From positions 33,460-97,459 of the IMG/VR virus record IMGVR_UViG_3300025127_007327: DNA of 64,000 nucleotides; one strand, 5' to 3'. The stretch is from a virus. The stretch's first letter is position 1. Each line of letters begins with the position of its first letter. The notes beneath the pieces were generated by a model that saw nothing but the letters and a program-made list of their open reading frames with translations, made no database searches and had not been told where the DNA came from. Below, piece after piece: positions 1 through 64,000 of the stretch. Made by a program: the position numbers and the translations under genes.

Positions 1-450
1 TTTGACTTTTTTAACTCTGAAGAACTTGTTGGTAGTCTTACTGGTATTGATAAAGAAGCCATGGGCACTTTGTTTGATAAAAGAAATTACAAGCACGAAA
101 GCAATCAAGTACAGATATTTGGCGATTTTGTGAAAAGCTGTGGCTTTAAAGAACATGAGTTTGAGTTAGTTGCTGGTGATATTACTAAAACAGCGTATCA
201 ATATGCAAAAGAACGCCCCGGCTTCAGAATATCATTGTTATATATCGATCTAGACCTCGATGAGCCTACTTACGAAACTCTCAACGCTCTTTGGGATAGA
301 GTAGTAAAGGGAGGTATAGTAGTGTTTGATGAGTATGCTTTTCATAAGTGGTCTGAATCCGCAGGTGTGGATAGATTTTTTGCAGACAAAGATATTCAGC
401 TTAAAACTTTAAATTATATTTGCCCAACAGCATACGTGGTGAAAAAATGA
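1..450 (+). CDS. TylF/MycF-family O-methyltransferase, 5' end outside window
   Basis: The reading frame is open from base 1, so the N-terminus lies upstream; 149 residues are visible. The sequence resembles SAM-dependent TylF/macrocin O-methyltransferases, which methylate sugar hydroxyls. The acidic metal-binding stretch YIDLDLDEPT is at visible residues 81-90 and GGIVVFDEY is at 104-112, in the order and spacing of this family. The SAM-binding glycine-rich part would be upstream and is not seen. It overlaps the sulfotransferase start by 4 bases (ATGA) and opens a run of sugar-modifying genes, so a role in methylating a glycan (virion, host surface or secreted) is inferred. The exact substrate is unknown. 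Confidence 0.8.
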   Translation, partial: FDFFNSEELVGSLTGIDKEAMGTLFDKRNYKHESNQVQIFGDFVKSCGFKEHEFELVAGDITKTAYQYAKERPGFRISLLYIDLDLDEPTYETLNALWDRVVKGGIVVFDEYAFHKWSESAGVDRFFADKDIQLKTLNYICPTAYVVKK

Positions 451-1229
451 TAATTGATAGAAATAAAAAATTTATATTTATACACAACCCAAGAACTGGA
501 GGAACGGCAATATCTAAATCATTATTAAATACTGATAATGTAAAAGAACTTATTGATCATGATACTTATATACGTTTATTTAATATTAATGTCAGACCAC
601 GTAAACAATGCTATCAAGCGGACGGAGAACCTTCACTTGAGAGATTAGTTTCAGGCTTGTCAACAAGCACTAAATTTGATGCTCTTGAAACTGTGTATTC
701 GGATGTTCCAAATTTGTTTTTTAGCCATCACGATCATTTATCTTTATATTCGTGTACATCACAACGCTTATTAAAAGAATTCAAATATAAATTTGTATGT
801 GTAAGAGATCCTTGGAGTAGGATGCTGTCCTACTATAGCAAAATAAAAACGTATCATGAGCTTGATGGTAGCACCCACCCCAGCGCACTCGGCCGACCGT
901 TTACTTTTGATTTTTTTATAGATGAGATAACAAGGAATAGATTTGATAATAACTTAAATTATCTATACGAAGTACCACAAACATATTGGACTTATGGTGT
1001 AGATGAAGTTATACGTTATGATGAGCTTAATAAAAAATGGGAATATATATTGCAATCTTGCGGGCTGAGTTATCAACCACTTCTTGAAGCTAGTAAAGAA
1101 ACAAACACAAGTCAAAGAAAAAAATGCTCTGATTATTATGAGAACGGTAATCATCTAATTGAAAAAGTAGCACATTGTTTTGCTGAAGAAATAGCTTTAT
1201 TTAATTTTGATTACAATGGTGACCTATGA
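447..1229 (+). CDS. Sulfotransferase family protein
   Basis: This 260-residue protein resembles PAPS-dependent sulfotransferases, which move sulfate from 3'-phosphoadenylyl sulfate to sugar hydroxyls or other acceptors. A 5'-phosphosulfate-binding loop is seen as FIHNPRTGGTA at residues 11-21, and a 3'-phosphate-binding segment as RDPWSRMLSYYS at about 120-131, the two family signatures in order. The ATG at 447 is preferred over an upstream TTG at 420 because it overlaps the preceding stop in the coupled ATGA arrangement and begins just before the first beta strand. It is translationally coupled to its neighbours on both sides. Acceptor unknown; carbohydrate sulfation is inferred from the adjacent sugar genes. 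Confidence 0.82.
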   Translation: MIIDRNKKFIFIHNPRTGGTAISKSLLNTDNVKELIDHDTYIRLFNINVRPRKQCYQADGEPSLERLVSGLSTSTKFDALETVYSDVPNLFFSHHDHLSLYSCTSQRLLKEFKYKFVCVRDPWSRMLSYYSKIKTYHELDGSTHPSALGRPFTFDFFIDEITRNRFDNNLNYLYEVPQTYWTYGVDEVIRYDELNKKWEYILQSCGLSYQPLLEASKETNTSQRKKCSDYYENGNHLIEKVAHCFAEEIALFNFDYNGDL

Positions 1230-1684
1230 ATTTTTTAATATCACATCGAGGTAACATGCTGGGCCCGAATCCAGAAATGGAGAATAACCCAACTTATATT
1301 GACAAAGCTCTTGAAAAAGGTTATGATGTTGAAGTAGACATCAGAGGTTCATTCTATACTAAATTTTACCTTGGTCATGACGAGCAACAGTATATGGTAT
1401 CACCGGAGTGGCTTTTTGCTAGAGCGCGAAAGCTTTGGTTACATGCTAAAGATATACAATCATTACATTCATTAATACATCAAGCGTCTGGATTTAATGT
1501 TTTTTGGCATCAAGATGATTTCTATACACTAACATCACAAGGTTTCATTTGGACATATCCGGGTCATACATTAACACCCGATTCTATATGCGTTATGCCA
1601 GAGAGTTTTAGTGGTTTTTATTCAGAGAATGAAATAAGAAACTCAGCCGGCGTCTGCTCTGATTTTATAGAAAAATATAAATGA
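1226..1684 (+). CDS. GDPD-like (PI-PLC-like) phosphodiesterase
   Basis: The 152-residue protein looks like a short glycerophosphodiester phosphodiesterase / PI-PLC-like TIM-barrel enzyme. The N-terminus carries the family SHRG motif (His7, Arg8), followed by the metal-ligand pair E-x-D at Glu36 and Asp38 and a second catalytic-type His51 in LGHDE. This matches the catalytic pattern, but the protein is much shorter than typical enzymes of about 250 residues, so it is either a minimal version or lacks half the barrel. It overlaps the sulfotransferase by 4 bases and the aldolase by 4 bases (ATGA in both cases). Its place in a sugar cassette suggests cleavage of a phosphodiester in a glycan or lipid. 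The substrate is unknown. Confidence 0.7.
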   Translation: MNFLISHRGNMLGPNPEMENNPTYIDKALEKGYDVEVDIRGSFYTKFYLGHDEQQYMVSPEWLFARARKLWLHAKDIQSLHSLIHQASGFNVFWHQDDFYTLTSQGFIWTYPGHTLTPDSICVMPESFSGFYSENEIRNSAGVCSDFIEKYK

Positions 1685-2364
1685 TTTTATCTTGGCAACA
1701 AATACCGTCAACAATTATTTCCGAAATGCTGTGCGAAGGTTTTGACGGAGTAGTACTAGATACAGAGCATGGGTGCTATAACAATGAAACCCTGTACAAC
1801 TGTATTCAAGTAATCACATCTCACAACAAAAAAGCATTTGTAAGATTAACTGAAATTAATAAGACACTCATTAGAATGAGTTTAGACGCTGGAGCTTCTG
1901 GATTAATATTTTCCACGGTTGAGAGCGCCGCACAAGCTCAAGAGATTAAAGATTTGTGTCTGTACCCCAAACAAGGTGGAAAGCGCGGTCTGGGGCTTGT
2001 GAGGCAGAATAAATGGGGTCTTAAACATTTAATACAAGAACCACCAATTATGATCGCTCAAATTGAAACAAAAGAGGCGGTGCAAAATATGGCTGAAATA
2101 TATGCATGTGGTTTAGATTTTTACATGATTGGACCCTATGATTTGTCAGCAAGTTTAGGAGATCCAGCTAATTTTGAAAATAGTGAATTTATCGAGGCTG
2201 TTGAGTCTATTAAGAGAGTAGTTACTAACCCAAATCAAATGGCTGTGCACATTCCAACAGACGTTAACAAATATATTGACAAATACCGTGACTATGCTAT
2301 AATAGCTGTGGGTATGGATACTACCATTTTATTAGAGGGTTATAGGGAGTTAAATAATGCTTAA
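1681..2364 (+). CDS. HpcH/HpaI-family aldolase
   Basis: The 227-residue product matches class II HpcH/HpaI aldolases, which split or join 2-keto-3-deoxy acids to pyruvate and an aldehyde with a divalent metal. Visible signatures are DTEHG with His30 as the likely catalytic base, AQIET with Glu129, and MIGPYDLSASLG with Asp154. The Glu-Asp spacing of 25 residues is close to that of the metal ligands in characterised members. Length is slightly short of the usual 250 or so. It sits in a coupled operon with sugar-modifying genes, so making or breaking a keto-deoxy sugar acid is a reasonable guess. Such an enzyme is unusual in a phage. Substrate unknown. Confidence 0.83.
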   Translation: MILSWQQIPSTIISEMLCEGFDGVVLDTEHGCYNNETLYNCIQVITSHNKKAFVRLTEINKTLIRMSLDAGASGLIFSTVESAAQAQEIKDLCLYPKQGGKRGLGLVRQNKWGLKHLIQEPPIMIAQIETKEAVQNMAEIYACGLDFYMIGPYDLSASLGDPANFENSEFIEAVESIKRVVTNPNQMAVHIPTDVNKYIDKYRDYAIIAVGMDTTILLEGYRELNNA

Positions 2365-3331
2365 TTTTGAAAATTTAGGTGACCTGTTTGTAAAAGTGGT
2401 TCAAACCCCTGAGTGGGATGAATTACAAGAAAAATTCAACAACTGCAATGATATCTACGTTTTAGGTCACGGCGGCAACCTTGCGGTTGCAGATCATGCT
2501 GCAGTTGATATGACAAGACTGTCAAATGGTACAAAGAATGCTATTTGTCCGGGCTCTGGAGTCGTAGCCACATCATACATTAATGATAGTAGTTTTGAAC
2601 AGTGGATGGTCAATTGGTTATCCGCAAGAACTTGCACTAGAACCGCAGAACAAATGAAAAACTCTTTGGTTCTTGGAATTTCATCGTCTGGTAATTCAAT
2701 GGATATTCTCAAGGCTTTGCAGTGGGCTACTGATAATGGTATGCAGATTGCAATGATGACATCGAAAGATATCAGTATGGAAATTAAAAATCTTACAAAA
2801 GTTGTTGTGGGTGCTCATTATTATCATACTGCTGAAGTTCTCACACTTTTGTTAACTTATCAGCTTACACATGGTTCAGGTAACGTATGTCCACCAATCG
2901 GTAAGAACGATCCTGATGCGCTTAAAACCCTTAATTGGAAGGGTGGCAAAATTCGTGAACACAGTTACCCCGATGAAGAAATCAATATCGGTATTGATTT
3001 TGATAAAGTTATTCACAAGTGTTCTAAAGGATATTATGATGGAACCATCTATGACGAGCCCGTTGAGGGTGCCTACGATGCTCTTGAAAGACTTTCAAAA
3101 GATTATACCGTCATTGTGTACACATGTAAGGCTAAGCCTGACCGGGGGTTAGTCAATGGCAAAACTGGAACTGAACTTGTTTGGGAATGGCTGAAAGAAC
3201 ATAACATGTCTCAATTTGTCAGTAAGGTTACTGCCGAGAAACCAAGAGCAAGATTCTATATTGATGATAAGGCAATTAGATTTACTGATTGGGAATCTGC
3301 TTTTGAAATGATTGAGGAAATAGATGGCTAG
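2357..3331 (+). CDS. SIS-domain sugar isomerase fused to HAD-like phosphatase
   Basis: This 324-residue protein appears to join two domains. Residues about 1-190 resemble a SIS fold as in phosphoheptose isomerase GmhA: LGHGGNLAVADHAAVD near residue 36 and GISSSGNS near 107 are phosphosugar-binding loops. Residues about 208-320 resemble a HAD phosphatase: the nucleophile motif is GIDFDKV with Asp214 and Asp216, a Thr-containing second motif is YTCKA, and the metal motif YIDDKA has Asp303 and Asp304. In bacterial heptose synthesis an isomerase and a phosphatase act in succession, so a two-step fusion is plausible but not proven. It overlaps the aldolase by 8 bases and the epimerase gene by 8 bases. 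Confidence 0.78.
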   Translation: MLNFENLGDLFVKVVQTPEWDELQEKFNNCNDIYVLGHGGNLAVADHAAVDMTRLSNGTKNAICPGSGVVATSYINDSSFEQWMVNWLSARTCTRTAEQMKNSLVLGISSSGNSMDILKALQWATDNGMQIAMMTSKDISMEIKNLTKVVVGAHYYHTAEVLTLLLTYQLTHGSGNVCPPIGKNDPDALKTLNWKGGKIREHSYPDEEINIGIDFDKVIHKCSKGYYDGTIYDEPVEGAYDALERLSKDYTVIVYTCKAKPDRGLVNGKTGTELVWEWLKEHNMSQFVSKVTAEKPRARFYIDDKAIRFTDWESAFEMIEEIDG

Positions 3332-4178
3332 ATGCTTGGTCACCGGGCATCTTGGTTATATCGGCTCTAAGGTTTATAAAGAGTTAATTGACCAAGGACA
3401 TGAAGTATATGGTGTTGATTTAAAACACAATACTGATATTAGGTACGACCTGTTCGATTTTGATAAATTGTGTAGGAACGTTCCCTTTGTGCCTGAGTAC
3501 ATTTTTCACTTAGCAGCAATGCCAAGTGTTCAGTGGTGTGTTGAAAATCCCTCTGAGGCTATGTCACATAACGTTCTTGGTTCATCTAGAGTATTAGAAT
3601 ATGCAAAGATTAACAATGTTAAAAGAGTGATCTTTGCTAGTTCTGCTGCAGCATCAAATCCTGTTAGTCCTTATGGACTGCACAAACTTTATACTGAAGG
3701 AGAATGCAAACTTTACGCTAGATTGTATGGCGTAGATACTGTTTGTTTACGATTCTTTAATGTTTATTCAGAGGATCAAGAAGCTAACGGACCATACTCA
3801 ACAGTAATCTCTGCTTGGCTAAACGGAATAAAAAATGATTCTAATTTGTTTATTGATGGCGACGGTAAACAAACTAGAGACTTTATTCATGTTGATGATA
3901 TTGTAAGTGCTAATATATTTTGTATGAATTATAAAAAACAATTTGGTGGTAATAATTTTGACGTTGCCACAGGTTTCTCGCATCCTTTAAATTATATAAA
4001 AGATTTATTTAGCAAAAGATTTGATATTGATTGGATTCATAGAGTAGCAAGAGTCGGCGATATTAAGTTTTCATCATCTGATTCGGCCGCATTGCGTCGG
4101 CTTGGATGGTCTGCATCTATTAAAATCGAAGAAGGTCTTGAAAGATGCTTTAATAATTTGGAGAATCTTGATGAATAA
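3324..4178 (+). CDS. NAD-dependent sugar epimerase/dehydratase (extended SDR)
   Basis: The 284-residue product is an extended short-chain dehydrogenase of the nucleotide-sugar epimerase type. The N-terminal dinucleotide-binding loop TGHLGYIGS is at residues 6-14. The SDR active site shows SSAAAS followed by YGLHK with Tyr117 and Lys121. A FFNVY segment follows, as in UDP-glucose 4-epimerase-like enzymes. It would oxidise and reduce a nucleotide-activated sugar to invert or remove a hydroxyl. Following the SIS-HAD gene, it could complete a nucleotide-heptose-like pathway, but UDP-hexose substrates are equally possible. Its end overlaps the next small gene by 8 bases. Confidence 0.88.
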   Translation: MARCLVTGHLGYIGSKVYKELIDQGHEVYGVDLKHNTDIRYDLFDFDKLCRNVPFVPEYIFHLAAMPSVQWCVENPSEAMSHNVLGSSRVLEYAKINNVKRVIFASSAAASNPVSPYGLHKLYTEGECKLYARLYGVDTVCLRFFNVYSEDQEANGPYSTVISAWLNGIKNDSNLFIDGDGKQTRDFIHVDDIVSANIFCMNYKKQFGGNNFDVATGFSHPLNYIKDLFSKRFDIDWIHRVARVGDIKFSSSDSAALRRLGWSASIKIEEGLERCFNNLENLDE

Positions 4179-4395
4179 GTTTAAAGTTGGAGAAATGGTT
4201 AAGTGGTATCTAACATACGCTGATGTAAATATTGTTAAAGATTCTGGAATAGGTGTTATAATAAAAAAAGAAATAATACAAAATCCGTACACTCATGTTG
4301 ATAATCAACTTAAATACGAGATATTTTGTAATAAACTTAATCAAAAAGAATGGTTCGTAGAACCATACATAGAAAAATTTAATATGGAGAAATAA
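4171..4395 (+). CDS. Small hypothetical protein
   Basis: A 74-residue protein starting at the ATG inside the end of the epimerase gene (GATGAATAA overlap). A longer upstream reading is possible, but that start would sit deep inside the epimerase, so 4171 is preferred. The pattern FKVGEMVKWYL followed by GIGVIIKKE suggests a small SH3-like beta barrel of the kind seen in many phage proteins. This is shape-level inference only. No function assigned. Confidence 0.6.
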   Translation: MNKFKVGEMVKWYLTYADVNIVKDSGIGVIIKKEIIQNPYTHVDNQLKYEIFCNKLNQKEWFVEPYIEKFNMEK

Positions 4396-4396
4396 A

Positions 4397-4639
4397 ATGG
4401 ATTTTAATATTGATGAAGGACAGAATGTAAAAACATTCAAGCTTTCTAATCAGGCACTTGGGTCTGTTATGATGGCACTACAAGAGTCGCTACTTAACGA
4501 GTTGGATATTGTACCAATTTTGAAAAGTTTCGATTTGATTGAATCTGAAGATGGTTTGATTGTTGCAAACCCACCAACAATCAGAGTATCTAACGAAGCT
4601 CCAATTAGTGAAGAAGATATTCTTAATATGGTCAAGTAA
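4397..4639 (+). CDS. Small hypothetical protein
   Basis: An 80-residue acidic protein placed one base after the previous stop, with GGAGA just upstream as a ribosome-binding site. It shares one base with the following zinc-ribbon gene (TAATG). The central part is helical and leucine-rich, and the C-terminus ends in an acidic helix. No family was recognised. The tight packing supports it being translated. Confidence 0.6.
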   Translation: MDFNIDEGQNVKTFKLSNQALGSVMMALQESLLNELDIVPILKSFDLIESEDGLIVANPPTIRVSNEAPISEEDILNMVK

Positions 4640-4884
4640 TGCCCCGCTATCGATACTTTTGTAATGCTTGCAAAGAAGAATTTATATCCTTCCATGCTAT
4701 CAGTTATGAAAAAGATGACTGTGACTTATGTGGAGCATTGGATATCGAGAAAAGACTTACTAAACCAATTAAAAAAATTAAGAAACAACAAAATGTAAAA
4801 GTTGGTTCCTTGACTAACAAGTACATTGAAGAAAACAGAGAAATTTTAAAAACTTTAAAAGACAATAGAGAAGAATATGAGTGA
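4639..4884 (+). CDS. FmdB-type zinc-ribbon protein
   Basis: An 81-residue protein with an N-terminal zinc ribbon of the FmdB regulatory-protein type: Cys8-x2-Cys11 and Cys28-x2-Cys31 around a short aromatic hairpin (MPRYRYFCNAC start is typical). The C-terminal half is lysine-rich and probably helical. FmdB-like proteins are common in phages near terminase or sigma genes and are presumed to bind nucleic acid or protein, but their role is not established. It overlaps the next gene by 8 bases. Confidence 0.75.
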   Translation: MPRYRYFCNACKEEFISFHAISYEKDDCDLCGALDIEKRLTKPIKKIKKQQNVKVGSLTNKYIEENREILKTLKDNREEYE

Positions 4885-5209
4885 ACTTGAAATAACATTA
4901 ATTGCTGTTTTAACAGTAGTAATGATTTTATCATTGTTTGTTTTTATGTATGCAAGAAGTGCTGTTTCTCGGTTGCTAACCGCTGCTGAAGAAATGGGAG
5001 ATCTTAAAATAATGATTGACAATTTTGATGAACATTTAAGAGAAGTATATTCTTTAGAAACTTTCTATGGCGACCAGACCTTACAGGGCTTAATGGATCA
5101 TAGTAGATCTCTTAGTGAACAATTGGAAAATTTTGAATTTTTATATTCTCTTGTTGAATTTGAAGAAGAGGATAACGAAGAAATTGACAATCAAGAAGAA
5201 GAGAACTAG
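4877..5209 (+). CDS. Small membrane protein with cytoplasmic acidic tail
   Basis: A 110-residue protein with one clear transmembrane helix near the N-terminus (about residues 5-27, ending before YARSAVSRLL), then an amphipathic helical region and an extremely acidic C-terminus rich in Glu. No family recognised. The stop lies 25 bases inside the sigma-factor reading frame if that gene starts at its TTG, so the two are tightly coupled. Confidence 0.6.
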   Translation: MSELEITLIAVLTVVMILSLFVFMYARSAVSRLLTAAEEMGDLKIMIDNFDEHLREVYSLETFYGDQTLQGLMDHSRSLSEQLENFEFLYSLVEFEEEDNEEIDNQEEEN

Positions 5210-5894
5210 AGCGAAAAAAGGCAGAAAAAAGAATCATTACTTTACACAAGTACATGAAGATGCAATAGTTCGCTACACTAAAACAGAATCATATCGAGAA
5301 AGAACTGATCTATATGTTCAACTTATTCAGCCAGCACTTAGTGAGATGGTTGATAAAATTGTATTTACATACAAATTTACAAACTTGCCAAACATAGACT
5401 ACCTAAGAGATGAATGTAAGATTTGGCTTGTTACGATATTAGATAAATATAATCCAGATAAAGGCTCAAAAGCCTTTTCATATTTTAGTGTTATTACTAA
5501 AAACTGGTTTATTAACAAAGTCAAAAAGCAACAAAAGAAACGCGAGCGTGAAGTTGATTATGATAATATAGCTAAGCACTACGAAGAAGAGTTTTTGTCA
5601 ACTGATGACTCATATCTTAAGGAACGTGAGGAACAAGAATTTTGGACTTTGTTTTATAAAGAAATAAGTTCATGGGACGAATCAACGATGAAAGATAATG
5701 ATTTGAAGGTCTATCGTGCGATTAAGGTTTTATTTGAATCAAAAGACGACATTGAAATTTTTAACAAGAAAGCTATTTATTTATACTTGCGTGAGATAAC
5801 TGGCTTGAACACTAAGCAAATAGTTAACTCACTTAAGAAATTCAAAAAAAGATATTACTCTTTTAAAACTGATTGGGAAAACGGTAACATATGA
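5184..5894 (+). CDS. gp55-like late-transcription sigma factor
   Basis: About 236 residues. It resembles the T4 gp55 family, a minimal sigma factor that directs host RNA polymerase to late promoters with the sliding clamp. The recognisable part is the sigma region 2-like segment LDKYNPDKGSKAFSYFS, followed by ITKNWFINKVKK, then a predicted helical C-terminal part. The start is uncertain: no ATG precedes the conserved region in frame. I chose TTG 5184, which gives a basic N-terminus (KKKRTRAKKGRKK) and limits overlap with the preceding gene to 26 bases. A GTG at 5115 would overlap by 95 bases. The gene implies T4-style late gene expression. Confidence 0.75.
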   Translation: MTIKKKRTRAKKGRKKNHYFTQVHEDAIVRYTKTESYRERTDLYVQLIQPALSEMVDKIVFTYKFTNLPNIDYLRDECKIWLVTILDKYNPDKGSKAFSYFSVITKNWFINKVKKQQKKREREVDYDNIAKHYEEEFLSTDDSYLKEREEQEFWTLFYKEISSWDESTMKDNDLKVYRAIKVLFESKDDIEIFNKKAIYLYLREITGLNTKQIVNSLKKFKKRYYSFKTDWENGNI

Positions 5895-6187
5895 GTTCAA
5901 AAAATGATTTAGATTTATTAATAGGCGAAGCGTTAGAAAATATTAGAAATGATCGAAAGATAGCCAATGAATTTCTTAATGAGATCGCAAATCAAATCGC
6001 GGCAGACGCTGAGAATAATAGAAGCCTAAGTCCCGTTGCCGCCAAACATATTGAAACTATGCAGCGTTCAAACGAGCAGCTTGTAAAAATTATAGGTCTG
6101 AAACATAAAAATAAAAATGAGAGCTTTGAACTAACAGAATTAGATAAATCTAATATTTATGATATGATTCAAAATAAGGAATCTTAG
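5891..6187 (+). CDS. Hypothetical helical protein downstream of gp55-like gene
   Basis: A 98-residue, probably all-helical protein whose ATG overlaps the sigma-factor stop by 4 bases. Residues 10-65 look like an oligomerising coiled region (alternating ALENIRNDRK and AKHIETMQRSNEQL). Its position next to gp55 would suit a gp33-like co-activator, and its helical central domain would also suit a small terminase subunit, but no clear sequence match to either was seen. Left unassigned. Confidence 0.6.
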   Translation: MSSKNDLDLLIGEALENIRNDRKIANEFLNEIANQIAADAENNRSLSPVAAKHIETMQRSNEQLVKIIGLKHKNKNESFELTELDKSNIYDMIQNKES

Positions 6188-6192
6188 TTCAT

Positions 6193-7653
6193 ATGAGTTT
6201 AGAAGAGTTATTCAATTTTGACACAGATAATATAGGTGATTTCTTATCAGACCCTCTTGGCTCATTTAAAAAAATCATAAATTCTTTTTATGATGGCACT
6301 GGAATTTTTAGTTCAGATCAGTTTTTAGCAGTTGCTCTTACTAATGGTGTTGAGATCGATGCAGAAGAAGCTACACTTCTTGGCTACCCCGCCGGCGGCG
6401 ATGAAATGAGACAACAAACATTTTACAAGTTTAAGGCAAGAACCATTGCCAAAGACAGCCCGCATATAGTTTTAACTGATCCTTGCACATTAACTGATAA
6501 AGTAACTCCTGATGTGAAGTGCCTTAGAAATGCACTAATTGCTGCTCACTCCACTGTAGTTTATAGCACTAATAGCGGGCAAGTAAATATAGGAAATATT
6601 GTTACTGTTAAGTTTTCTAGAAATTCTGACGATACTTTAAATTTAAGGCAAGGTAACTTAGTTAATTTTATAGATCCAAACAGAGATTTTGAATCACTAA
6701 CTCCTGAAGCGTGTGAATTTATTGAATCTGTTTTTGAACTTGGTGATTCTTATGCCCCGCCACCACCAATTGTTATAAACAGTGAAATATTTCAATTGGC
6801 TGAGGAATATGACAGGTCAAGCAATATCCGCTTTAAACGTAAAAACAACACATTTATTAAAGACTTATTAAAGCCATTTGATTCGTATGTAAAAGCATTT
6901 ATAATGGAATCTAAAAATTTATACGATATTGATATTAATATTTATAGTGGTGTTAGAACTAAATCACACCAACAACAATTATACAACGATTACGTAAAAA
7001 ATGGCAGAAAAGGACCAGCACCTGCTGAACCTAGTGGAAATACATTTACATCTCTTCATCAAGTGGGATTAGCCATAGATTTCAATTTTTTTAAGGATGG
7101 TAAATTGTATATGTCTCAATTAAGGGATTCACCAATTACAGGCAGACCATATCCAACAGATGATAAGGGAAAAATAACTACTGCTGGCATTCAACAACAT
7201 AAAAGAGAATGGATGAATACTGGAATTTTCAATGTTATTGACCGTCTTGGTCTTCGTTGGGGCGGTAATTTTAAAAATAATTATGATCCAATACACGTTG
7301 ATTTACCATACGGAAAACTTGGTTTAACAAAAAATGGAGTTTTTACATCGTTTAAAACTAATCGAGGGCTTGATACATATACTACTGGCGCTGGAGATGT
7401 GAAAGAAATAGGCTATAATCAAGCGTCAAGTGAAACTCTCGAAGAGAATGTTCTAAATTCAGTTAAAGATAAGATCGATAGAGGTAAAGCTGTTGACTCC
7501 ACTGATGCCCGACTCGCTGCAATCAGCGACGATCCCGTCGCTCCGTTCGATTCCGGGGATCCATTGGCAGAGGTCATCGCTCTCTCCGACGCTGATCTTC
7601 CAATTGATCCATTTACAGGTGTGGTTGATGATGGAACTGAAGCAGTAGAATAA
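6193..7653 (+). CDS. Baseplate hub-like protein with M15 peptidase domain
   Basis: The 486-residue protein has three parts. Residues about 1-190 form a beta-rich region with features of an OB-type domain as in tail hub proteins. Residues about 200-390 form a peptidoglycan peptidase of the M15 (VanY / L-Ala-D-Glu peptidase) family: SGVRTKSHQQQLYNDY, then the zinc motif HQVGLAID with His289 and Asp296, and DPIHVD with His368. Residues about 400-486 are a low-complexity acidic tail. T4 gp5 combines a hub OB fold with a lysozyme; here a peptidase may do the same job, cutting peptide cross-links during DNA entry. A lysis endolysin role is the alternative. Baseplate genes follow directly. Confidence 0.75.
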   Translation: MSLEELFNFDTDNIGDFLSDPLGSFKKIINSFYDGTGIFSSDQFLAVALTNGVEIDAEEATLLGYPAGGDEMRQQTFYKFKARTIAKDSPHIVLTDPCTLTDKVTPDVKCLRNALIAAHSTVVYSTNSGQVNIGNIVTVKFSRNSDDTLNLRQGNLVNFIDPNRDFESLTPEACEFIESVFELGDSYAPPPPIVINSEIFQLAEEYDRSSNIRFKRKNNTFIKDLLKPFDSYVKAFIMESKNLYDIDINIYSGVRTKSHQQQLYNDYVKNGRKGPAPAEPSGNTFTSLHQVGLAIDFNFFKDGKLYMSQLRDSPITGRPYPTDDKGKITTAGIQQHKREWMNTGIFNVIDRLGLRWGGNFKNNYDPIHVDLPYGKLGLTKNGVFTSFKTNRGLDTYTTGAGDVKEIGYNQASSETLEENVLNSVKDKIDRGKAVDSTDARLAAISDDPVAPFDSGDPLAEVIALSDADLPIDPFTGVVDDGTEAVE

Positions 7654-7713
7654 ATAACAAATCTTAGTTAACAGTTTTAAAAAATAGTGATAATTATTAT
7701 ATAAGGTCAAAAA

Positions 7714-8724
7714 ATGAGCAAAAAACAACCAGCCGGCGCACCATTGCCCGATGGAACTTTTCCAGCCGATCAATTTAAAAATCAAAAATATGACCGCATC
7801 CCAGATAATTCTGGTGTCGGTCAAACTCCTTTAAAGAGAAAACGTCCTAAATTAATAGAAGCTGCTAATAATCATATTCTTTCACACAATGGTGGTCAAA
7901 TTGTTTTTGGTGGAGATAGACCATCTAATTTAACATCTGGTGGAGGTGGTGCAGGTTTTTATAAAAACTCAACAATTGATATTGTTGTTGGCCGCGCATC
8001 TAAAAATATAGATGTTAACAAAGTTCGCAAAAACGATGATCCCATTGATGGTTTTGAGTATGTTGGTAACTTATTTACGCGCGATGCTGCAAGAGTTTAC
8101 ATTTCTGAAAGCACAGAATTAGATAAAAACTTTGGCTTAGCTTTTGGTCCGCGTAAACCCTCCGGTGGTAAAAATACACACCCCGTTTCAGGAGTTGCGG
8201 TTAAAGCAGATATTGTTAGAGTTATTGGTACCGAAGGTGTTAATATAGTTACAGGTCCAGCAAATAATTTTTCCGGCAAGAAAGAAACAAATGTTCATGG
8301 AGGTAAAGTTTCTAGTGCCGGCGCCATCAATTTAATAGCCGGAAACTATACTGATGAAAAAATATATCTCGGCTCGCCAAGGACACCGGGCACTTCACTC
8401 ATAAAAATGATTCCATATTTACAACCAGCAATTAAAGGAGACTTTTTAGTTGAGTGTTTGCACGAAGTCATTAATTACGTTGATACTATTGAGGCGGCAG
8501 TTTTTAACATGTGTTTAATTTTGTGTCAAAAAGATGCAACGTTGGCAGGGGCTCTGTTGAATCCACCAGCCGGCGCAGCGCTGCTAGGCTCAGCCGCACA
8601 GACTTCTATATGGGGAACTTCACACGCATATACAGGACGCATTGTTGGAAACTCACTCAGAAATAAATTTTTAACCTACGGTAAAGCGAAACACATTAGA
8701 AGTCCTAATGTTTACTTAACATAA
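7714..8724 (+). CDS. Baseplate/spike-like virion protein
   Basis: A 336-residue protein just after the hub-peptidase gene. It begins with a proline/glycine-rich flexible segment, then has a beta-rich middle (for example VKADIVRVIGTEGVNIVTG) that looks like stacked beta strands, and a hydrophobic alanine/glycine-rich helical segment near residue 280 (LLNPPAGAALLGSAAQ). Position and style suggest a component of the central spike or hub. No family was firmly recognised. The 60-base gap upstream is AT-rich with AAGGT close to the start. Confidence 0.55.
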   Translation: MSKKQPAGAPLPDGTFPADQFKNQKYDRIPDNSGVGQTPLKRKRPKLIEAANNHILSHNGGQIVFGGDRPSNLTSGGGGAGFYKNSTIDIVVGRASKNIDVNKVRKNDDPIDGFEYVGNLFTRDAARVYISESTELDKNFGLAFGPRKPSGGKNTHPVSGVAVKADIVRVIGTEGVNIVTGPANNFSGKKETNVHGGKVSSAGAINLIAGNYTDEKIYLGSPRTPGTSLIKMIPYLQPAIKGDFLVECLHEVINYVDTIEAAVFNMCLILCQKDATLAGALLNPPAGAALLGSAAQTSIWGTSHAYTGRIVGNSLRNKFLTYGKAKHIRSPNVYLT

Positions 8725-8727
8725 ATT

Positions 8728-11700
8728 ATGTCAGAATCAAAATATTTAAAATTTCAAGATATCGACAACGACGGACTTATTGACGTTTGTGACGATGATT
8801 TAACAACACCAGAACTCCCTTGTAAGGGACCATGTGTACCTGATCCAAATTCATTTATTCCTGATTGGAAAAGTCAGAATATTAATAAACCTTTTTTAAA
8901 CACAAAAATATGTCATTATCAAGTTACAAAAGTTACATCATATAACGAAACTGCTCCCCGAAGCATTATTAATAGCGGAGATGAGGCGGCTGTTGAGCAA
9001 TCATTAGAAGAAAAATTTGAAGAGTTTGTAGATGAAGCAATTAGCAGTTTATTAGATTTTAATGGTAAGGTAAACAACAGAAAATCTAGAGAACATGTAC
9101 GCTCTGGTATAGAATTTAAAAAATTCGACTTAGCAGCAAGACCCGGTTCATTTTTAAAACTTCTGTATTCAGTGCCGTTTGATTTTATTTATTATCTTGC
9201 TGATGCTGAGTTAGAAGCCACCGAAGAAGAAGGTGAGGACGAAAACGGACCCGGCTGGGAAAATATAATGTTTAACGCTGAACATTTATCATCAAACATG
9301 ATTCGTGTTAGAAAAGCATTACGCTTATATTCTGACATGCTTAAAGTATCTGCTCAAATTGGTGAAGGCAATGCCTATGTATTTGATTCTAATAACAATC
9401 CATTAAGAATTTTCAGTCTTGAGGGTTACGGAGACAGGGCTTTTGTTGACTTTGGATCTTCTGGTATTCTACTAGAGATGATCAATGATCTAAAAACTTT
9501 TCTTATTTCAAAGGGTAAATCATTACCAGATGTTGGAGTTGGAGGAAATCCATTCGCGGGTGCTTTCAGAGAGCGAATTACTAAAATAAAGTTTGGTTTC
9601 AAAAATAAAGAACTCAGAGTAATCCGAGTTTGGACAGTTGAGTGTGGCAACAAACCTTCGTTATATAATAAAAAGAGTGGGTCTATAAAACTTTTACTTC
9701 TTTCAAGTGCATGGAATGATAAAACAGCAATTAATTACTTTTTAAATCTTAAAAAAATGTCTGATGCGCTTGAAGCTAGAGTGCAGATTCCTATTAAAGA
9801 TTTTGTTGAAACTTTTACATATGTGCCTGATGGTGTTGTAAAAATTAAATTTGTTCCAAATTATGAATTAACAAATAGTGCATGTCTCTTAAAAACTTTA
9901 TCTGACGGAGCATCAGAATTTGGTCAAGATTTGCTAGACGATGTGTTTGGCTTAGGTGAGCTAATACAATATATTTATCATGAAAGCTTATGTAGAAATA
10001 CGAACGAGGAAGTTTTAAAAGATAAAGAAAAACTTGGTGTTGGAACCGCAACCGCACCTCCTGATCCTAAAGGTAAAGGTATTAAACCTGACATGGGTGC
10101 GCTTAGTAAAGAAACTCAAATGATTATCGCTAGTAAGCTTGCCGCTTTACAAAAACAAAAGCAATTTGATGCAGATGATGATGCAATTGTTAGAGGATGT
10201 TTGGCAATTACAAACTCAGCAAGAAAATCATTCACATCGGCAGCAGGTGGGCTTTTAGGTGCCGATCTTCCTTTTACAGACATAACCTCAGCAGCCGGCG
10301 GCGCAGCAACATTGCCCGGAACAGAAGGATTATGGAAAGAATTTCTTCAAAGTTTAAAAATATGCGGACTTTTAGATTTAATTGTCGATTCTGTTGGCTG
10401 TTTATTTCAGGGATTATCATTAGATGATGCTCTGCCCGTTATAGTCAGAAATGCACTTAACGCATTAGGAATTGAAAGAATGGGTGACTTATTTGTTGGT
10501 TTGCCACCAGATAAGCAAGTACAGCTAGAGGCGTTAGTTAAGAAAAAGTTAGAGGATAGAGGAGAAATATATCCCGGTAAACCTTGGGAAAATAAAGCGT
10601 ATTTAGATGCAGCAGCTAGCATTCAAGATACTTCATCTTCAAAACCATATGATGCCAATAAACCACCAACACCAAAGGAAGTTGATGAAGAAATTAACAA
10701 AGCACAAGGTGGCACAATATTACCTGAATTAGCTTCGACATCATCTAATAAGGCAAATTCAGATAGCGTAATGTCAGTTTATATTGAAGCTTTAATTGAA
10801 GTTTATAGTGACAATTTAATTGAGATAGTTAATGAACTTAATAAATTTCCCGGTGCTCAGCTTATAAAACATGTACTAGCCTCAGTTACATGCCCAAGAC
10901 CTCCTTTATTTAATCCGGGTTTTGGTGATTTTATAAAAAGTTTAGATTTAGATTTTTGTAGAAAAGTTGATGAAATCGTATTACCAGATGGTCCTAGTGG
11001 TGTTATAAGTGAGTTAAAACTTATGTGGGGTGATTTAAAATTTGCTTTGGTTAACACAGCATCAATAATTCTTGGATTATTAATTGTTATACTTGTAGAA
11101 AGAATTTTCAGCAAGCTTTGCTCTTTAGCTTCAAGTGCAGTGTGTGCGGCTTTAGAAACAACAGGTGAGTTATTGGCTGCATTACCGGGAGCAATCGCTG
11201 GTAAAACTTCTCTAAGCGATGTTTTTAGAGAGGCAATCTGTGGACCTGATGCAAGTGACGAACAAGTTGATGCAGCAATTATAGATTTAATGGCGATTGT
11301 TGGATTAGGACCAACTGCTTTTGCAAATCCTGATAGAACAAAGGCTTTCGCCAATGATTTATCAATTTCACTAAGCAGAAAAGAATTTGGTGATTTACTT
11401 TTGGGAGAAGCTTCAGAAGAAGCATTAGAAATTGCAGAACAATTAATTGAGTTTGTTTATCCTGAATTTGGAGATGCTCTTACAAATAAAAATGCAATTG
11501 GTAGATTTTTCAAAGCTATCGGAAACTTTCTACCATTAGATTACCGAGAAATTTTAAATGAAGCTTCTAACAATTCTGCTGGAGAATTTGGAACCGCGAA
11601 CATTCCAGCAAATCCGTCAATTTGTGCATCGCCACAGCAGATAATAGATTTTAAAAATTTAAGAGCAGAAATTCTCAGTGGTAGAGTTTCTGAAGCACAA

Positions 11701-14700
11701 GCAGAAAAATTATATTGTGATTTAAGGGATGACACTTTGCAAGATTTAGAAGATCTCGCAGAACTTGGCGAAGACCCAGAGGAATATTTCAGAAAAAATC
11801 TTCCACCACTTACGGGTGAGCCGGGTTGTAGTGATGGCTTATTCCCATTTGAAACACCTGAGATGGCTCTTGTTAATAAAGGTTTAGTGGTTTCAAGCCT
11901 AAGAGCTTTAGAAAAAGAATATATTCAAGATATGTTTGGCACCGGTTTTACTTTTATGGGCTCTGGGGACAAAAACTTTGGATTTTTGAATATGATTTTG
12001 TGCGATACACAGGGTAATCCTTTATCAAATCATCATCGAAAAGCATATAATCGAGCACGATATGTTAATTTTGCAACTAATCTTCCTAATGGCGGTGAGG
12101 CAAAAACTGGTATTTTAGCAATATTTCAAAGAGATAAAGACTTCGGCCGCCAAAGAGGTCAATATCCATACTACGTTGGAGAATGGTTAAGAAGACAATA
12201 TCTAAACGCCGCTGAAGTTGATGGAATATTGACACCCGGTTTCGCTGAAATTAGTGACGGAGGTAAGGATCTTCAAAAGCATCTTGTATTTTCCTCAACC
12301 AATATGGCAATCGGTTCAAAAAAATATAAAGTAGACGCTGAAGAAATGGGATACGACAATCTTTTCGGCAAGCAAGGTAGAAGCACTTTTACATTACCTA
12401 GTTTTGGCTACAACACTGAAATTGGTGATTTTAGTAGAGAACTTAATGCACTGGGCTCCGTTGTTGCTGCGCCTGTGTCGGTCGTTACTTCTGCTGTTAC
12501 ATTCGGACTTGCTGATTCTCCAGTAGAAAGAACTATAGAAATTATAAGATTGCCAAGAAAAGGTGACCCAGATAATAAAAGAGCAGTGGGACCAAATGTA
12601 GCTCGAAATACCAACGGTGCAGATATCGTACTAAGTTTTAAAGATAATGCCATGGGAACTAGAAGAAGAATTGTAGGCATACCTATACAAAATTACGATG
12701 CTTTTGGTAGACTGGTTGAATACGAGGGCAACGAATGGGCTTACGGTTTTGAAGTTCAATGTTATTATTCTGACATTGAAACAGTTCCCAATACTCCACC
12801 AGACGAAGAAAGATTTAGAAATAGACCTGATGACAATATGCGCGTGCAAATTGTAGAAAAGTTAAATTTAGGATCTGATAGAAAATATGCTAGCCCAATT
12901 GCAAAAGATTTTTTTAGTGATGAAGTAGTACCAACCCCTGCTTTTGATTTACCTAATTGGATTGAAGATATTCCAATTGTTGGGTGGGTAACAGAAAAAA
13001 CTATTCAATTGATAATGTATCCTTTTACATGGATTACTAAACAAGCCATTTCGGCTATAAAGTGGGCAACATCAGAAAAAATATATCGCTCTAGAGGTAT
13101 GGAGTTTTTATCAATAGATGACACTTTAGACGTTTTTGCACCAGATCCCAGAGAATCTAATACAGATTCTAATAAAGTTAAATCACTTGACATTAATGAT
13201 TATTCACAATATCTAACAACAACGCAATATCATAGACCATTACCCCCACAAGTATACTTATTAGCTGATATGTTGGGAGAAACAGCTAGTGCTGAAATTA
13301 AAGTTCGATACGACAGTATAATGACGCAAGCGTACAAAGATTTTTGTAAAATTATTGGAGAAAATCAAAATGGATGGTTGTATGGTGCAAATTATGATTT
13401 CCTTACCCAAGACGATTTAGACTATGGATTTGATGATGATGGAACATTCGTGTCATATGATGATTTTCTTATTCCAGATGGTGACGGCGGAATGCGCGAA
13501 CTTGAAGATGAAGATATGCGTTTAGGTATTAGTTTTAATGAGTTCAGATTAGGAAAAGAAAACGCTAGAGTTTTATATTTAGATCCTACAGTTTTTGGAG
13601 GTTCTTACAGTAGTCCGGCTCTTTATATAAAACCTAAAAGGTTTGATGGTTGGTGGGGATTTGTTCAAGCATTCTTTCCAGACGAAACAGGCTGTAAGCC
13701 ATCTAACAAAAACATGATTGACTTTGATGAGCTTGAAAAATTTGTTAGTGATAACTACGCTAATTTTCCAGATGATGAAAGACTATACGATGATTTTGAG
13801 TGTGTAAGGCAAGTACCATTTGATAGAATATTGCCACGAACTGCTAAAATGTCCGTATTTGTTTTAATTCTAGCTGCTGTCAGAATTTATGTTAGCACTC
13901 ATGTCATGAAGACTATTGGCACATTTTCAGCAATCAAGCCAGATTTTACTAAAAACTTTAGTTCTGCTTACTCTGGTTACATAGTGGAAACTATGGAACA
14001 AGACTTTAAAGATGCACAAGGACCATTTTGGGAAGCTTTTAATACTTTTAAAGACGAGGAATTTTGGTATGGCTTTTTAGAACAGTCAGTTGAGGCTTAT
14101 AACTTCTTAGTTGAATCTGGGGCATTACCTATGCCTAAGCCGGGTGGTTATATTCAAGATGCCATTGACGAAATTAACACTTTACAAAAACGTTTTGCAT
14201 TTGCTTATCGTCCAGATACAACTCATACATATATAAATGACGTTGGTAATGAAACAGAACAAAGGGTACCCGGACTCTGGAGATCAAAATTGACAGGAGA
14301 TGCCGGCTTTTTTGAAACTCTTAAAGGTTATAGAGAGCGTAAAAATTTCGAGGGTGTCAAAGAAGTGGAAAGTTCTGCAAAAATTATTTTACAACAAATT
14401 GTTAATTTTGAATTAGCCAAAATGAGCGAGAAACTTGTTAATAACATGTATAATGTCGGATTTAATCCGCAAATTCATAATATGGATTATTGGATATTAA
14501 AAAATAAATGTGCCGGCTCTAGTTTAGACTATGCTAGTTCTAAAGTTGTTGAAACATCTGTTCAGGTGCCTACTAGATTAAATCCTGATCCGCTGGGAAT
14601 TGGTGCTACTTTCCCCGGACCTTATTTTACTAATGGCGGGCAGTTTAGGGTAGCAATTAACAATGATGATGATGAATTTAAATATGCTGATGAATATATT

Positions 14701-16011
14701 GGATATTATCACATTCATATCGATGACGATGGCGACGAAATTTATATGGCAGGCTCTGTACACAAGGAGGGCGAACCTCATGATGTAATTGTTCCAGTTG
14801 CTGATGTTGTCAAGCTTCAAACTGAAAGAATTAATGTAACAAAAGGTAGTACTGGTGATGATTACGAATCAATTAATGTTGATAGAGAGATGGTTGATAT
14901 AGGAGATGTTGCAGATTATGGGACCGCTGAATCTACCACTATTAATCAACCGTTCAAAATCGAAAAATATACATCTATCAACGGTACAAAATATAGTAAT
15001 TCAAATGCTGAAAGTCTTATGCGCTCTCAACCAAATCAAAATCTTAGAATTTCAGATGTTTTTCCGGGTACACTTAAGTTAATTGAAACTCCCGAAAGTT
15101 TAGGTTCTCCATCGCGAGTTGTTGGAATTGAAGGTAACATTGGTGTTCGACACGGCTTGATTTTTTATTATGATAATAAAGTTATTACCACTGTAGAAGT
15201 TGATGCATTAGATTTTAAAATAAGTCAATTTCAAACTGTGCAAGCGAACAGTAAGTTATTACATTGCTTAGTACAAAATTTGTTAAATGATCCAAAATAT
15301 AAATTATTGACAAGTTATATTTTCTCATTCAAGAAAGTAACATCTACATTAGCGATTTATAACGATTTAGCGTTTTTAGCATCTGTCGGAGAAGTTACAA
15401 CTGGGAAGGGAGATTATAATAGAAGAGTAAATGCTAACAAAAGTGGTAACTCATTTATCCCATGGAATAATCCTTTAAGTATTAATGATCCCGATGATTG
15501 GGGAGATAACGCAAAACATGTAAATGTTAAAGCCAAACCGGGCTCTCGCGCTTATATTTCAACAGAAACCACAACAGAATCTTTTCCAATTACTGACTCC
15601 CAAAAAGAGGCTTTAGGTCTTCCTGACTTTTTTGATGATGATATAGAACTTGAAAGAGAAGTTTTTATTCCACAAGAATCATTTGTAACTGGAAACGAAG
15701 GTTGGACACACGCTAAAGATAGACCTAATTTTACACCATTTACACTGCACTGGGACGAGTGGGATAGAGTTTTACTTAGAAACTCTAAGGGAATGATTAA
15801 AAGAATGTTTAAAAAGCTATACTACTCCTCTACCTCAAAACCGGGTGAGGGCGATGATTTTAACTCAGCTAAAATGACATTAAAAAACCTTAAAACAAGG
15901 CTTTTCCCAACTCCCGGTGCTGGTCTCCTACCATGGTATAAGAGAAGAAAATTACGAGATAACCCTATGGATGCTAACGGAAATATGTGTGATGGACCAG
16001 ATCTTGGTTAA
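8728..16011 (+). CDS. Very large (2427 aa) baseplate/tail structural protein
   Basis: A single uninterrupted frame of 2427 codons between hub-like genes and gp25, so a baseplate or tail-tip role is inferred. The N-terminus carries a calcium-loop motif, DIDNDGLID (Asp11, 13, 15, 19). Strongly hydrophobic helices occur at about residues 772-796 (SIILGLLIVILVERIF) and 1706-1725. A histidine-rich motif YYHIHIDDDGDE with His1995 and His1997, followed by His2012 and His2018, lies in the C-terminal quarter. Much of the middle is helical and acidic. No catalytic domain was recognised. Size and mixed composition suggest several structural domains fused in one chain. It follows the previous stop with 3 bases between. 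Confidence 0.75.
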   Translation: MSESKYLKFQDIDNDGLIDVCDDDLTTPELPCKGPCVPDPNSFIPDWKSQNINKPFLNTKICHYQVTKVTSYNETAPRSIINSGDEAAVEQSLEEKFEEFVDEAISSLLDFNGKVNNRKSREHVRSGIEFKKFDLAARPGSFLKLLYSVPFDFIYYLADAELEATEEEGEDENGPGWENIMFNAEHLSSNMIRVRKALRLYSDMLKVSAQIGEGNAYVFDSNNNPLRIFSLEGYGDRAFVDFGSSGILLEMINDLKTFLISKGKSLPDVGVGGNPFAGAFRERITKIKFGFKNKELRVIRVWTVECGNKPSLYNKKSGSIKLLLLSSAWNDKTAINYFLNLKKMSDALEARVQIPIKDFVETFTYVPDGVVKIKFVPNYELTNSACLLKTLSDGASEFGQDLLDDVFGLGELIQYIYHESLCRNTNEEVLKDKEKLGVGTATAPPDPKGKGIKPDMGALSKETQMIIASKLAALQKQKQFDADDDAIVRGCLAITNSARKSFTSAAGGLLGADLPFTDITSAAGGAATLPGTEGLWKEFLQSLKICGLLDLIVDSVGCLFQGLSLDDALPVIVRNALNALGIERMGDLFVGLPPDKQVQLEALVKKKLEDRGEIYPGKPWENKAYLDAAASIQDTSSSKPYDANKPPTPKEVDEEINKAQGGTILPELASTSSNKANSDSVMSVYIEALIEVYSDNLIEIVNELNKFPGAQLIKHVLASVTCPRPPLFNPGFGDFIKSLDLDFCRKVDEIVLPDGPSGVISELKLMWGDLKFALVNTASIILGLLIVILVERIFSKLCSLASSAVCAALETTGELLAALPGAIAGKTSLSDVFREAICGPDASDEQVDAAIIDLMAIVGLGPTAFANPDRTKAFANDLSISLSRKEFGDLLLGEASEEALEIAEQLIEFVYPEFGDALTNKNAIGRFFKAIGNFLPLDYREILNEASNNSAGEFGTANIPANPSICASPQQIIDFKNLRAEILSGRVSEAQAEKLYCDLRDDTLQDLEDLAELGEDPEEYFRKNLPPLTGEPGCSDGLFPFETPEMALVNKGLVVSSLRALEKEYIQDMFGTGFTFMGSGDKNFGFLNMILCDTQGNPLSNHHRKAYNRARYVNFATNLPNGGEAKTGILAIFQRDKDFGRQRGQYPYYVGEWLRRQYLNAAEVDGILTPGFAEISDGGKDLQKHLVFSSTNMAIGSKKYKVDAEEMGYDNLFGKQGRSTFTLPSFGYNTEIGDFSRELNALGSVVAAPVSVVTSAVTFGLADSPVERTIEIIRLPRKGDPDNKRAVGPNVARNTNGADIVLSFKDNAMGTRRRIVGIPIQNYDAFGRLVEYEGNEWAYGFEVQCYYSDIETVPNTPPDEERFRNRPDDNMRVQIVEKLNLGSDRKYASPIAKDFFSDEVVPTPAFDLPNWIEDIPIVGWVTEKTIQLIMYPFTWITKQAISAIKWATSEKIYRSRGMEFLSIDDTLDVFAPDPRESNTDSNKVKSLDINDYSQYLTTTQYHRPLPPQVYLLADMLGETASAEIKVRYDSIMTQAYKDFCKIIGENQNGWLYGANYDFLTQDDLDYGFDDDGTFVSYDDFLIPDGDGGMRELEDEDMRLGISFNEFRLGKENARVLYLDPTVFGGSYSSPALYIKPKRFDGWWGFVQAFFPDETGCKPSNKNMIDFDELEKFVSDNYANFPDDERLYDDFECVRQVPFDRILPRTAKMSVFVLILAAVRIYVSTHVMKTIGTFSAIKPDFTKNFSSAYSGYIVETMEQDFKDAQGPFWEAFNTFKDEEFWYGFLEQSVEAYNFLVESGALPMPKPGGYIQDAIDEINTLQKRFAFAYRPDTTHTYINDVGNETEQRVPGLWRSKLTGDAGFFETLKGYRERKNFEGVKEVESSAKIILQQIVNFELAKMSEKLVNNMYNVGFNPQIHNMDYWILKNKCAGSSLDYASSKVVETSVQVPTRLNPDPLGIGATFPGPYFTNGGQFRVAINNDDDEFKYADEYIGYYHIHIDDDGDEIYMAGSVHKEGEPHDVIVPVADVVKLQTERINVTKGSTGDDYESINVDREMVDIGDVADYGTAESTTINQPFKIEKYTSINGTKYSNSNAESLMRSQPNQNLRISDVFPGTLKLIETPESLGSPSRVVGIEGNIGVRHGLIFYYDNKVITTVEVDALDFKISQFQTVQANSKLLHCLVQNLLNDPKYKLLTSYIFSFKKVTSTLAIYNDLAFLASVGEVTTGKGDYNRRVNANKSGNSFIPWNNPLSINDPDDWGDNAKHVNVKAKPGSRAYISTETTTESFPITDSQKEALGLPDFFDDDIELEREVFIPQESFVTGNEGWTHAKDRPNFTPFTLHWDEWDRVLLRNSKGMIKRMFKKLYYSSTSKPGEGDDFNSAKMTLKNLKTRLFPTPGAGLLPWYKRRKLRDNPMDANGNMCDGPDLG

Positions 16012-16047
16012 TAATAAAATTATTACGTACATATTTACTAAAAGATT

Positions 16048-16416
16048 ATGTCTAGTTTAAACGTTAAATTGCCAATTACCAGAAACGATGTTGATGGTTT
16101 CACAATGATCAAAGATTTAAAATCACTCTTAAATCAAAATTTAAAAATGATTATTTTAACCAATCCCGGTGAAAGAGTTATGGATCCAAACTTTGGAGTT
16201 GGAATTAATGCATATTTATTTGAAAATTTTAATAACTCGATTTACACCGATATCCGAAATAGAATTTTAGAACAAGTATCAGTATATTTACCTGTTATCA
16301 CAATTGATTCAATTACTTTTGATGGAAGCAACGAAGAACAAAATCTTTTAGGTATTTCAATTTCATATTCAATACCTAGCATTGGTGTAAAAGATTTATT
16401 AGAATTCACTATTTAA
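16048..16416 (+). CDS. Baseplate wedge protein gp25-like
   Basis: A 122-residue protein of the T4 gp25 / P2 gpW-type baseplate family (lysozyme-like fold without enzymatic activity). The signature NPGERVMDPNFGVGINAYLFE lies at residues about 43-63, and length is typical. In T4 gp25 sits in the inner baseplate and primes sheath assembly. It is immediately followed by the gp6-like gene, the conserved order of contractile tails. Confidence 0.92.
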   Translation: MSSLNVKLPITRNDVDGFTMIKDLKSLLNQNLKMIILTNPGERVMDPNFGVGINAYLFENFNNSIYTDIRNRILEQVSVYLPVITIDSITFDGSNEEQNLLGISISYSIPSIGVKDLLEFTI

Positions 16417-16431
16417 TGAAGAGGGATATAA

Positions 16432-18225
16432 ATGAGCGATAATCAAAAGAAAATAATTCCAATTAATTATACAAATCGAGACTTTACATCAATAAAGAAA
16501 GATTTATTAGATATCGCTGAAAGACTTTACCCGGATTCATTTCAAGATTTTAGTGATGCAGCTTTTTCATCACTCATGTTAGATGCAGTAGCGTATGTTG
16601 GTGATCAACTTTCATTTTACTTAGACTACAATGTTAATGAATCATTTTTAGATACATCATATCAATATAACAATATTCTTAGACATGGTAAAAGTTTAGG
16701 ATTCAAATTTACCGGCCGACCTTCAACCTATGGAAAAGCAGCCATTTACATTAGATTACCCGCAACAGGAGTTGGACTTGGAATTAATAGAAATTACGCG
16801 CCGATTCTTAAAGCTGGGACACAATTTAAAAGTTCCACGGGCTTAAATTTTACATTGGTAGATAATATAGACTTTTCAGACAACAGATTACCCGTTGTGC
16901 CCGTTGCAACTAATGCTAATGGGTCACCTACCTTCTACGGTGTTAAAGCTTACGGAACCGTTGTTTCTGGTCTTTTATTAACTGAAACAGTAAATGTTGG
17001 AAATTTTCAAAAATTCGCTAGAATTTCACTAAGTTCACAAAATGTGTCTGAAATTATTTCGGTTTTTGATAGTGACGGTAACGAATATTTTGAAGTGGAT
17101 TATTTAGCACAAGATATTGTTTATCGAGAAATTTCTAACACTAATTTTAAAAATGATAATGTGCCTTCAATTATAAAGCCGCACTTAGTTACTAGAAAGT
17201 TTACAGTAGAAACAAACAACAATAATACTATTTTACAATTTGGTAGTGGTAAAGCATCGGACACCAACATTGTAGCGGACCCTCAATCAGTTGCCATAAA
17301 TGTTCACGGAAAAACATATACTACCAGTAGGTCATTTGACCCAACGAGGCTTAGTCAAAATGAGTCACTTGGTATTGTACCAGAAAATACTACGTTAACA
17401 GTCACATTAAGAGCAACTAATCCCGGTAGTTCTAACCTTTCTGTAGGTCAATTAAATCAAGCAACGAACGTATTGTTAGATTTTACTGATAGAACTGTTT
17501 TGTCTGATTCAGTTATAGACGGTATTAGAACATCAGTTGAAGTTAATAATGAGCAACCAATTACCGGTGATGTTTCAAATGCTACATCAGACGAAATTAA
17601 ACAAAGAATATTTGATACTTTTCCAACTCAGAATAGAGCAGTTACACAGGCTGATTATGAAAATTTAGCATATCGCATGCATTCTAAGTTTGGCTCTGTT
17701 AAAAGAGTATCAGTGCAAAGAGATCCCGATTCTCAAAAAAGAAATTTGAACATGTACGTCATTTCTGAGGATAGTTTTGGAAAATTACAAAAAACAAACT
17801 CAACAATTAAAAGAAATTTAAAAATTTGGTTAAATGAGTATAGAATGATTAATGATACTATTGATATTCTTGACCCTTATATTTTGAATTTTGGTATTGA
17901 ATTTAGTATTAAAACAACTCCGGGTGCAGATAAAAGAACAACTATTTCTAGATGTGTTGCAGCACTTGCTCAAAAATTTAACAACAATTACTATATTGGT
18001 GAATCAATTGTGATATCTGATATTTATTCTACACTTAATGCTACAACAGGCGTCCAAGATGTGATCAAAGCTAGAGTTGTCAATAAAACAGGAACAAGTT
18101 ATTCCAGTTCAACAATTGATATTAACAGTAATTTATCTCCTGATGGAAACCAACTTATGATTCCTAAAAACGCAATCGTAGAATTTAAGTTTCCAGAGAC
18201 AGACTTTGTGGGAAAGGCTAAATAA
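16432..18225 (+). CDS. Baseplate wedge protein gp6/J-like
   Basis: A 597-residue protein resembling the baseplate J / T4 gp6 family that forms the wedge ring of contractile tails. The N-terminal region NYTNRDFTSIKKDLLD and SFQDFSDAAFSSLMLDAVAYVGDQL is characteristic, and the C-terminal half contains the usual TQADYENLAYRM segment. A good ribosome-binding site (GAAGAGGG) precedes the ATG. It overlaps the next gene by one base. Confidence 0.9.
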   Translation: MSDNQKKIIPINYTNRDFTSIKKDLLDIAERLYPDSFQDFSDAAFSSLMLDAVAYVGDQLSFYLDYNVNESFLDTSYQYNNILRHGKSLGFKFTGRPSTYGKAAIYIRLPATGVGLGINRNYAPILKAGTQFKSSTGLNFTLVDNIDFSDNRLPVVPVATNANGSPTFYGVKAYGTVVSGLLLTETVNVGNFQKFARISLSSQNVSEIISVFDSDGNEYFEVDYLAQDIVYREISNTNFKNDNVPSIIKPHLVTRKFTVETNNNNTILQFGSGKASDTNIVADPQSVAINVHGKTYTTSRSFDPTRLSQNESLGIVPENTTLTVTLRATNPGSSNLSVGQLNQATNVLLDFTDRTVLSDSVIDGIRTSVEVNNEQPITGDVSNATSDEIKQRIFDTFPTQNRAVTQADYENLAYRMHSKFGSVKRVSVQRDPDSQKRNLNMYVISEDSFGKLQKTNSTIKRNLKIWLNEYRMINDTIDILDPYILNFGIEFSIKTTPGADKRTTISRCVAALAQKFNNNYYIGESIVISDIYSTLNATTGVQDVIKARVVNKTGTSYSSSTIDINSNLSPDGNQLMIPKNAIVEFKFPETDFVGKAK

Positions 18226-20174
18226 TGATTAAAAATTATACCGCATCTGCAGATAATACAATTGTAAGTGCGTTTAAAGTAAATTTACAAACTCGTGGTA
18301 CTGGCTCTAATACTGGTCAAGCTGACGTTTTAGAGGTTTTTTCGATTTACGGTCGCCAAACCACTTCGTCACAAGAGCTTGCAAGAACACTGATACAATT
18401 TCCAATTGATCAAATTTCTAATGATCGAACCGCTGGTAGAATCCCTGCAAGTGGTAGCGTTAATTTTGTTTTAAATCTTTATAATGCAGAAACATCGAAA
18501 ACTGTTCCAAGAAATATGATCTTAGTTGTTAATCCTCTTTACAATAGTTGGCAGGAAGGAACTGGTCTTGATCTCGAAGGGTATAGAGACGAAACCAAGG
18601 GCGCTGAAGGCAGTAACTGGATGGTTAGAGCCAATACTCCCGGTGTTGCTGAAAAAACAAAATTCACTTTTACATCAGATACAAAAACAGAATACGGTGC
18701 TGGCTCTGGAGCTAACTATATAAAGCTCTATAACGGCACCACAAGATATAATATTTGGTTTAACGATGGCTCTGGCGACACCGCACCGGTTGCAGATGGG
18801 ACAGAAGTTCAAGTAAGTCTTGCTGCTGGTTCTGATGATACTGCTGCTGAGTTTGCAGAAAAATTTAAGGTTGCTGTAGATGGTCTCTCTGATTTCAGTG
18901 CGACTCGCGACGGTGCTGCTGTTACGGTGACAGCTACTGCTCTTGGTCCAACGTTAAATGCTGAAAAAGTGGGCACTATAAGCCCTATAACAATTGAGGT
19001 TACTCAAAATGGCACAAAAGAAACTCCATGGCACTCAGTCTCTGGCGGTGGCGATTTCTTATCTAGTTCCACCACGCCGGCAATATATGCAGACTATCAT
19101 TACACACAGCTTTTTGAGTCTGGTTTGGAAGATTTGGAAATTGATATTACCGCTTTGGTAGAAAGATGGATTGAAGGCGCCGGTGGTGGTGGTGATGCAG
19201 GTGGCATTGCCAACTATGGAATGGGAATTAAGTTAACTTCTAGTCAAGAAGCTTTCGGGGTTGCCCAATTGGTTCATGCTTCATCAGATAAACCAACACA
19301 AAACATACGTGATGGCGCCACAACATCTTTTTATACGAAAAGATTTTTCTCTCGCGGGACGCAATATTTCTTTAAGAGACCTTTAATTCAAGCAAAATGG
19401 GACTCAAGGCGTTTTGATCATAGGGGTCAATTCTTTATTAGTAGCTCACTGGCTAAATCTGAAAACATTAATGATTTATATTTTTACAACTATGTTAGAG
19501 GAAGATTAAGAAGTATTAATTCCAGTGATTCAGTAACAGTTTCTATTTACTCTAGCTCGGCTGGAGAGCCAGCCGGTGCAACTTTAAAAATTAAAAACAT
19601 TAATAATAATCTACAGTATGCAGTCTCTGCTAATGAAGTTTCCACTGGTGTCTATAAAGCTAGATTACAAGTTACTAGCTCGCTCACAAACTTACATGAT
19701 GTTTGGAGTTTAGGTAGCCAGCAAATATTTACCGGCTCAATTACATCGGTTCCTATGGGAAGCACAACACATCCAAGAGAGCCTGTTTACTTTACTAATA
19801 TTACTAATTTACAAAATTCTTATGCGCCTACACAAACAGCAAGATTTAATTTATATGTTAGAGAAAAAAACTGGAACCCAACAATTTTTACAAAAGCAAG
19901 AGCAAGTGCCCCTACTTTATCAATTGCAACAGCATCTTATCGTGTTATTAGAACGTTTGATGATTTAGAAGTAGTGGGACACGACACAGGCTCTGGCTTG
20001 CTTTCCACAGGTCTTTCTTTCGATGTATCAGGCAACTATTTTGACTTTGATATGAGATTATTGCAGCCCGGTTATGAATATGCGTTTAAGTTAGCTTTTT
20101 ATGATGATGAATTAAATTCATGGCAAGAACAAAAAAGAGAATTTAAATTCAGAGTAAGTGATTATGAGTATTAA
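18225..20174 (+). CDS. Virion protein with inserted beta-rich domain
   Basis: A 649-residue, beta-rich structural protein after gp6. The N-terminal region (residues about 1-140) reads like a jelly-roll/DNRLRE-type domain. Residues about 144-272 hold a separate Thr/Ala-rich domain (FTFTSD… DTAAEFAEKFKVAVDG… IEVTQNG), after which the first domain seems to resume (ETPWHSVSGGGDFLSSST). A related insert is seen in the two next large genes. The C-terminal part has a FN3-like pattern (PGYEYAFKLAFYDDELNSW). Role in the tail or fibre is inferred from position. Confidence 0.65.
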   Translation: MIKNYTASADNTIVSAFKVNLQTRGTGSNTGQADVLEVFSIYGRQTTSSQELARTLIQFPIDQISNDRTAGRIPASGSVNFVLNLYNAETSKTVPRNMILVVNPLYNSWQEGTGLDLEGYRDETKGAEGSNWMVRANTPGVAEKTKFTFTSDTKTEYGAGSGANYIKLYNGTTRYNIWFNDGSGDTAPVADGTEVQVSLAAGSDDTAAEFAEKFKVAVDGLSDFSATRDGAAVTVTATALGPTLNAEKVGTISPITIEVTQNGTKETPWHSVSGGGDFLSSSTTPAIYADYHYTQLFESGLEDLEIDITALVERWIEGAGGGGDAGGIANYGMGIKLTSSQEAFGVAQLVHASSDKPTQNIRDGATTSFYTKRFFSRGTQYFFKRPLIQAKWDSRRFDHRGQFFISSSLAKSENINDLYFYNYVRGRLRSINSSDSVTVSIYSSSAGEPAGATLKIKNINNNLQYAVSANEVSTGVYKARLQVTSSLTNLHDVWSLGSQQIFTGSITSVPMGSTTHPREPVYFTNITNLQNSYAPTQTARFNLYVREKNWNPTIFTKARASAPTLSIATASYRVIRTFDDLEVVGHDTGSGLLSTGLSFDVSGNYFDFDMRLLQPGYEYAFKLAFYDDELNSWQEQKREFKFRVSDYEY

Positions 20175-23100
20175 GAAACTTTTTGAATCTACCAATAAAG
20201 TAGATAAATTTATTTCAGACACAAATAGTAAAGATGCTTTCAATTCAGAAGCTGAATCTCAATTTAATATTGAGCAAAAGACAATTGATCAAGAGCGTTA
20301 TGTACCACAAGTAGACTATTCACAGCCTGAAAATTTTGCTAAATATGGCTCTGCTCGATTGTATTATAAATCGGCGCTTACAAGAATATCTGAATTTTAT
20401 CCTTATGATGGCTCAGAGGGCGAGACTAACGAGTTTTTAAACGGATGTTTAGACATTGAAAGATATATCTTAGATAATCTTTACCCAAGAACAAACGGGT
20501 ATATTATCTTAAACAATGCAGGTCACACAACTAAAGTTATGCAAAATGGCTTTGGTTTCCCTAATAGCAATGAACATATTGATTTAAAAGGTGGACCCGG
20601 AGTTGGAAGGGTAACATCTGGTAAGCTTAGAGATTTATTACCAAATCCTAAAAATAGTAGTTATGATTACTCAAACATCTATGATGAAAATATTTATCAA
20701 ACTGCAGGTTTGCCTTCTGATTATGGACAAGGCACAAGAACGTCAAATTTAAGAAGTGATTTTAGTGATGGTGTTACGTTAGAGTTTTGGCTTAAAACAG
20801 GTTCAATTGACCCACTTATAACACAAAGACAAGTAGTATTTGATTTATGGAACAACGAGCATTCTTCAAGTGATAATTACGGCCGATTAACTTTAGAAGT
20901 TACTGGTGCTAACCACGCCCAGCCTTCAACATTCCGCCTTAGTATTGCTTCTGGTTCAACAGTTATAAATTCTTTGCCTCTTGGTGATTTTGCTGTCAGC
21001 CAGCTTGGTGATTGGGCACATTATGCAGTCGTTTTATCTGCACAGAGCGCGTCTTTATATATTAATGGTCAAAGAAATAGTATCGCAACTTATGGTACCG
21101 CGACAGCCACAATTACCACTACTGGCGGTCCTCTTAATAATGAAACCTTTACTCTTACAGATGCTGCAGGACTTTCAGTAGGTTTTATATTTAAGCACAG
21201 TGTCGCAACTGTGGATGGCTCCAAAGATGGAGATAATGTGATTATTGGTGTTGATGGTGCTTTAGGTAGCGCTGCAGCAGTAGGAGAGAGAATTAGAGAC
21301 GCTATCAACGCGTCCAGTCTTGCAATGGTTGCAGTTGAAAAAACTGGTCCTCTACGAATAGAACTTACACAAAATGGTATTGGAGCTTCTGGTAATACAA
21401 CTGTTGACATGTCTGGTGTTACTACTGTTACCGCAACTGATTTTACCGGTGGAAAAACACTTGGCGCTCTGTACGAGCCCAACACGATCGGTCGAATTGG
21501 GGCGCTTGTAACAAACTCAATTCCAGCATCTTCTGGCGCAGAAAGAACTGGCTCAGCCGGCAGCGGTAGATTATCAGGCTCACTGGATGAGTTTAGATTC
21601 TGGAAAACTGCGCGAGATGGAAAACAAATTGGTGAAAACTGGTTTACTCAAGTTCGTGGTGGCTCTAATAGTGATATATCAAACACCACTTTGGGTGTTT
21701 ACTATAAGTTCAACGAAGGTATTACAGGTGTTAATACCACTGATAATGTGGTGCTTGACTACGCCGGCCGTGTTACAAATGGCACATGGACTGGCTATAA
21801 TGCAGGAGCAAGAAATACTGGCTCTGCAATTGTCTCTGCCTCAGCAGCAACAGCAGAATTTTTAGATCCAATTATTAGAACTAACCATCCAAGTTATGTA
21901 AGTCTAAATACTGAACTTCTTTCTACCGGTTCTTATCACGATGGTAAAAACACAAATAAATTATTAAATCTTCTGCCATCTTGGATACTTCAAGAAAATG
22001 ATGAAGATGAAAATTTTGATTTAAATTATATTACTCATATTATGGGTACGTATTTTGATAAGTTATATTTACAAATTTCTGATTTACCAAACTTAAGGCA
22101 CCAAACACACACTAGCGGGACATTTAAGCCGATATCTTTTGCAGAGCACCTTCCACAATCTCTTGGATTATACAGTCCCGAAATTTTTATTGATTCCACT
22201 GTGTTAGAAAGATTTATGAATCGTAGTGCAGATGGTGTATTTGAAAATGAATTAGAAGAAGCTAAGAATTTAATTTATCAAAATCTTTATAACAACTTAG
22301 CAGAAATTTATAAAGCAAAAGGCACCGAACAGTCTATAAGAAATGTTCTTAAGTGCTTTAACATAAACGAAAATATTCTATCATTAAAAGTTAACTCAAA
22401 TAATTCAGAATTTATTTTAAGAAATAATCTGGAACAAAAACTGTTGAGAAAAAATTGCGCTAATTTTAACACAACAGATAACTCTACTGCCGTAATTTAT
22501 TCAAGAAAGCAAGACTCGGCTATTTTTAAAGGCGCTTCTTCGGAAATTTTGGGTTCTATAACGGGTAGTACAAGACAATATGGCTATGGTTTTACTTATG
22601 AAGGTAATGTAATTTTCCCCAATTTTGAACCCAGTGTTTTATCAAGTGTAACGCTAAGAGATTCTGGAGAAGTATCTTTATTTGGAACAGTCACGCCGCT
22701 TGACACAACTGCTGGGATAAACGGAACGGATACAACAGCCATAAACGCTACACTCGATTTTGGAAACTTTAAATTTTTTGCAGTTAGAGACAATCTTAAA
22801 TCAACCAATGCTTACTTTAAGCTAGTTGTAGCAAATCCTACAGGCGCCGATATAGTTTTAACAAGCTCAGTTTATAATGATATTTATAATGATGAGCCTT
22901 GGAATTTATCTGTTCGTGTACGACCAAAAAATTATCCATTAAGTTCTTTTGTTGACTCGACGACACACGAAGGCTACGATGTTATATTTACCGGCTTCAA
23001 TCCAAAAACAACAGACTTGTTTAATTCGTTTATTTTGTCTGCTTCAGTAGACGAGACTCTCGGTAAAAAGTATATTGAATCTAGAAAAAGAGCCTATGTT

Positions 23101-26100
23101 GGCGCTAACAGAGAAAATGTAACAGGTCCAGTTATTAATAAAAGTGATGTTTTAGTTTCATCTGTTGCATACTGGCTTAAGTCATTAGATGACACAGACC
23201 TTCAGCAGCATTCAGTTGATTTAGAAAATATAGGTCTTTCAGGTTCTTTTAGAAGCTTATCTGCACTTGACACCACAGATAGTAGTGTTGAAGTTTTAGG
23301 TAGAGATACATTAGCATTCAATTGGAATTTTAGAAACGTTGATAGCTCTGATAGTTCTGGTAATTTTGTTGTTGAAGATTTTAGCTCTGGTTCTACTGAC
23401 GTAATAAACAAGTTTGGTTGGGCTGGAGGAATATCTGGTTATTACTACACTGGTTATGGATTTGGTTTTGCTAATTCATCAACATCAGTTGTAAATAGGC
23501 AATCTGTAAACACTTATAAATTTATTGATCCAGAGAGACCCATTTCTTCTGATATGGTTCAGATTTTTAGTGATTCTGATGATTTAACTCCGAATTTAAG
23601 AAAAGAAGAAATAATTCCCAACTATGTTTATGCTTTAGAAAAAAGTGTATATGGTGCTATTTCTGAAGAAATGCTGGATTTCTTTGCGGGTGTGGTTGAT
23701 TTTAGATCAGTAATTGGTGCACCAGTTAACTACTATAGACACAGATATAAAGAAATGGAAAAACTTAGACAAACGTTCTTCCAAAGAGTATCTGAAGTTT
23801 CAACGGTTGAAAAGTATACAGAATATTATAAATGGTTTGATGATGCACTAACAACAATTATATCACAATTGATACCTGCTTCCGGTGAATATATTAATGA
23901 TGTTCAGAATGTTATTGAAAGTCACGTACTTGAAAGAAATAAATATCAAAATCGTTTGAATATAATCGATTCTAATACATTACCAGAATTTGAATCTGCC
24001 ACTGATTCTGGTGATCCGGGCGGCGATCTTTACGTAGAAGCATCATCGCCGCTTGAATCCTCTCCAAGACCAACAAATAGGCATCCAGTGTTTTGGCAAA
24101 AAAGAGCCGACAGGAGATCTTTAGAAATAAGAACTGGCACCTCATCTGCACAAGTTGCTATTGATACACAGAGAAATAAATTTAGAGACGTTATCTATTC
24201 TAACCCAGTACCATCATCGTCATTTAAAAAGCCGTTACTTGTTACATCAGGTGGCACAAAGTATAGATTAAATAATTTTAATAAAAGAACTCGATTACAA
24301 AAATTTAAATTTGATATTAATGTTGACGATGGTTTTTCTGGTAGACAAAGAGACAAAGGTGTTTCTCCTAGAGTAGTCAAAGCAGGTACTAATTTTGAAG
24401 AGATTAAGAGCTTTGATTACTTTAGATCGGCAGTTACTCCCGGCGGACCAATTAATTCCGAGGGTGGCAAGCTTGTTCCTGTAAACGTTTTATTGGGACT
24501 TGTTCAAGATTCAGTTGATTTACCTTATGTGATTGATCCACACAGACCGGCCGATGCAATTGTAAAAAGAAAGAAAGTTTTTAAAGTACAGCATGGTCGT
24601 GATTACGAGGATGGAATTGGATTTAAGAACGTAAAATCTTCATTAGGTTTCCCATTTAATGTTATTAGTTCCAGCGTTGAGGTTAACTCTGGTTACAATT
24701 CAGAAGTTGTGTCTAGGGTAGGTAACTACTTGATGATCACAAACGTCCACAACGACGTTTATGGAGATAATTTTGAAGTACCCATGCAAGGTGCTTTTAC
24801 TCGCGACGTTGTTGGTGGATTGCAGTATAGACATATTAGAGTAAATACAGGTAGCGATCAGCAAGATACAAGACCAGAGGGCTTTAGAATTCACCTTGGT
24901 ACATGTCCTCCTTCAACTGAAGGAGCGATTGGTATTGTTGGTCCTGATTATCCGCCGCCAAATTACAATCTTCCTGCGGGCTCAAGCACGAGACCTTATC
25001 CGTATCCACATACACCAAAAGCACATCTTTATCGTGATTTAACAGCCAAGAGGCCAGTTAACATTAAAAATATTGTAAATAATGATGGCAATGTAACTGT
25101 GCCCGGTAACTTTAAAGAAAATTATCAGGTTATTCATTCTGTTGGCTCATTTAATAATCCTAGAGCTTTTATTGACAGCCAACCAACACTGCCATCACAA
25201 TTATCAGATGTGAAATTTACAACAAATGTTAGAACACTTTTAGGAATTAAAAGAACAAACGATGCTCATACTGCTTTAGTTGATGAATATAGCACTTCAT
25301 ATCTTACTGGAACAACAAATAAATCAATTATTGTTTCTAGATTTAGCGCTCCCGGTGGTATTGAGGTAATGTCAAAAGGATATTTAGATTTTAAATCATC
25401 TGAATTAAGTCCATATAATTCCATACCATATCGCAATTTAACTGTTGTTAGACCATCACAGGGACCGAGTGGTACAATTTCTACCGCAGCTACCAATGGT
25501 GATACAACTGATATTCAAGTTTTCGACATACATGGTAGAGATTATGGTTTAAGATCTCATCTTTCTAGACATGCGAATAGATTTGGTAGAGATTCGTTAT
25601 TTGTAACGAATCCCGGTGATACGTATACTGAGCTTCCTAACTTTCACAAGATCAATAGAAATAATTTACAAAGAATTCAAATAGCTGGTTATAACAACCA
25701 ATTTGTAGATTTCTATGGTACAAGCTCTGTTAAAAACAATTACTTTGTACAACATCAGATTCCAAGATCTGACAGACAATATATGTGGCTTTCTAATTCT
25801 GTTCAAGATGTATCAGATATTAAATATTCAGGTTTCCAAAAAATCTTTAATGAACAATTAATGCCCTATAGAACATCTTCAAGTGGTCTTGAGTTTTATT
25901 GGACATTTGTGCAAATTGCAGACTCTAGAATTAATGGACTTTCACAGTCTACAAATGGCTTAAATATTCTGATCAACGATCCGATTACAGAGTCAGAGAA
26001 TACACTTGGTTATACATCTGATACAGATGTTAGCAACTATATGAACGCAGGTTTCTTTGCTAATCCCGCCGCGAGGAAAGCTGCTAGCACAAATTACTTA

Positions 26101-29100
26101 AATCAGCTTTTAACAAGCCGAGGAGCCACTTATGGCTGGGGCTGGAATAAACTTAGATTTAATAATAATAAAATTTTACGCAATGAAAGAACAAAGAATG
26201 AACTTACAATTGCAACAGGTAGTGACCAACATTTAAAAACATTTAGACTTGCGCCAGTATCGTTAAAAGGCAGAGAATCATTTATTAATTTTGATGCTAC
26301 AATTGCTTCTAATGGTACCGCTACAACTGAAAACATAACTCTCAAGTTCAGTAACACAAATGAAAGAATATTTTTCAATGAATTACCACTTAACAATCAA
26401 GCAGAAATTAATTATTCAGAAATTTCGACTCCATACAAAGATGCCATTGCTGCAGCTAACTCTAATTTAGCCACATTAAATTGGTTCCTATACAAACAAA
26501 ATATTTTCCCATCAAATCGTAATGAATTTAATACTTTTGTTACAAAACGTGTTGGGTATGACAACAAATATTGGAGAGATTCAAGAGCAGCAAGAGCAGT
26601 GCTTGGAAATACACTTAGTAGTTCTTTATTGGGCGCACCAGTAAATAAGAGTTCTTGGGTGCTTGACGCCCCTCAAAACTTCTTGAATCGAACATCAATT
26701 GTTGGTCTTAGCGGTGGAGTACAAGTGTCTGGATTTCCCAGTAATTTCTTAGTTGTTCAGCCATTTCAACCACTGCCATCCGGCACCGCCGGTTATAACA
26801 TATTCGTACCGTCTGCTGGAGAATTGCAAAACACATATTACTCATACTTTACATTAAACTCAACTAATGGTAAATTGGGAACAGTAGCATTAGCGCCACT
26901 TTATAATAGAAAACATGTTTTAGCTGGTCCAAGAACAGTTGTTTCCCCAGTCGGTATAACAATTCCTGAAACTGGTTCTGTAATGGGCTTGTTCCCGCTA
27001 GTATCTGGTTCAGGTAATCATGCTGTTGAGCCTTTCGCCGGCGAAGCACTTTGGGAAGCTGCCGATCAAGCAGGCATAGTTGTAACTACTACCTCATCCT
27101 CAACAGAAAAAATACTGAAGAGAGGCACTACTTCACAGTTTATTGCTTCTGCTTCTAACCCATGGTATAACGATTACGATGATTTTAAATCAGATTTAAA
27201 ATTAATGGCTAAAGGTTATTCAATCATTCCAGAATATAGAATGAGTGAGCACGTAAAGGATTATTTTAATTTTGGAATTAACAATAAATCTAAAACAAAC
27301 TTTTTTGAAATAGTAGGAACTAATTCATCAAGTGCAAATAGTAATTTTTATAAAGATTATTCTAATTCAGATTTCTTAGAAAACTTTATGGGTATTAAAA
27401 AAGAAAGCTTGCTTAACGCAAAAGAAATTAAACTTACATGTAAAGCAGCAATTAAATATAACGCTTATGACGGATTTTATCCTGCACAAAGGACAGTGAA
27501 TTTAGCGGAACAATTTGTAGATTCTTTTAAAGACTCTATCCAAGGCGCTACCTTTGATGAGACAAGGGGATCTACAACATTTAACAATAAAGGATTTCAA
27601 CAAGAGAATGCCGTCGGCGGTCAATCATTTTATAATGTCCCAAATCTTTTATATGAACGCATGCCGGCTGCAGCAAAACAAGCCTTTGATCCAATTTTCT
27701 CACCGGGTATTTTATATAACTCTATTAAAGCAGGTTTAGCTGTAGACTATCCAGTTGTATCAAACCATAGAAAACGACTTAGAAAGCCTTTTGGTACGAT
27801 TCATACTGCATCTACTGATAACTTTGCAATGACAATTACCGGCTCATCAACATTAGAAAACTTTATCTCTGGTTCTGGACAATATATTGGTGGTCAATTT
27901 TGGGATAAAAGAATTCCATTTGAAGCTATTATTGAGCCAACAAAATATATTTTAAATACAAACTTTACTGATTTAGAATCACATCCATCAATGAGTGTAG
28001 ATTGTTTTATCAGTGAGGTGGTAAAAGGTAAATCATACAATGAATGTTATGAAAAAAATGCGGTAACCGCTTCATATAATGACAATGCTGATGGAATTTA
28101 TACTTTAATGGCTCGTAATTTCTTTGGTGCATGCGGAGAATTTTTCTTAGATGGTGGTGAAATTTCAAAACTTGAATCAAAAACCGTTTTAAATGATTTA
28201 CAGTTTACTATTGATGAATCATTTTCTGATTTACGTCCAATATATATGGCAAGAGTCAAATTAAGAAGATCACACAACGGAGTCAGATCCTATCAATATG
28301 AAGTGGATTCTTTTGGAAATTCAGGAAGTGGTAGCTACTACGGAACTGTTGGAGCCCAAAGGACAATTAACGGTACCGCATCTTCTGGACAATACGCACT
28401 ACCACAAGACCCCATGCACAACCCTGCTTTCCAAGAAACATTTACCATGTATAGTAGACCGTCTGCGTTTGGTCCACCTATGGCTGGTCGCCCAACTGGC
28501 TCAAACGCCGCCTTAATGCCGTTTGTTAGTGCCTCAAAGGATAGTTTCAGTGGTTATAATCCAGCATTCACTCCACCTTACTATGACGGAGAAGCATGGG
28601 CGGACTTAATTTTCAGACCTCATGTTATGAACAGAGAAACCAGTAAGGGTGGTAATTTAACATCAACCCCAGAAGTTTACGATCTTAACAGAATCCTAAA
28701 CGAAACTCAGGTTGTTTGTTGGCGTTTTGATCCGGGCGAAGCCAGTACTTCGGGGTCAAATGCCGCCACACACGCACCAATGCCTGTGTTGATTCCAATT
28801 GAGCAAACTCAATTTGCAATGTTTACTGGAAGCACTCCCAATAACGATAAAACTGTACCGTCAATTTATGATGGAAAAAGAATTAATGTCAATTCAATGC
28901 AACTAACATCAAGTGTGCAAATATTTGGTACAGAAAGAGTATTAGAACAAGAAACAGACAAATTTGGAAATGTTGTCTCTAATAAAAATAAACCTGTTGG
29001 CACTAAATGGATTATTCAGCCTAAATGGGAAACACCTATGCTTAACTTTAATGATGCCGGTGTACACCCAATTGCTGCAGTTAGTGGTACGCTTACATTA

Positions 29101-30081
29101 CCAACATATGGGTCAGCCTCTGTTCCTAGAGGAATGTGGCACCAGTTTGGTGTAATTCCTGAAGATCCGAACACGGGTATATTCTTAGAAATTGGAGACA
29201 TTCCTGAAGACTGGTTAAAAAATCACTATGAGGTGCTTACTGGTGATAGAGTAACGCCTTATAATGGTGGTGCTATCGCTCGCAATGGCAGTCGAGGTTC
29301 AGAAATTGAGAATACAAATAGATATAACTTATATAAAAATGTTCGTTCTCTCTCGACACTTTGCGGTTTTGATAAGACAAATTCAAGATCAAGACTCGGC
29401 GGAATCAAGCAAAGTATGGCTGTACATGAAGCAGTTGTTGCTATCCCGTATATTATCGAGGAAGTAGATGAATTTGAAAATACCACTTTACCACCCGATT
29501 CAAAACTTAGAACTGAAAGAAAGAAATTTATTTCGATACCCAAAAAACGATTTGCTGCTGCCCGCGATGAAGCTGCTGGTTCGGCCGCAGGTGATAGTTT
29601 AACGGTGGCAGGTGAATCCATTAGAAAACTACGCAATGCTTTAGAAAAATTTGTATTTCCACCAGAGCTTGACTTTCTTAATAATAAAGAGGTTGATCCT
29701 TTTGCAATGTATGTGTTTGAGTTTAAATATGAATTTGATAGAGATGATTTATCGTATATTTGGCAAAACATAGCACCAAGAGATTTTGAAAAAGTAGAAT
29801 TCCAGAATGTTTCTGTTGCTCATAATCTTGCTAATAATGAATTAATTAATGAAGATGTCCTTGCAAACGAGAATTTACGTTGGATGGTTTTCAAAGTTAA
29901 ACAACGAGCACAAACTGATTACTTTGATTTGATTGCTGATCAAGCTAATGAGTCTACTACAAAGATTGATGAAAAGACAACCAAGATTAAAGATTACAAG
30001 TTTGGATTCAATTGGCCGTATGATTACTTATCTTTCGTTGAACTAGTTAAATTAGACACAGAAATACTGTTTAAGAAATAA
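20164..30081 (+). CDS. Giant (3305 aa) LamG-containing tail protein
   Basis: The largest gene of the window, nearly 10 kb in one frame. ATG 20164 is chosen over a GTG two codons upstream; it overlaps the preceding gene by 11 bases. Residues about 200-305 and 430-490 together resemble a LamG/concanavalin-like jelly roll (DGVTLEFWLKTG, WAHYAVVLSAQSASLYINGQ, then GSLDEFRFWKTA). They are interrupted at about 312-430 by a Thr/Ala-rich domain with AVGERIRDAINAS and IELTQNG. The rest is a long, Ser/Asn/Tyr-rich structural chain with no domain I recognise. The LamG fold suggests glycan or protein binding at the virion surface. A baseplate wedge or fibre component is likely from the position after gp6. 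Confidence 0.75.
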   Translation: MSIKKLFESTNKVDKFISDTNSKDAFNSEAESQFNIEQKTIDQERYVPQVDYSQPENFAKYGSARLYYKSALTRISEFYPYDGSEGETNEFLNGCLDIERYILDNLYPRTNGYIILNNAGHTTKVMQNGFGFPNSNEHIDLKGGPGVGRVTSGKLRDLLPNPKNSSYDYSNIYDENIYQTAGLPSDYGQGTRTSNLRSDFSDGVTLEFWLKTGSIDPLITQRQVVFDLWNNEHSSSDNYGRLTLEVTGANHAQPSTFRLSIASGSTVINSLPLGDFAVSQLGDWAHYAVVLSAQSASLYINGQRNSIATYGTATATITTTGGPLNNETFTLTDAAGLSVGFIFKHSVATVDGSKDGDNVIIGVDGALGSAAAVGERIRDAINASSLAMVAVEKTGPLRIELTQNGIGASGNTTVDMSGVTTVTATDFTGGKTLGALYEPNTIGRIGALVTNSIPASSGAERTGSAGSGRLSGSLDEFRFWKTARDGKQIGENWFTQVRGGSNSDISNTTLGVYYKFNEGITGVNTTDNVVLDYAGRVTNGTWTGYNAGARNTGSAIVSASAATAEFLDPIIRTNHPSYVSLNTELLSTGSYHDGKNTNKLLNLLPSWILQENDEDENFDLNYITHIMGTYFDKLYLQISDLPNLRHQTHTSGTFKPISFAEHLPQSLGLYSPEIFIDSTVLERFMNRSADGVFENELEEAKNLIYQNLYNNLAEIYKAKGTEQSIRNVLKCFNINENILSLKVNSNNSEFILRNNLEQKLLRKNCANFNTTDNSTAVIYSRKQDSAIFKGASSEILGSITGSTRQYGYGFTYEGNVIFPNFEPSVLSSVTLRDSGEVSLFGTVTPLDTTAGINGTDTTAINATLDFGNFKFFAVRDNLKSTNAYFKLVVANPTGADIVLTSSVYNDIYNDEPWNLSVRVRPKNYPLSSFVDSTTHEGYDVIFTGFNPKTTDLFNSFILSASVDETLGKKYIESRKRAYVGANRENVTGPVINKSDVLVSSVAYWLKSLDDTDLQQHSVDLENIGLSGSFRSLSALDTTDSSVEVLGRDTLAFNWNFRNVDSSDSSGNFVVEDFSSGSTDVINKFGWAGGISGYYYTGYGFGFANSSTSVVNRQSVNTYKFIDPERPISSDMVQIFSDSDDLTPNLRKEEIIPNYVYALEKSVYGAISEEMLDFFAGVVDFRSVIGAPVNYYRHRYKEMEKLRQTFFQRVSEVSTVEKYTEYYKWFDDALTTIISQLIPASGEYINDVQNVIESHVLERNKYQNRLNIIDSNTLPEFESATDSGDPGGDLYVEASSPLESSPRPTNRHPVFWQKRADRRSLEIRTGTSSAQVAIDTQRNKFRDVIYSNPVPSSSFKKPLLVTSGGTKYRLNNFNKRTRLQKFKFDINVDDGFSGRQRDKGVSPRVVKAGTNFEEIKSFDYFRSAVTPGGPINSEGGKLVPVNVLLGLVQDSVDLPYVIDPHRPADAIVKRKKVFKVQHGRDYEDGIGFKNVKSSLGFPFNVISSSVEVNSGYNSEVVSRVGNYLMITNVHNDVYGDNFEVPMQGAFTRDVVGGLQYRHIRVNTGSDQQDTRPEGFRIHLGTCPPSTEGAIGIVGPDYPPPNYNLPAGSSTRPYPYPHTPKAHLYRDLTAKRPVNIKNIVNNDGNVTVPGNFKENYQVIHSVGSFNNPRAFIDSQPTLPSQLSDVKFTTNVRTLLGIKRTNDAHTALVDEYSTSYLTGTTNKSIIVSRFSAPGGIEVMSKGYLDFKSSELSPYNSIPYRNLTVVRPSQGPSGTISTAATNGDTTDIQVFDIHGRDYGLRSHLSRHANRFGRDSLFVTNPGDTYTELPNFHKINRNNLQRIQIAGYNNQFVDFYGTSSVKNNYFVQHQIPRSDRQYMWLSNSVQDVSDIKYSGFQKIFNEQLMPYRTSSSGLEFYWTFVQIADSRINGLSQSTNGLNILINDPITESENTLGYTSDTDVSNYMNAGFFANPAARKAASTNYLNQLLTSRGATYGWGWNKLRFNNNKILRNERTKNELTIATGSDQHLKTFRLAPVSLKGRESFINFDATIASNGTATTENITLKFSNTNERIFFNELPLNNQAEINYSEISTPYKDAIAAANSNLATLNWFLYKQNIFPSNRNEFNTFVTKRVGYDNKYWRDSRAARAVLGNTLSSSLLGAPVNKSSWVLDAPQNFLNRTSIVGLSGGVQVSGFPSNFLVVQPFQPLPSGTAGYNIFVPSAGELQNTYYSYFTLNSTNGKLGTVALAPLYNRKHVLAGPRTVVSPVGITIPETGSVMGLFPLVSGSGNHAVEPFAGEALWEAADQAGIVVTTTSSSTEKILKRGTTSQFIASASNPWYNDYDDFKSDLKLMAKGYSIIPEYRMSEHVKDYFNFGINNKSKTNFFEIVGTNSSSANSNFYKDYSNSDFLENFMGIKKESLLNAKEIKLTCKAAIKYNAYDGFYPAQRTVNLAEQFVDSFKDSIQGATFDETRGSTTFNNKGFQQENAVGGQSFYNVPNLLYERMPAAAKQAFDPIFSPGILYNSIKAGLAVDYPVVSNHRKRLRKPFGTIHTASTDNFAMTITGSSTLENFISGSGQYIGGQFWDKRIPFEAIIEPTKYILNTNFTDLESHPSMSVDCFISEVVKGKSYNECYEKNAVTASYNDNADGIYTLMARNFFGACGEFFLDGGEISKLESKTVLNDLQFTIDESFSDLRPIYMARVKLRRSHNGVRSYQYEVDSFGNSGSGSYYGTVGAQRTINGTASSGQYALPQDPMHNPAFQETFTMYSRPSAFGPPMAGRPTGSNAALMPFVSASKDSFSGYNPAFTPPYYDGEAWADLIFRPHVMNRETSKGGNLTSTPEVYDLNRILNETQVVCWRFDPGEASTSGSNAATHAPMPVLIPIEQTQFAMFTGSTPNNDKTVPSIYDGKRINVNSMQLTSSVQIFGTERVLEQETDKFGNVVSNKNKPVGTKWIIQPKWETPMLNFNDAGVHPIAAVSGTLTLPTYGSASVPRGMWHQFGVIPEDPNTGIFLEIGDIPEDWLKNHYEVLTGDRVTPYNGGAIARNGSRGSEIENTNRYNLYKNVRSLSTLCGFDKTNSRSRLGGIKQSMAVHEAVVAIPYIIEEVDEFENTTLPPDSKLRTERKKFISIPKKRFAAARDEAAGSAAGDSLTVAGESIRKLRNALEKFVFPPELDFLNNKEVDPFAMYVFEFKYEFDRDDLSYIWQNIAPRDFEKVEFQNVSVAHNLANNELINEDVLANENLRWMVFKVKQRAQTDYFDLIADQANESTTKIDEKTTKIKDYKFGFNWPYDYLSFVELVKLDTEILFKK

Positions 30082-30084
30082 AAA

Positions 30085-31881
30085 ATGGCTAAATTTTTAG
30101 ATAAAAAAGAAAGAGTAATTGATTTTCAGTTAACACCTTATGGTAAACATAGGTTGGCTGTTGGCAAACTTAAGCCAGCTTTCTATGCATTTTTTGATCA
30201 AGGTGTTTTATATGATAGTGAGTACGCCGGATTTAGTGAAGTACAAAACAATATCCACGAGAGAATCAAAAATAAAACTCAATTCATTGAAGGTATACTG
30301 TCATTTGAAGAACTAGAAAACTCAGTTCCACCAAGTACTTTTTTAGGAGGGCTCGAAACGTATAAATATGCAGTGTCCACCGGTGGACCTACAGCATTTT
30401 TAACGCTTGAGGAAATACGTGAGCTTGATGCTAGTTCTTCTGAATCCGAATTTGGTGGCATGACTGACGAAGAGCTTATAGCAGCTATAGAAGATACACC
30501 TGTAGTTGGTTTATATTCAGGTGTTTCATTATTTGATCTTGATATTGTACCACAAAAGTTTCTTCCAAAGCCTGAAGTACTTTCATTTGAGTCCGCTATT
30601 GGCGATGCAAAATTTGAAGGCAGCAATACTCAAGCAGCCCCTGCATGGAAGATTGTATCTTGTCAAGGTGAGATGAGTAACATTACTGCCAAAGATACAA
30701 CTAAATATAATTTTAGTTCAGCAAGTTTTGACAACGAAGAAACAGAATTTAATATTCCACAAATAAATGTTGATGCTTTCTATACTAAATTAATAACCAG
30801 AGATGATTTTAAACCTCCTTTCTACAATGGTGTTACAGAATTTACCTCTCAGACACCAACGTTTGCAGACGGTAATATTATTAAACTTATTAGAGATGAT
30901 ATTGTAATTTACGGTGAAGAAGTAAACACTGAATTACTAAACGAAAACTTTGATGTCGAAGTTTTTGAAATGGAAGAAGACAACGGAGTTGAAACTAAGG
31001 CTGCTGGTTTTATAAATATTGTTAATGATCCTGATGCTGGTGATACAATTACAATCAGTGATGGACTTACTACCGCAACTTTTGAATTTGTTAATTCAGG
31101 TGATGATGCAACCGGACTTGGTAACATTGCTGTTGTAAGAAGTTCAAATTATACATTATTAGGAGCAGCAAGTCAAAACAAAAAAGGTTCATTTCTTAAT
31201 TTAATTTCTGCTATTAATCAAGATAGTGGTGAAAAATCATTGGGATATCCAACGGATCCGTATTTTGGTTCAACAGGCGCCGGCGGAAATATAATAGATA
31301 GGGGTCGGTGTTCAAGTGATGATGATCCAGTTGGCTGCTATAAAGGCAATCACAACTTAAAAGTTAGAATTAATAGTTCTGGGGATGATGGATTCGCATC
31401 AGTAGCATCACAAACGGGAACATTAACAGTAAAAATAATTAATGATAATGTGGTAGGAAATGTTAATCAAACCATTTTAAAAAGTGATGCTGATAACGAT
31501 ATAACTGTGGAAGGTTTTTCTGGAGGCTTTATAGCAAAAGGCGCCCAACTAAAAAGAAAGTTTTTTGCCAACGATAACCCTCAAATTGTTGATGGATTAA
31601 TGCTATCAAATAATCCCCAAGCAGCAGAAACTAAAAATTTTACAGCAGATGATGTTAATTATTTCTTTAATATCTTAACTGATTCTAAAGTTAATGCTAG
31701 AATAGCGTGTGCATGTGCAAATGCTTTTAATAAAAATTCCTATTATGTGGATATTGATTTTGAGTGTGACGAAGAAATTATTCCTGAAGTTTTTTACGAT
31801 ATTTACGGTTCTGCAACATCACCTGAGATTTGTGAACCTGTTGAAGAACCAGCCGAAAACTGTAGTGATTTAGAAAAGTAA
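30085..31881 (+). CDS. Virion protein with paralogous N-terminal domain
   Basis: A 598-residue acidic protein. Its first 70 residues (KKERVIDFQLTPYGKHRLAVGK, then FYAFFDQGVLYDSEY) match the pattern of the N-terminal domain of the proteins at 40875 and 42031: an LT-x2-G-[K/R] turn followed by a strand ending in D-x(2,3)-[I/L]-x-Y. Residues about 310-485 contain an insert of the type seen in the two preceding large genes (DTITISDGLTTATFEF … LNLISAIN … GTLTVKIIND). The C-terminus has clustered cysteines (ARIACACAN, CDEE, ICEP, NCSD). Function unknown; tail structural role by context. Confidence 0.65.
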   Translation: MAKFLDKKERVIDFQLTPYGKHRLAVGKLKPAFYAFFDQGVLYDSEYAGFSEVQNNIHERIKNKTQFIEGILSFEELENSVPPSTFLGGLETYKYAVSTGGPTAFLTLEEIRELDASSSESEFGGMTDEELIAAIEDTPVVGLYSGVSLFDLDIVPQKFLPKPEVLSFESAIGDAKFEGSNTQAAPAWKIVSCQGEMSNITAKDTTKYNFSSASFDNEETEFNIPQINVDAFYTKLITRDDFKPPFYNGVTEFTSQTPTFADGNIIKLIRDDIVIYGEEVNTELLNENFDVEVFEMEEDNGVETKAAGFINIVNDPDAGDTITISDGLTTATFEFVNSGDDATGLGNIAVVRSSNYTLLGAASQNKKGSFLNLISAINQDSGEKSLGYPTDPYFGSTGAGGNIIDRGRCSSDDDPVGCYKGNHNLKVRINSSGDDGFASVASQTGTLTVKIINDNVVGNVNQTILKSDADNDITVEGFSGGFIAKGAQLKRKFFANDNPQIVDGLMLSNNPQAAETKNFTADDVNYFFNILTDSKVNARIACACANAFNKNSYYVDIDFECDEEIIPEVFYDIYGSATSPEICEPVEEPAENCSDLEK

Positions 31882-31896
31882 TTATAAGGATTTTAA

Positions 31897-34800
31897 ATGA
31901 GTAAAGTAAATTTAAATATACCGTCTCCACAGGTATTTGGTAAAAAGCTACCAAGAGTTTTTATTGATAAAATAGAAATTCAAGATTTTTCTAAGTCGGA
32001 TGGCGATTTTCGTGCAGGTTATGAATATTATGACCACGCAAAAATAGTTGTATATTTAAATATTAGATTTTCAAAACCAGCACATATTCAATATGCTACG
32101 ACCCGTGATTTTATAACTAATCAACTTGATGGCTTGTATTTACATGCTTACACTTCATTTTTAAATCAGTTTAATGATAAATTAGAAAATAATATTTTTA
32201 ATCTCAAAGATTTTTTAGATTGGCGCGAAGGTAAAAATGAATCGGAAGTTAGAAGTAGAATTAATCTTGCTGAAGAATATGGACAACAATTTTCAGATGA
32301 GTGGTTTTTAGGTACTAGCGAACGTTATCGCAACGAGTCTGCAGTGGGTGTAAGTGGCCACGAAATCAAATTATCAGATTTAGTTTCAGAGGACGAAGTA
32401 AATACATATAATTCATCAATTTCCTTTACTAATTCATTTGATTCTGAAGGTAACGAAATTGTTCAGATTTCTAATATTGTTTTAACATTTACGCATAAAC
32501 CATTTTTTGCTGAAGACGTAGCTGTTGCGCTGGGACATGTACTACCAAAAATAGGCAATATTGATCGATTATTTGGTCTTTTTACGGTTGGACCAAAACT
32601 AGAAACTCTTGATACTCCAACTTTCGACGAAACTGTTTCGCAAACTACAAGTATTAATACTTTTAATTCTTATTTTGGCGATATAACGTATTACCAACTC
32701 TTACAAAATGGTAAAATACCTAATAGGTTTTACAGTTCATATTTTGAACAAGACTCAGATGTTCCGTATTATGGTCCTGTATTTATGGGATTAAATGGTG
32801 ATTTTTACAAAACCGAATCTTTTTCAATTCAATCTTTAAGAACACGATTTCAAGAGCTTATAACTAAATATGAGCCATTAAGAGAAACTGATAGTCGCTT
32901 AAACAGTAATATTTCTTCACTTGAAGCAATAATATACGCCGATAATAATACATCAAATGTTTTAGGTGAACTTTCAAATTACCGATCTGTATACCCTGAT
33001 AAATCGCAAGAATTCAAATCAGGCGAATTTTACAATGAATTTGTAATCTTGTTTTCTGATATTGTTTTATTAATACAAAGTATGCCAAAATTAGTTGAAA
33101 AGGTTTTATACGATTCTTTAGTTATTGACACAAGAGCGCGCCAAGGTTTATATGACCCAGAAGTTTTTCGACGGGCAGGAATTCCAGCAAGTGCTCTAGT
33201 TACTGGGGCTGGTGATGATCGCGACTCTGATGATTACATTTCAAAAAACTGGTTTCAAATTTCAAGAAGAGCCTATATTAGAGATACTGCGCCGGGCGCC
33301 GGCGCTACGTCTGCTGGTGGTGCTTTTGGTGATCTTCTTGATGATTTGTTTCCAAGTGAGGGTCCCGATGACTTTTATTCTGAGCGACGACGCGCACTTG
33401 ACGCTGAACGTCGTGCTGGCGAAGGTACAGCCGACCGACCCGCCTCCGGTGCTGAGTATACAGACTTATTAAATCAATTTGTTGAAGTATATGAAGCCGC
33501 AGGATATAGTTCTGCAGATGCTTTAGAATTAGCAGAATCTGAATTAGAATTTCAACTAAGAGCCCCAACCGAAGATTCATTTGGCGGCACCGAGCGAGGA
33601 CTATTTGACCTTACTCGTGCAGAATCATCGACGATTTATACCGCGTTAACTGATGAAGATTTTGTTGTTAATAATTTTGGATATTTTTTCTTTGATTATG
33701 AAAAAGCTGTAAGGACTAGAGCCAATATTTCTCATTTCTTAAATCTTTCTAAATTACAAAAATATTTTAGGTTTAATGTTCCTTACAGAGATTTTCAAAT
33801 TAAAAAAGTTACGTTAAGTAGAAATGAGCTTCTTTTAGAAGCTGATGATATCATAGCTTCTGAAGCTGCTGAAAAAACTGTTAACTTTAAGATAGAAACG
33901 ACCATGCTCAACGGCCCCGCCGGTACAATTCCTAAAAGTAAATTTGCTAAGTATTCGCTTGATGCATCAAACGCAGCTAATGAAGCCGGCGCCGGTGCTG
34001 ACCCAATATCAAAATTAAGATATGGTAGACCAATTGTAAGTATTAATAATCAGCTTAGGTATAGTTACGTAAAATTTATTAATTTTGATGTTGCCAATTC
34101 AGATATATCACGCAGACTTGAAGGTGTTGGTAGAATACCTGATGAGATTAATTATACTGATACTCAAACAGTGGGAGATGGATACAGATTAGCGTGTTTT
34201 GAATTTTCGGACTTTATGGACGACAATGTGGCTTACAAAAACACAATTTTTGATTTAGATGATGCCCTTGGTTTTAGCATTCTTTCAAATAGGCAAGAAG
34301 CATTAAAAATTGTTAATAATGATAGTCCGGTAACTAATTACAAAGTTTTGATTGAATGTGAAGATTCTACTTTAGAAACGTATAAAAATTTTAGAAATGA
34401 AATTAGAAATGTATATGAACGTTTTAGAGCATATGCAGAATTATCTGACGAAATTTGTTCTTACAATAATATCACTAACTCATTCAATCAATTTTTTATT
34501 GATGGTATTACTGAAGCCTATGGTGATAGTAGACCTTGGATTGAGGCTGCTTATGTATATGTTGCAATGAGAGATTTACTATTTGGGGACCTGCAAGCTC
34601 TAGAACCCTCAAAGTTGGATAATCAAGTAAGCGCACAATTGATAACAATAGCTCCTGAAACTGGAACAATTGAAGGTGTACGCTCTATGCTTAAAGAATT
34701 TTGTACAATTATGAGAAGCATGTATTCAAGTGCTGCATATGCTCCTGCAGATGAAGATAAACCCGATTTAGTTGAAGGTGCTCAATCAGGCTTTGATGGA

Positions 34801-36054
34801 ATAGAACCTAGCAGAATCATTTTTAATGATTATTACTATAGCAATGTAAAATCTTTTAGAAATAGAATACCAATAAAAGCAAAAATTGCTGGTGAATATT
34901 TTCCAGATGATACTCCTTTGGAAATATTTGAGGTTCGCGGACCTCCTCCAACTCCATTATTTTCCTCATATAGTTTTGATTGTTATTTTGATGGCGCGGA
35001 GCCAATTGAACGAAGAATGGGTATAAATAACCCATATGTTAGAATACCTACCGGCGAGGGAGCGTATCCCAATCAGTACATAGCATATGCATTTGAAGAA
35101 ATATTTTATCCTGTTGACGGCTTGGGTTCTTTTTTAGATAATATATATGCATTTGATATCAGAGCCGGACGAATAACAGATAGGTTTACACCGCCCTCTA
35201 CATATGGATATCCGCCTGATACTGAAATAACATATATAAAATTTATATTAGATCGAATCTTTCAAAGAAGCACTGTTGATGCTAATGTTGAAGAGAGCAG
35301 TCCATATTACTTAGCAAGTGCAAAGGCTGACGGTAGGTCTATTGAAGCGCGAAGGGCTTTTAGAACATTAAACGCAGCTATTTCGCTTTTAGAAGTATAT
35401 GAAGATGAAGTAGATCGCCGGCTTCTGGATCCAAGCACTCGGTTTGGACCAGTTAATGAGAAAGTCAAAGACCGTAAAGATGCCGCCTACGAGTCCGGTA
35501 CTTACACGACATTGGAACGGGGATCGTGGACCGACGGCTTTTACTACGGCAACAATCCATTCTCCGGCCGCAGTAAAGAATTTATTCTTAGTTCAATAAA
35601 GCAAAGAATCAGAGAATGTATAGCACTGCTTAAAAACTACAAATCGTTTTATACTACATCAGAATATATTGGTGATCTTACTGAATATGCTGGTATTGGC
35701 GGTTTACGTACTGAAGATCGCGAAAGGGTTAGAGTTGCTGACCACGGTTTCGGCTACTATGAAGGAGAAAGGGAAGATCGCGATGGTGATGGTTTATACG
35801 ACACCTACTCTGATGGCACTTATATCTATTATGGTGGCGAAGCACGTTATGATACATATGCGACTGTAGCACTTGGTACAAGAGCAGTAAGGGAATCTGG
35901 AGCCACACTTGGTGATCGTTTTGATCCAACAATTTATGTTGATACTTTTAGAGTTTTTAACGAAGATGATCCAATTGGAGGTGTTTTTAATGATGCTGTG
36001 TTTGATGAAGGTTCAGACCCCTTATTTACAGTAGATGAAGACTCTGGCGAATGA
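31897..36054 (+). CDS. Large (1385 aa) virion structural protein
   Basis: A 1385-residue protein in the tail block. It is acidic and mixed helix/strand, with no recognised enzymatic domain. Two low-complexity stretches stand out: residues about 465-530 (Gly/Ala/Asp/Arg-rich) and about 1180-1320. The latter contains a calcium-loop motif DRDGDGLYD with Asp1294, 1296, 1298 and 1302, the same spacing as at the N-terminus of the 2427-residue protein. Both stretches are richer in G+C than the rest of the gene. The start has AAGGA seven bases upstream. Role unknown; tail or neck component likely from position. Confidence 0.65.
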   Translation: MSKVNLNIPSPQVFGKKLPRVFIDKIEIQDFSKSDGDFRAGYEYYDHAKIVVYLNIRFSKPAHIQYATTRDFITNQLDGLYLHAYTSFLNQFNDKLENNIFNLKDFLDWREGKNESEVRSRINLAEEYGQQFSDEWFLGTSERYRNESAVGVSGHEIKLSDLVSEDEVNTYNSSISFTNSFDSEGNEIVQISNIVLTFTHKPFFAEDVAVALGHVLPKIGNIDRLFGLFTVGPKLETLDTPTFDETVSQTTSINTFNSYFGDITYYQLLQNGKIPNRFYSSYFEQDSDVPYYGPVFMGLNGDFYKTESFSIQSLRTRFQELITKYEPLRETDSRLNSNISSLEAIIYADNNTSNVLGELSNYRSVYPDKSQEFKSGEFYNEFVILFSDIVLLIQSMPKLVEKVLYDSLVIDTRARQGLYDPEVFRRAGIPASALVTGAGDDRDSDDYISKNWFQISRRAYIRDTAPGAGATSAGGAFGDLLDDLFPSEGPDDFYSERRRALDAERRAGEGTADRPASGAEYTDLLNQFVEVYEAAGYSSADALELAESELEFQLRAPTEDSFGGTERGLFDLTRAESSTIYTALTDEDFVVNNFGYFFFDYEKAVRTRANISHFLNLSKLQKYFRFNVPYRDFQIKKVTLSRNELLLEADDIIASEAAEKTVNFKIETTMLNGPAGTIPKSKFAKYSLDASNAANEAGAGADPISKLRYGRPIVSINNQLRYSYVKFINFDVANSDISRRLEGVGRIPDEINYTDTQTVGDGYRLACFEFSDFMDDNVAYKNTIFDLDDALGFSILSNRQEALKIVNNDSPVTNYKVLIECEDSTLETYKNFRNEIRNVYERFRAYAELSDEICSYNNITNSFNQFFIDGITEAYGDSRPWIEAAYVYVAMRDLLFGDLQALEPSKLDNQVSAQLITIAPETGTIEGVRSMLKEFCTIMRSMYSSAAYAPADEDKPDLVEGAQSGFDGIEPSRIIFNDYYYSNVKSFRNRIPIKAKIAGEYFPDDTPLEIFEVRGPPPTPLFSSYSFDCYFDGAEPIERRMGINNPYVRIPTGEGAYPNQYIAYAFEEIFYPVDGLGSFLDNIYAFDIRAGRITDRFTPPSTYGYPPDTEITYIKFILDRIFQRSTVDANVEESSPYYLASAKADGRSIEARRAFRTLNAAISLLEVYEDEVDRRLLDPSTRFGPVNEKVKDRKDAAYESGTYTTLERGSWTDGFYYGNNPFSGRSKEFILSSIKQRIRECIALLKNYKSFYTTSEYIGDLTEYAGIGGLRTEDRERVRVADHGFGYYEGEREDRDGDGLYDTYSDGTYIYYGGEARYDTYATVALGTRAVRESGATLGDRFDPTIYVDTFRVFNEDDPIGGVFNDAVFDEGSDPLFTVDEDSGE

Positions 36055-36122
36055 TTTTAATTAAGGAATATATTTCTTTTTCAATAAACTTTTGTAGCTT
36101 ATAATTATTACAGGTAAATTAA

Positions 36123-36746
36123 ATGTCTGATTATACAAGAAATATGACAACTCCGGGCTCTGGAGCCAGCCCCGGTGGTACTGGTAATAACACAACAACA
36201 CGAATTGATCCTACAAATCGTAAGCCACTTATTTTATCAAGTGATGGATTTCTCGATCCAATAACTAGAAGTAGTGAAAGTACAATAAAGTCTGCAATTA
36301 AAGATCTTAAAAGTGATTCAATTCTAACTGACTTTACAGAGAATGATGATATAGGCTTTCTTTCGGAAGCAGCTTTAAGCGGGATTGGCTTTACCATGGT
36401 TAAAACAGAAGAATTAACAACAACTGGTGGTTCATTAAAAGACTTTACTCTTATTAATACTAAAAACGATGAGACTATAATTCAAAATTCTAAAATTGTT
36501 GATCCTAATATAAGAACAATAAGTCCAGAAAAAGTAAAGGTAACAGAAAAATTTAAATCTGAAACAGATAAATTTTATGAGCTTGATGATGAGCGCCCCA
36601 TTAAAATAAAAGAAGAATCTAAAATTGTTGAAAAAAGTCTTAGTGATAGAAAAAAAGTTTTTGTAGCTAAGAAGATTATTCCAAAAGTTAGGCGTTCTAA
36701 AAACACTCATTTACCAAAGTTATCTAGAGCTAGGAGAAGAAGATAA
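36123..36746 (+). CDS. Hypothetical basic-tailed virion-region protein
   Basis: A 207-residue protein after a 68-base AT-rich gap. The N-terminus is low-complexity Gly/Thr/Pro (TTPGSGASPGGTGNNTT), the middle is polar, and the C-terminus is very basic (KVRRSKN … LSRARRRR), which could bind DNA or an acidic partner. No family recognised. It abuts the next gene directly (TAA then ATG). Confidence 0.55.
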   Translation: MSDYTRNMTTPGSGASPGGTGNNTTTRIDPTNRKPLILSSDGFLDPITRSSESTIKSAIKDLKSDSILTDFTENDDIGFLSEAALSGIGFTMVKTEELTTTGGSLKDFTLINTKNDETIIQNSKIVDPNIRTISPEKVKVTEKFKSETDKFYELDDERPIKIKEESKIVEKSLSDRKKVFVAKKIIPKVRRSKNTHLPKLSRARRRR

Positions 36747-37814
36747 ATGTCATTTTCATATGAAATAAATGATTTTTTTATTTATTCTGGATTTAATGCC
36801 AACATTGCCCAAATAGATTCAAGTGTAGAATCTTTTGACCCAGAAGCGCCGGTGTTCGGTGTCCCCGGATACCTTAGTTCATTTTTGAGTAGTGATATGT
36901 TGCCGTACCCGATGTATACATTAACAGGGCTTTCTAATTTAAACACTGAACTTAGGTTACAAATGCGTAAAAGAAGTGAAGGATACACAAGACTAAGACA
37001 AACTGGTGTTTTAAGAGATTTGCCACCCATGGACGATTTTGGATTTTTAGATAAAGATAAATATTTTTCACAAACTGTACAAAGGACTGCTTATAACTAT
37101 AATTCTGCTGGTGAGTTCATAAATAGATTACCCTCAGATCCTTTAAAGCCGGTTAATGATCTTATTGGTCCTATAGAAAATTTAGAAAGTTTTTTTAATG
37201 AATATAAAAACTATAATTTTACTACTATTTTTAATGTAGTTGAAACTGCTGCAGTTATTGAACCAGATTCCACGAGCAGTATAATTGATAATGAAATAGT
37301 TGAAGTATTGAGTTTCGTAAGTCTAAATAATCTTAAGTTATATGATGAGATTTTAGATAGTAATCTTAATATTATGGATCCATATGGTACGGCCTTACAA
37401 GAAGCATCAAAACATATTCCACAAATCATTCCCAATGATATATCAGATATTGATGATGATTCCGGTATAGTTTTTAGTGTCTCCCTAGCATTTTTTAATT
37501 ACTACTATACAACTTACACAGGTGTAAAAGAAGATTTAGAAAATCGATATCATTTACGTGAAAAAAATTCTGCTCTTTTTGAAAATTTATTGGTTGAAAA
37601 AAATAAACAATATTCCCAATTTTTAGAGAATTTTTTAAACGTTGAAAAAGCATATCGTGTCAAAATTCAATTATCTCCTGATCTAGATATGAAAAAATTA
37701 TCACTTTATGGTACAATGGATGAAGGGACTTCAACGCCTGAGTCCACTACAAGCACCAGCGTGACATCAACAGGAATGTCCAGTGGTGGTGGTACCGGAG
37801 GATATAGTTATTAA
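36747..37814 (+). CDS. Hypothetical virion-region protein with Ser/Thr/Gly tail
   Basis: A 355-residue, mainly helical, acidic protein. Residues about 285-310 look like a short coiled coil (HLREKNSALFENLLVEKNK). The final 30 residues are Ser/Thr/Gly repeats typical of flexible structural tails. It starts at once after the preceding stop and overlaps the next gene by one base (TTAATGG), so these three genes are probably translated together. No function recognised. Confidence 0.55.
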   Translation: MSFSYEINDFFIYSGFNANIAQIDSSVESFDPEAPVFGVPGYLSSFLSSDMLPYPMYTLTGLSNLNTELRLQMRKRSEGYTRLRQTGVLRDLPPMDDFGFLDKDKYFSQTVQRTAYNYNSAGEFINRLPSDPLKPVNDLIGPIENLESFFNEYKNYNFTTIFNVVETAAVIEPDSTSSIIDNEIVEVLSFVSLNNLKLYDEILDSNLNIMDPYGTALQEASKHIPQIIPNDISDIDDDSGIVFSVSLAFFNYYYTTYTGVKEDLENRYHLREKNSALFENLLVEKNKQYSQFLENFLNVEKAYRVKIQLSPDLDMKKLSLYGTMDEGTSTPESTTSTSVTSTGMSSGGGTGGYSY

Positions 37815-40800
37815 TGGCTAAAATTAAGTTCTTTTCAACTGACATGATGATGAATGGGGATCCACTTAGAACTGAAATAGGAAATTATTTTTCTATAAGT
37901 CAGATCGAAGATTCAACGTTTAAGCGCATTCAGCCCGAATTAAAATTAGAAACTGAAAGTGTTACGGATCTTAGAGGTTTTAGAGTAAAAAGAGCACAAA
38001 CTAATTCTGATAAAATTGAATTTATTCAAACAAATCCGGTAAATATTCGGCCGGTAAACTCAAATTTATATACTCCAAATTTTATAATTCCTTTTAGACT
38101 TTATGCAAATCGCGATGGGGCAGTGTTTGGAGATACAGATTGGCTACAATTCTTTACAGGTGGCTCAATCGCAGATAAAAATTATAAAAATTTAATTAAT
38201 ACTGAAACAGTATTTTATGATACTACTTTTGACACGGACATATTTGATAAATTTAGAAATATTAAAACTATCGAGTATTATGATTTTGATGATGGAACTT
38301 TTGATGAAGATCCGCTGCTGCCATGTTCTATCGTGACAAATTATTTAGATTACGATGATTTAGTTCAAAGCTATCAGAATTGGTCTAGTGGTCTACAATC
38401 TGAACTTTTGATTCCTAATATTAACATTATTAGTGAATATGTTTATTCTCTATCTGTATCTGATTCTGTTAGAGGAACTGAAGAAATTCAACAAGGTTTT
38501 TCTAAAAACAAAGCAAAGTTAATTAATTATCATTTCCCAGATGATGACTATTATGTGAGCTTATCTAAAAATCAATACTTTGGAAATTTTTTCATTAATT
38601 ATCAGCCTATAGTAAACATTAATGATGTTATCAGACACCAAGAAAACATAATTTTTGATCATCGCTACTTTGCTGATTATCAAGACGATATTACCTCCCT
38701 ATCGCCCGATGCAGAAGAAAGCACTGATTTAACAATTCAAACTCAACTGTCAACATTTTACAATGTTAATATTAATTTTAAAAGACATATAAATTCATTT
38801 GGAGGAGCTTTCACCACTGAATATGATTTTACAAGAATAAATGGTGATTTTCCTCCTGTATTAAAAGAATCATCTATTTGTGAACAAATTCAAGAGCACA
38901 ATTTTTCTTCCAAATTTTTAGAACTACTTAAAGATATTGATGAAGGCAGTATACCTCAATTGATGCAAAAAGAAAGGAGATTTAATTATGAATATAAATT
39001 TCCTAAACCAAAATATGATACTTCGGGTGATTATGAATTTAGTGAATTAATTTATGATACACCGAATACTCCAATAAAATTAAAAAGTCTAAATATGTTA
39101 AATATGCTAGCATATGCATACAATAATCCAGAAGCTGGTCTAAATGATAATTATACTTTTATGGGATTTAATCATCCTGAACAAGTGGCTACTTTTTCAA
39201 ATGATACACTTTATAGAACTTTAAACGCACAAAATACATCAAAAGTTATAGATTCTATTATAGATCTAATGAATAGTTATTTTTCTGATTTATCTAATGT
39301 ATTACCCGGCGCTACAACTATAGAGGAGGTAACTGATTTAAGTGACGATATAATTGAAAGAATTTATGGTTCAACTTATAAATTTACTGAAGTCTTAGCT
39401 TATAAAATAGAAAAAATTGGTGGACCTATAGACAACGATAATAGTGAACAAAATATAATCCAAAAATTCTGGGTCTTTAATTCAACTGATGCTCCAGATA
39501 ATATTTCAATTATGGATAGCCAAGTAAAGTATGGAGAAAACTACACGTATAAAATATCTGCTTATGTTTGTGTAATGAGTCATAAATACAAATACGGAGA
39601 TTTTAGACTTACTAAACAAATAGGCACTGATAATTTGACTCTTGAGGGCTTCCCAATCGGTGGAGACATAGAATACTGCGTAGAATTTTACGATCCTATT
39701 ACTAAAGAAAGAATGAACCAAATTTTTCAAGCTTCGACTGACGCGGAAGCGCTTGGTCTTATAGGTTCCCTCACCTCTGGACCCGGCAGCTTGGATGCAA
39801 CAACCTTGTCAGTATTCAATCAATTCGCAAACTTATCTGCGGATATTTCTGAATATCCACAATTAGCTGAGTTTAATATGTACCTTGAGCCATGTTTAGA
39901 AATTTTAGAAATACCATTACTAACCAAAGATGTAAAAGTTTTAGATAATCCACCAAATCAAATAAATGTGGTGCCATTTCATTTTATTGACACATCTAAT
40001 AGAGTTGGATTCAAAATCGGACAAGATAGCTTTATTTCCAAACCTTTCCCAACATTAATAACAGGCGCTGATTTAGCTCTAAAAAATGATTATTTAAAAT
40101 CCAAAGAGCTAATCCCAATTCAAAATATTAATAAAATGTCTGAATCCCCAGCACGTTTTATTGAAATGTATAGAATAAAGGAAAAGCCTAATTCATTTGC
40201 GGACTTTAGTAATGAATCTTTAGCAGAAGGTGGATTAGTTTCTAGAATTGATTTAAGAATTCCTGATGACATATATAATTATTCTGATTTTATTGTTAGT
40301 GATCAAATACTAACTAATACAAAATATTACTATGTCTTTAGATTAATTAATGAAAATGGTCTTTATGGTCCTTTATCTCAAATAATTGAATGTGAACTGA
40401 TAAATGATGGTGGATATGTTTACGCTTTGTTCGACACAGTTGATTCTTCAGAATTTAATCCCGATAAAACTACAAAAACAACTACATCATTTAAAAAAAT
40501 AATGCAACTTGAACCTAACATTGATCAAATGGTTTTTGATTTATCAGATGTAGACCTTAATGATTTAGCTAAAAATCAAATTTCTAATGTTAAAGTTGGC
40601 ATATCTGATAATAAAATATGGAACGAAGATTCTTCAACAGGTGGAAAAAAGTTTAAAATCAGACTTACATCTAAAAAAACCTCTAAAAAGTTAGATTTAA
40701 ATGTTAGATTCAATTTAAGAGATAGAGACTTGACTAAAACTATACATGATTTGCCCGTGTTTGATGCTGAGCCTGTCCCCGGTGCAACTGTGCCCTTTGA

Positions 40801-40843
40801 TCCAAGTTTAGATAAACCACCGAGTGAGGAGGAAGTTGGATAA
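37814..40843 (+). CDS. Large (1009 aa) virion protein, FN3-like parts
   Basis: A 1009-residue protein of the tail block. The centre and C-terminal third contain beta-sandwich patterns of FN3 type, for example VKYGENYTYKISAYVCV near residue 575 and TNTKYYYVFRLINENGLYGPLS near 835. The last 50 residues are proline-rich and acidic. No enzymatic motif was seen. Such proteins often act as tail or fibre connectors, which is inference from position. Confidence 0.6.
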   Translation: MAKIKFFSTDMMMNGDPLRTEIGNYFSISQIEDSTFKRIQPELKLETESVTDLRGFRVKRAQTNSDKIEFIQTNPVNIRPVNSNLYTPNFIIPFRLYANRDGAVFGDTDWLQFFTGGSIADKNYKNLINTETVFYDTTFDTDIFDKFRNIKTIEYYDFDDGTFDEDPLLPCSIVTNYLDYDDLVQSYQNWSSGLQSELLIPNINIISEYVYSLSVSDSVRGTEEIQQGFSKNKAKLINYHFPDDDYYVSLSKNQYFGNFFINYQPIVNINDVIRHQENIIFDHRYFADYQDDITSLSPDAEESTDLTIQTQLSTFYNVNINFKRHINSFGGAFTTEYDFTRINGDFPPVLKESSICEQIQEHNFSSKFLELLKDIDEGSIPQLMQKERRFNYEYKFPKPKYDTSGDYEFSELIYDTPNTPIKLKSLNMLNMLAYAYNNPEAGLNDNYTFMGFNHPEQVATFSNDTLYRTLNAQNTSKVIDSIIDLMNSYFSDLSNVLPGATTIEEVTDLSDDIIERIYGSTYKFTEVLAYKIEKIGGPIDNDNSEQNIIQKFWVFNSTDAPDNISIMDSQVKYGENYTYKISAYVCVMSHKYKYGDFRLTKQIGTDNLTLEGFPIGGDIEYCVEFYDPITKERMNQIFQASTDAEALGLIGSLTSGPGSLDATTLSVFNQFANLSADISEYPQLAEFNMYLEPCLEILEIPLLTKDVKVLDNPPNQINVVPFHFIDTSNRVGFKIGQDSFISKPFPTLITGADLALKNDYLKSKELIPIQNINKMSESPARFIEMYRIKEKPNSFADFSNESLAEGGLVSRIDLRIPDDIYNYSDFIVSDQILTNTKYYYVFRLINENGLYGPLSQIIECELINDGGYVYALFDTVDSSEFNPDKTTKTTTSFKKIMQLEPNIDQMVFDLSDVDLNDLAKNQISNVKVGISDNKIWNEDSSTGGKKFKIRLTSKKTSKKLDLNVRFNLRDRDLTKTIHDLPVFDAEPVPGATVPFDPSLDKPPSEEEVG

Positions 40844-40874
40844 GTTTAGAATAAACATTATCACTATTTAAATT

Positions 40875-41957
40875 ATGGCATATCAAAAAACAAGCGACAC
40901 TATTTTAATCACCGCCACCTTAACAGATAAAGGCAAAAAACTTTTATCTAGAGGTAAATTTAAAGTTGCTAAATTTGCTTTAGGTGATGATGAAATTGAT
41001 TATGAGCTATTCAGAGGTGAAAGTGCTGATGATGTAACCTACTTCCCAGCGCTTTTGAATACTGAGATTATGGAAGCATTTAAAGATAAAAATAAAAATT
41101 TACAATTCGGATTGAATTCATTTGATGCAGGTATATTATATTTAACGAAAGAAGAAATTGATCAATTTAATGATGAGGGTAAGGCTTTACATGCGCTGAT
41201 TGAATACTTGCCGATTCTTACTAAAAACACTAAAACACAATACGCACCAACAACAAGGGTTGACAAATATTATTTATCTGTAAATGATGAAACAACAAAA
41301 ATTATTAATGATGGTTTACCTAATTTTAATTTTTTACAAACAAATAATTTTGATTTAACAAAAATTATTGTTGAGTCTGGAATTTTTGTATTTGATAGTG
41401 ATGCTGTGCCATTTCCGTCTTTGGATAATAGAGAACAATTAATCGTTAAGAAGTTTTTGCTTGATAACGATTTTCTCATTCAGGCGGATAATAGGTTTAT
41501 ATCTAGTATTATTAACATGAATACAAATTCAAAATTTGAAAACTTTGCTAGTGGTGAAAAAATCGTCAATTTCAAAACAGGTATTGAAACTGTCGCTGTA
41601 TCAATTGAATCAGAATTTGAATATTTTGCATCTTATTTTTTGAGATCAATTCCAAACATGGTAGCGGATTATGATATTACTACGCCAGAATCCATTAGCA
41701 CAAATATATCTAATTTGAACGGTCCCAGAGGCTCTGTAGTATCATTTAATCCAGTTGTGGATAACGAACTTAAAGTAAATTCTACTGGAACAAGAGATGT
41801 AAGATTTACTAATTTTGGAGTTACAGATAACACACTATTTAGCGAATTAGCAAGTAGTAAGTTCGATTATATAGACACGACTATTTATGTTATGGGAGTT
41901 ACTAGTAACGCGAGATTACAAATACCTATAAGAATTGTAAGATATGCGGGTACTTAA
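40875..41957 (+). CDS. Virion protein, ALGDDEI family, copy 1
   Basis: A 360-residue structural protein. The N-terminal domain reads TLTDKGKKLLSRGKFKVAKFALGDDEIDYELF and is closely matched by the next gene (TEVGRKRMANGNF … KFALGDDEINYKSY). The C-terminus also corresponds (YIDTTIYVMGVT … QIPIRIV against FIDTNVLVVGST … QLPIRII), so the two are full-length paralogues. The position in the late tail block suggests a repeated tail, tube or fibre subunit. Function unknown. Confidence 0.65.
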   Translation: MAYQKTSDTILITATLTDKGKKLLSRGKFKVAKFALGDDEIDYELFRGESADDVTYFPALLNTEIMEAFKDKNKNLQFGLNSFDAGILYLTKEEIDQFNDEGKALHALIEYLPILTKNTKTQYAPTTRVDKYYLSVNDETTKIINDGLPNFNFLQTNNFDLTKIIVESGIFVFDSDAVPFPSLDNREQLIVKKFLLDNDFLIQADNRFISSIINMNTNSKFENFASGEKIVNFKTGIETVAVSIESEFEYFASYFLRSIPNMVADYDITTPESISTNISNLNGPRGSVVSFNPVVDNELKVNSTGTRDVRFTNFGVTDNTLFSELASSKFDYIDTTIYVMGVTSNARLQIPIRIVRYAGT

Positions 41958-41966
41958 TTTGATAAA

Positions 41967-41983
41967 ACAATAATTATTATTGT
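41967..41983. repeat. Intergenic AT-rich palindrome
   Basis: A perfect inverted repeat, ACAATAAT-T-ATTATTGT, lies in the 73-base gap between the two paralogous virion genes. The arms are pure A/T apart from one pair and the centre is one base, so it is a poor hairpin and not a convincing terminator. It could be a protein-binding site or chance in AT-rich DNA. Confidence 0.35.
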
Positions 41984-42030
41984 ATTCTCCTGCACAAAAC
42001 AACTAATTATTTTAACAAAGAGGAAAATAA

Positions 42031-43017
42031 ATGGCTTTTTTAGATAATTCTGGCGACATCATCCTTGATGCGGTATTGACTGAGGTCGGAAGAAAAAGAA
42101 TGGCAAACGGAAACTTTAGAATTTCCAAGTTTGCATTAGGCGATGATGAAATCAACTATAAGAGTTATAATAAAAATCACCGCTCCGGGTCTGCTTACTA
42201 CGATTTAGAAATTTTACAAACACCCATTTTTGAGGCTTCAACTGGAACTAACGCTGCGATTAATAATGGCTTGTTGTCTATTAATAACCCATCATTATTG
42301 TATTTGCCGACAATTAAAAGAAACGATCTTGTCACAAATTCAGCGGTCACTGTTAATAATGTTTACTATCTCGCACTCAATGATGGTGTGACCGCTGACG
42401 CTCTTGTTGCAGCTTTTGGTGGCAAAACTGGCGGAGGACCACGAAAGGTCTTACGTGCAGGAAAAAGAGACGGAACCGCTATTGTGTTAGAAACTGGTCT
42501 TGAAACGCAAGAGATTGCTGCAACTAGAACTAACAAAACAACATTTATTACCTCTAATGGTTTACAAGAATCTTCGTTTGATGTTTCTGTTGATGAAAGA
42601 TTTATATCATCAGTTTTAGGACCGGGTACTGGCACACTTTTTAACAATGGTGGAGCCTCCGGTGAATCACAAGTTAGATTTTCTTTAAATACATTGCCAG
42701 CTTCTAGACCAGATAGAGATCTCAAAAATTATGTAAAAGCTTCTGTGAGCGCAGTAAATAACGGTGTCGAAAAAAGACTTACAGATAGCAAAGCCGATAC
42801 TTCTACATCTGTTATCTCTGGTCCAAGAGCTTCGGCCGTAATGCTTAATTTTGATGTTAGGTTACTTACAACAGATGATTTTACTCGATATGGAAAAACT
42901 GGTCAGTCTGTAGCAGGCGCAGCCGGTACTTATCGTTTTATCGATACCAATGTTTTAGTAGTTGGCTCTACTGGAACTACAGAACAATTACCAATTAGAA
43001 TTATACAAAAAGAATAA
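42031..43017 (+). CDS. Virion protein, ALGDDEI family, copy 2
   Basis: A 328-residue structural protein paralogous to the preceding gene along its whole length: N-terminal FALGDDEINY and C-terminal FIDTNVLVVGS plus QLPIRII. The middle is more diverged and richer in Gly/Thr. A strong ribosome-binding site (AAAGAGGA) and a 73-base leader suggest it is expressed more than its neighbours, consistent with a multi-copy virion subunit. Exact role unknown. Confidence 0.68.
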   Translation: MAFLDNSGDIILDAVLTEVGRKRMANGNFRISKFALGDDEINYKSYNKNHRSGSAYYDLEILQTPIFEASTGTNAAINNGLLSINNPSLLYLPTIKRNDLVTNSAVTVNNVYYLALNDGVTADALVAAFGGKTGGGPRKVLRAGKRDGTAIVLETGLETQEIAATRTNKTTFITSNGLQESSFDVSVDERFISSVLGPGTGTLFNNGGASGESQVRFSLNTLPASRPDRDLKNYVKASVSAVNNGVEKRLTDSKADTSTSVISGPRASAVMLNFDVRLLTTDDFTRYGKTGQSVAGAAGTYRFIDTNVLVVGSTGTTEQLPIRIIQKE

Positions 43018-43029
43018 CGGAGTTTATAA

Positions 43030-44091
43030 ATGCCAGTAAAAAGTTTTGAACCAATTAATCCATCAGCAGATGTTACCACTACAAGAACATTTCTCCATGA
43101 AGTGATTCCTATTACTGGTTCCATCATCAGTGGTACGTATTCAGATAATAACATCAAAAACTATACACATGGAATGTTTCAGAGTGTTTTTGATTATCCA
43201 TTCCTGAGTTCTTCAGCTAACCATATCTTTGATATAAGTATGGGCTATGCTGGTACCTCTGCAATTTCAGCATCAGCTAATGTGCAGGGTGTTAAAAAAG
43301 TTAACATGTATACGGAATTTGCACAAGTGCTTTTGGGATACACAGGCTCCGACAATTCCATTAGAGTTTTTGAATCAGACTTATTGCTCGATCAAACAGG
43401 ATCTATGCGTGAATGCTTTTTTGTTAACTTTTCCAGACTATTAACGAAAGATGAAATTAAGAAAAACTCATTTAGCATCACTCTAGGATCTGGTTCATAC
43501 GGCGGAAACTCAGCGCCCGGTAATGCAACCTTTTCTCCAACCGTTACCTTGCAAGATGCAAAGGCTCGAATTAATGGTGATGGCGTTACTAATACCGTTG
43601 GGGGTGATTATGGTGTACTTTTTTCTAACTCTGCTGGCACCGGCGACGGTCTTGGTGTAGTTTTCTATCAAGCAGGAATTGCAGTCATTACAGCTTCTGT
43701 TTTTGGAACTATGGCAGACTTTGCGAAACACCCAACTCACGGTAACCAAACAACCCAGCAAGCCTTTACTGGCTCATCTATGACTGGTTCAATTGAAGCC
43801 TTCCGCAGAAGAATACAAAACATTAGCTTCAATAACACAACTGAAGTTAACTCTACAATTTACTTCTGTCGAGCACCAGCTAATAAATTTAATTATAGTT
43901 CTAACCCAACGTATGTGTCAGGCAGTAAGATTAGAGTTAAGAACGTTGCATCTGATAATCCGGTGTCTTACGTAACAACCGTTGGGCTTTATAACTCTTC
44001 TAATGAATTGTTGGCAGTTGCAAAACTTTCAGAGCCTCTTAAGAAAAGTGTAGACAACGAGCTTACAATTAGAGTAAGATTGGACTACTAA
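43030..44091 (+). CDS. Virion protein with shared C-terminal domain
   Basis: A 353-residue structural protein. The last 80 residues (FNYSSNPTYVSGSKIRVKN … VGLYNSSNELLAVAKLSEPL … IRVRLDY) correspond to the end of the next gene (VNYSNNPTFIS … VAVYDEEKNLIGIATLADPI … FKLKMDL), so the pair share a domain. The N-terminal two-thirds differ. Located in the tail block with short gaps on both sides; tail or head-tail connector function is inferred, not shown. Confidence 0.62.
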   Translation: MPVKSFEPINPSADVTTTRTFLHEVIPITGSIISGTYSDNNIKNYTHGMFQSVFDYPFLSSSANHIFDISMGYAGTSAISASANVQGVKKVNMYTEFAQVLLGYTGSDNSIRVFESDLLLDQTGSMRECFFVNFSRLLTKDEIKKNSFSITLGSGSYGGNSAPGNATFSPTVTLQDAKARINGDGVTNTVGGDYGVLFSNSAGTGDGLGVVFYQAGIAVITASVFGTMADFAKHPTHGNQTTQQAFTGSSMTGSIEAFRRRIQNISFNNTTEVNSTIYFCRAPANKFNYSSNPTYVSGSKIRVKNVASDNPVSYVTTVGLYNSSNELLAVAKLSEPLKKSVDNELTIRVRLDY

Positions 44092-44092
44092 A

Positions 44093-45343
44093 ATGTCTTA
44101 CCGTAAGTTCGGTAAAAATGATGTTTTAATAAACACACTCAAAGCTAATCCTGAGAGTGAGTTTATAATTTACGATAGTAATATATTTTACAACGATAGA
44201 GTTGCTCAAGTAGGACAGTTCCAGTCGGCTTCTGCAAATCCCGGCAATATCTATATGACTCCATCAGGTCATATAAATTTGTATGAATATAATATTGACA
44301 GACTTAGCGGCTCTAATAACTTAATACTCCCTTACTTATCAAAAGATAGCACTCGTGTAAGTTTACACATGACCTCTTCTGCTTTTACTGTAGAAGAACT
44401 TGCAACTGAGTTTGCTTTTGGTGACAGAATTAATGGTGTTTATCCACAAAACACTAGTATACGCAGACAGTTTATTGCAACACCGTCTGGTAGTTGCGAT
44501 GCTCGTAGTAAAGCCACTTGTGGGCACAACATGTACTACTGGTCTTTACGGCCGCTACTTAATCACTATGGTACGCTAAGCGAACATTATAAGGTCACGT
44601 CTTCATTTGGAAACAAAGATGAGCAAAAAATAAATCTAATTCATATACCATCAATCTTTTATGGAAATAGAATTAAACCCGGTACTGTATCATTGCGTTG
44701 GCACGTAACAGGCACTTTGTTGGCTGAAATTACGGATAGCAAACAAAATGGTGAGCTTATACAAAACACTGCTGGTGCTAGCACAGGCTCTAACGTTAGC
44801 GCTGTTCAGGGTGTTGTTATGTATGATGAAGGGTTTATCATTTTAACTGGTTCAGAAAATTTATTTAAAAATTCAAAATTTGGTCTGGAAGCTGATGAAG
44901 CAGATCAATTTCCAAAGTGGATTTACTGGGGTGCTGGCGCAAGAGACGGCGTTACGACCACTAATACAAGCGCTACGTATAAGAACGCATCGTTTGCAAT
45001 GAGCTTTGAGGCAGAAACTACCACTGAAACAATTACAATGTATGCTAGAGCCCATAGGGGGCAAGTAAACTACTCTAATAACCCTACGTTTATTAGTTCT
45101 AGTCAACAACTAATTCAATTTACATCATCGCATGTATACGAAGAGAATCAAGAAAGACTATTAAAAAACATTGTTTCGTCCAGCCACATTGGATATAATG
45201 AAAAATTCAGAAGACAAGTTTACATTTCTAAGGTTGCGGTGTATGATGAAGAAAAAAATCTTATTGGTATTGCAACATTAGCTGATCCGATATTAAAAGA
45301 TGAAGATCAAGATTATGTTTTTAAACTAAAAATGGATTTATAG
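44093..45343 (+). CDS. Virion protein sharing C-terminal domain with preceding gene
   Basis: A 416-residue protein following the previous stop with one base between. The N-terminal part begins YRKFGKNDVLINTLKANPE and contains CDARSKATCGHNMYYW, a cysteine/histidine-containing stretch. The C-terminal 85 residues resemble the end of the preceding protein. No enzymatic motif. A tail structural role is inferred from location. Confidence 0.62.
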   Translation: MSYRKFGKNDVLINTLKANPESEFIIYDSNIFYNDRVAQVGQFQSASANPGNIYMTPSGHINLYEYNIDRLSGSNNLILPYLSKDSTRVSLHMTSSAFTVEELATEFAFGDRINGVYPQNTSIRRQFIATPSGSCDARSKATCGHNMYYWSLRPLLNHYGTLSEHYKVTSSFGNKDEQKINLIHIPSIFYGNRIKPGTVSLRWHVTGTLLAEITDSKQNGELIQNTAGASTGSNVSAVQGVVMYDEGFIILTGSENLFKNSKFGLEADEADQFPKWIYWGAGARDGVTTTNTSATYKNASFAMSFEAETTTETITMYARAHRGQVNYSNNPTFISSSQQLIQFTSSHVYEENQERLLKNIVSSSHIGYNEKFRRQVYISKVAVYDEEKNLIGIATLADPILKDEDQDYVFKLKMDL

Positions 45344-45355
45344 TATAATAACAAC

Positions 45356-45916
45356 ATGATTTTAGGCGTAGATGTATCAACCAGCATTACTGGTTTTGCA
45401 GTTGTATCCGATGGACAATTGCTTTATTATGATTCAATTGATTTGAGAAGACATAAAAATATTTTTGACAAAACAATTGCAATTAAAGAAAAGATATTAG
45501 ACTTGTACGAGATGTATCAGTTAAATAATGATGATAGCTCTTCAGCAGGATTTGGCGACTCTAAGTTTCCTATTGAACACATATACATTGAACAGCCATT
45601 TACGTTCTTTAATTCAGGTGGCTCCTCCGCTAAAACGATGGCTGCACTACAAAAATTTAATGGTATTGTGTCGTGGTTATTGTTTGAAGTATTTGAAATA
45701 CGTCCAGAGTTTATTGGAGCTACTGCTGCCAGAAAGCAAGCAGGAATAAAAGTGCCTCGCGGACAAAAAGCAAAACAAGTTGTTTTACAGCATTTACTTG
45801 ACACTGAGCCAGCTTTTACAATAGAATATACTAGACATGGAAATCCTAAGCCTGAAAGTTATGATAGGGCTGATGCAATAGTAATTGCGAAGGCAGGATG
45901 GGAAATAGAAAAGTAA
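45356..45916 (+). CDS. RuvC-like Holliday junction endonuclease
   Basis: A 186-residue protein with an RNase H-like fold of the RuvC type, which cuts four-way DNA junctions. The N-terminal strand ILGVDVSTSITGFAV carries Asp6; IYIEQPF carries the glutamate at about residue 80; and the C-terminal YDRADAIVIAKAG supplies the last acidic pair. Length matches bacterial RuvC (about 170). In T4-like phages junction resolution is needed before packaging; here it would substitute for endonuclease VII. It lies between virion genes, with AT-rich TATAATAA just upstream. Confidence 0.87.
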   Translation: MILGVDVSTSITGFAVVSDGQLLYYDSIDLRRHKNIFDKTIAIKEKILDLYEMYQLNNDDSSSAGFGDSKFPIEHIYIEQPFTFFNSGGSSAKTMAALQKFNGIVSWLLFEVFEIRPEFIGATAARKQAGIKVPRGQKAKQVVLQHLLDTEPAFTIEYTRHGNPKPESYDRADAIVIAKAGWEIEK

Positions 45917-45954
45917 CAACTATTTATATGTGCATATTCAAGGAGAACCATTAA

Positions 45955-46320
45955 ATGGCCGTCACAGTAACAAATCAATCAAACCCTTTAGGTAGCAAAA
46001 TCGTTCAAGATACAGGCGCTACCGGCACAGCAGTTAACAATACGACTGGTGCAAGTGGAACCTTGTTTATGGTAGAAATTGATAATTCTGGTTTTGGAAC
46101 AGCGGTATATTTCAAATTAGCAAATACAGCTAGCGCTACTGCCGGTACCACAGCAGCCGACATCGTTTTGCTTTGCCCAGCTTCCACAAAAAGAAGTTAT
46201 GTATTTCCAGAGGGTATAGCATTCTCTGCTGGCTTTAGTCATTGGTGTGTCACGGGTGCCGCACAAGATAATACATCAGTTCCCGGTACACCACCTACAG
46301 TTCGTTACGTCACTAGCTAA
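45955..46320 (+). CDS. Small virion-like beta protein
   Basis: A 121-residue, Thr/Ala/Gly-rich protein that looks like a single beta-sandwich domain (GTLFMVEIDNSGFGTAVYFKL, then RSYVFPEGIAFSAGFSHWCV). It has a strong ribosome-binding site (CAAGGAGAA). Size and composition fit a decoration or surface protein of the capsid or tail, but this is inference. It is followed by the primase promoter. Confidence 0.6.
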   Translation: MAVTVTNQSNPLGSKIVQDTGATGTAVNNTTGASGTLFMVEIDNSGFGTAVYFKLANTASATAGTTAADIVLLCPASTKRSYVFPEGIAFSAGFSHWCVTGAAQDNTSVPGTPPTVRYVTS

Positions 46321-46323
46321 TAC

Positions 46324-46352
46324 TTGACACGAATTACACAATGTGTTATTCT
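46324..46352 (+). promoter_or_regulatory. Consensus sigma-70 promoter upstream of primase
   Basis: A TTGACA -35 box (46324-46329) and a TATTCT -10 box (46347-46352) are separated by exactly 17 bases in the short gap before the primase gene. The spacer contains an imperfect inverted repeat, TTACAC-AAT-GTGTTA (46334-46348), that could be an operator. This looks like a promoter read by the unmodified host polymerase. Activity is inferred. Confidence 0.7.
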
Positions 46353-46368
46353 TAGTTCGTGAGGGATC

Positions 46369-47307
46369 GTGAACAAAAAAGAAGCGAAGAAAATACTACA
46401 TGAAACGCTTGGAAACCACTTTGACAAAGGACACGAGCTTCTTTTTACGTGTCCGGCATGCGGTCACCACAAACGTAAGTTTTCTGTTAACCTTGATAAA
46501 AATGTATTTAAGTGTTGGGTTTGTGATTATCGGGGTCGTAATATTAGGCGCGTTATACGCCGTTTTGGTTCTTATCTCCAATTACAAAAATGGGACTCAA
46601 TATCGGGTCGTGCAGACTTGGAAAGATTTGCTGACCTTTTTAGTGAGGAGGAGTCTGAAGCAGGGAGTCAAAAAATACAACTCCCAGAGGAATTCATAAG
46701 CCTAACTAGCGATAAGGCTCCTGCAACTGGACGTTATGCAATGAAATATTTGCAGTCTAGAGGTGTTTCAAAACAAGATATTCTCAAATGGAAAATTGGC
46801 TACTGTTTCGACGGAGAATATCGTAATAGAATAATTATACCATCTTTTGACGAGGATGGCGATTGTAGCTACTTTATCGCTAGATCCTATACTGGAGACT
46901 CTTATAAGTATAAAAACCCGAGAGCGTCGAAGGATATAGTGTTTAACGACCTATTTATTGACTGGAATGATGATTTAGTATTAGTAGAAGGAGTTTTTGA
47001 TGCACTGGTCGCCGGAAATGCTGTTCCTATATTGGGTTCAACCCTACGGTCGGGGTCCGACTTATTACGAAAGATTGTACGGAACGACACCCCAATCTAC
47101 ATTGCCCTCGACCCCGACGCCGCGAAAAAAGAGCGTAGGATTATTGACATGTTGCTTCGTTACGATATCGAGCTTTATAAAATCGATGTTACCGGATACG
47201 AAGACGTAGGCTCAATGCCTAAAGAGGTATTTGCACAAAGAAAAGAAAACGCATCGTTTATCGACAGAGATAACTATTTATTGTTAGATTTGCTTACGGC
47301 GGTGTAA
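46369..47307 (+). CDS. DnaG-type DNA primase
   Basis: A 312-residue primase that would make RNA primers for lagging-strand synthesis, in the role of T4 gp61. An N-terminal zinc finger is formed by Cys28-x2-Cys31 and Cys49-x2-Cys52 (CPAC … CWVC). The Toprim domain shows LVEGVFDAL with Glu207 and ALDPDA with Asp248 and Asp250. The protein is shorter than cellular DnaG and lacks a helicase-binding C-terminal domain. The start is GTG, with GAGGGA only two bases upstream, an unusually close spacing. It has its own consensus promoter and is followed after one base by the next gene. Confidence 0.9.
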   Translation: MNKKEAKKILHETLGNHFDKGHELLFTCPACGHHKRKFSVNLDKNVFKCWVCDYRGRNIRRVIRRFGSYLQLQKWDSISGRADLERFADLFSEEESEAGSQKIQLPEEFISLTSDKAPATGRYAMKYLQSRGVSKQDILKWKIGYCFDGEYRNRIIIPSFDEDGDCSYFIARSYTGDSYKYKNPRASKDIVFNDLFIDWNDDLVLVEGVFDALVAGNAVPILGSTLRSGSDLLRKIVRNDTPIYIALDPDAAKKERRIIDMLLRYDIELYKIDVTGYEDVGSMPKEVFAQRKENASFIDRDNYLLLDLLTAV

Positions 47308-47308
47308 A

Positions 47309-48079
47309 ATGAATAACAATCAAAAGTTTATCAACGAAAATTTTAAGCGTTGGGTTAATGAGACAGATAAGTACGCGCACATTGATGAAATAATTGCAGA
47401 GTATGATTTATTAGAGGAATCTTCTGCTCAAGAGCTTCATGAATTACAAATACCCGGTCTCTCTTTTGTTGTTAGATCATGGAGATGGCTTATACCTTTA
47501 ATGAATGTTGTAGCGAGTCATCCAAAAACTCCTGAATCTTTGCGAAAGTTGGCTTATGAGCCAGCTAGAACTGCAAACGAAATGGAAAATAAACTTAATA
47601 AATTTGCGAAAGAGTACCCTACGATTTGGAATAGTGTTCAAGGTGTATTGGGGGTTTCTGATATTTTAGGAACTATAAAGGGAGAAGCACTTCGCTCGAT
47701 TTTAATTAAAGTGCAGGATTCTCTTTATCAAGGGCCCGAATATAATGCTAAGCTGGCAGCGCAAGATAAACAAAAGCGCAAAGCTGCTGCTAAAAAAGCG
47801 GGACCAACTCCCAAGGTTAAGGATATCGACACCAGTCAGCCTCCCGCGCCTCCACCGGGTCGCGAAGATGATGAAGAACTTTCACAATCAATTCCATTTG
47901 TTCCAAGACCACCTAGGACTCCGAAGCGCGTTCAAATTCAAAAAGAGAAAGAAAGAAAAGAAAAAGAAAAAAGAGCACAACAAATTCGCCAAGCTCAACG
48001 CATGCGTGATGCACAGAGGGCTGCCAGAGCACGAACTATGCGTGATTTAGGTGATGATTTTAATGAATCGAAAAAGTAA
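47309..48079 (+). CDS. Hypothetical protein with charged coiled tail
   Basis: A 256-residue protein. The N-terminal half is helical; the middle is proline-rich (TSQPPAPPPGRE, FVPRPPRTPKR) and the C-terminus is a highly charged Lys/Glu/Arg helix (KEKERKEKEKRAQQ) likely to form a coiled coil. No family recognised. It is cotranscribed with the primase (one-base gap) and precedes a tagged protein gene. Confidence 0.55.
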   Translation: MNNNQKFINENFKRWVNETDKYAHIDEIIAEYDLLEESSAQELHELQIPGLSFVVRSWRWLIPLMNVVASHPKTPESLRKLAYEPARTANEMENKLNKFAKEYPTIWNSVQGVLGVSDILGTIKGEALRSILIKVQDSLYQGPEYNAKLAAQDKQKRKAAAKKAGPTPKVKDIDTSQPPAPPPGREDDEELSQSIPFVPRPPRTPKRVQIQKEKERKEKEKRAQQIRQAQRMRDAQRAARARTMRDLGDDFNESKK

Positions 48080-48086
48080 TTGAACA

Positions 48087-48896
48087 ATGATTATTAATGA
48101 AACTAGATTGAACCAAATCATACGTGAAGAGATAGAGCTTCGTATTGTTAAGGAAACAATTACTGAAGTAATATCAGAAATGCAACTTGATCTTACCGAA
48201 GAACGAAGATTAATTATTGAAAAATCACTACTTGATAGTATAAAAAGTGCGGCTAGAAAAGCAGGCGTTTCAATAAGTGTTATGGCTGCGTTGGCGTTTG
48301 GCACACAGGTTGCGTCAAATGTTCAAGAATTAGAAGGTGTTGGTACTACACCGGCCGCCGCAGAACAGTTACAAAACGCAATTGAAGCTGGTCAAAATAT
48401 ATCAGATGCACGCGCTGAATTTATTGAAGATGCCATTGCTTCTAGTAGCCGTGAAGGCGAAATTCCTGCAGATTTAGAACAAGGTGTTGGTGCTGATGAT
48501 GCTAAAGATATTGCAATGGATCGTCTTGAAGCTGAGTTTGCTTCCAGAGGTGAAATTGAAAGCACTGGCAAAATGCAACAAACCGCGCGCGGAGGAGTTT
48601 ATATTACGTATGTCCCATACGATAGTCTTCCAAAGGGATTTAAGGACACGTTTACTCGCGGTGCCGAAAAGGAAGACCTTAAACAATACTATCAGACTAT
48701 GGATATACAAGAATTAGCAGATCTTGTGAGGGATTTTAATAAGTGGGGCTCGGAAGGTCAAGGGAGTTTTTACAAGTCTGAGTCAACCGGAACAAGGCTT
48801 TTACCTTCATCTTGGTCAATTGCATATAAAGCTTGGCAAGACAAAACTGCAGAACGGGGCGCCAAAGGAAAAAGCTTAGCTAAAGAAAATGCTTGA
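48087..48896 (+). CDS. Tagged hypothetical protein 1 (LKQII-EE-type N-terminus)
   Basis: A 269-residue protein whose start (RLNQIIREEIE at residues 7-17) fits the N-terminal peptide shared by five other proteins in this window. After the tag comes a helical region and an alanine-rich hydrophobic stretch (VSISVMAALAFGTQVA at about residues 60-75), then an acidic, Ala/Glu-rich middle. The C-terminal part (YVPYDSLPKGFKDTFTRGAEK) looks like a small folded domain. No function recognised. The tag suggests targeting to the prohead. Confidence 0.6.
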   Translation: MIINETRLNQIIREEIELRIVKETITEVISEMQLDLTEERRLIIEKSLLDSIKSAARKAGVSISVMAALAFGTQVASNVQELEGVGTTPAAAEQLQNAIEAGQNISDARAEFIEDAIASSSREGEIPADLEQGVGADDAKDIAMDRLEAEFASRGEIESTGKMQQTARGGVYITYVPYDSLPKGFKDTFTRGAEKEDLKQYYQTMDIQELADLVRDFNKWGSEGQGSFYKSESTGTRLLPSSWSIAYKAWQDKTAERGAKGKSLAKENA

Positions 48897-48921
48897 CAGT
48901 TACACTGTGTAATGATATAGT
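48893..48921 (+). promoter_or_regulatory. Consensus sigma-70 promoter upstream of nuclease fusion
   Basis: TTGACA (48893-48898) and TATAGT (48916-48921) are separated by 17 bases in front of the Mre11-Rad50 fusion gene. The spacer holds a perfect inverted repeat, TTACAC-T-GTGTAA (48900-48912), which partly matches the one before the primase. The -35 box overlaps the end of the previous gene, whose stop is TGA at 48894-48896. Confidence 0.75.
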
Positions 48922-48942
48922 AAATGTTATAGGAGTGTATTT

Positions 48943-51900
48943 GTGACCATTAAGATAGCGCACGTTTCCGATATTCATGTGCGAAAATTAAAATATCATA
49001 AAGAATATCGAGCAGTATTTGAGCAGCTTTACGAAAAGCTGAGAGAAGAAAAGCCCGACATTATTGTGAACACGGGTGACACCTTTCATACAAAGCTCGA
49101 CATGTCACCAGAAGCAATTAAAATGATGAGCGAGTTGTTTGTTGGCTTAGCCGACATTGCACCTTATCATATGATTCTCGGTAATCATGATATGAATCTT
49201 AAGAATAGTGGTAGGCTTGATGCCATATCACCTATTGTTGACTACCTTGAACACCCTAATATACACTTTCATAAGTATGCATCAGTGGTAGAGGTCGCAC
49301 CCGGTATTGATCTGCACGTCTTGTCTATTGTTGACCCTGAGAATTGGCAAAAGGAATTACCTCAAGATCGTGTCAATATTGCCCTGTATCACGGCTCTGT
49401 TGTGGGCTCAGTCACAGATAGCGGCTGGATGATGACACACGGTGATATTTCTCTTGACGAGCTTGAAAAGTATGATTATGCTATGCTTGGAGATATCCAC
49501 AAGACAGATCAAAAAGTAGATAATCATGGAAGAGCCAAGTATCCCGGCTCACTAGTTCAGCAGAATCATGGAGAGTCAAATGATAAAGGCTATCTTATAT
49601 GGGATATTGAAGATAAAAATACTTGGACTACGAGACATGTTTCCCTTACGAATCCAAAGCCTTTTATCACGATTGAGCTTACTCGTAAAGGACGAATGCC
49701 AAAGAATATTTCTATTCCGTTTGGTGCTCGTTTGCGGCTCGTTAGTAATAACAATTTGCCGCTGGATACCATGAAGCGTGCGGTGGATATCGCAAAGCAT
49801 CGATTTAAGCCAGAAACAATATCATTCCTTAACCGAGCATCAGGTGAGCGAGGCTCTGTTGAATCATTGACTGATGGTTTACAAACAGAAAACTTACGGG
49901 ACATAAAAGTACAAGAAGAATTAATTGATGAATATCTGGTTGATTATGAAGTACCAGAAAAGACGCTTGAGAAAGTTTACGAACTAAATAAGAAGTATAA
50001 TAAAATTGTTGAGGACAATGAAGATGTATCGCGGAATATTAACTGGAAACTTGTTGACTTTGAGTTTGACAATCTGTTTAATTACGGGGATGGTAATAAT
50101 GTTAGCTTTGAAGAGCTAAGTGGCATTATTGGAATCTTTGGTAAAAACTTTTCTGGTAAAAGCAGTATTATTGATGGTATCCTGTGGACACTATTCAATA
50201 CAACATCCAAGAACGAACGAAAGAACTTGAATGTTATTAATCAAAATAAAGAGTTTTGTCGAGGTAAGGTAAAAATACAGATTGGTGATAAAACGTACAC
50301 TGTTGAAAGATCGGCTAAGAAATACGTTAAAAGACTGAAAGGTGAAGAAACATTAGAAGCCAAAACTGAGTTGAACTTTGAAGTGTTTGACCCTGTAATG
50401 GGCGAAACAACTTCTTTAAATGGTCTTACTAGAACGCTAACGGACGCAAATATAAGAAAGCAGTTTGGTACACTTGATGACTTTTCAGTGTCGTCTCTGT
50501 CCTCTCAACATGGAGCACTAGCTTTTATCGATGAAGGCTCGACACGCCGTAAAGAAATCATTGCAAAGTTTTTGGACCTTGAATTGTTTGATCGTAAGTT
50601 CAAATTAGCCAAAGAAGATTCTGTTGATTTAAAGGGTGCCTTAAAAAGATTAGAAAGCAAAAACTATGATGAAGACCTTGAAACTGCGACAGCACTATTG
50701 TCTGAAGCGCGCACTGGGCTAACCGAACGTAAAGAACTGTGTGATTCACTTAAGTCTGCATTGTCAGAATTAAGAGATGTTGATTCAGAAATACAAAATA
50801 AAATCAATTCTATCCCGGCCGAAATTATTGATATTTCAACAGTTAGAAAACAAATCGCTGCTAAACAGAATCAAATCATTTCGTTGGAATCGAGAAATAA
50901 TGAAATCAATTCTGACTTGAAATTTAAACAGCAGCTTTATAAAAAAGTTAATGATTTTGTAAATGAGTTCGATTTGGAACATTATACAAAACTGCAAAAT
51001 GAAATTAACACAAAAAATAGTGAGCTTTCTGATAAAGAAAAGCAAATAGATAAGTTATCTGACGATTACGAAAACGTAATCAACAAAGAAAAACTATTAA
51101 ATAATATTCCATGCGGTACATCTTATCCTACATGCAAATTTATTAGAGACGCACATATAGCTGTGGCAAACAAAACCACAATTGAAGCCGAGCAAAACAG
51201 TGTTTTAAATTCTATTGAAGAATTAAAAAACTTAATTAATGATTTTAATCCTGATGAAGTTGACGAGCAACTTGAAAAATATCGCAACATTGAAAACAGT
51301 AAGCACGAGATATCTTCTAGTATTGCTGATATGAATCTAGAGCTTGAAAAAAATAAAAATTTGATTCATACAATCACAAATAAACTTGACGAACTACAAA
51401 CAAAGCACGACGAGTATGAGCTTAATAAAGAAGCAATTGAAAACTTAGAACTGTTGGTTGCTCAGCTTAATAAGTGTCACTATAAGATTGAACAAACAGA
51501 AAAAAGAATTAATGATTGTGATACAGCAACATTAGAGCTTGTAAAATCAGTTGGCTCATACGAACAAAAGATTGAAACAATCAAAGAACAAAAACAAGAG
51601 TATCAAGATTTGCAGACAGAGTTTGCGGCGTTTGATTTGTTTATGCAATGTATGCATCCTAACGGTATTGCTTACGATGTTATTAAGAAGAAGATACCAG
51701 TAATCAACGAAGAGATTGCGAAGGTGCTTGCTAATATTGTTGACTTTGAAGTATTCTTTGAAGCTGCAGGTAATAAGTTTGATATCAACATCAAGCATCC
51801 AAAGTATGAAGAGCGACCGATAGAGATGGCATCAGGTGCCGAGAAATCACTGTCAGCAATGGCTATCCGTTTAGCATTGTTGGGAGTTTCATCACTGCCA

Positions 51901-52101
51901 AAGTCAGACTTGTTTATCCTTGATGAGCCGGGTACAGCACTGGACGAAGATAATATGTCGGGTTTTATTCAGATTTTGGAACTAATTAAAGTGTATTTCA
52001 AGAATGTTTTGTTAATCTCACACCTTGACTCACTTAAAGATTGTGTAGATATGCAAATCGTGATTGATAAAAAAGCAGGATATGCAAAGGTTAACCAATA
52101 A
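48943..52101 (+). CDS. Single-chain Mre11-Rad50 (SbcD-SbcC / gp47-gp46) fusion
   Basis: A 1052-residue recombination nuclease combining both subunits. Residues about 1-340 are a calcineurin-like phosphoesterase: VSDIHVRK (Asp10, His12), NTGDTFH, LGNHDMN, ALYHGS and LGDIHK. Residues about 365-1052 are a Rad50/SbcC ATPase: Walker A GKNFSGKS at 400-407, long coiled coils, a hook with Cys724 and Cys731, signature ASGAEKSLSAMA near 965, and Walker B LFILDEPGT with Asp994 and Glu995. T4 encodes these as separate genes 47 and 46, used in recombination-dependent replication. No stop or frameshift separates the halves. The start is GTG with AGGAG upstream, and a consensus promoter precedes it. Confidence 0.93.
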   Translation: MTIKIAHVSDIHVRKLKYHKEYRAVFEQLYEKLREEKPDIIVNTGDTFHTKLDMSPEAIKMMSELFVGLADIAPYHMILGNHDMNLKNSGRLDAISPIVDYLEHPNIHFHKYASVVEVAPGIDLHVLSIVDPENWQKELPQDRVNIALYHGSVVGSVTDSGWMMTHGDISLDELEKYDYAMLGDIHKTDQKVDNHGRAKYPGSLVQQNHGESNDKGYLIWDIEDKNTWTTRHVSLTNPKPFITIELTRKGRMPKNISIPFGARLRLVSNNNLPLDTMKRAVDIAKHRFKPETISFLNRASGERGSVESLTDGLQTENLRDIKVQEELIDEYLVDYEVPEKTLEKVYELNKKYNKIVEDNEDVSRNINWKLVDFEFDNLFNYGDGNNVSFEELSGIIGIFGKNFSGKSSIIDGILWTLFNTTSKNERKNLNVINQNKEFCRGKVKIQIGDKTYTVERSAKKYVKRLKGEETLEAKTELNFEVFDPVMGETTSLNGLTRTLTDANIRKQFGTLDDFSVSSLSSQHGALAFIDEGSTRRKEIIAKFLDLELFDRKFKLAKEDSVDLKGALKRLESKNYDEDLETATALLSEARTGLTERKELCDSLKSALSELRDVDSEIQNKINSIPAEIIDISTVRKQIAAKQNQIISLESRNNEINSDLKFKQQLYKKVNDFVNEFDLEHYTKLQNEINTKNSELSDKEKQIDKLSDDYENVINKEKLLNNIPCGTSYPTCKFIRDAHIAVANKTTIEAEQNSVLNSIEELKNLINDFNPDEVDEQLEKYRNIENSKHEISSSIADMNLELEKNKNLIHTITNKLDELQTKHDEYELNKEAIENLELLVAQLNKCHYKIEQTEKRINDCDTATLELVKSVGSYEQKIETIKEQKQEYQDLQTEFAAFDLFMQCMHPNGIAYDVIKKKIPVINEEIAKVLANIVDFEVFFEAAGNKFDINIKHPKYEERPIEMASGAEKSLSAMAIRLALLGVSSLPKSDLFILDEPGTALDEDNMSGFIQILELIKVYFKNVLLISHLDSLKDCVDMQIVIDKKAGYAKVNQ

Positions 52102-52352
52102 TGAGAATTACTAAACAACAACTTAAACAAATTATCATGGAAGAAATTGATAATAAAACGGAAATAACTGAAAACTCTATAGTTTCAGAAACTCTTAATT
52201 CTTTAGAATCAACTACTGATATGGTCTTATCTCTGGATGAAGAACAATTAAATGAAGTTTTGCCAGCTTTAATGCCAATAATTACCAAAGCTCTCGCAAA
52301 CCCTGCTGTGTTACAAGCTATATTGGGTGCCCTTACTGGTGGCGGTAAATAA
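52101..52352 (+). CDS. Tagged small protein 2 with amphipathic C-terminus
   Basis: An 83-residue protein sharing one base with the nuclease stop (TAATG). It starts MRITKQQLKQIIMEEI, the shared tag. The last 30 residues form a hydrophobic or amphipathic helix (VLPALMPIITKALANPA, then ILGALTGGGK) that could interact with membrane. No family recognised. It could be a small internal virion protein carried in the head, which is inferred from the tag. Confidence 0.6.
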   Translation: MRITKQQLKQIIMEEIDNKTEITENSIVSETLNSLESTTDMVLSLDEEQLNEVLPALMPIITKALANPAVLQAILGALTGGGK

Positions 52353-52359
52353 AGTGAAA

Positions 52360-52827
52360 ATGAAAAGGTCAGAACTTAAGCAGGTCATTAAAGAAGAACT
52401 CGAAACTGCAATAGACGAGGGCTTCCTTGATAGAATGATGGGTCGCGACAAAAAGGATAAACCAAAGAGCACATTAATCTATATGCCGGGTAAATCTATT
52501 CTTGAATTCTACAAGACCGGCTACGCCAACGTGATGGGCGCAGTTGTTAAATTGTTTGCACCAAAGGGCGCCGCTCTCGATCCCAATGATTTTTCTCAAG
52601 AAACAACAATTGAATTTGAATTTGACTTTCAGCACGGTGATGAATTCCTCGAACCGCGCTCGACATACGGAAATAGAATAAGGCGAAAGATTAAAAATGC
52701 TGCTTCTAATTTCTTAATAGACGCTCCAAACAAACCCGGCGGCTTTGAAAAAATTAAAGCCGAAGATCTGGCTAATAAAATCTATCAAGATGCACAAAAC
52801 CAAGCGCTGTACGGCACAAAGGAATAA
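52360..52827 (+). CDS. Tagged protein 3
   Basis: A 155-residue protein starting MKRSELKQVIKEELE, a shorter form of the shared tag. A GTG two codons upstream (52354) is an alternative start that would restore the usual tag length. After the tag the protein is basic, with YMPGKSILEFYKTGYANVMGA and a folded-looking C-terminal half. No family recognised. It lies between tagged protein 2 and the tubulin gene with gaps of a few bases. Confidence 0.6.
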   Translation: MKRSELKQVIKEELETAIDEGFLDRMMGRDKKDKPKSTLIYMPGKSILEFYKTGYANVMGAVVKLFAPKGAALDPNDFSQETTIEFEFDFQHGDEFLEPRSTYGNRIRRKIKNAASNFLIDAPNKPGGFEKIKAEDLANKIYQDAQNQALYGTKE

Positions 52828-52830
52828 ATA

Positions 52831-53967
52831 ATGAACGACAACGATAACAATGAGTTTGATTTTCTGCCGCCCGCAGAACCACCACCCTCTTTTAATCAGG
52901 AGAAAGATCACTATCACGAAGAAGTAGATGCTGAAGATTTCGGTATGGTCGAGGATTTCGGATTACAGATGGAATACTCTGATGAAGATCTACTCCCAGA
53001 GAACACGGCTCCTTCTTCAATAAACGTTGGCTTCGTTGGTGTTGGTGGCGGCGGTAACAAGATGGCTAACGCATTTCTTGAATTAGGTTTTAATAAAACA
53101 CTGCTTGTCAATACAACAGGCAAGGACATTCCAAAAAATGTCGAAGAGGATCACGTTGTCCTTATCCCCGATTCTGATGGAATTGGTAAAAACGTAGAAT
53201 ATGGAAAAGAGGTTTTAGCACAAAATGGAGCGATTGTCGAAGATGCTCTCCGCATCAAGTTTGGGAAAGTTGATTGGTTATTCGTCCTTGCTGGTGGCGG
53301 TGGCGGTACCGGTAGTAGCGTCACTGCTCTTCATCCTGTTTTTGAGCGCTACCTTCGCTCTGTTCAAGCTGCTGGACAAGTAGTATACATTACTTCATGG
53401 CCAACCGCACAAGAGAACCTAAACCCCACTATCGCTCGTAATGCGTTGGCGCTTGCTAACGATGTGTCAAGACACCCGCACATTATTCTTGACAACGAGC
53501 GTTCTACACGATTACTTCGCGGCCGGATTGGTATGCTTGGCATGTACCCTGTCGCAAACACACAATTTGCTAAGTCTTTCGCACAAATACTAAAGCTCTC
53601 CAGTGAGGATTCACCGATTCAATCTTTTGATAGTAAAGACTTAGAAACCTGTTTAGATCAGACCGGTCGAGCCTTTGTTGGCTCTACCATGATAAAAGAT
53701 CCAAATACAGGAAAGCTTGGATCGGTGATCCTTCACAACTGCATGAATCGTTCTGCATGTCCTCCACCCAAGGGTAAGGCTGCTGCTGGTTCGTTAGTGT
53801 TGGTTGTGTCAGAAGAGATGGTAGCAGACCCGAAGGTTAGCAAGAATATTGAGTCGGCAATCGCTTATGTCGGCGGTCGATGCGAGACACTTTTCTCTGG
53901 TGTTTACGTCAGAAAGAATGTGCCCGGATTGATTGCGATACTAAGTATGAATGGATTAGCGACATAG
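52831..53967 (+). CDS. Tubulin/FtsZ-superfamily GTPase (phage tubulin)
   Basis: A 378-residue cytoskeletal GTPase. After an acidic, probably disordered N-terminus of about 60 residues comes VGFVGVGGGGNKMA (the FtsZ T1-type loop). The tubulin signature GGGGGTGSS is at 155-163, and a T7 synergy loop equivalent is at IQSFDSKDLE with Asp267 and Asp270, the acidic pair needed to trigger GTP hydrolysis across subunits. NERST near residue 215 matches the position of the FtsZ nucleotide contact. Phage tubulins such as PhuZ build filaments that position replicating phage DNA in large phages; a similar role is inferred. Base composition is less AT-rich than its neighbours. A strong ribosome-binding site (AAGGAATAA) precedes it. 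Confidence 0.9.
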   Translation: MNDNDNNEFDFLPPAEPPPSFNQEKDHYHEEVDAEDFGMVEDFGLQMEYSDEDLLPENTAPSSINVGFVGVGGGGNKMANAFLELGFNKTLLVNTTGKDIPKNVEEDHVVLIPDSDGIGKNVEYGKEVLAQNGAIVEDALRIKFGKVDWLFVLAGGGGGTGSSVTALHPVFERYLRSVQAAGQVVYITSWPTAQENLNPTIARNALALANDVSRHPHIILDNERSTRLLRGRIGMLGMYPVANTQFAKSFAQILKLSSEDSPIQSFDSKDLETCLDQTGRAFVGSTMIKDPNTGKLGSVILHNCMNRSACPPPKGKAAAGSLVLVVSEEMVADPKVSKNIESAIAYVGGRCETLFSGVYVRKNVPGLIAILSMNGLAT

Positions 53968-53976
53968 GAGATTATA

Positions 53977-54393
53977 ATGGCTAGACAAAAAAACACAAAA
54001 AGAATTGACCCTCGTTACTTTTTGAACGAGACAACATATAGGGACTTAAACGAACAAGAAGCACAAGTCCTTGATATGAGCAACCCCAGAGAATTCCGTA
54101 GCGCATATGTCGCCTTGAGACAAAAGCTTGGAAGGGAACCTGTTTTAAAGAATCCCGGCGAAGTAGAATATTATCAATTGAGATCTCTTGTAAAGACCAC
54201 TAGAACCTCTACGGGAGATTACGATAATAAATTTGGATACGCGCTGGATTATTCGACGGTGCCAAATATGACGCAATCTGCATACATTGATATGATTGAA
54301 CCGGGTGATAGAGCCGCCACAGATCCAGCAGTTTGGCTAGCACAAACTTTATTAAAGAGTAGAGGTATTAACAAAGTAGAAGTTGTTGGATAG
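53977..54393 (+). CDS. Hypothetical protein downstream of tubulin gene
   Basis: A 138-residue protein, 9 bases after the tubulin stop with TAGGAG as ribosome-binding site. It begins with a basic stretch (ARQKNTKRIDPRYFL) and has a conserved-looking middle (DLNEQEAQVLDMSNPREF). The close spacing suggests co-translation with the tubulin, so it may be an adaptor or partner (inference only). No family recognised. Confidence 0.6.
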   Translation: MARQKNTKRIDPRYFLNETTYRDLNEQEAQVLDMSNPREFRSAYVALRQKLGREPVLKNPGEVEYYQLRSLVKTTRTSTGDYDNKFGYALDYSTVPNMTQSAYIDMIEPGDRAATDPAVWLAQTLLKSRGINKVEVVG

Positions 54394-54397
54394 TAAA

Positions 54398-54697
54398 ATG
54401 ATTAATTTATTAAACAAACTTTGGAATTTTTTAGTATCAAAAACATCACATGCTATTGCAGCAACACCAGTACTTGTAGAAGATACAACAGAAGAAATCG
54501 ATCTGCGCGCCTTATTTGTGCAAGTTTGCGTAAGCAAAGGTATGGGTGATAGACCTCTAAGAGAATCAAATGCAGTAGAATTATTTCTCGAATGGTATGA
54601 TGGGGAGCCTACTCACGATGCTATACTCGCATGTATGCCTGAATTTATGGCGCAAAATAATATAGTCAACGCTAAGTTTCAAAGGTTCTTTGGATGA
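54398..54697 (+). CDS. Small hypothetical protein
   Basis: A 99-residue protein; ATG 54398 is preferred over an upstream TTG at 54383 because it lies just after the preceding stop. The N-terminal 25 residues are hydrophobic with basic residues (NLLNKLWNFLVSKTSHA), and the rest is acidic and helical. It overlaps the next gene by 4 bases (ATGA). No function recognised. Confidence 0.55.
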   Translation: MINLLNKLWNFLVSKTSHAIAATPVLVEDTTEEIDLRALFVQVCVSKGMGDRPLRESNAVELFLEWYDGEPTHDAILACMPEFMAQNNIVNAKFQRFFG

Positions 54698-55542
54698 AAA
54701 TTAGTAAATCCAATCTTAAACAAATGATCAACGAAGAAATTGAACTTTTTCGGCATGAGCAAATAATGTTGCAAGAGCAGAGGCGAATTGACTTACTGCA
54801 TAATCAAATGCGACAAGAGGTGTTATCTGAAGATTGGAAAAAAGAATTACCGCACATAGGTCTTGATGTTCTTGGTCTTATTCCCGGCATCGGTGAAGCA
54901 GCAGATTTAACAAATGCAGCATTGTATGCCAAAAAAGGAGAACATTTAATGGCTGCGTTGTCAGTTATATCAATGATTCCTGCAGTTGGAGATGCTATTG
55001 GTAAAGGCGGCAAGATAGGAGTTTATCTTAGTAAGTTTGGGGCTAAGGGTGGAACAAGAGCCGGCACCTATTTGGGCAAGCTACTCTCTAAGCAAATGCC
55101 AAAAATTACTAAAACTCTTAACGCACTTAAATCAAATAAACTGATTGGTCAATATGTTGACGACATGGCTAAAGCTGTTACAAAATATGTTGACGATGTT
55201 GGTGCTGGAGTAGCAGATAAAATTTTGCCCCAAGTCCAGAAGGCAGTCGGCGTAGCGCCAACACAAACAGTTAGTAAAAACAAGTATGTTGCGCTGGCAC
55301 AGCAAGCTCAAGGCAAAACAATAGCACGTCAAAATAGACAGAAAATAGCGCAAGACTTATCTGGTGAAGAAGAATTAGATCAAGTCGCTGAAAGATCCCT
55401 GACTAAATCAGAAAAGAAAGAAAAAGAAAAAGTTGTTAAGGGCATGAAGAAATCTAAGAAAGATTTTAAACGTCGCTATGGTGACGATGCAGAATCAGTG
55501 ATGTACGCAACTGCAACTAAAATAGCAAAAGAAAAAGGGTGA
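54694..55542 (+). CDS. Tagged protein 4 with pre-toxin (PT-TG)-like hydrophobic domain
   Basis: A 282-residue protein beginning MKISKSNLKQMINEEIE, the shared tag. Residues about 48-120 hold a glycine-rich hydrophobic double repeat, GLIPGIGEAADLTNAALYAKKG followed by SVISMIPAVGDAIGKGGK. This recalls the pre-toxin TG region of bacterial polymorphic toxins. The middle is helical, and the C-terminus is basic with FKRRYGDDAESVMYATATKIA, a motif I associate with other marine phage proteins. No toxin catalytic domain was recognised. Tag plus membrane-like region suggests a head-carried, possibly ejected protein; this is a hypothesis. It is followed one base later by the putative holin gene. Confidence 0.65.
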   Translation: MKISKSNLKQMINEEIELFRHEQIMLQEQRRIDLLHNQMRQEVLSEDWKKELPHIGLDVLGLIPGIGEAADLTNAALYAKKGEHLMAALSVISMIPAVGDAIGKGGKIGVYLSKFGAKGGTRAGTYLGKLLSKQMPKITKTLNALKSNKLIGQYVDDMAKAVTKYVDDVGAGVADKILPQVQKAVGVAPTQTVSKNKYVALAQQAQGKTIARQNRQKIAQDLSGEEELDQVAERSLTKSEKKEKEKVVKGMKKSKKDFKRRYGDDAESVMYATATKIAKEKG

Positions 55543-55543
55543 G

Positions 55544-55750
55544 GTGATTGTGTCTGCAAAAGCACAAGCATTTTTAGATACATGGTTAGCAAAACTTACG
55601 TCTAGAAAACTAATGGTGTGGTTGACGGCCACAGGGCTTACCTTAGCTGGGCACGTAACTAGCGAAGACTGGGTAATTATTTCAGCAATCTATATCGGAG
55701 GTCAGACAGTTATTGATGGCATCGCTAGATTGCGAGGTTATAATGACTAA
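55544..55750 (+). CDS. Putative holin-like small membrane protein
   Basis: A 68-residue protein with a hydrophobic core of one or two membrane segments (LMVWLTATGLTLAGHV, then WVIISAIYIGGQTVIDGI) and a basic C-terminus, similar in layout to small phage holins. The start is GTG; a second GTG two codons later is possible. It overlaps the next gene by 8 bases. Holin function is inferred from size, topology and the two membrane-anchored coiled-coil proteins that follow. Confidence 0.5.
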   Translation: MIVSAKAQAFLDTWLAKLTSRKLMVWLTATGLTLAGHVTSEDWVIISAIYIGGQTVIDGIARLRGYND

Positions 55751-56126
55751 AAAGCTTATACTTGAATTTGCTTTGAAAAACTGGAAAACAATAACCATAG
55801 TGTTTTTATGTCTTGCTTTGGCTTTAAAAAGTCGATATGACTATCATCTTATGCAAAAGGCATATCAAATTCAGTCTGATTCAGTTCAAGCTCAGATTGA
55901 AGGTTTAAAAGAAATTCACAAACAAGAAATACAAAAGAAGCAATTACTCATGGAAAGTCATTTAGAATCTATTGCTGTTATTGAGCAAGAGTACGAAGAT
56001 GCACGTAAAGAACTAGAAGAGCTTAAATTAAATAAAACAAAAGAGTATACTAGAAAATATAGAGATGATAAGCAACAGCTTATTAAGGATATAGAAAACA
56101 AATTCGGAGTCGAATATGTTCCTTAG
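55743..56126 (+). CDS. Membrane-anchored coiled-coil protein (i-spanin-like)
   Basis: A 127-residue protein with one N-terminal membrane helix (about residues 13-28, ITIVFLCLALALKS) followed by a long charged coiled coil running to the C-terminus. This is the architecture of Rz-type inner-membrane spanins, which help break the outer membrane at lysis. The start ATG overlaps the holin-like gene. No sequence-level match was established, so the spanin label rests on topology and neighbours. Confidence 0.5.
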   Translation: MTKKLILEFALKNWKTITIVFLCLALALKSRYDYHLMQKAYQIQSDSVQAQIEGLKEIHKQEIQKKQLLMESHLESIAVIEQEYEDARKELEELKLNKTKEYTRKYRDDKQQLIKDIENKFGVEYVP

Positions 56127-56535
56127 TTTATTGTTAATGTTAACATCAACTGTTTATGCGACTGAGCCACCAAAGTTTACAATACTTGAATACAAGGCAC
56201 CAGCACCCTTCGAGGGTGTTTTGTTTGACGAGAACGCAATGTCAAAGATCTTATCTGAGTATGATATTGCTTTGTACGCATGTGAAATAAGAACTGATTA
56301 TCAACTTAAAATACTCCGAGAAGAATATGAATACAAATTAGAAAATATTAAAATTGAACACGATTCCTTGACTAGAGAATACGATTTATTTATAATGCAA
56401 AAAGATAAAGAAATACAAGCTTTATCTAGCTCTTTGAAAAAAACTTCTCCGCAATATAAATGGTTGTGGTTTATTGGTGGCGTTGCACTTGGTGGTGCTA
56501 GTTATTATGCAATCGACAAGGAACTATCAAAATGA
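56116..56535 (+). CDS. Secreted coiled-coil protein with C-terminal membrane helix
   Basis: A 139-residue protein with an N-terminal signal-like segment (MFLSLLLMLTSTVYA, plausible cleavage after the last Ala), a central coiled coil (about residues 60-110) and a hydrophobic C-terminal helix (WLWFIGGVALGGASYYAI). It overlaps the preceding coiled-coil gene by 11 bases. It could be the outer partner of a spanin pair, but there is no lipobox cysteine, so a classical o-spanin is unlikely. Role in lysis is inferred from position only. Confidence 0.5.
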   Translation: MFLSLLLMLTSTVYATEPPKFTILEYKAPAPFEGVLFDENAMSKILSEYDIALYACEIRTDYQLKILREEYEYKLENIKIEHDSLTREYDLFIMQKDKEIQALSSSLKKTSPQYKWLWFIGGVALGGASYYAIDKELSK

Positions 56536-57080
56536 AACACGCTAACTTACCACATCACTTTTATGTATGGGTCAACAATTCTTACTTGGGCCCAAACATG
56601 CCGGAAGGTTATACCTACGCTTTATGGCATGGTATACATTCTAGAGAGGGTCAGATTCCAATGGCACATGTCTTATTAGAGTCAGGCGCTCACTGGTCAG
56701 GCTTGCCTTTGCATGCAATGTCAGACTTTCACGGACCTGAATCGTGGGAAGAAAAACCATATTTAGATTTGTGTCCTTGGGCTGCTATGGGTCCAGATAT
56801 CGAAGCTTATGGCGCAAAGTATCTTGAAGGTCTTGAAGTCGAATTATTTAGATTTGGTTGGAAAGGCAGACACACAGGTATTATGATTGATTGGACAAAT
56901 GGCTTTGACCGCTATCCACAAGAGCATAAACCTTTGAACCTTGTATCGCTTGATGATGGACAGTTCGCCCTGCAGCCAAACAATTATTGCAGATTCAGAG
57001 ACGATCATCTTGTCAATAAAGATAAATTCAAAGAAACTAAAAATTACCGACGCGGCGAAGATGTTTGGTGGGGTGTATGA
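56532..57080 (+). CDS. Conserved-looking hypothetical protein, Trp/His-rich
   Basis: A 182-residue protein unusually rich in Trp, His, Tyr and Pro (HFYVWVNNSYLGPNMPEGY, LWHGIHSREGQ, HWSGLPLHAMSDF). The density of aromatic and histidine residues points to a compact, possibly metal-binding or enzymatic fold, but no family was recognised. It overlaps genes on both sides by 4 bases. Function unknown. Confidence 0.6.
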   Translation: MKHANLPHHFYVWVNNSYLGPNMPEGYTYALWHGIHSREGQIPMAHVLLESGAHWSGLPLHAMSDFHGPESWEEKPYLDLCPWAAMGPDIEAYGAKYLEGLEVELFRFGWKGRHTGIMIDWTNGFDRYPQEHKPLNLVSLDDGQFALQPNNYCRFRDDHLVNKDKFKETKNYRRGEDVWWGV

Positions 57081-57466
57081 GCGAAAAAGATTTTGATAAA
57101 ATCGCATCTATCGAAAAAGCGATTAAAGAAAAGTATGGAGAAGAAGCAATTGCCAATCCACATGCTGGCTGGGATGAAGAAAAAGAAAAATTATATCTTA
57201 ACCAGATGAAAGAAATGTACGATAAGATTAAAAGAAATGAAGAGTACGTTGAGAAAATTGATATAAATGGTATAAAGGTTTCAAAAAAACTACTTAATAG
57301 AGAACATTTACGTTCTTGCCCGGTTTGTTCTTCATTCCCAAGTGGTGTTAAAGATGATGTTTGTATAACAAAATTTAAATGTTGTCACAAATGTTATATT
57401 CAATACGTTGATGGAAGAGAAGAAAGATGGGAGCAAGGATGGCGACCACAAATTAAAAAAGGATAA
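57077..57466 (+). CDS. Small zinc-binding hypothetical protein
   Basis: A 129-residue protein with a helical charged N-terminus and a cysteine cluster in the C-terminal half: CPVC followed by CCHKC about 25 residues later, consistent with a single zinc site. ATG 57077 overlaps the previous stop (ATGA). The C-terminus (YVDGREERWEQGW) is aromatic. No known family; nucleic-acid binding is possible. Confidence 0.62.
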   Translation: MSEKDFDKIASIEKAIKEKYGEEAIANPHAGWDEEKEKLYLNQMKEMYDKIKRNEEYVEKIDINGIKVSKKLLNREHLRSCPVCSSFPSGVKDDVCITKFKCCHKCYIQYVDGREERWEQGWRPQIKKG

Positions 57467-57471
57467 TTATA

Positions 57472-58020
57472 ATGGCTACAGTTTACGAAATCGTTCAGGG
57501 CTTGTCACAAGCAGCAGCTAACGCTTATGATGGCGCCCTTGATGAAAATGGGGAACCACTCTTGGTTGGATTGCAAAGAGAGGAGGGAGATCCCATTTTA
57601 GACAAAAGAGTTATGGATGGATTTAATGTCCGCTTTAGTGGAAACATGATGACTCTTTCCTACATGTCAGAAGTGCAATTAAAGGAAGTTTATGCTAGCG
57701 GTTTTGAAACAAGAGTTGAAGAACAGATTGCTGAAATAGCTGCTTTCCTTAAAAAAGAATATCGAAAGATTCGTGGTGAATCAGTTGCTCTTACTAAAGA
57801 AGGAGAGTTGGATGTGCGTGTCGAAAACTCCACTAGAGTGCGCTCATGGGTAACAGCCGTTTGCAATTATAGAGTTGGTGGTCTTAATGAAGATATGGCA
57901 GTAGCTGCTGAAGCCGACACTAAACCTGAAGATAGCTTTAGAAAGTTTATTGATCAAGGTGGCTGGACTGGCGATGGCGGAAAGCGTCCACAAAACGATA
58001 CCAGAAAAAAGGAATCGTAA
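57472..58020 (+). CDS. Hypothetical protein upstream of terminase
   Basis: A 182-residue protein with GGATAA as ribosome-binding site. It is mixed alpha/beta with an acidic C-terminal tail ending in a basic patch (GKRPQNDTRKK). The location before terminase and portal suggests a head-completion, neck or packaging role. No family recognised. It is followed one base later by a tagged protein gene. Confidence 0.58.
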   Translation: MATVYEIVQGLSQAAANAYDGALDENGEPLLVGLQREEGDPILDKRVMDGFNVRFSGNMMTLSYMSEVQLKEVYASGFETRVEEQIAEIAAFLKKEYRKIRGESVALTKEGELDVRVENSTRVRSWVTAVCNYRVGGLNEDMAVAAEADTKPEDSFRKFIDQGGWTGDGGKRPQNDTRKKES

Positions 58021-58021
58021 A

Positions 58022-58483
58022 ATGAAAATCACCGAAGATCAATTAAGACGCATTATAGTTGAAGAATATATTAAAGAAGAAAATTTGGATGAGTATAGCG
58101 AGGAAGCTGAAAAGCTCATTAAGAAAATGGTTGGCGACAAAGAGTACGCACGTCGAAGAGCTTTAGAAAATCCAAAAACCTCTGAGCCCTCTGACACTGC
58201 ACCAATGGAAAAGCCACATTCTGATTCCGATGATGATGTCGTTATGTCTGGTAATATTGAAGATGCAATTTATGATATGGTCAAAGGTGCTGATACAGGC
58301 GAAGTAGCAGAAATCTTTAATGCTGTGTTTTCGCGTTTTGAACCTGAAGCGGCCGAAGAAATTATGACTTCCTTGTACGGTGGCAAAGAAATGGATGCAA
58401 GACAGCAGCAAGGTAGACAAGTTGGGTTCAAGCTTGAAGAACTCAAATTTTTAATTAAAAAAGTTTTAGCTGAGAGTGTATGA
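58022..58483 (+). CDS. Tagged protein 5
   Basis: A 153-residue acidic protein starting MKITEDQLRRIIVEEY, the shared tag. The start is chosen at the ATG one base after the previous stop. The middle is proline/serine/aspartate-rich, and a helical domain follows (AIYDMVKGADTGEVAEIFNA). It ends with a second tag-like helix (KLEELKFLIKKVLAE). It overlaps the terminase start by 4 bases. Function unknown. Confidence 0.62.
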   Translation: MKITEDQLRRIIVEEYIKEENLDEYSEEAEKLIKKMVGDKEYARRRALENPKTSEPSDTAPMEKPHSDSDDDVVMSGNIEDAIYDMVKGADTGEVAEIFNAVFSRFEPEAAEEIMTSLYGGKEMDARQQQGRQVGFKLEELKFLIKKVLAESV

Positions 58484-60063
58484 GCTTTGAACTCACCAAA
58501 AAACAAAAAGTTCAAGAAATCTTAAAGTGCGGAGCAGACCCTGCTTACTTCTTAAGAAACTATGCCCGTATATCTCACCCGATGCACGGGCTTATACTTT
58601 TTAATACTTATGACTTTCAGGACGTATTGCTGAATGATTTTAATGATCACAGATTTAATGTAATTTTAAAAGCAAGACAGTTGGGTATTTCAACGATTAC
58701 AGCCGGGTATATTTCTTGGTTAATGCTGTTCCACAAAGACAAGTCTATTCTTGTTATGGCAACAAAATTCGCCACAGCAGGAAACCTTGTAAAGAAAGTC
58801 AAAAGTATTATGAAGAACCTTCCAGAGTGGATTCGTATTGCTACTATCTCGGTTGATAACAGAACATCTTTTGAGTTGTCAAATGGCTCAACAATTAAGG
58901 CAGCATCTACATCTGGGGATGCTGGTCGTTCTGAAGCACTGTCACTGTTGGTGCTTGATGAGGCTGCACATATTGAGGGCTTAGAAGAGTTGTGGACTGG
59001 TCTGTATCCTACACTGTCTACTGGTGGTCGCTGTATTGCACTATCTACTCCTAACGGTGTTGGAAATTGGTTTCATAAAACTTGCGCTGATGCCGAATCG
59101 GGAGCAAACAACTTTAATCTAACAACGTTACCGTGGGACGTGCATCCTGATAGAGATGAAGAATGGTACAAAAAAGAAACTAGAAACATGTCCAAGCGTC
59201 AGATTGCACAAGAGCTTGAGTGTAACTTCAACACATCTGGCGAAACTGTAATTGATCCTGACTGTATGGAATGGCTTTTATCAAATGTACGTGAACCGAA
59301 ATACAGAACAGGATTTGACAGAAATATTTGGATGTGGGAAGAGTACGATCCATCTTGTAACTATCTGATGGTAGCTGATGTAGCCAGAGGCGATGGTGCT
59401 GACTACTCTACATTTCACATTGTAAAACTTGAGACACTAGAAGTTGTGGTAGAATATCAAGGAAAACCAACTCTTGATATGTACGCGAATGTGCTCAATC
59501 AAGTTGGTAGAGAATTTGGAGAGTGCTTATTGGTTGTCGAAAACAACAATGTTGGATATTCAGTATTGGATAAACTTTTAGAGATGGAATATCCTAATTT
59601 GTATCATTCGATAAAGTCAACCCATGAATATATTGATCAGTATATGGCTGAAAGTATGAATTCTGCAGTGCCCGGTTTTACCACTTCTATGAAGACTAGA
59701 CCTCTTATCATAGCGAAATTAGAAGAGTTTATCAGAAATAAACTAATTACGGTATATTCATCTCGCACTATAAGTGAAATGAAGACTTTTATTTGGAGGA
59801 ACGGTAAACCACAAGCAATGAAAGGCTACCATGATGATTTAATTATGGCGTTGGCAATTGCATGTTGGGTTAGGGATACAGCACTTCAGGCTAGTGCCAG
59901 AGACTTAAACTACAAAGAAGCTTTCGCTAAAGCTGTTTATACCACAAAAACTGTTATGAATACACAAATTAAGGGTCAACACGGCTACAAAGAAAAAGAA
60001 ATATTTGATAAAATTAGTGAAGCAAAAAGCTTATACGAACAATACAAATGGATTATAAAGTGA
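58480..60063 (+). CDS. Terminase large subunit (gp17-like)
   Basis: A 527-residue DNA-packaging motor. The ATPase domain shows the variant Walker A ARQLGIST at residues 65-72 and Walker B LLVLDEAAH with Asp160 and Glu161, followed by the coupling motif LSTPNG. The C-terminal nuclease domain begins YLMVADVARGDGADYS, with Asp300 as a metal ligand, and ends with GYHDDLIMALA. Length is a little below T4 gp17 (610). It would cut concatemers and pump DNA through the portal encoded next. No small terminase subunit was recognised. Confidence 0.93.
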   Translation: MSFELTKKQKVQEILKCGADPAYFLRNYARISHPMHGLILFNTYDFQDVLLNDFNDHRFNVILKARQLGISTITAGYISWLMLFHKDKSILVMATKFATAGNLVKKVKSIMKNLPEWIRIATISVDNRTSFELSNGSTIKAASTSGDAGRSEALSLLVLDEAAHIEGLEELWTGLYPTLSTGGRCIALSTPNGVGNWFHKTCADAESGANNFNLTTLPWDVHPDRDEEWYKKETRNMSKRQIAQELECNFNTSGETVIDPDCMEWLLSNVREPKYRTGFDRNIWMWEEYDPSCNYLMVADVARGDGADYSTFHIVKLETLEVVVEYQGKPTLDMYANVLNQVGREFGECLLVVENNNVGYSVLDKLLEMEYPNLYHSIKSTHEYIDQYMAESMNSAVPGFTTSMKTRPLIIAKLEEFIRNKLITVYSSRTISEMKTFIWRNGKPQAMKGYHDDLIMALAIACWVRDTALQASARDLNYKEAFAKAVYTTKTVMNTQIKGQHGYKEKEIFDKISEAKSLYEQYKWIIK

Positions 60064-60071
60064 GAATATAA

Positions 60072-62087
60072 ATGGCAGATAATAAGAAAAAAGGTAGAAA
60101 CCCAGCGAATCAACAATCTGAGTTGTTTAAAGCGCTTACTAGATTGTTCTCTGGTCCAATAATAAACTATAGATCGCAGTCTGGTACAAAAATTAGAAGA
60201 CAACATTTAGATAAGTATTCTTCACGTTTTCGCACCGCGTCTGGTCAGCAGTTCAAAAAAGCGCTGTCATCGCCACTTGATAATATTGCATATAATGCTA
60301 TGCAGAGCCAGCGCCGCGTTGAACGGTATGTAGACTTTGACCAAATGGAATACATGCCAGAGATTGCATCGGCACTTGATATTTATGCTGATGAGATGTC
60401 AACATATTCTGACCTAAGACCAATGCTTAACATCAAATGTGGCAACGAAGAAATTAAAGCTGTGCTACATAACCTTTATTCTAAGGTTCTTAACTTAGAG
60501 CACAATTTATTTTCTTGGGCACGGACAATGTGTAAATACGGAGATTTTTTCTTGTACTTAGATATTGATGACAACTTTGGTATTCAGTCTGTTATTTCTA
60601 TTCCTATTGGAGAAGTCGAAAGACTTGAAGGGCAAGATTCTACTAACCCTAACTATATTCAGTATCAGTGGAACTCCGCCGGTATGACATTTGAAAACTG
60701 GCAAATCGCGCACTTTAGAGTTCTTGGTAATGATAAGCACGCACCATACGGTACATCTGTTTTAGATCCTGCTCGACGTATTTTTAGGCAGCTTACGCTT
60801 GTTGAAGATGCTATGATGGCTTATCGAGTTATTCGCTCATCTGAGAGAAGATTATTTAAGATTGACGTTGGTGGTATTCCGCCAAATGATATCGAACAAT
60901 ACATGGAAAAGATTGTTACACAGCTAAAAAGACATACCGTGATTGATCAACAAACTGGTCGAGTTGATTTGCGCTATAACCCAATGAGTATTGAAGAAGA
61001 TTACTTTATTCCAGTTCGTCCCGGTTCCGTAACCGATGTTACAAACTTAGCTGGTGGACAAAACACAACTGCTGTTGAGGATGTTAAGTATCTTAGAGAC
61101 AAGCTGTTCTCCGCTCTGAAAATTCCACAGCCATACTTAGCGATGGGCGAAGGTGCGGCCGAAGATAAAACAACACTTGCTCAGAAAGATATTCGTTTTG
61201 CAAGAACTATTCAAAGGCTTCAAAGAATTCTTACTTCTGAATTAGAAAAGATTGGTATTATCCACTTGTATACTCTTGGTTTTCGTGGCGACGATCTTCT
61301 TTCGTTTGCGCTTAGCCTCAATAACCCGTCAAAGATTGCAGAGCTTCAAGAAATTGAATTTTGGAAATCTAAGTTTGATATTGCTGCTTCTGCAACAGAG
61401 GGATACTTTTCTCGACGTTGGGTTGGCGAGCATATCTTTGGTATGTCTAACGAAGAGTTTGTTCGCAATCAAAGAGAAATTTACTATGACCGCAAATATG
61501 ATGCATCACTTCAACAAGTTGCTGAAGCTGCTGCTGCCGGCGGTGCAGCCGCTGGAGGCTTAGGTGGTGACGCCCTTGGTGGAGGACTCGGAGGTGGTGA
61601 CTTAGCTGGTGCTCTGACTGGTGATACTACAACAACTCCTCCGGCCGACGATGCGGCTCAAACACCTGCTGAAATACCCGCCGCTGATGCAGGTGCTGGT
61701 GGCGCTGATGATTCAGCACTTCTTGCAGTACCGCCCGGCTCTCGAAACGATAAAGTTAGAGAATATGAAAAGAGCACTTACATTGCAAAAGATGGTACAA
61801 ATGACAAGAGAGATATGGGCGCCCGCACTCGCTCTACACATGCCTTATATAACAGAGAAAAAGGTGGTAGAGCCAATAGAGCAAAGTTTCCCGGCGCCCG
61901 TGACCTTGCTACATCACCAATTCCAAATATAGCAAATGGTATTTATGAAGAAGAAGAACCTATTTATAAATTGAAAGAGACTAATGAAGAACAAAAACTT
62001 TTTCAAGTAAACGAATCATTAGATCATTTAATTAAAAGTTTAGAAGATAAAAAAGAAATCATAACGGAGCAAAATGATGAAAACTAA
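60072..62087 (+). CDS. Portal protein (gp20-like)
   Basis: A 671-residue protein of the T4 gp20 portal family, forming the dodecameric ring through which DNA is packaged. Supporting segments include FDQMEYMPEIASALDIYADEM, WARTMCKYGDFFLYLDI, YGTSVLDPARRIFRQLTLVEDAMMAYR and PQPYLAMGEGAAEDKTTLAQKDIRFAR, typical of this family. Residues about 475-560 are a long Gly/Ala/Thr/Pro-rich linker that T4 gp20 lacks, followed by a polar tail. It overlaps the next gene by 14 bases. Confidence 0.92.
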   Translation: MADNKKKGRNPANQQSELFKALTRLFSGPIINYRSQSGTKIRRQHLDKYSSRFRTASGQQFKKALSSPLDNIAYNAMQSQRRVERYVDFDQMEYMPEIASALDIYADEMSTYSDLRPMLNIKCGNEEIKAVLHNLYSKVLNLEHNLFSWARTMCKYGDFFLYLDIDDNFGIQSVISIPIGEVERLEGQDSTNPNYIQYQWNSAGMTFENWQIAHFRVLGNDKHAPYGTSVLDPARRIFRQLTLVEDAMMAYRVIRSSERRLFKIDVGGIPPNDIEQYMEKIVTQLKRHTVIDQQTGRVDLRYNPMSIEEDYFIPVRPGSVTDVTNLAGGQNTTAVEDVKYLRDKLFSALKIPQPYLAMGEGAAEDKTTLAQKDIRFARTIQRLQRILTSELEKIGIIHLYTLGFRGDDLLSFALSLNNPSKIAELQEIEFWKSKFDIAASATEGYFSRRWVGEHIFGMSNEEFVRNQREIYYDRKYDASLQQVAEAAAAGGAAAGGLGGDALGGGLGGGDLAGALTGDTTTTPPADDAAQTPAEIPAADAGAGGADDSALLAVPPGSRNDKVREYEKSTYIAKDGTNDKRDMGARTRSTHALYNREKGGRANRAKFPGARDLATSPIPNIANGIYEEEEPIYKLKETNEEQKLFQVNESLDHLIKSLEDKKEIITEQNDEN

Positions 62088-62889
62088 ATATAACAAAAAA
62101 AGAAATACTGCTTTTGTTTACGAGGCGTTGATTAGAGAAGGAACGTCCGCAATTTTACAAGGTGACCACGATAGAAAAAATACCGTTGTCAAATTGATTA
62201 AAAAACATTTTGCACCTGATTCCATACTTTATAAAGATTTACAGTGTTATCAATCTCTTTATGAATCTCAGGGTTTAGATAAAGATATTTGTGAAAAAAT
62301 TATGAAAGAGGCGAAATTAGGACATCGTGTTTTGGATCCGCATGGTTTATTTATAAGCCAAACAGATTTGATTAAAGATGTAAATAAAGAATTAGAGCCT
62401 GCAGTGTTTAATAATTTTGTCCCAAATTACAAATCGTTAGCTAACATTCATAAAATGTTTAATTCTATGAGTAGCCCTAAAGAGTCTGTAATTTTAGAAC
62501 AAGCTGTTCTTAAGCAAATGGCTGCTTCTGCAGATTCAACAAGCGATTTTGATGTTGACAACTTAGTTGTCGAAGAGTTTGTTAAAAAGTTTAACAACAA
62601 ATACGATAGTGTTCTTTTGCAGGAGCAAAAGCAATTACTTAGCTTATACATCAGTTCCTTTGTTGATAATGCACTTGAATTTAAAATGTTTTTAAATGAA
62701 GAATTGGCACGTTTAAAAGCAGAGCTTGTAAACTCTAAAGGTAGTGAAGAAATTTCTGCTGATGATGAAATGATTAGTAAAACAAATACAATTATAGAAA
62801 AATTAGAAACCTTTTCAAAAGGTGAGGCAGATACAAACATGTTGCTCACAGTTTTAAAGGTGCAAGAACTTGTAAAGGAACTTAATTAA
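62074..62889 (+). CDS. Hypothetical protein after portal
   Basis: A 271-residue, mostly helical protein. It begins basic (MKTKYNKKRNTAFVYEALIREG) and continues with acidic helices, including DEELARLKAEL-like heptads near residue 210. The position between portal and further head genes suggests a prohead core or scaffold component, but no match was recognised. A GGAGC ribosome-binding site lies within the portal gene. Confidence 0.6.
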   Translation: MMKTKYNKKRNTAFVYEALIREGTSAILQGDHDRKNTVVKLIKKHFAPDSILYKDLQCYQSLYESQGLDKDICEKIMKEAKLGHRVLDPHGLFISQTDLIKDVNKELEPAVFNNFVPNYKSLANIHKMFNSMSSPKESVILEQAVLKQMAASADSTSDFDVDNLVVEEFVKKFNNKYDSVLLQEQKQLLSLYISSFVDNALEFKMFLNEELARLKAELVNSKGSEEISADDEMISKTNTIIEKLETFSKGEADTNMLLTVLKVQELVKELN

Positions 62890-62890
62890 A

Positions 62891-63430
62891 ATGCCCGTCG
62901 TTATTCGTGTTGGTAAAAAAGCTAATGAAAAGAAAGTTAGACTTGAGCTTAACGCTCGTCAGGCGCTTAACGGCGACGTTATGATTTTTGATCATGGTGA
63001 TATTGATATTGTTTTATCGCCATCAACTAAAAAAGTAGTAGCATTTCCCAAAGAAACATTATCAGATTTAGTATATGGTGCTCAAAATAGGCTAATGACT
63101 GTGCTGATGAAAAAAGGAATTATTAAGGCTGAAAGTATTCAAGCTGGTTCTTACTTTGGAGCGCTTGAAGGTCAGATACTTGAATCAACAAACCCTGATA
63201 TAAACGGTGCTAAACTTGCTTTAATTAATATATCGCAGTTCATTGAGGAAGAAAGACCATACTTTGAAAACACTGAAGCTGTTATTTCCAAGTCTGAAAA
63301 GGACTTAGTACATCCTGATAAAGAAGACTCAACAGAACTTGGTGAAGTTCCACAGGCAACTGAGAAGGGTTCGCTTAGACACACGTATGTGAAGGACCCT
63401 TACGCATTAAACTACATGTATACTATTTGA
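62891..63430 (+). CDS. Hypothetical head-region protein
   Basis: A 179-residue protein one base after the previous stop. The N-terminal half is mixed alpha/beta (NGDVMIFDHGDIDIVLSPS, TLSDLVYGAQNRLMTVLMKKG). The C-terminal part is acidic and then ends with an aromatic patch (DPYALNYMYTI). No family recognised; head assembly is suggested by location. Confidence 0.58.
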   Translation: MPVVIRVGKKANEKKVRLELNARQALNGDVMIFDHGDIDIVLSPSTKKVVAFPKETLSDLVYGAQNRLMTVLMKKGIIKAESIQAGSYFGALEGQILESTNPDINGAKLALINISQFIEEERPYFENTEAVISKSEKDLVHPDKEDSTELGEVPQATEKGSLRHTYVKDPYALNYMYTI

Positions 63431-63437
63431 GGAATTA

Positions 63438-63800
63438 ATGGAACTATTAACATTTATACTGTGTGCCTACGGGCTGACACAAATTATTGTTTACGGAAAG
63501 ATTTTTAAAGATATTAGACCAACCGAAGGTAGACTTGGAGAACTATTCAGATGTCCAATGTGCATGGGATTCCATGTAGGCTGGTTTTTAATGTTACTTT
63601 CTCCGTTTACAGAACTATTTAATTTTGACGTAACTGTGGCTAATTTTTTGATCTTAGGTTGGTTATCGTCAGGAACATCATATGTTTTAAATATGATTTT
63701 TGGAGATGAAGGAATTAAGCATGAACACAAACAATCAAACCCAGACTCTTGTCACTTGGACAAACAAGTGGATGTTGCAGCCAGTGAGACGCTGCTGTAA
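63438..63800 (+). CDS. DUF1360-like small membrane protein
   Basis: A 120-residue protein with two hydrophobic segments (TFILCAYGLTQIIVYG and VGWFLMLLSPFTELF, then FLILGWLSSGTSYVL) and the motif RCPMCMGFHVGWF with Cys39 and Cys42. This resembles the DUF1360 family of small membrane proteins, found in bacteria and phages with unknown function. It begins with GAGGAATTA upstream. The C-terminal 25 residues overlap another small open frame in a different register. Confidence 0.65.
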   Translation: MELLTFILCAYGLTQIIVYGKIFKDIRPTEGRLGELFRCPMCMGFHVGWFLMLLSPFTELFNFDVTVANFLILGWLSSGTSYVLNMIFGDEGIKHEHKQSNPDSCHLDKQVDVAASETLL

Positions 63801-63810
63801 AGGGTCTTAG
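63721..63810 (+). CDS. Candidate overlapping 29-residue peptide gene
   Basis: Within the end of the DUF1360-like gene, in another frame, an ATG at 63721 opens 29 codons ending TAG at 63810. AAGGA lies about nine bases upstream. The predicted peptide is rich in Thr/Asn, then basic with a CC pair (PVRRCCKGS). It would fill the gap before the next tagged gene. No homology could be checked, so this is a candidate only. Confidence 0.35.
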   Translation: MNTNNQTQTLVTWTNKWMLQPVRRCCKGS

Positions 63811-63812
63811 CT

Positions 63813-64000
63813 ATGAACATTACTGTAGAAGAATTAAAGTCGATTATTGCTGAAGAAATTCAGTCTATGGTTGAAGATGGTACCATTGATGAGAATATTT
63901 TAGATCGTCTTAAAGCTCAAACAAAAGGAATCGGTTCCGGTTTAGCCGGTGCTGCATTATCAAAACTTGGTGCTAAGGGTGCCGGCGCTGAATTAATGAG
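63813..64000 (+). CDS. Tagged protein 6, 3' end outside window
   Basis: The frame opens at ATG 63813 and is still open at the window edge (62 codons visible). It starts MNITVEELKSIIAEEI, fitting the shared N-terminal tag, and continues with an acidic helix and then a Gly/Ala-rich hydrophobic stretch (GIGSGLAGAALSKLGAKGAG). Function unknown; the tag and membrane-like segment resemble those of tagged proteins 2 and 4. Confidence 0.62.
   Translation, partial: MNITVEELKSIIAEEIQSMVEDGTIDENILDRLKAQTKGIGSGLAGAALSKLGAKGAGAELM

Follow-up and report, generated by a model that had tools for sequence, protein, structure and literature searches.

A deep and strongly conserved branch of phage tubulins in a lineage with T4-type virion genes

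What a tubulin-like GTPase might do for a phage with T4-type virion genes is the question raised by an open reading frame at positions 52831..53967 (+ strand, 378 aa) of the 64,000-nucleotide stretch of viral DNA analysed here (hereafter the window), which derives from a 97-kb viral fragment carrying one tubulin gene. Phage tubulins are usually assigned either to jumbo phages that form a nucleus, in which PhuZ is dispensable, or to plasmid-like partition (TubZ). An earlier note had named the product a phage tubulin/FtsZ-like GTPase, which is borne out by the open reading frame and by matches to PF00091, FtsZ, CetZ and TubZ. Far from being an oddity of a single genome, the gene belongs to the core of a widespread lineage, whose most conserved protein it encodes.

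The open reading frame has an ATG start and a ribosome-binding-like stretch (AAGGAA) upstream, and 77 distinct homologues of its product were collected. The protein matched PF00091 (Pfam; E 1.2e-7, single-sequence search), TIGR00065 ftsZ (NCBIfam; E 2.7e-11) and an FtsZ in a PDB sequence search (E 3e-9); the TIGR00065 match reached 43 bits against a curated equivalog cut-off of 295, so the protein is not FtsZ itself. The family profile matched CetZ 3zid best (E 3e-21, both domains, residues about 70-371), and also RepX/TubZ (2e-16) and FtsZ (6e-16); Foldseek with the first AlphaFold2 model found CetZ (best), TubZ and FtsZ, with E values from 1e-10 to 1e-8. The GTP-binding domain, T1 and the GGGTG(S/T)-type T4 of the Tubulin/FtsZ superfamily are present, as are the H7 core helix and the C-terminal activation domain by CetZ profile alignment and secondary structure (low pLDDT there). 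Membership in the superfamily is confirmed, at the level of sequence, by homology far above chance.

The acidic, Pro-rich N-terminal extension (residues 1-62; 52831..53016, +) begins with a varying tip of about 7-15 residues, followed by the conserved stretch FDFLPPAEPPPSF...EDFGMVEDFGLQMEYSDEDLLPENTAPS; residues 1-60 are predicted to be disordered (AlphaFold2 pLDDT about 30), and mean identity among homologues is 0.92. The description of this extension as unusual, acidic and about 60 residues long holds, and it is conserved like the GTPase domain. That domain, taken through the T7 loop (residues 63-275; 53017..53655, +) on the basis of sequence, invariant columns, AlphaFold2 and Foldseek, comprises T1 (GVGGGGN, G70-N76), T4 (AGGGGGTGSS, A154-S163), T6 (DNE, D221-N222-E223), H7 (about 235-257) and T7 (FDSKDL, with acids D267 and D270); pLDDT is mostly 80-95 over residues 61-220. 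The T1 loop, the GGGTGSS signature and the acid pair lie where the earlier note had placed them; the T1 and T4 glycines and both acids show no variation among 77 distinct full-length homologues, and with its catalytic motifs intact the predicted enzyme shows no sign of degradation. The C-terminal activation domain (residues 276-378; 53656..53967, +), assigned by CetZ profile alignment and secondary structure, contains an invariant NRSACPPPKGK and follows the secondary-structure pattern of the FtsZ C-domain, but at low pLDDT; the low AlphaFold2 confidence for this domain and the extension is attributed to the natural relatives all being very close to one another. The chain stops at the last C-domain strand (...PGLIAILSMNGLAT), without H11 and without a C-terminal tail. 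Four cysteines of H8 and the C-domain (C274, C304, C310 and C351; window 53650-53883), including those of NCMNRSAC, are invariant or nearly so and might bind a metal or form a contact.

In a maximum-likelihood tree of 29 sequences (IQ-TREE, LG+C20), the deep order of which is unreliable because of long branches, the window family formed a single branch (100/100) outside FtsZ, PhuZ and the plasmid/phage-G TubZ. FtsZ formed one branch (100/100), as did PhuZ (7 sequences, 100/100, window family excluded); phage G and contig sequence L086 clustered with plasmid TubZ (89/76). The single partial CetZ row joined FtsZ (88/83), apart from the window family, a weak placement given one row on a long branch. 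The case envisaged against the earlier reading, a protein nested among host FtsZ sequences and broken in its catalytic loop, is not what was found: the family has its own deep branch at about 25% identity, with invariant motifs, and a host FtsZ pickup was rejected. FtsZ membership was rejected on the bit score and on the position outside the FtsZ clade, and PhuZ membership on the separate tree branch and the missing match to PF22334; in the narrow sense, the protein is not akin to PhuZ.

PhuZ (phiKZ gp39, 201phi2-1 gp59; PF00091 plus PF22334 TubZ_C_2) is, like the window protein, a phage tubulin-superfamily GTPase with an acidic extension, and both are presumed filament formers; PF22334 matches phiKZ gp39 but not the window protein. 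The anatomy is reversed: in phiKZ PhuZ, a helix and an acidic tail close the C-terminus, and the N-terminus carries no significant extension (PMC3678025), whereas the window tubulin carries its conserved acidic extension at the N-terminus and lacks a C-terminal tail. The longitudinal contact of PhuZ is made by its acidic extension, and TubZ also carries a C-terminal helix and tail (PMC3678025). Bacterial FtsZ shares the GTPase motifs, the T7 acids and the C-domain topology; its C-terminal linker and conserved C-terminal peptide, however, are absent from the window protein, in which the extension sits at the opposite end. Archaeal CetZ (3zid), the best profile and Foldseek match, is yet about 22% identical and does not group with the family in the tree. 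TubZ (plasmids, phage c-st) and Bacillus phage G gp138 belong to the same superfamily; gp138 is the only homologue detectable in cultured phage records (25% over half length, E 3e-4), and gp138 and L086, unlike the window tubulin, have no N-terminal extension and have longer C-termini. The nearest viral folds are the BFVD entries A0A6J5RW92 and A0A8S5UFG9, auto-named phage 'FtsZ' (E 1.5e-12 and 1.4e-10, respectively); at 18% identity they are other uncharacterised phage FtsZ-like proteins, outside the window family. A literature search returned no report of the family; prior mention in PhuZ-diversity work (BMC Genomics 26:1050) is possible.

The T4-type gene set is real. The window encodes a T4-type portal gp20 (E 5e-75), a T4-type terminase, an SbcCD/gp46-47-like protein and a baseplate wedge; a gp23-type capsid (E about 1e-60) occurs in five relatives, and the set also includes a gp32-type SSB. 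The replicative polymerase of the relatives, though, is of the bacterial DNA polymerase III alpha type (L106:6778-10248, -; G003:126778-130248), present in 5/5 long relatives and among their most conserved long proteins. By terminase, Flavobacterium phage immuto (48%) and Microcystis phage Mel-JY01 (44%) rank among the closest annotated phages; in neither was this polymerase detected, and neither gave a match in a PF00091 search that was positive in phiKZ. The tail-region giant ORFs (window 8728-16011, 2427 aa; 20158-30081, 3307 aa) diverge strongly between relatives. The relatives extend to 195 kb, and genomes G005 and G003 look complete because of direct terminal repeats (exact, 127 bp, in G005; nearly exact, about 98 bp, in G003). 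A tmRNA gene is carried by phage G005 (L330:5525-5864, -; tag peptide ANNNNYFEQRLAA), and none was found in the scanned G003 stretches.

A search for ChmA-like shell genes, as proposed in the earlier note, found none: chimallin (ChmA, PF25677) had no match near the cut-off in five long relatives (187-196 kb), and the phiKZ positive control matched. A score of 12 bits in G012, against a cut-off of 27, was taken as noise; the search covers that Pfam family, and a diverged shell protein outside it could escape. The host is perhaps a member of the Bacteroidota, which is weakly hinted at by a tubulin-bearing contig (88% identity) binned in a Flavobacteriaceae MAG (L095, PAAD01000063.1) and by the terminase affinity. 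A GDP-mannose 4,6-dehydratase (L102:3155-4126, -; G003; 26214-27188 in a relative, G000) is among the most conserved proteins (81-87%) and suggests surface-sugar or DNA-modification chemistry.

One scan found at least 175 viral contig stretches encoding a tubulin relative, and the most distant family members found were about 81-84% identical to a family neighbour. In the viral contigs, no sequence fell in the gap from about 81% down to about 25% identity (the level of phage G gp138), and queries with phage G or A5 gave no intermediates either; since the peptide-pattern search is biased towards near relatives, their absence is not proven. A survey that began from the terminase, with tubulin not used to pick loci, found tubulin, complete or truncated where the contig stops, in 23/23 loci that had 5.1 kb or more of upstream sequence; shorter upstream stretches say nothing about its presence, as the tubulin-terminase distance ranges from 3.2 to 6.4 kb. 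Tubulin is a core gene of a widespread T4-type phage lineage, the habitat of which is apparently marine, as read from IMG dataset numbers rather than computed.

Tubulin was also the most conserved protein in 6/6 pairwise comparisons of four long genomes (three of them 191-196 kb), at 88-95% identity. Between G000 and G003 it was 94.4% identical, the next long protein being the terminase (86.1%); for the two pairs for which a genome median was computed, identity was 95.0% against a median of 59% (G003/G005) and 88.5% against 54% (G003/G006). Its pN was the lowest of all compared genes in 5/5 further or re-analysed genome pairs with 43 to 103 genes each (about 0.04-0.09 vs medians of 0.27-0.31). 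A recent horizontal sweep as the source of this conservation was rejected: pS against G006 is level with that of other genes (0.75-0.86; median about 0.81), and pN is lowest. Because synonymous sites are saturated like those of other genes in the widest comparisons, the conservation reflects strong purifying selection; in closer pairs, pS of tubulin is somewhat low (0.53-0.55 vs 0.72-0.75), and some exchange is therefore possible. The constraint is equal along the chain (pN/pS 0.078 for the N-terminal extension, 0.094 for the GTPase domain, 0.098 for the C-domain), and such slow evolution of the whole chain, extension included, is the expectation for a homopolymer with constrained contacts.

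The tubulin is very probably a GTP-dependent filament former. From the sequence we infer GTP hydrolysis, polymerisation, a role for the extension and a cargo, as follows. The protein would self-assemble and hydrolyse GTP, giving a cytomotive filament inside infected cells, in which subunits would stack head to tail so that Asp267/Asp270 of one completes the GTP site of its neighbour. In PhuZ of phage RAY, the D198A substitution yields over-stable filaments (PMC10299810). The cargo would be replicating DNA and/or capsids awaiting packaging, a PhuZ-like action in a T4-type phage without a detectable nucleus; PhuZ filaments centre DNA and carry capsids (PMC7950403, PMC13282480). The acidic N-terminal extension may be a strap onto the neighbouring subunit, replacing the C-terminal acidic 'knuckle' of PhuZ, or a cargo tether; none of the flanking genes is conserved in a way that would clearly mark it as an adaptor. 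An essential cytomotive role in the lytic cycle is favoured because of the lytic T4-type genes, the lack of a conserved partner gene and the extreme constraint. PhuZ occurs with chimallin, is dispensable and is found in only 66% of chimalliviruses (PMC10299810), whereas for the window tubulin chimallin was not found and the gene is the most conserved; its extreme conservation may therefore mean a different, more essential job. Taken as a whole, the best explanation, and on balance a probable one, is a GTP-driven cytomotive filament by which viral cargo is transported or placed in the absence of a detectable phage nucleus.

Interference with host FtsZ, also proposed in the earlier note, becomes less likely because tubulin is a core gene and the most conserved protein of the lineage. 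A phage tubulin that co-assembles with or caps host FtsZ would block division and yield a larger cell with a bigger burst, and the overall similarity of the protein does lie nearer the FtsZ/CetZ side than PhuZ. The deep branch and low identity, however, do not describe a derived host FtsZ; a target that varies with the host predicts varied contact surfaces, whereas this is the most constrained protein of the genome; and the complete catalytic set has been retained, needless for a cap. A division decoy is thus unlikely.

The gene has the gp46/47-like recombination gene to one side and the terminase/portal/head operon to the other, a location that would suit a morphogenesis or recombination factor, that is, a local GTPase switch or ring acting in packaging, the replisome or head assembly without long filaments. 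The distance to the terminase varies, however, with unrelated genes between, which makes the co-location loose, and the tubulin fold and complete T7 loop point to head-to-tail polymers, so that a local role is judged improbable.

Tubulin is a conserved island amid hypervariable small genes, and no conserved neighbour that might serve as a TubR partner adjoins it among relatives. The latter speaks against a TubZ-like filament segregating a low-copy extrachromosomal phage genome in a carrier or pseudolysogenic state, for which TubZ partition in phage c-st and Bacillus plasmids (PMC7950403) is a precedent and the profile match to RepX/TubZ an argument. A plasmid homologue was not found by tblastn, the tree separates the family from the TubZ/phage-G branch, and the gene set is of the lytic T4 type; partition accordingly ranks as distinctly improbable.

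The tagged proteins that the earlier note saw on the flanks are real, whereas its 'lysis-like' genes have no family match. Two recurrent N-terminal tags, MK(I/L)(S/T)KxxLKxIIxEE and MKxLFENWRK, occur at the hypervariable site and on both flanks of tubulin, the former borne by otherwise unrelated small proteins (tagged proteins at window 52101-52352, 52327-52827, 54694-55542 and 57950-58483; in L261, L266, L274 and others, directly after the tubulin stop). Just downstream of tubulin, at least three unrelated gene starts occur across relatives, two with these tags, and the site looks like one of cassette exchange. It recalls the T-even phage loci for internal proteins, in which leaders that target proteins to the capsid are conserved, and the tags are possibly such capsid-targeting leaders. 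The 3' end of the tubulin gene, which borders this site (53870..53967, +), has reduced synonymous variation: in the last 30 codons, 4-fold diversity is 0.21-0.34 and 2-fold diversity 0.11-0.18, against about 0.5 and 0.35 elsewhere. This end is perhaps a recombination anchor or an embedded element; 14 terminase-anchored contigs start within the tubulin gene, and a promoter/terminator scan gave chance level. T4-type proteases cleave after (L/I)xE, and LLPEN stands at the end of the extension, so that the latter might be a propeptide cut by a T4-type prohead protease at the LxE-like LLPE57, the mature protein being packaged and injected like the internal proteins that the tagged neighbours resemble; at least one homologue (L062) has D at position 57, however, and the neighbours' tag is absent from tubulin, which leaves this reading most improbable.

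The family is a real, strongly conserved phage tubulin branch, unreported in the searchable literature. It is a third, separate branch, in which tubulin is the slowest-evolving protein of phages of about 191-196 kb whose virion genes are T4-type and in which chimallin is not detectable. With its acidic extension shifted to the opposite end of the chain, the family offers a clean test of the job of this extension in phage tubulins. That a widespread marine T4-type lineage depends on its own tubulin cytoskeleton, as a new deep branch with an N-terminal strap, nucleus-free replication or packaging and a tubulin constrained beyond polymerase, terminase and portal, is a tentative proposal, plausible though short of probable. 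The argument for a phage cytoskeleton independent of a nucleus is good. If filaments form, such cytoskeletons would not presuppose a nucleus, and a widespread lineage of phages would rely on a cytoskeleton of this kind.
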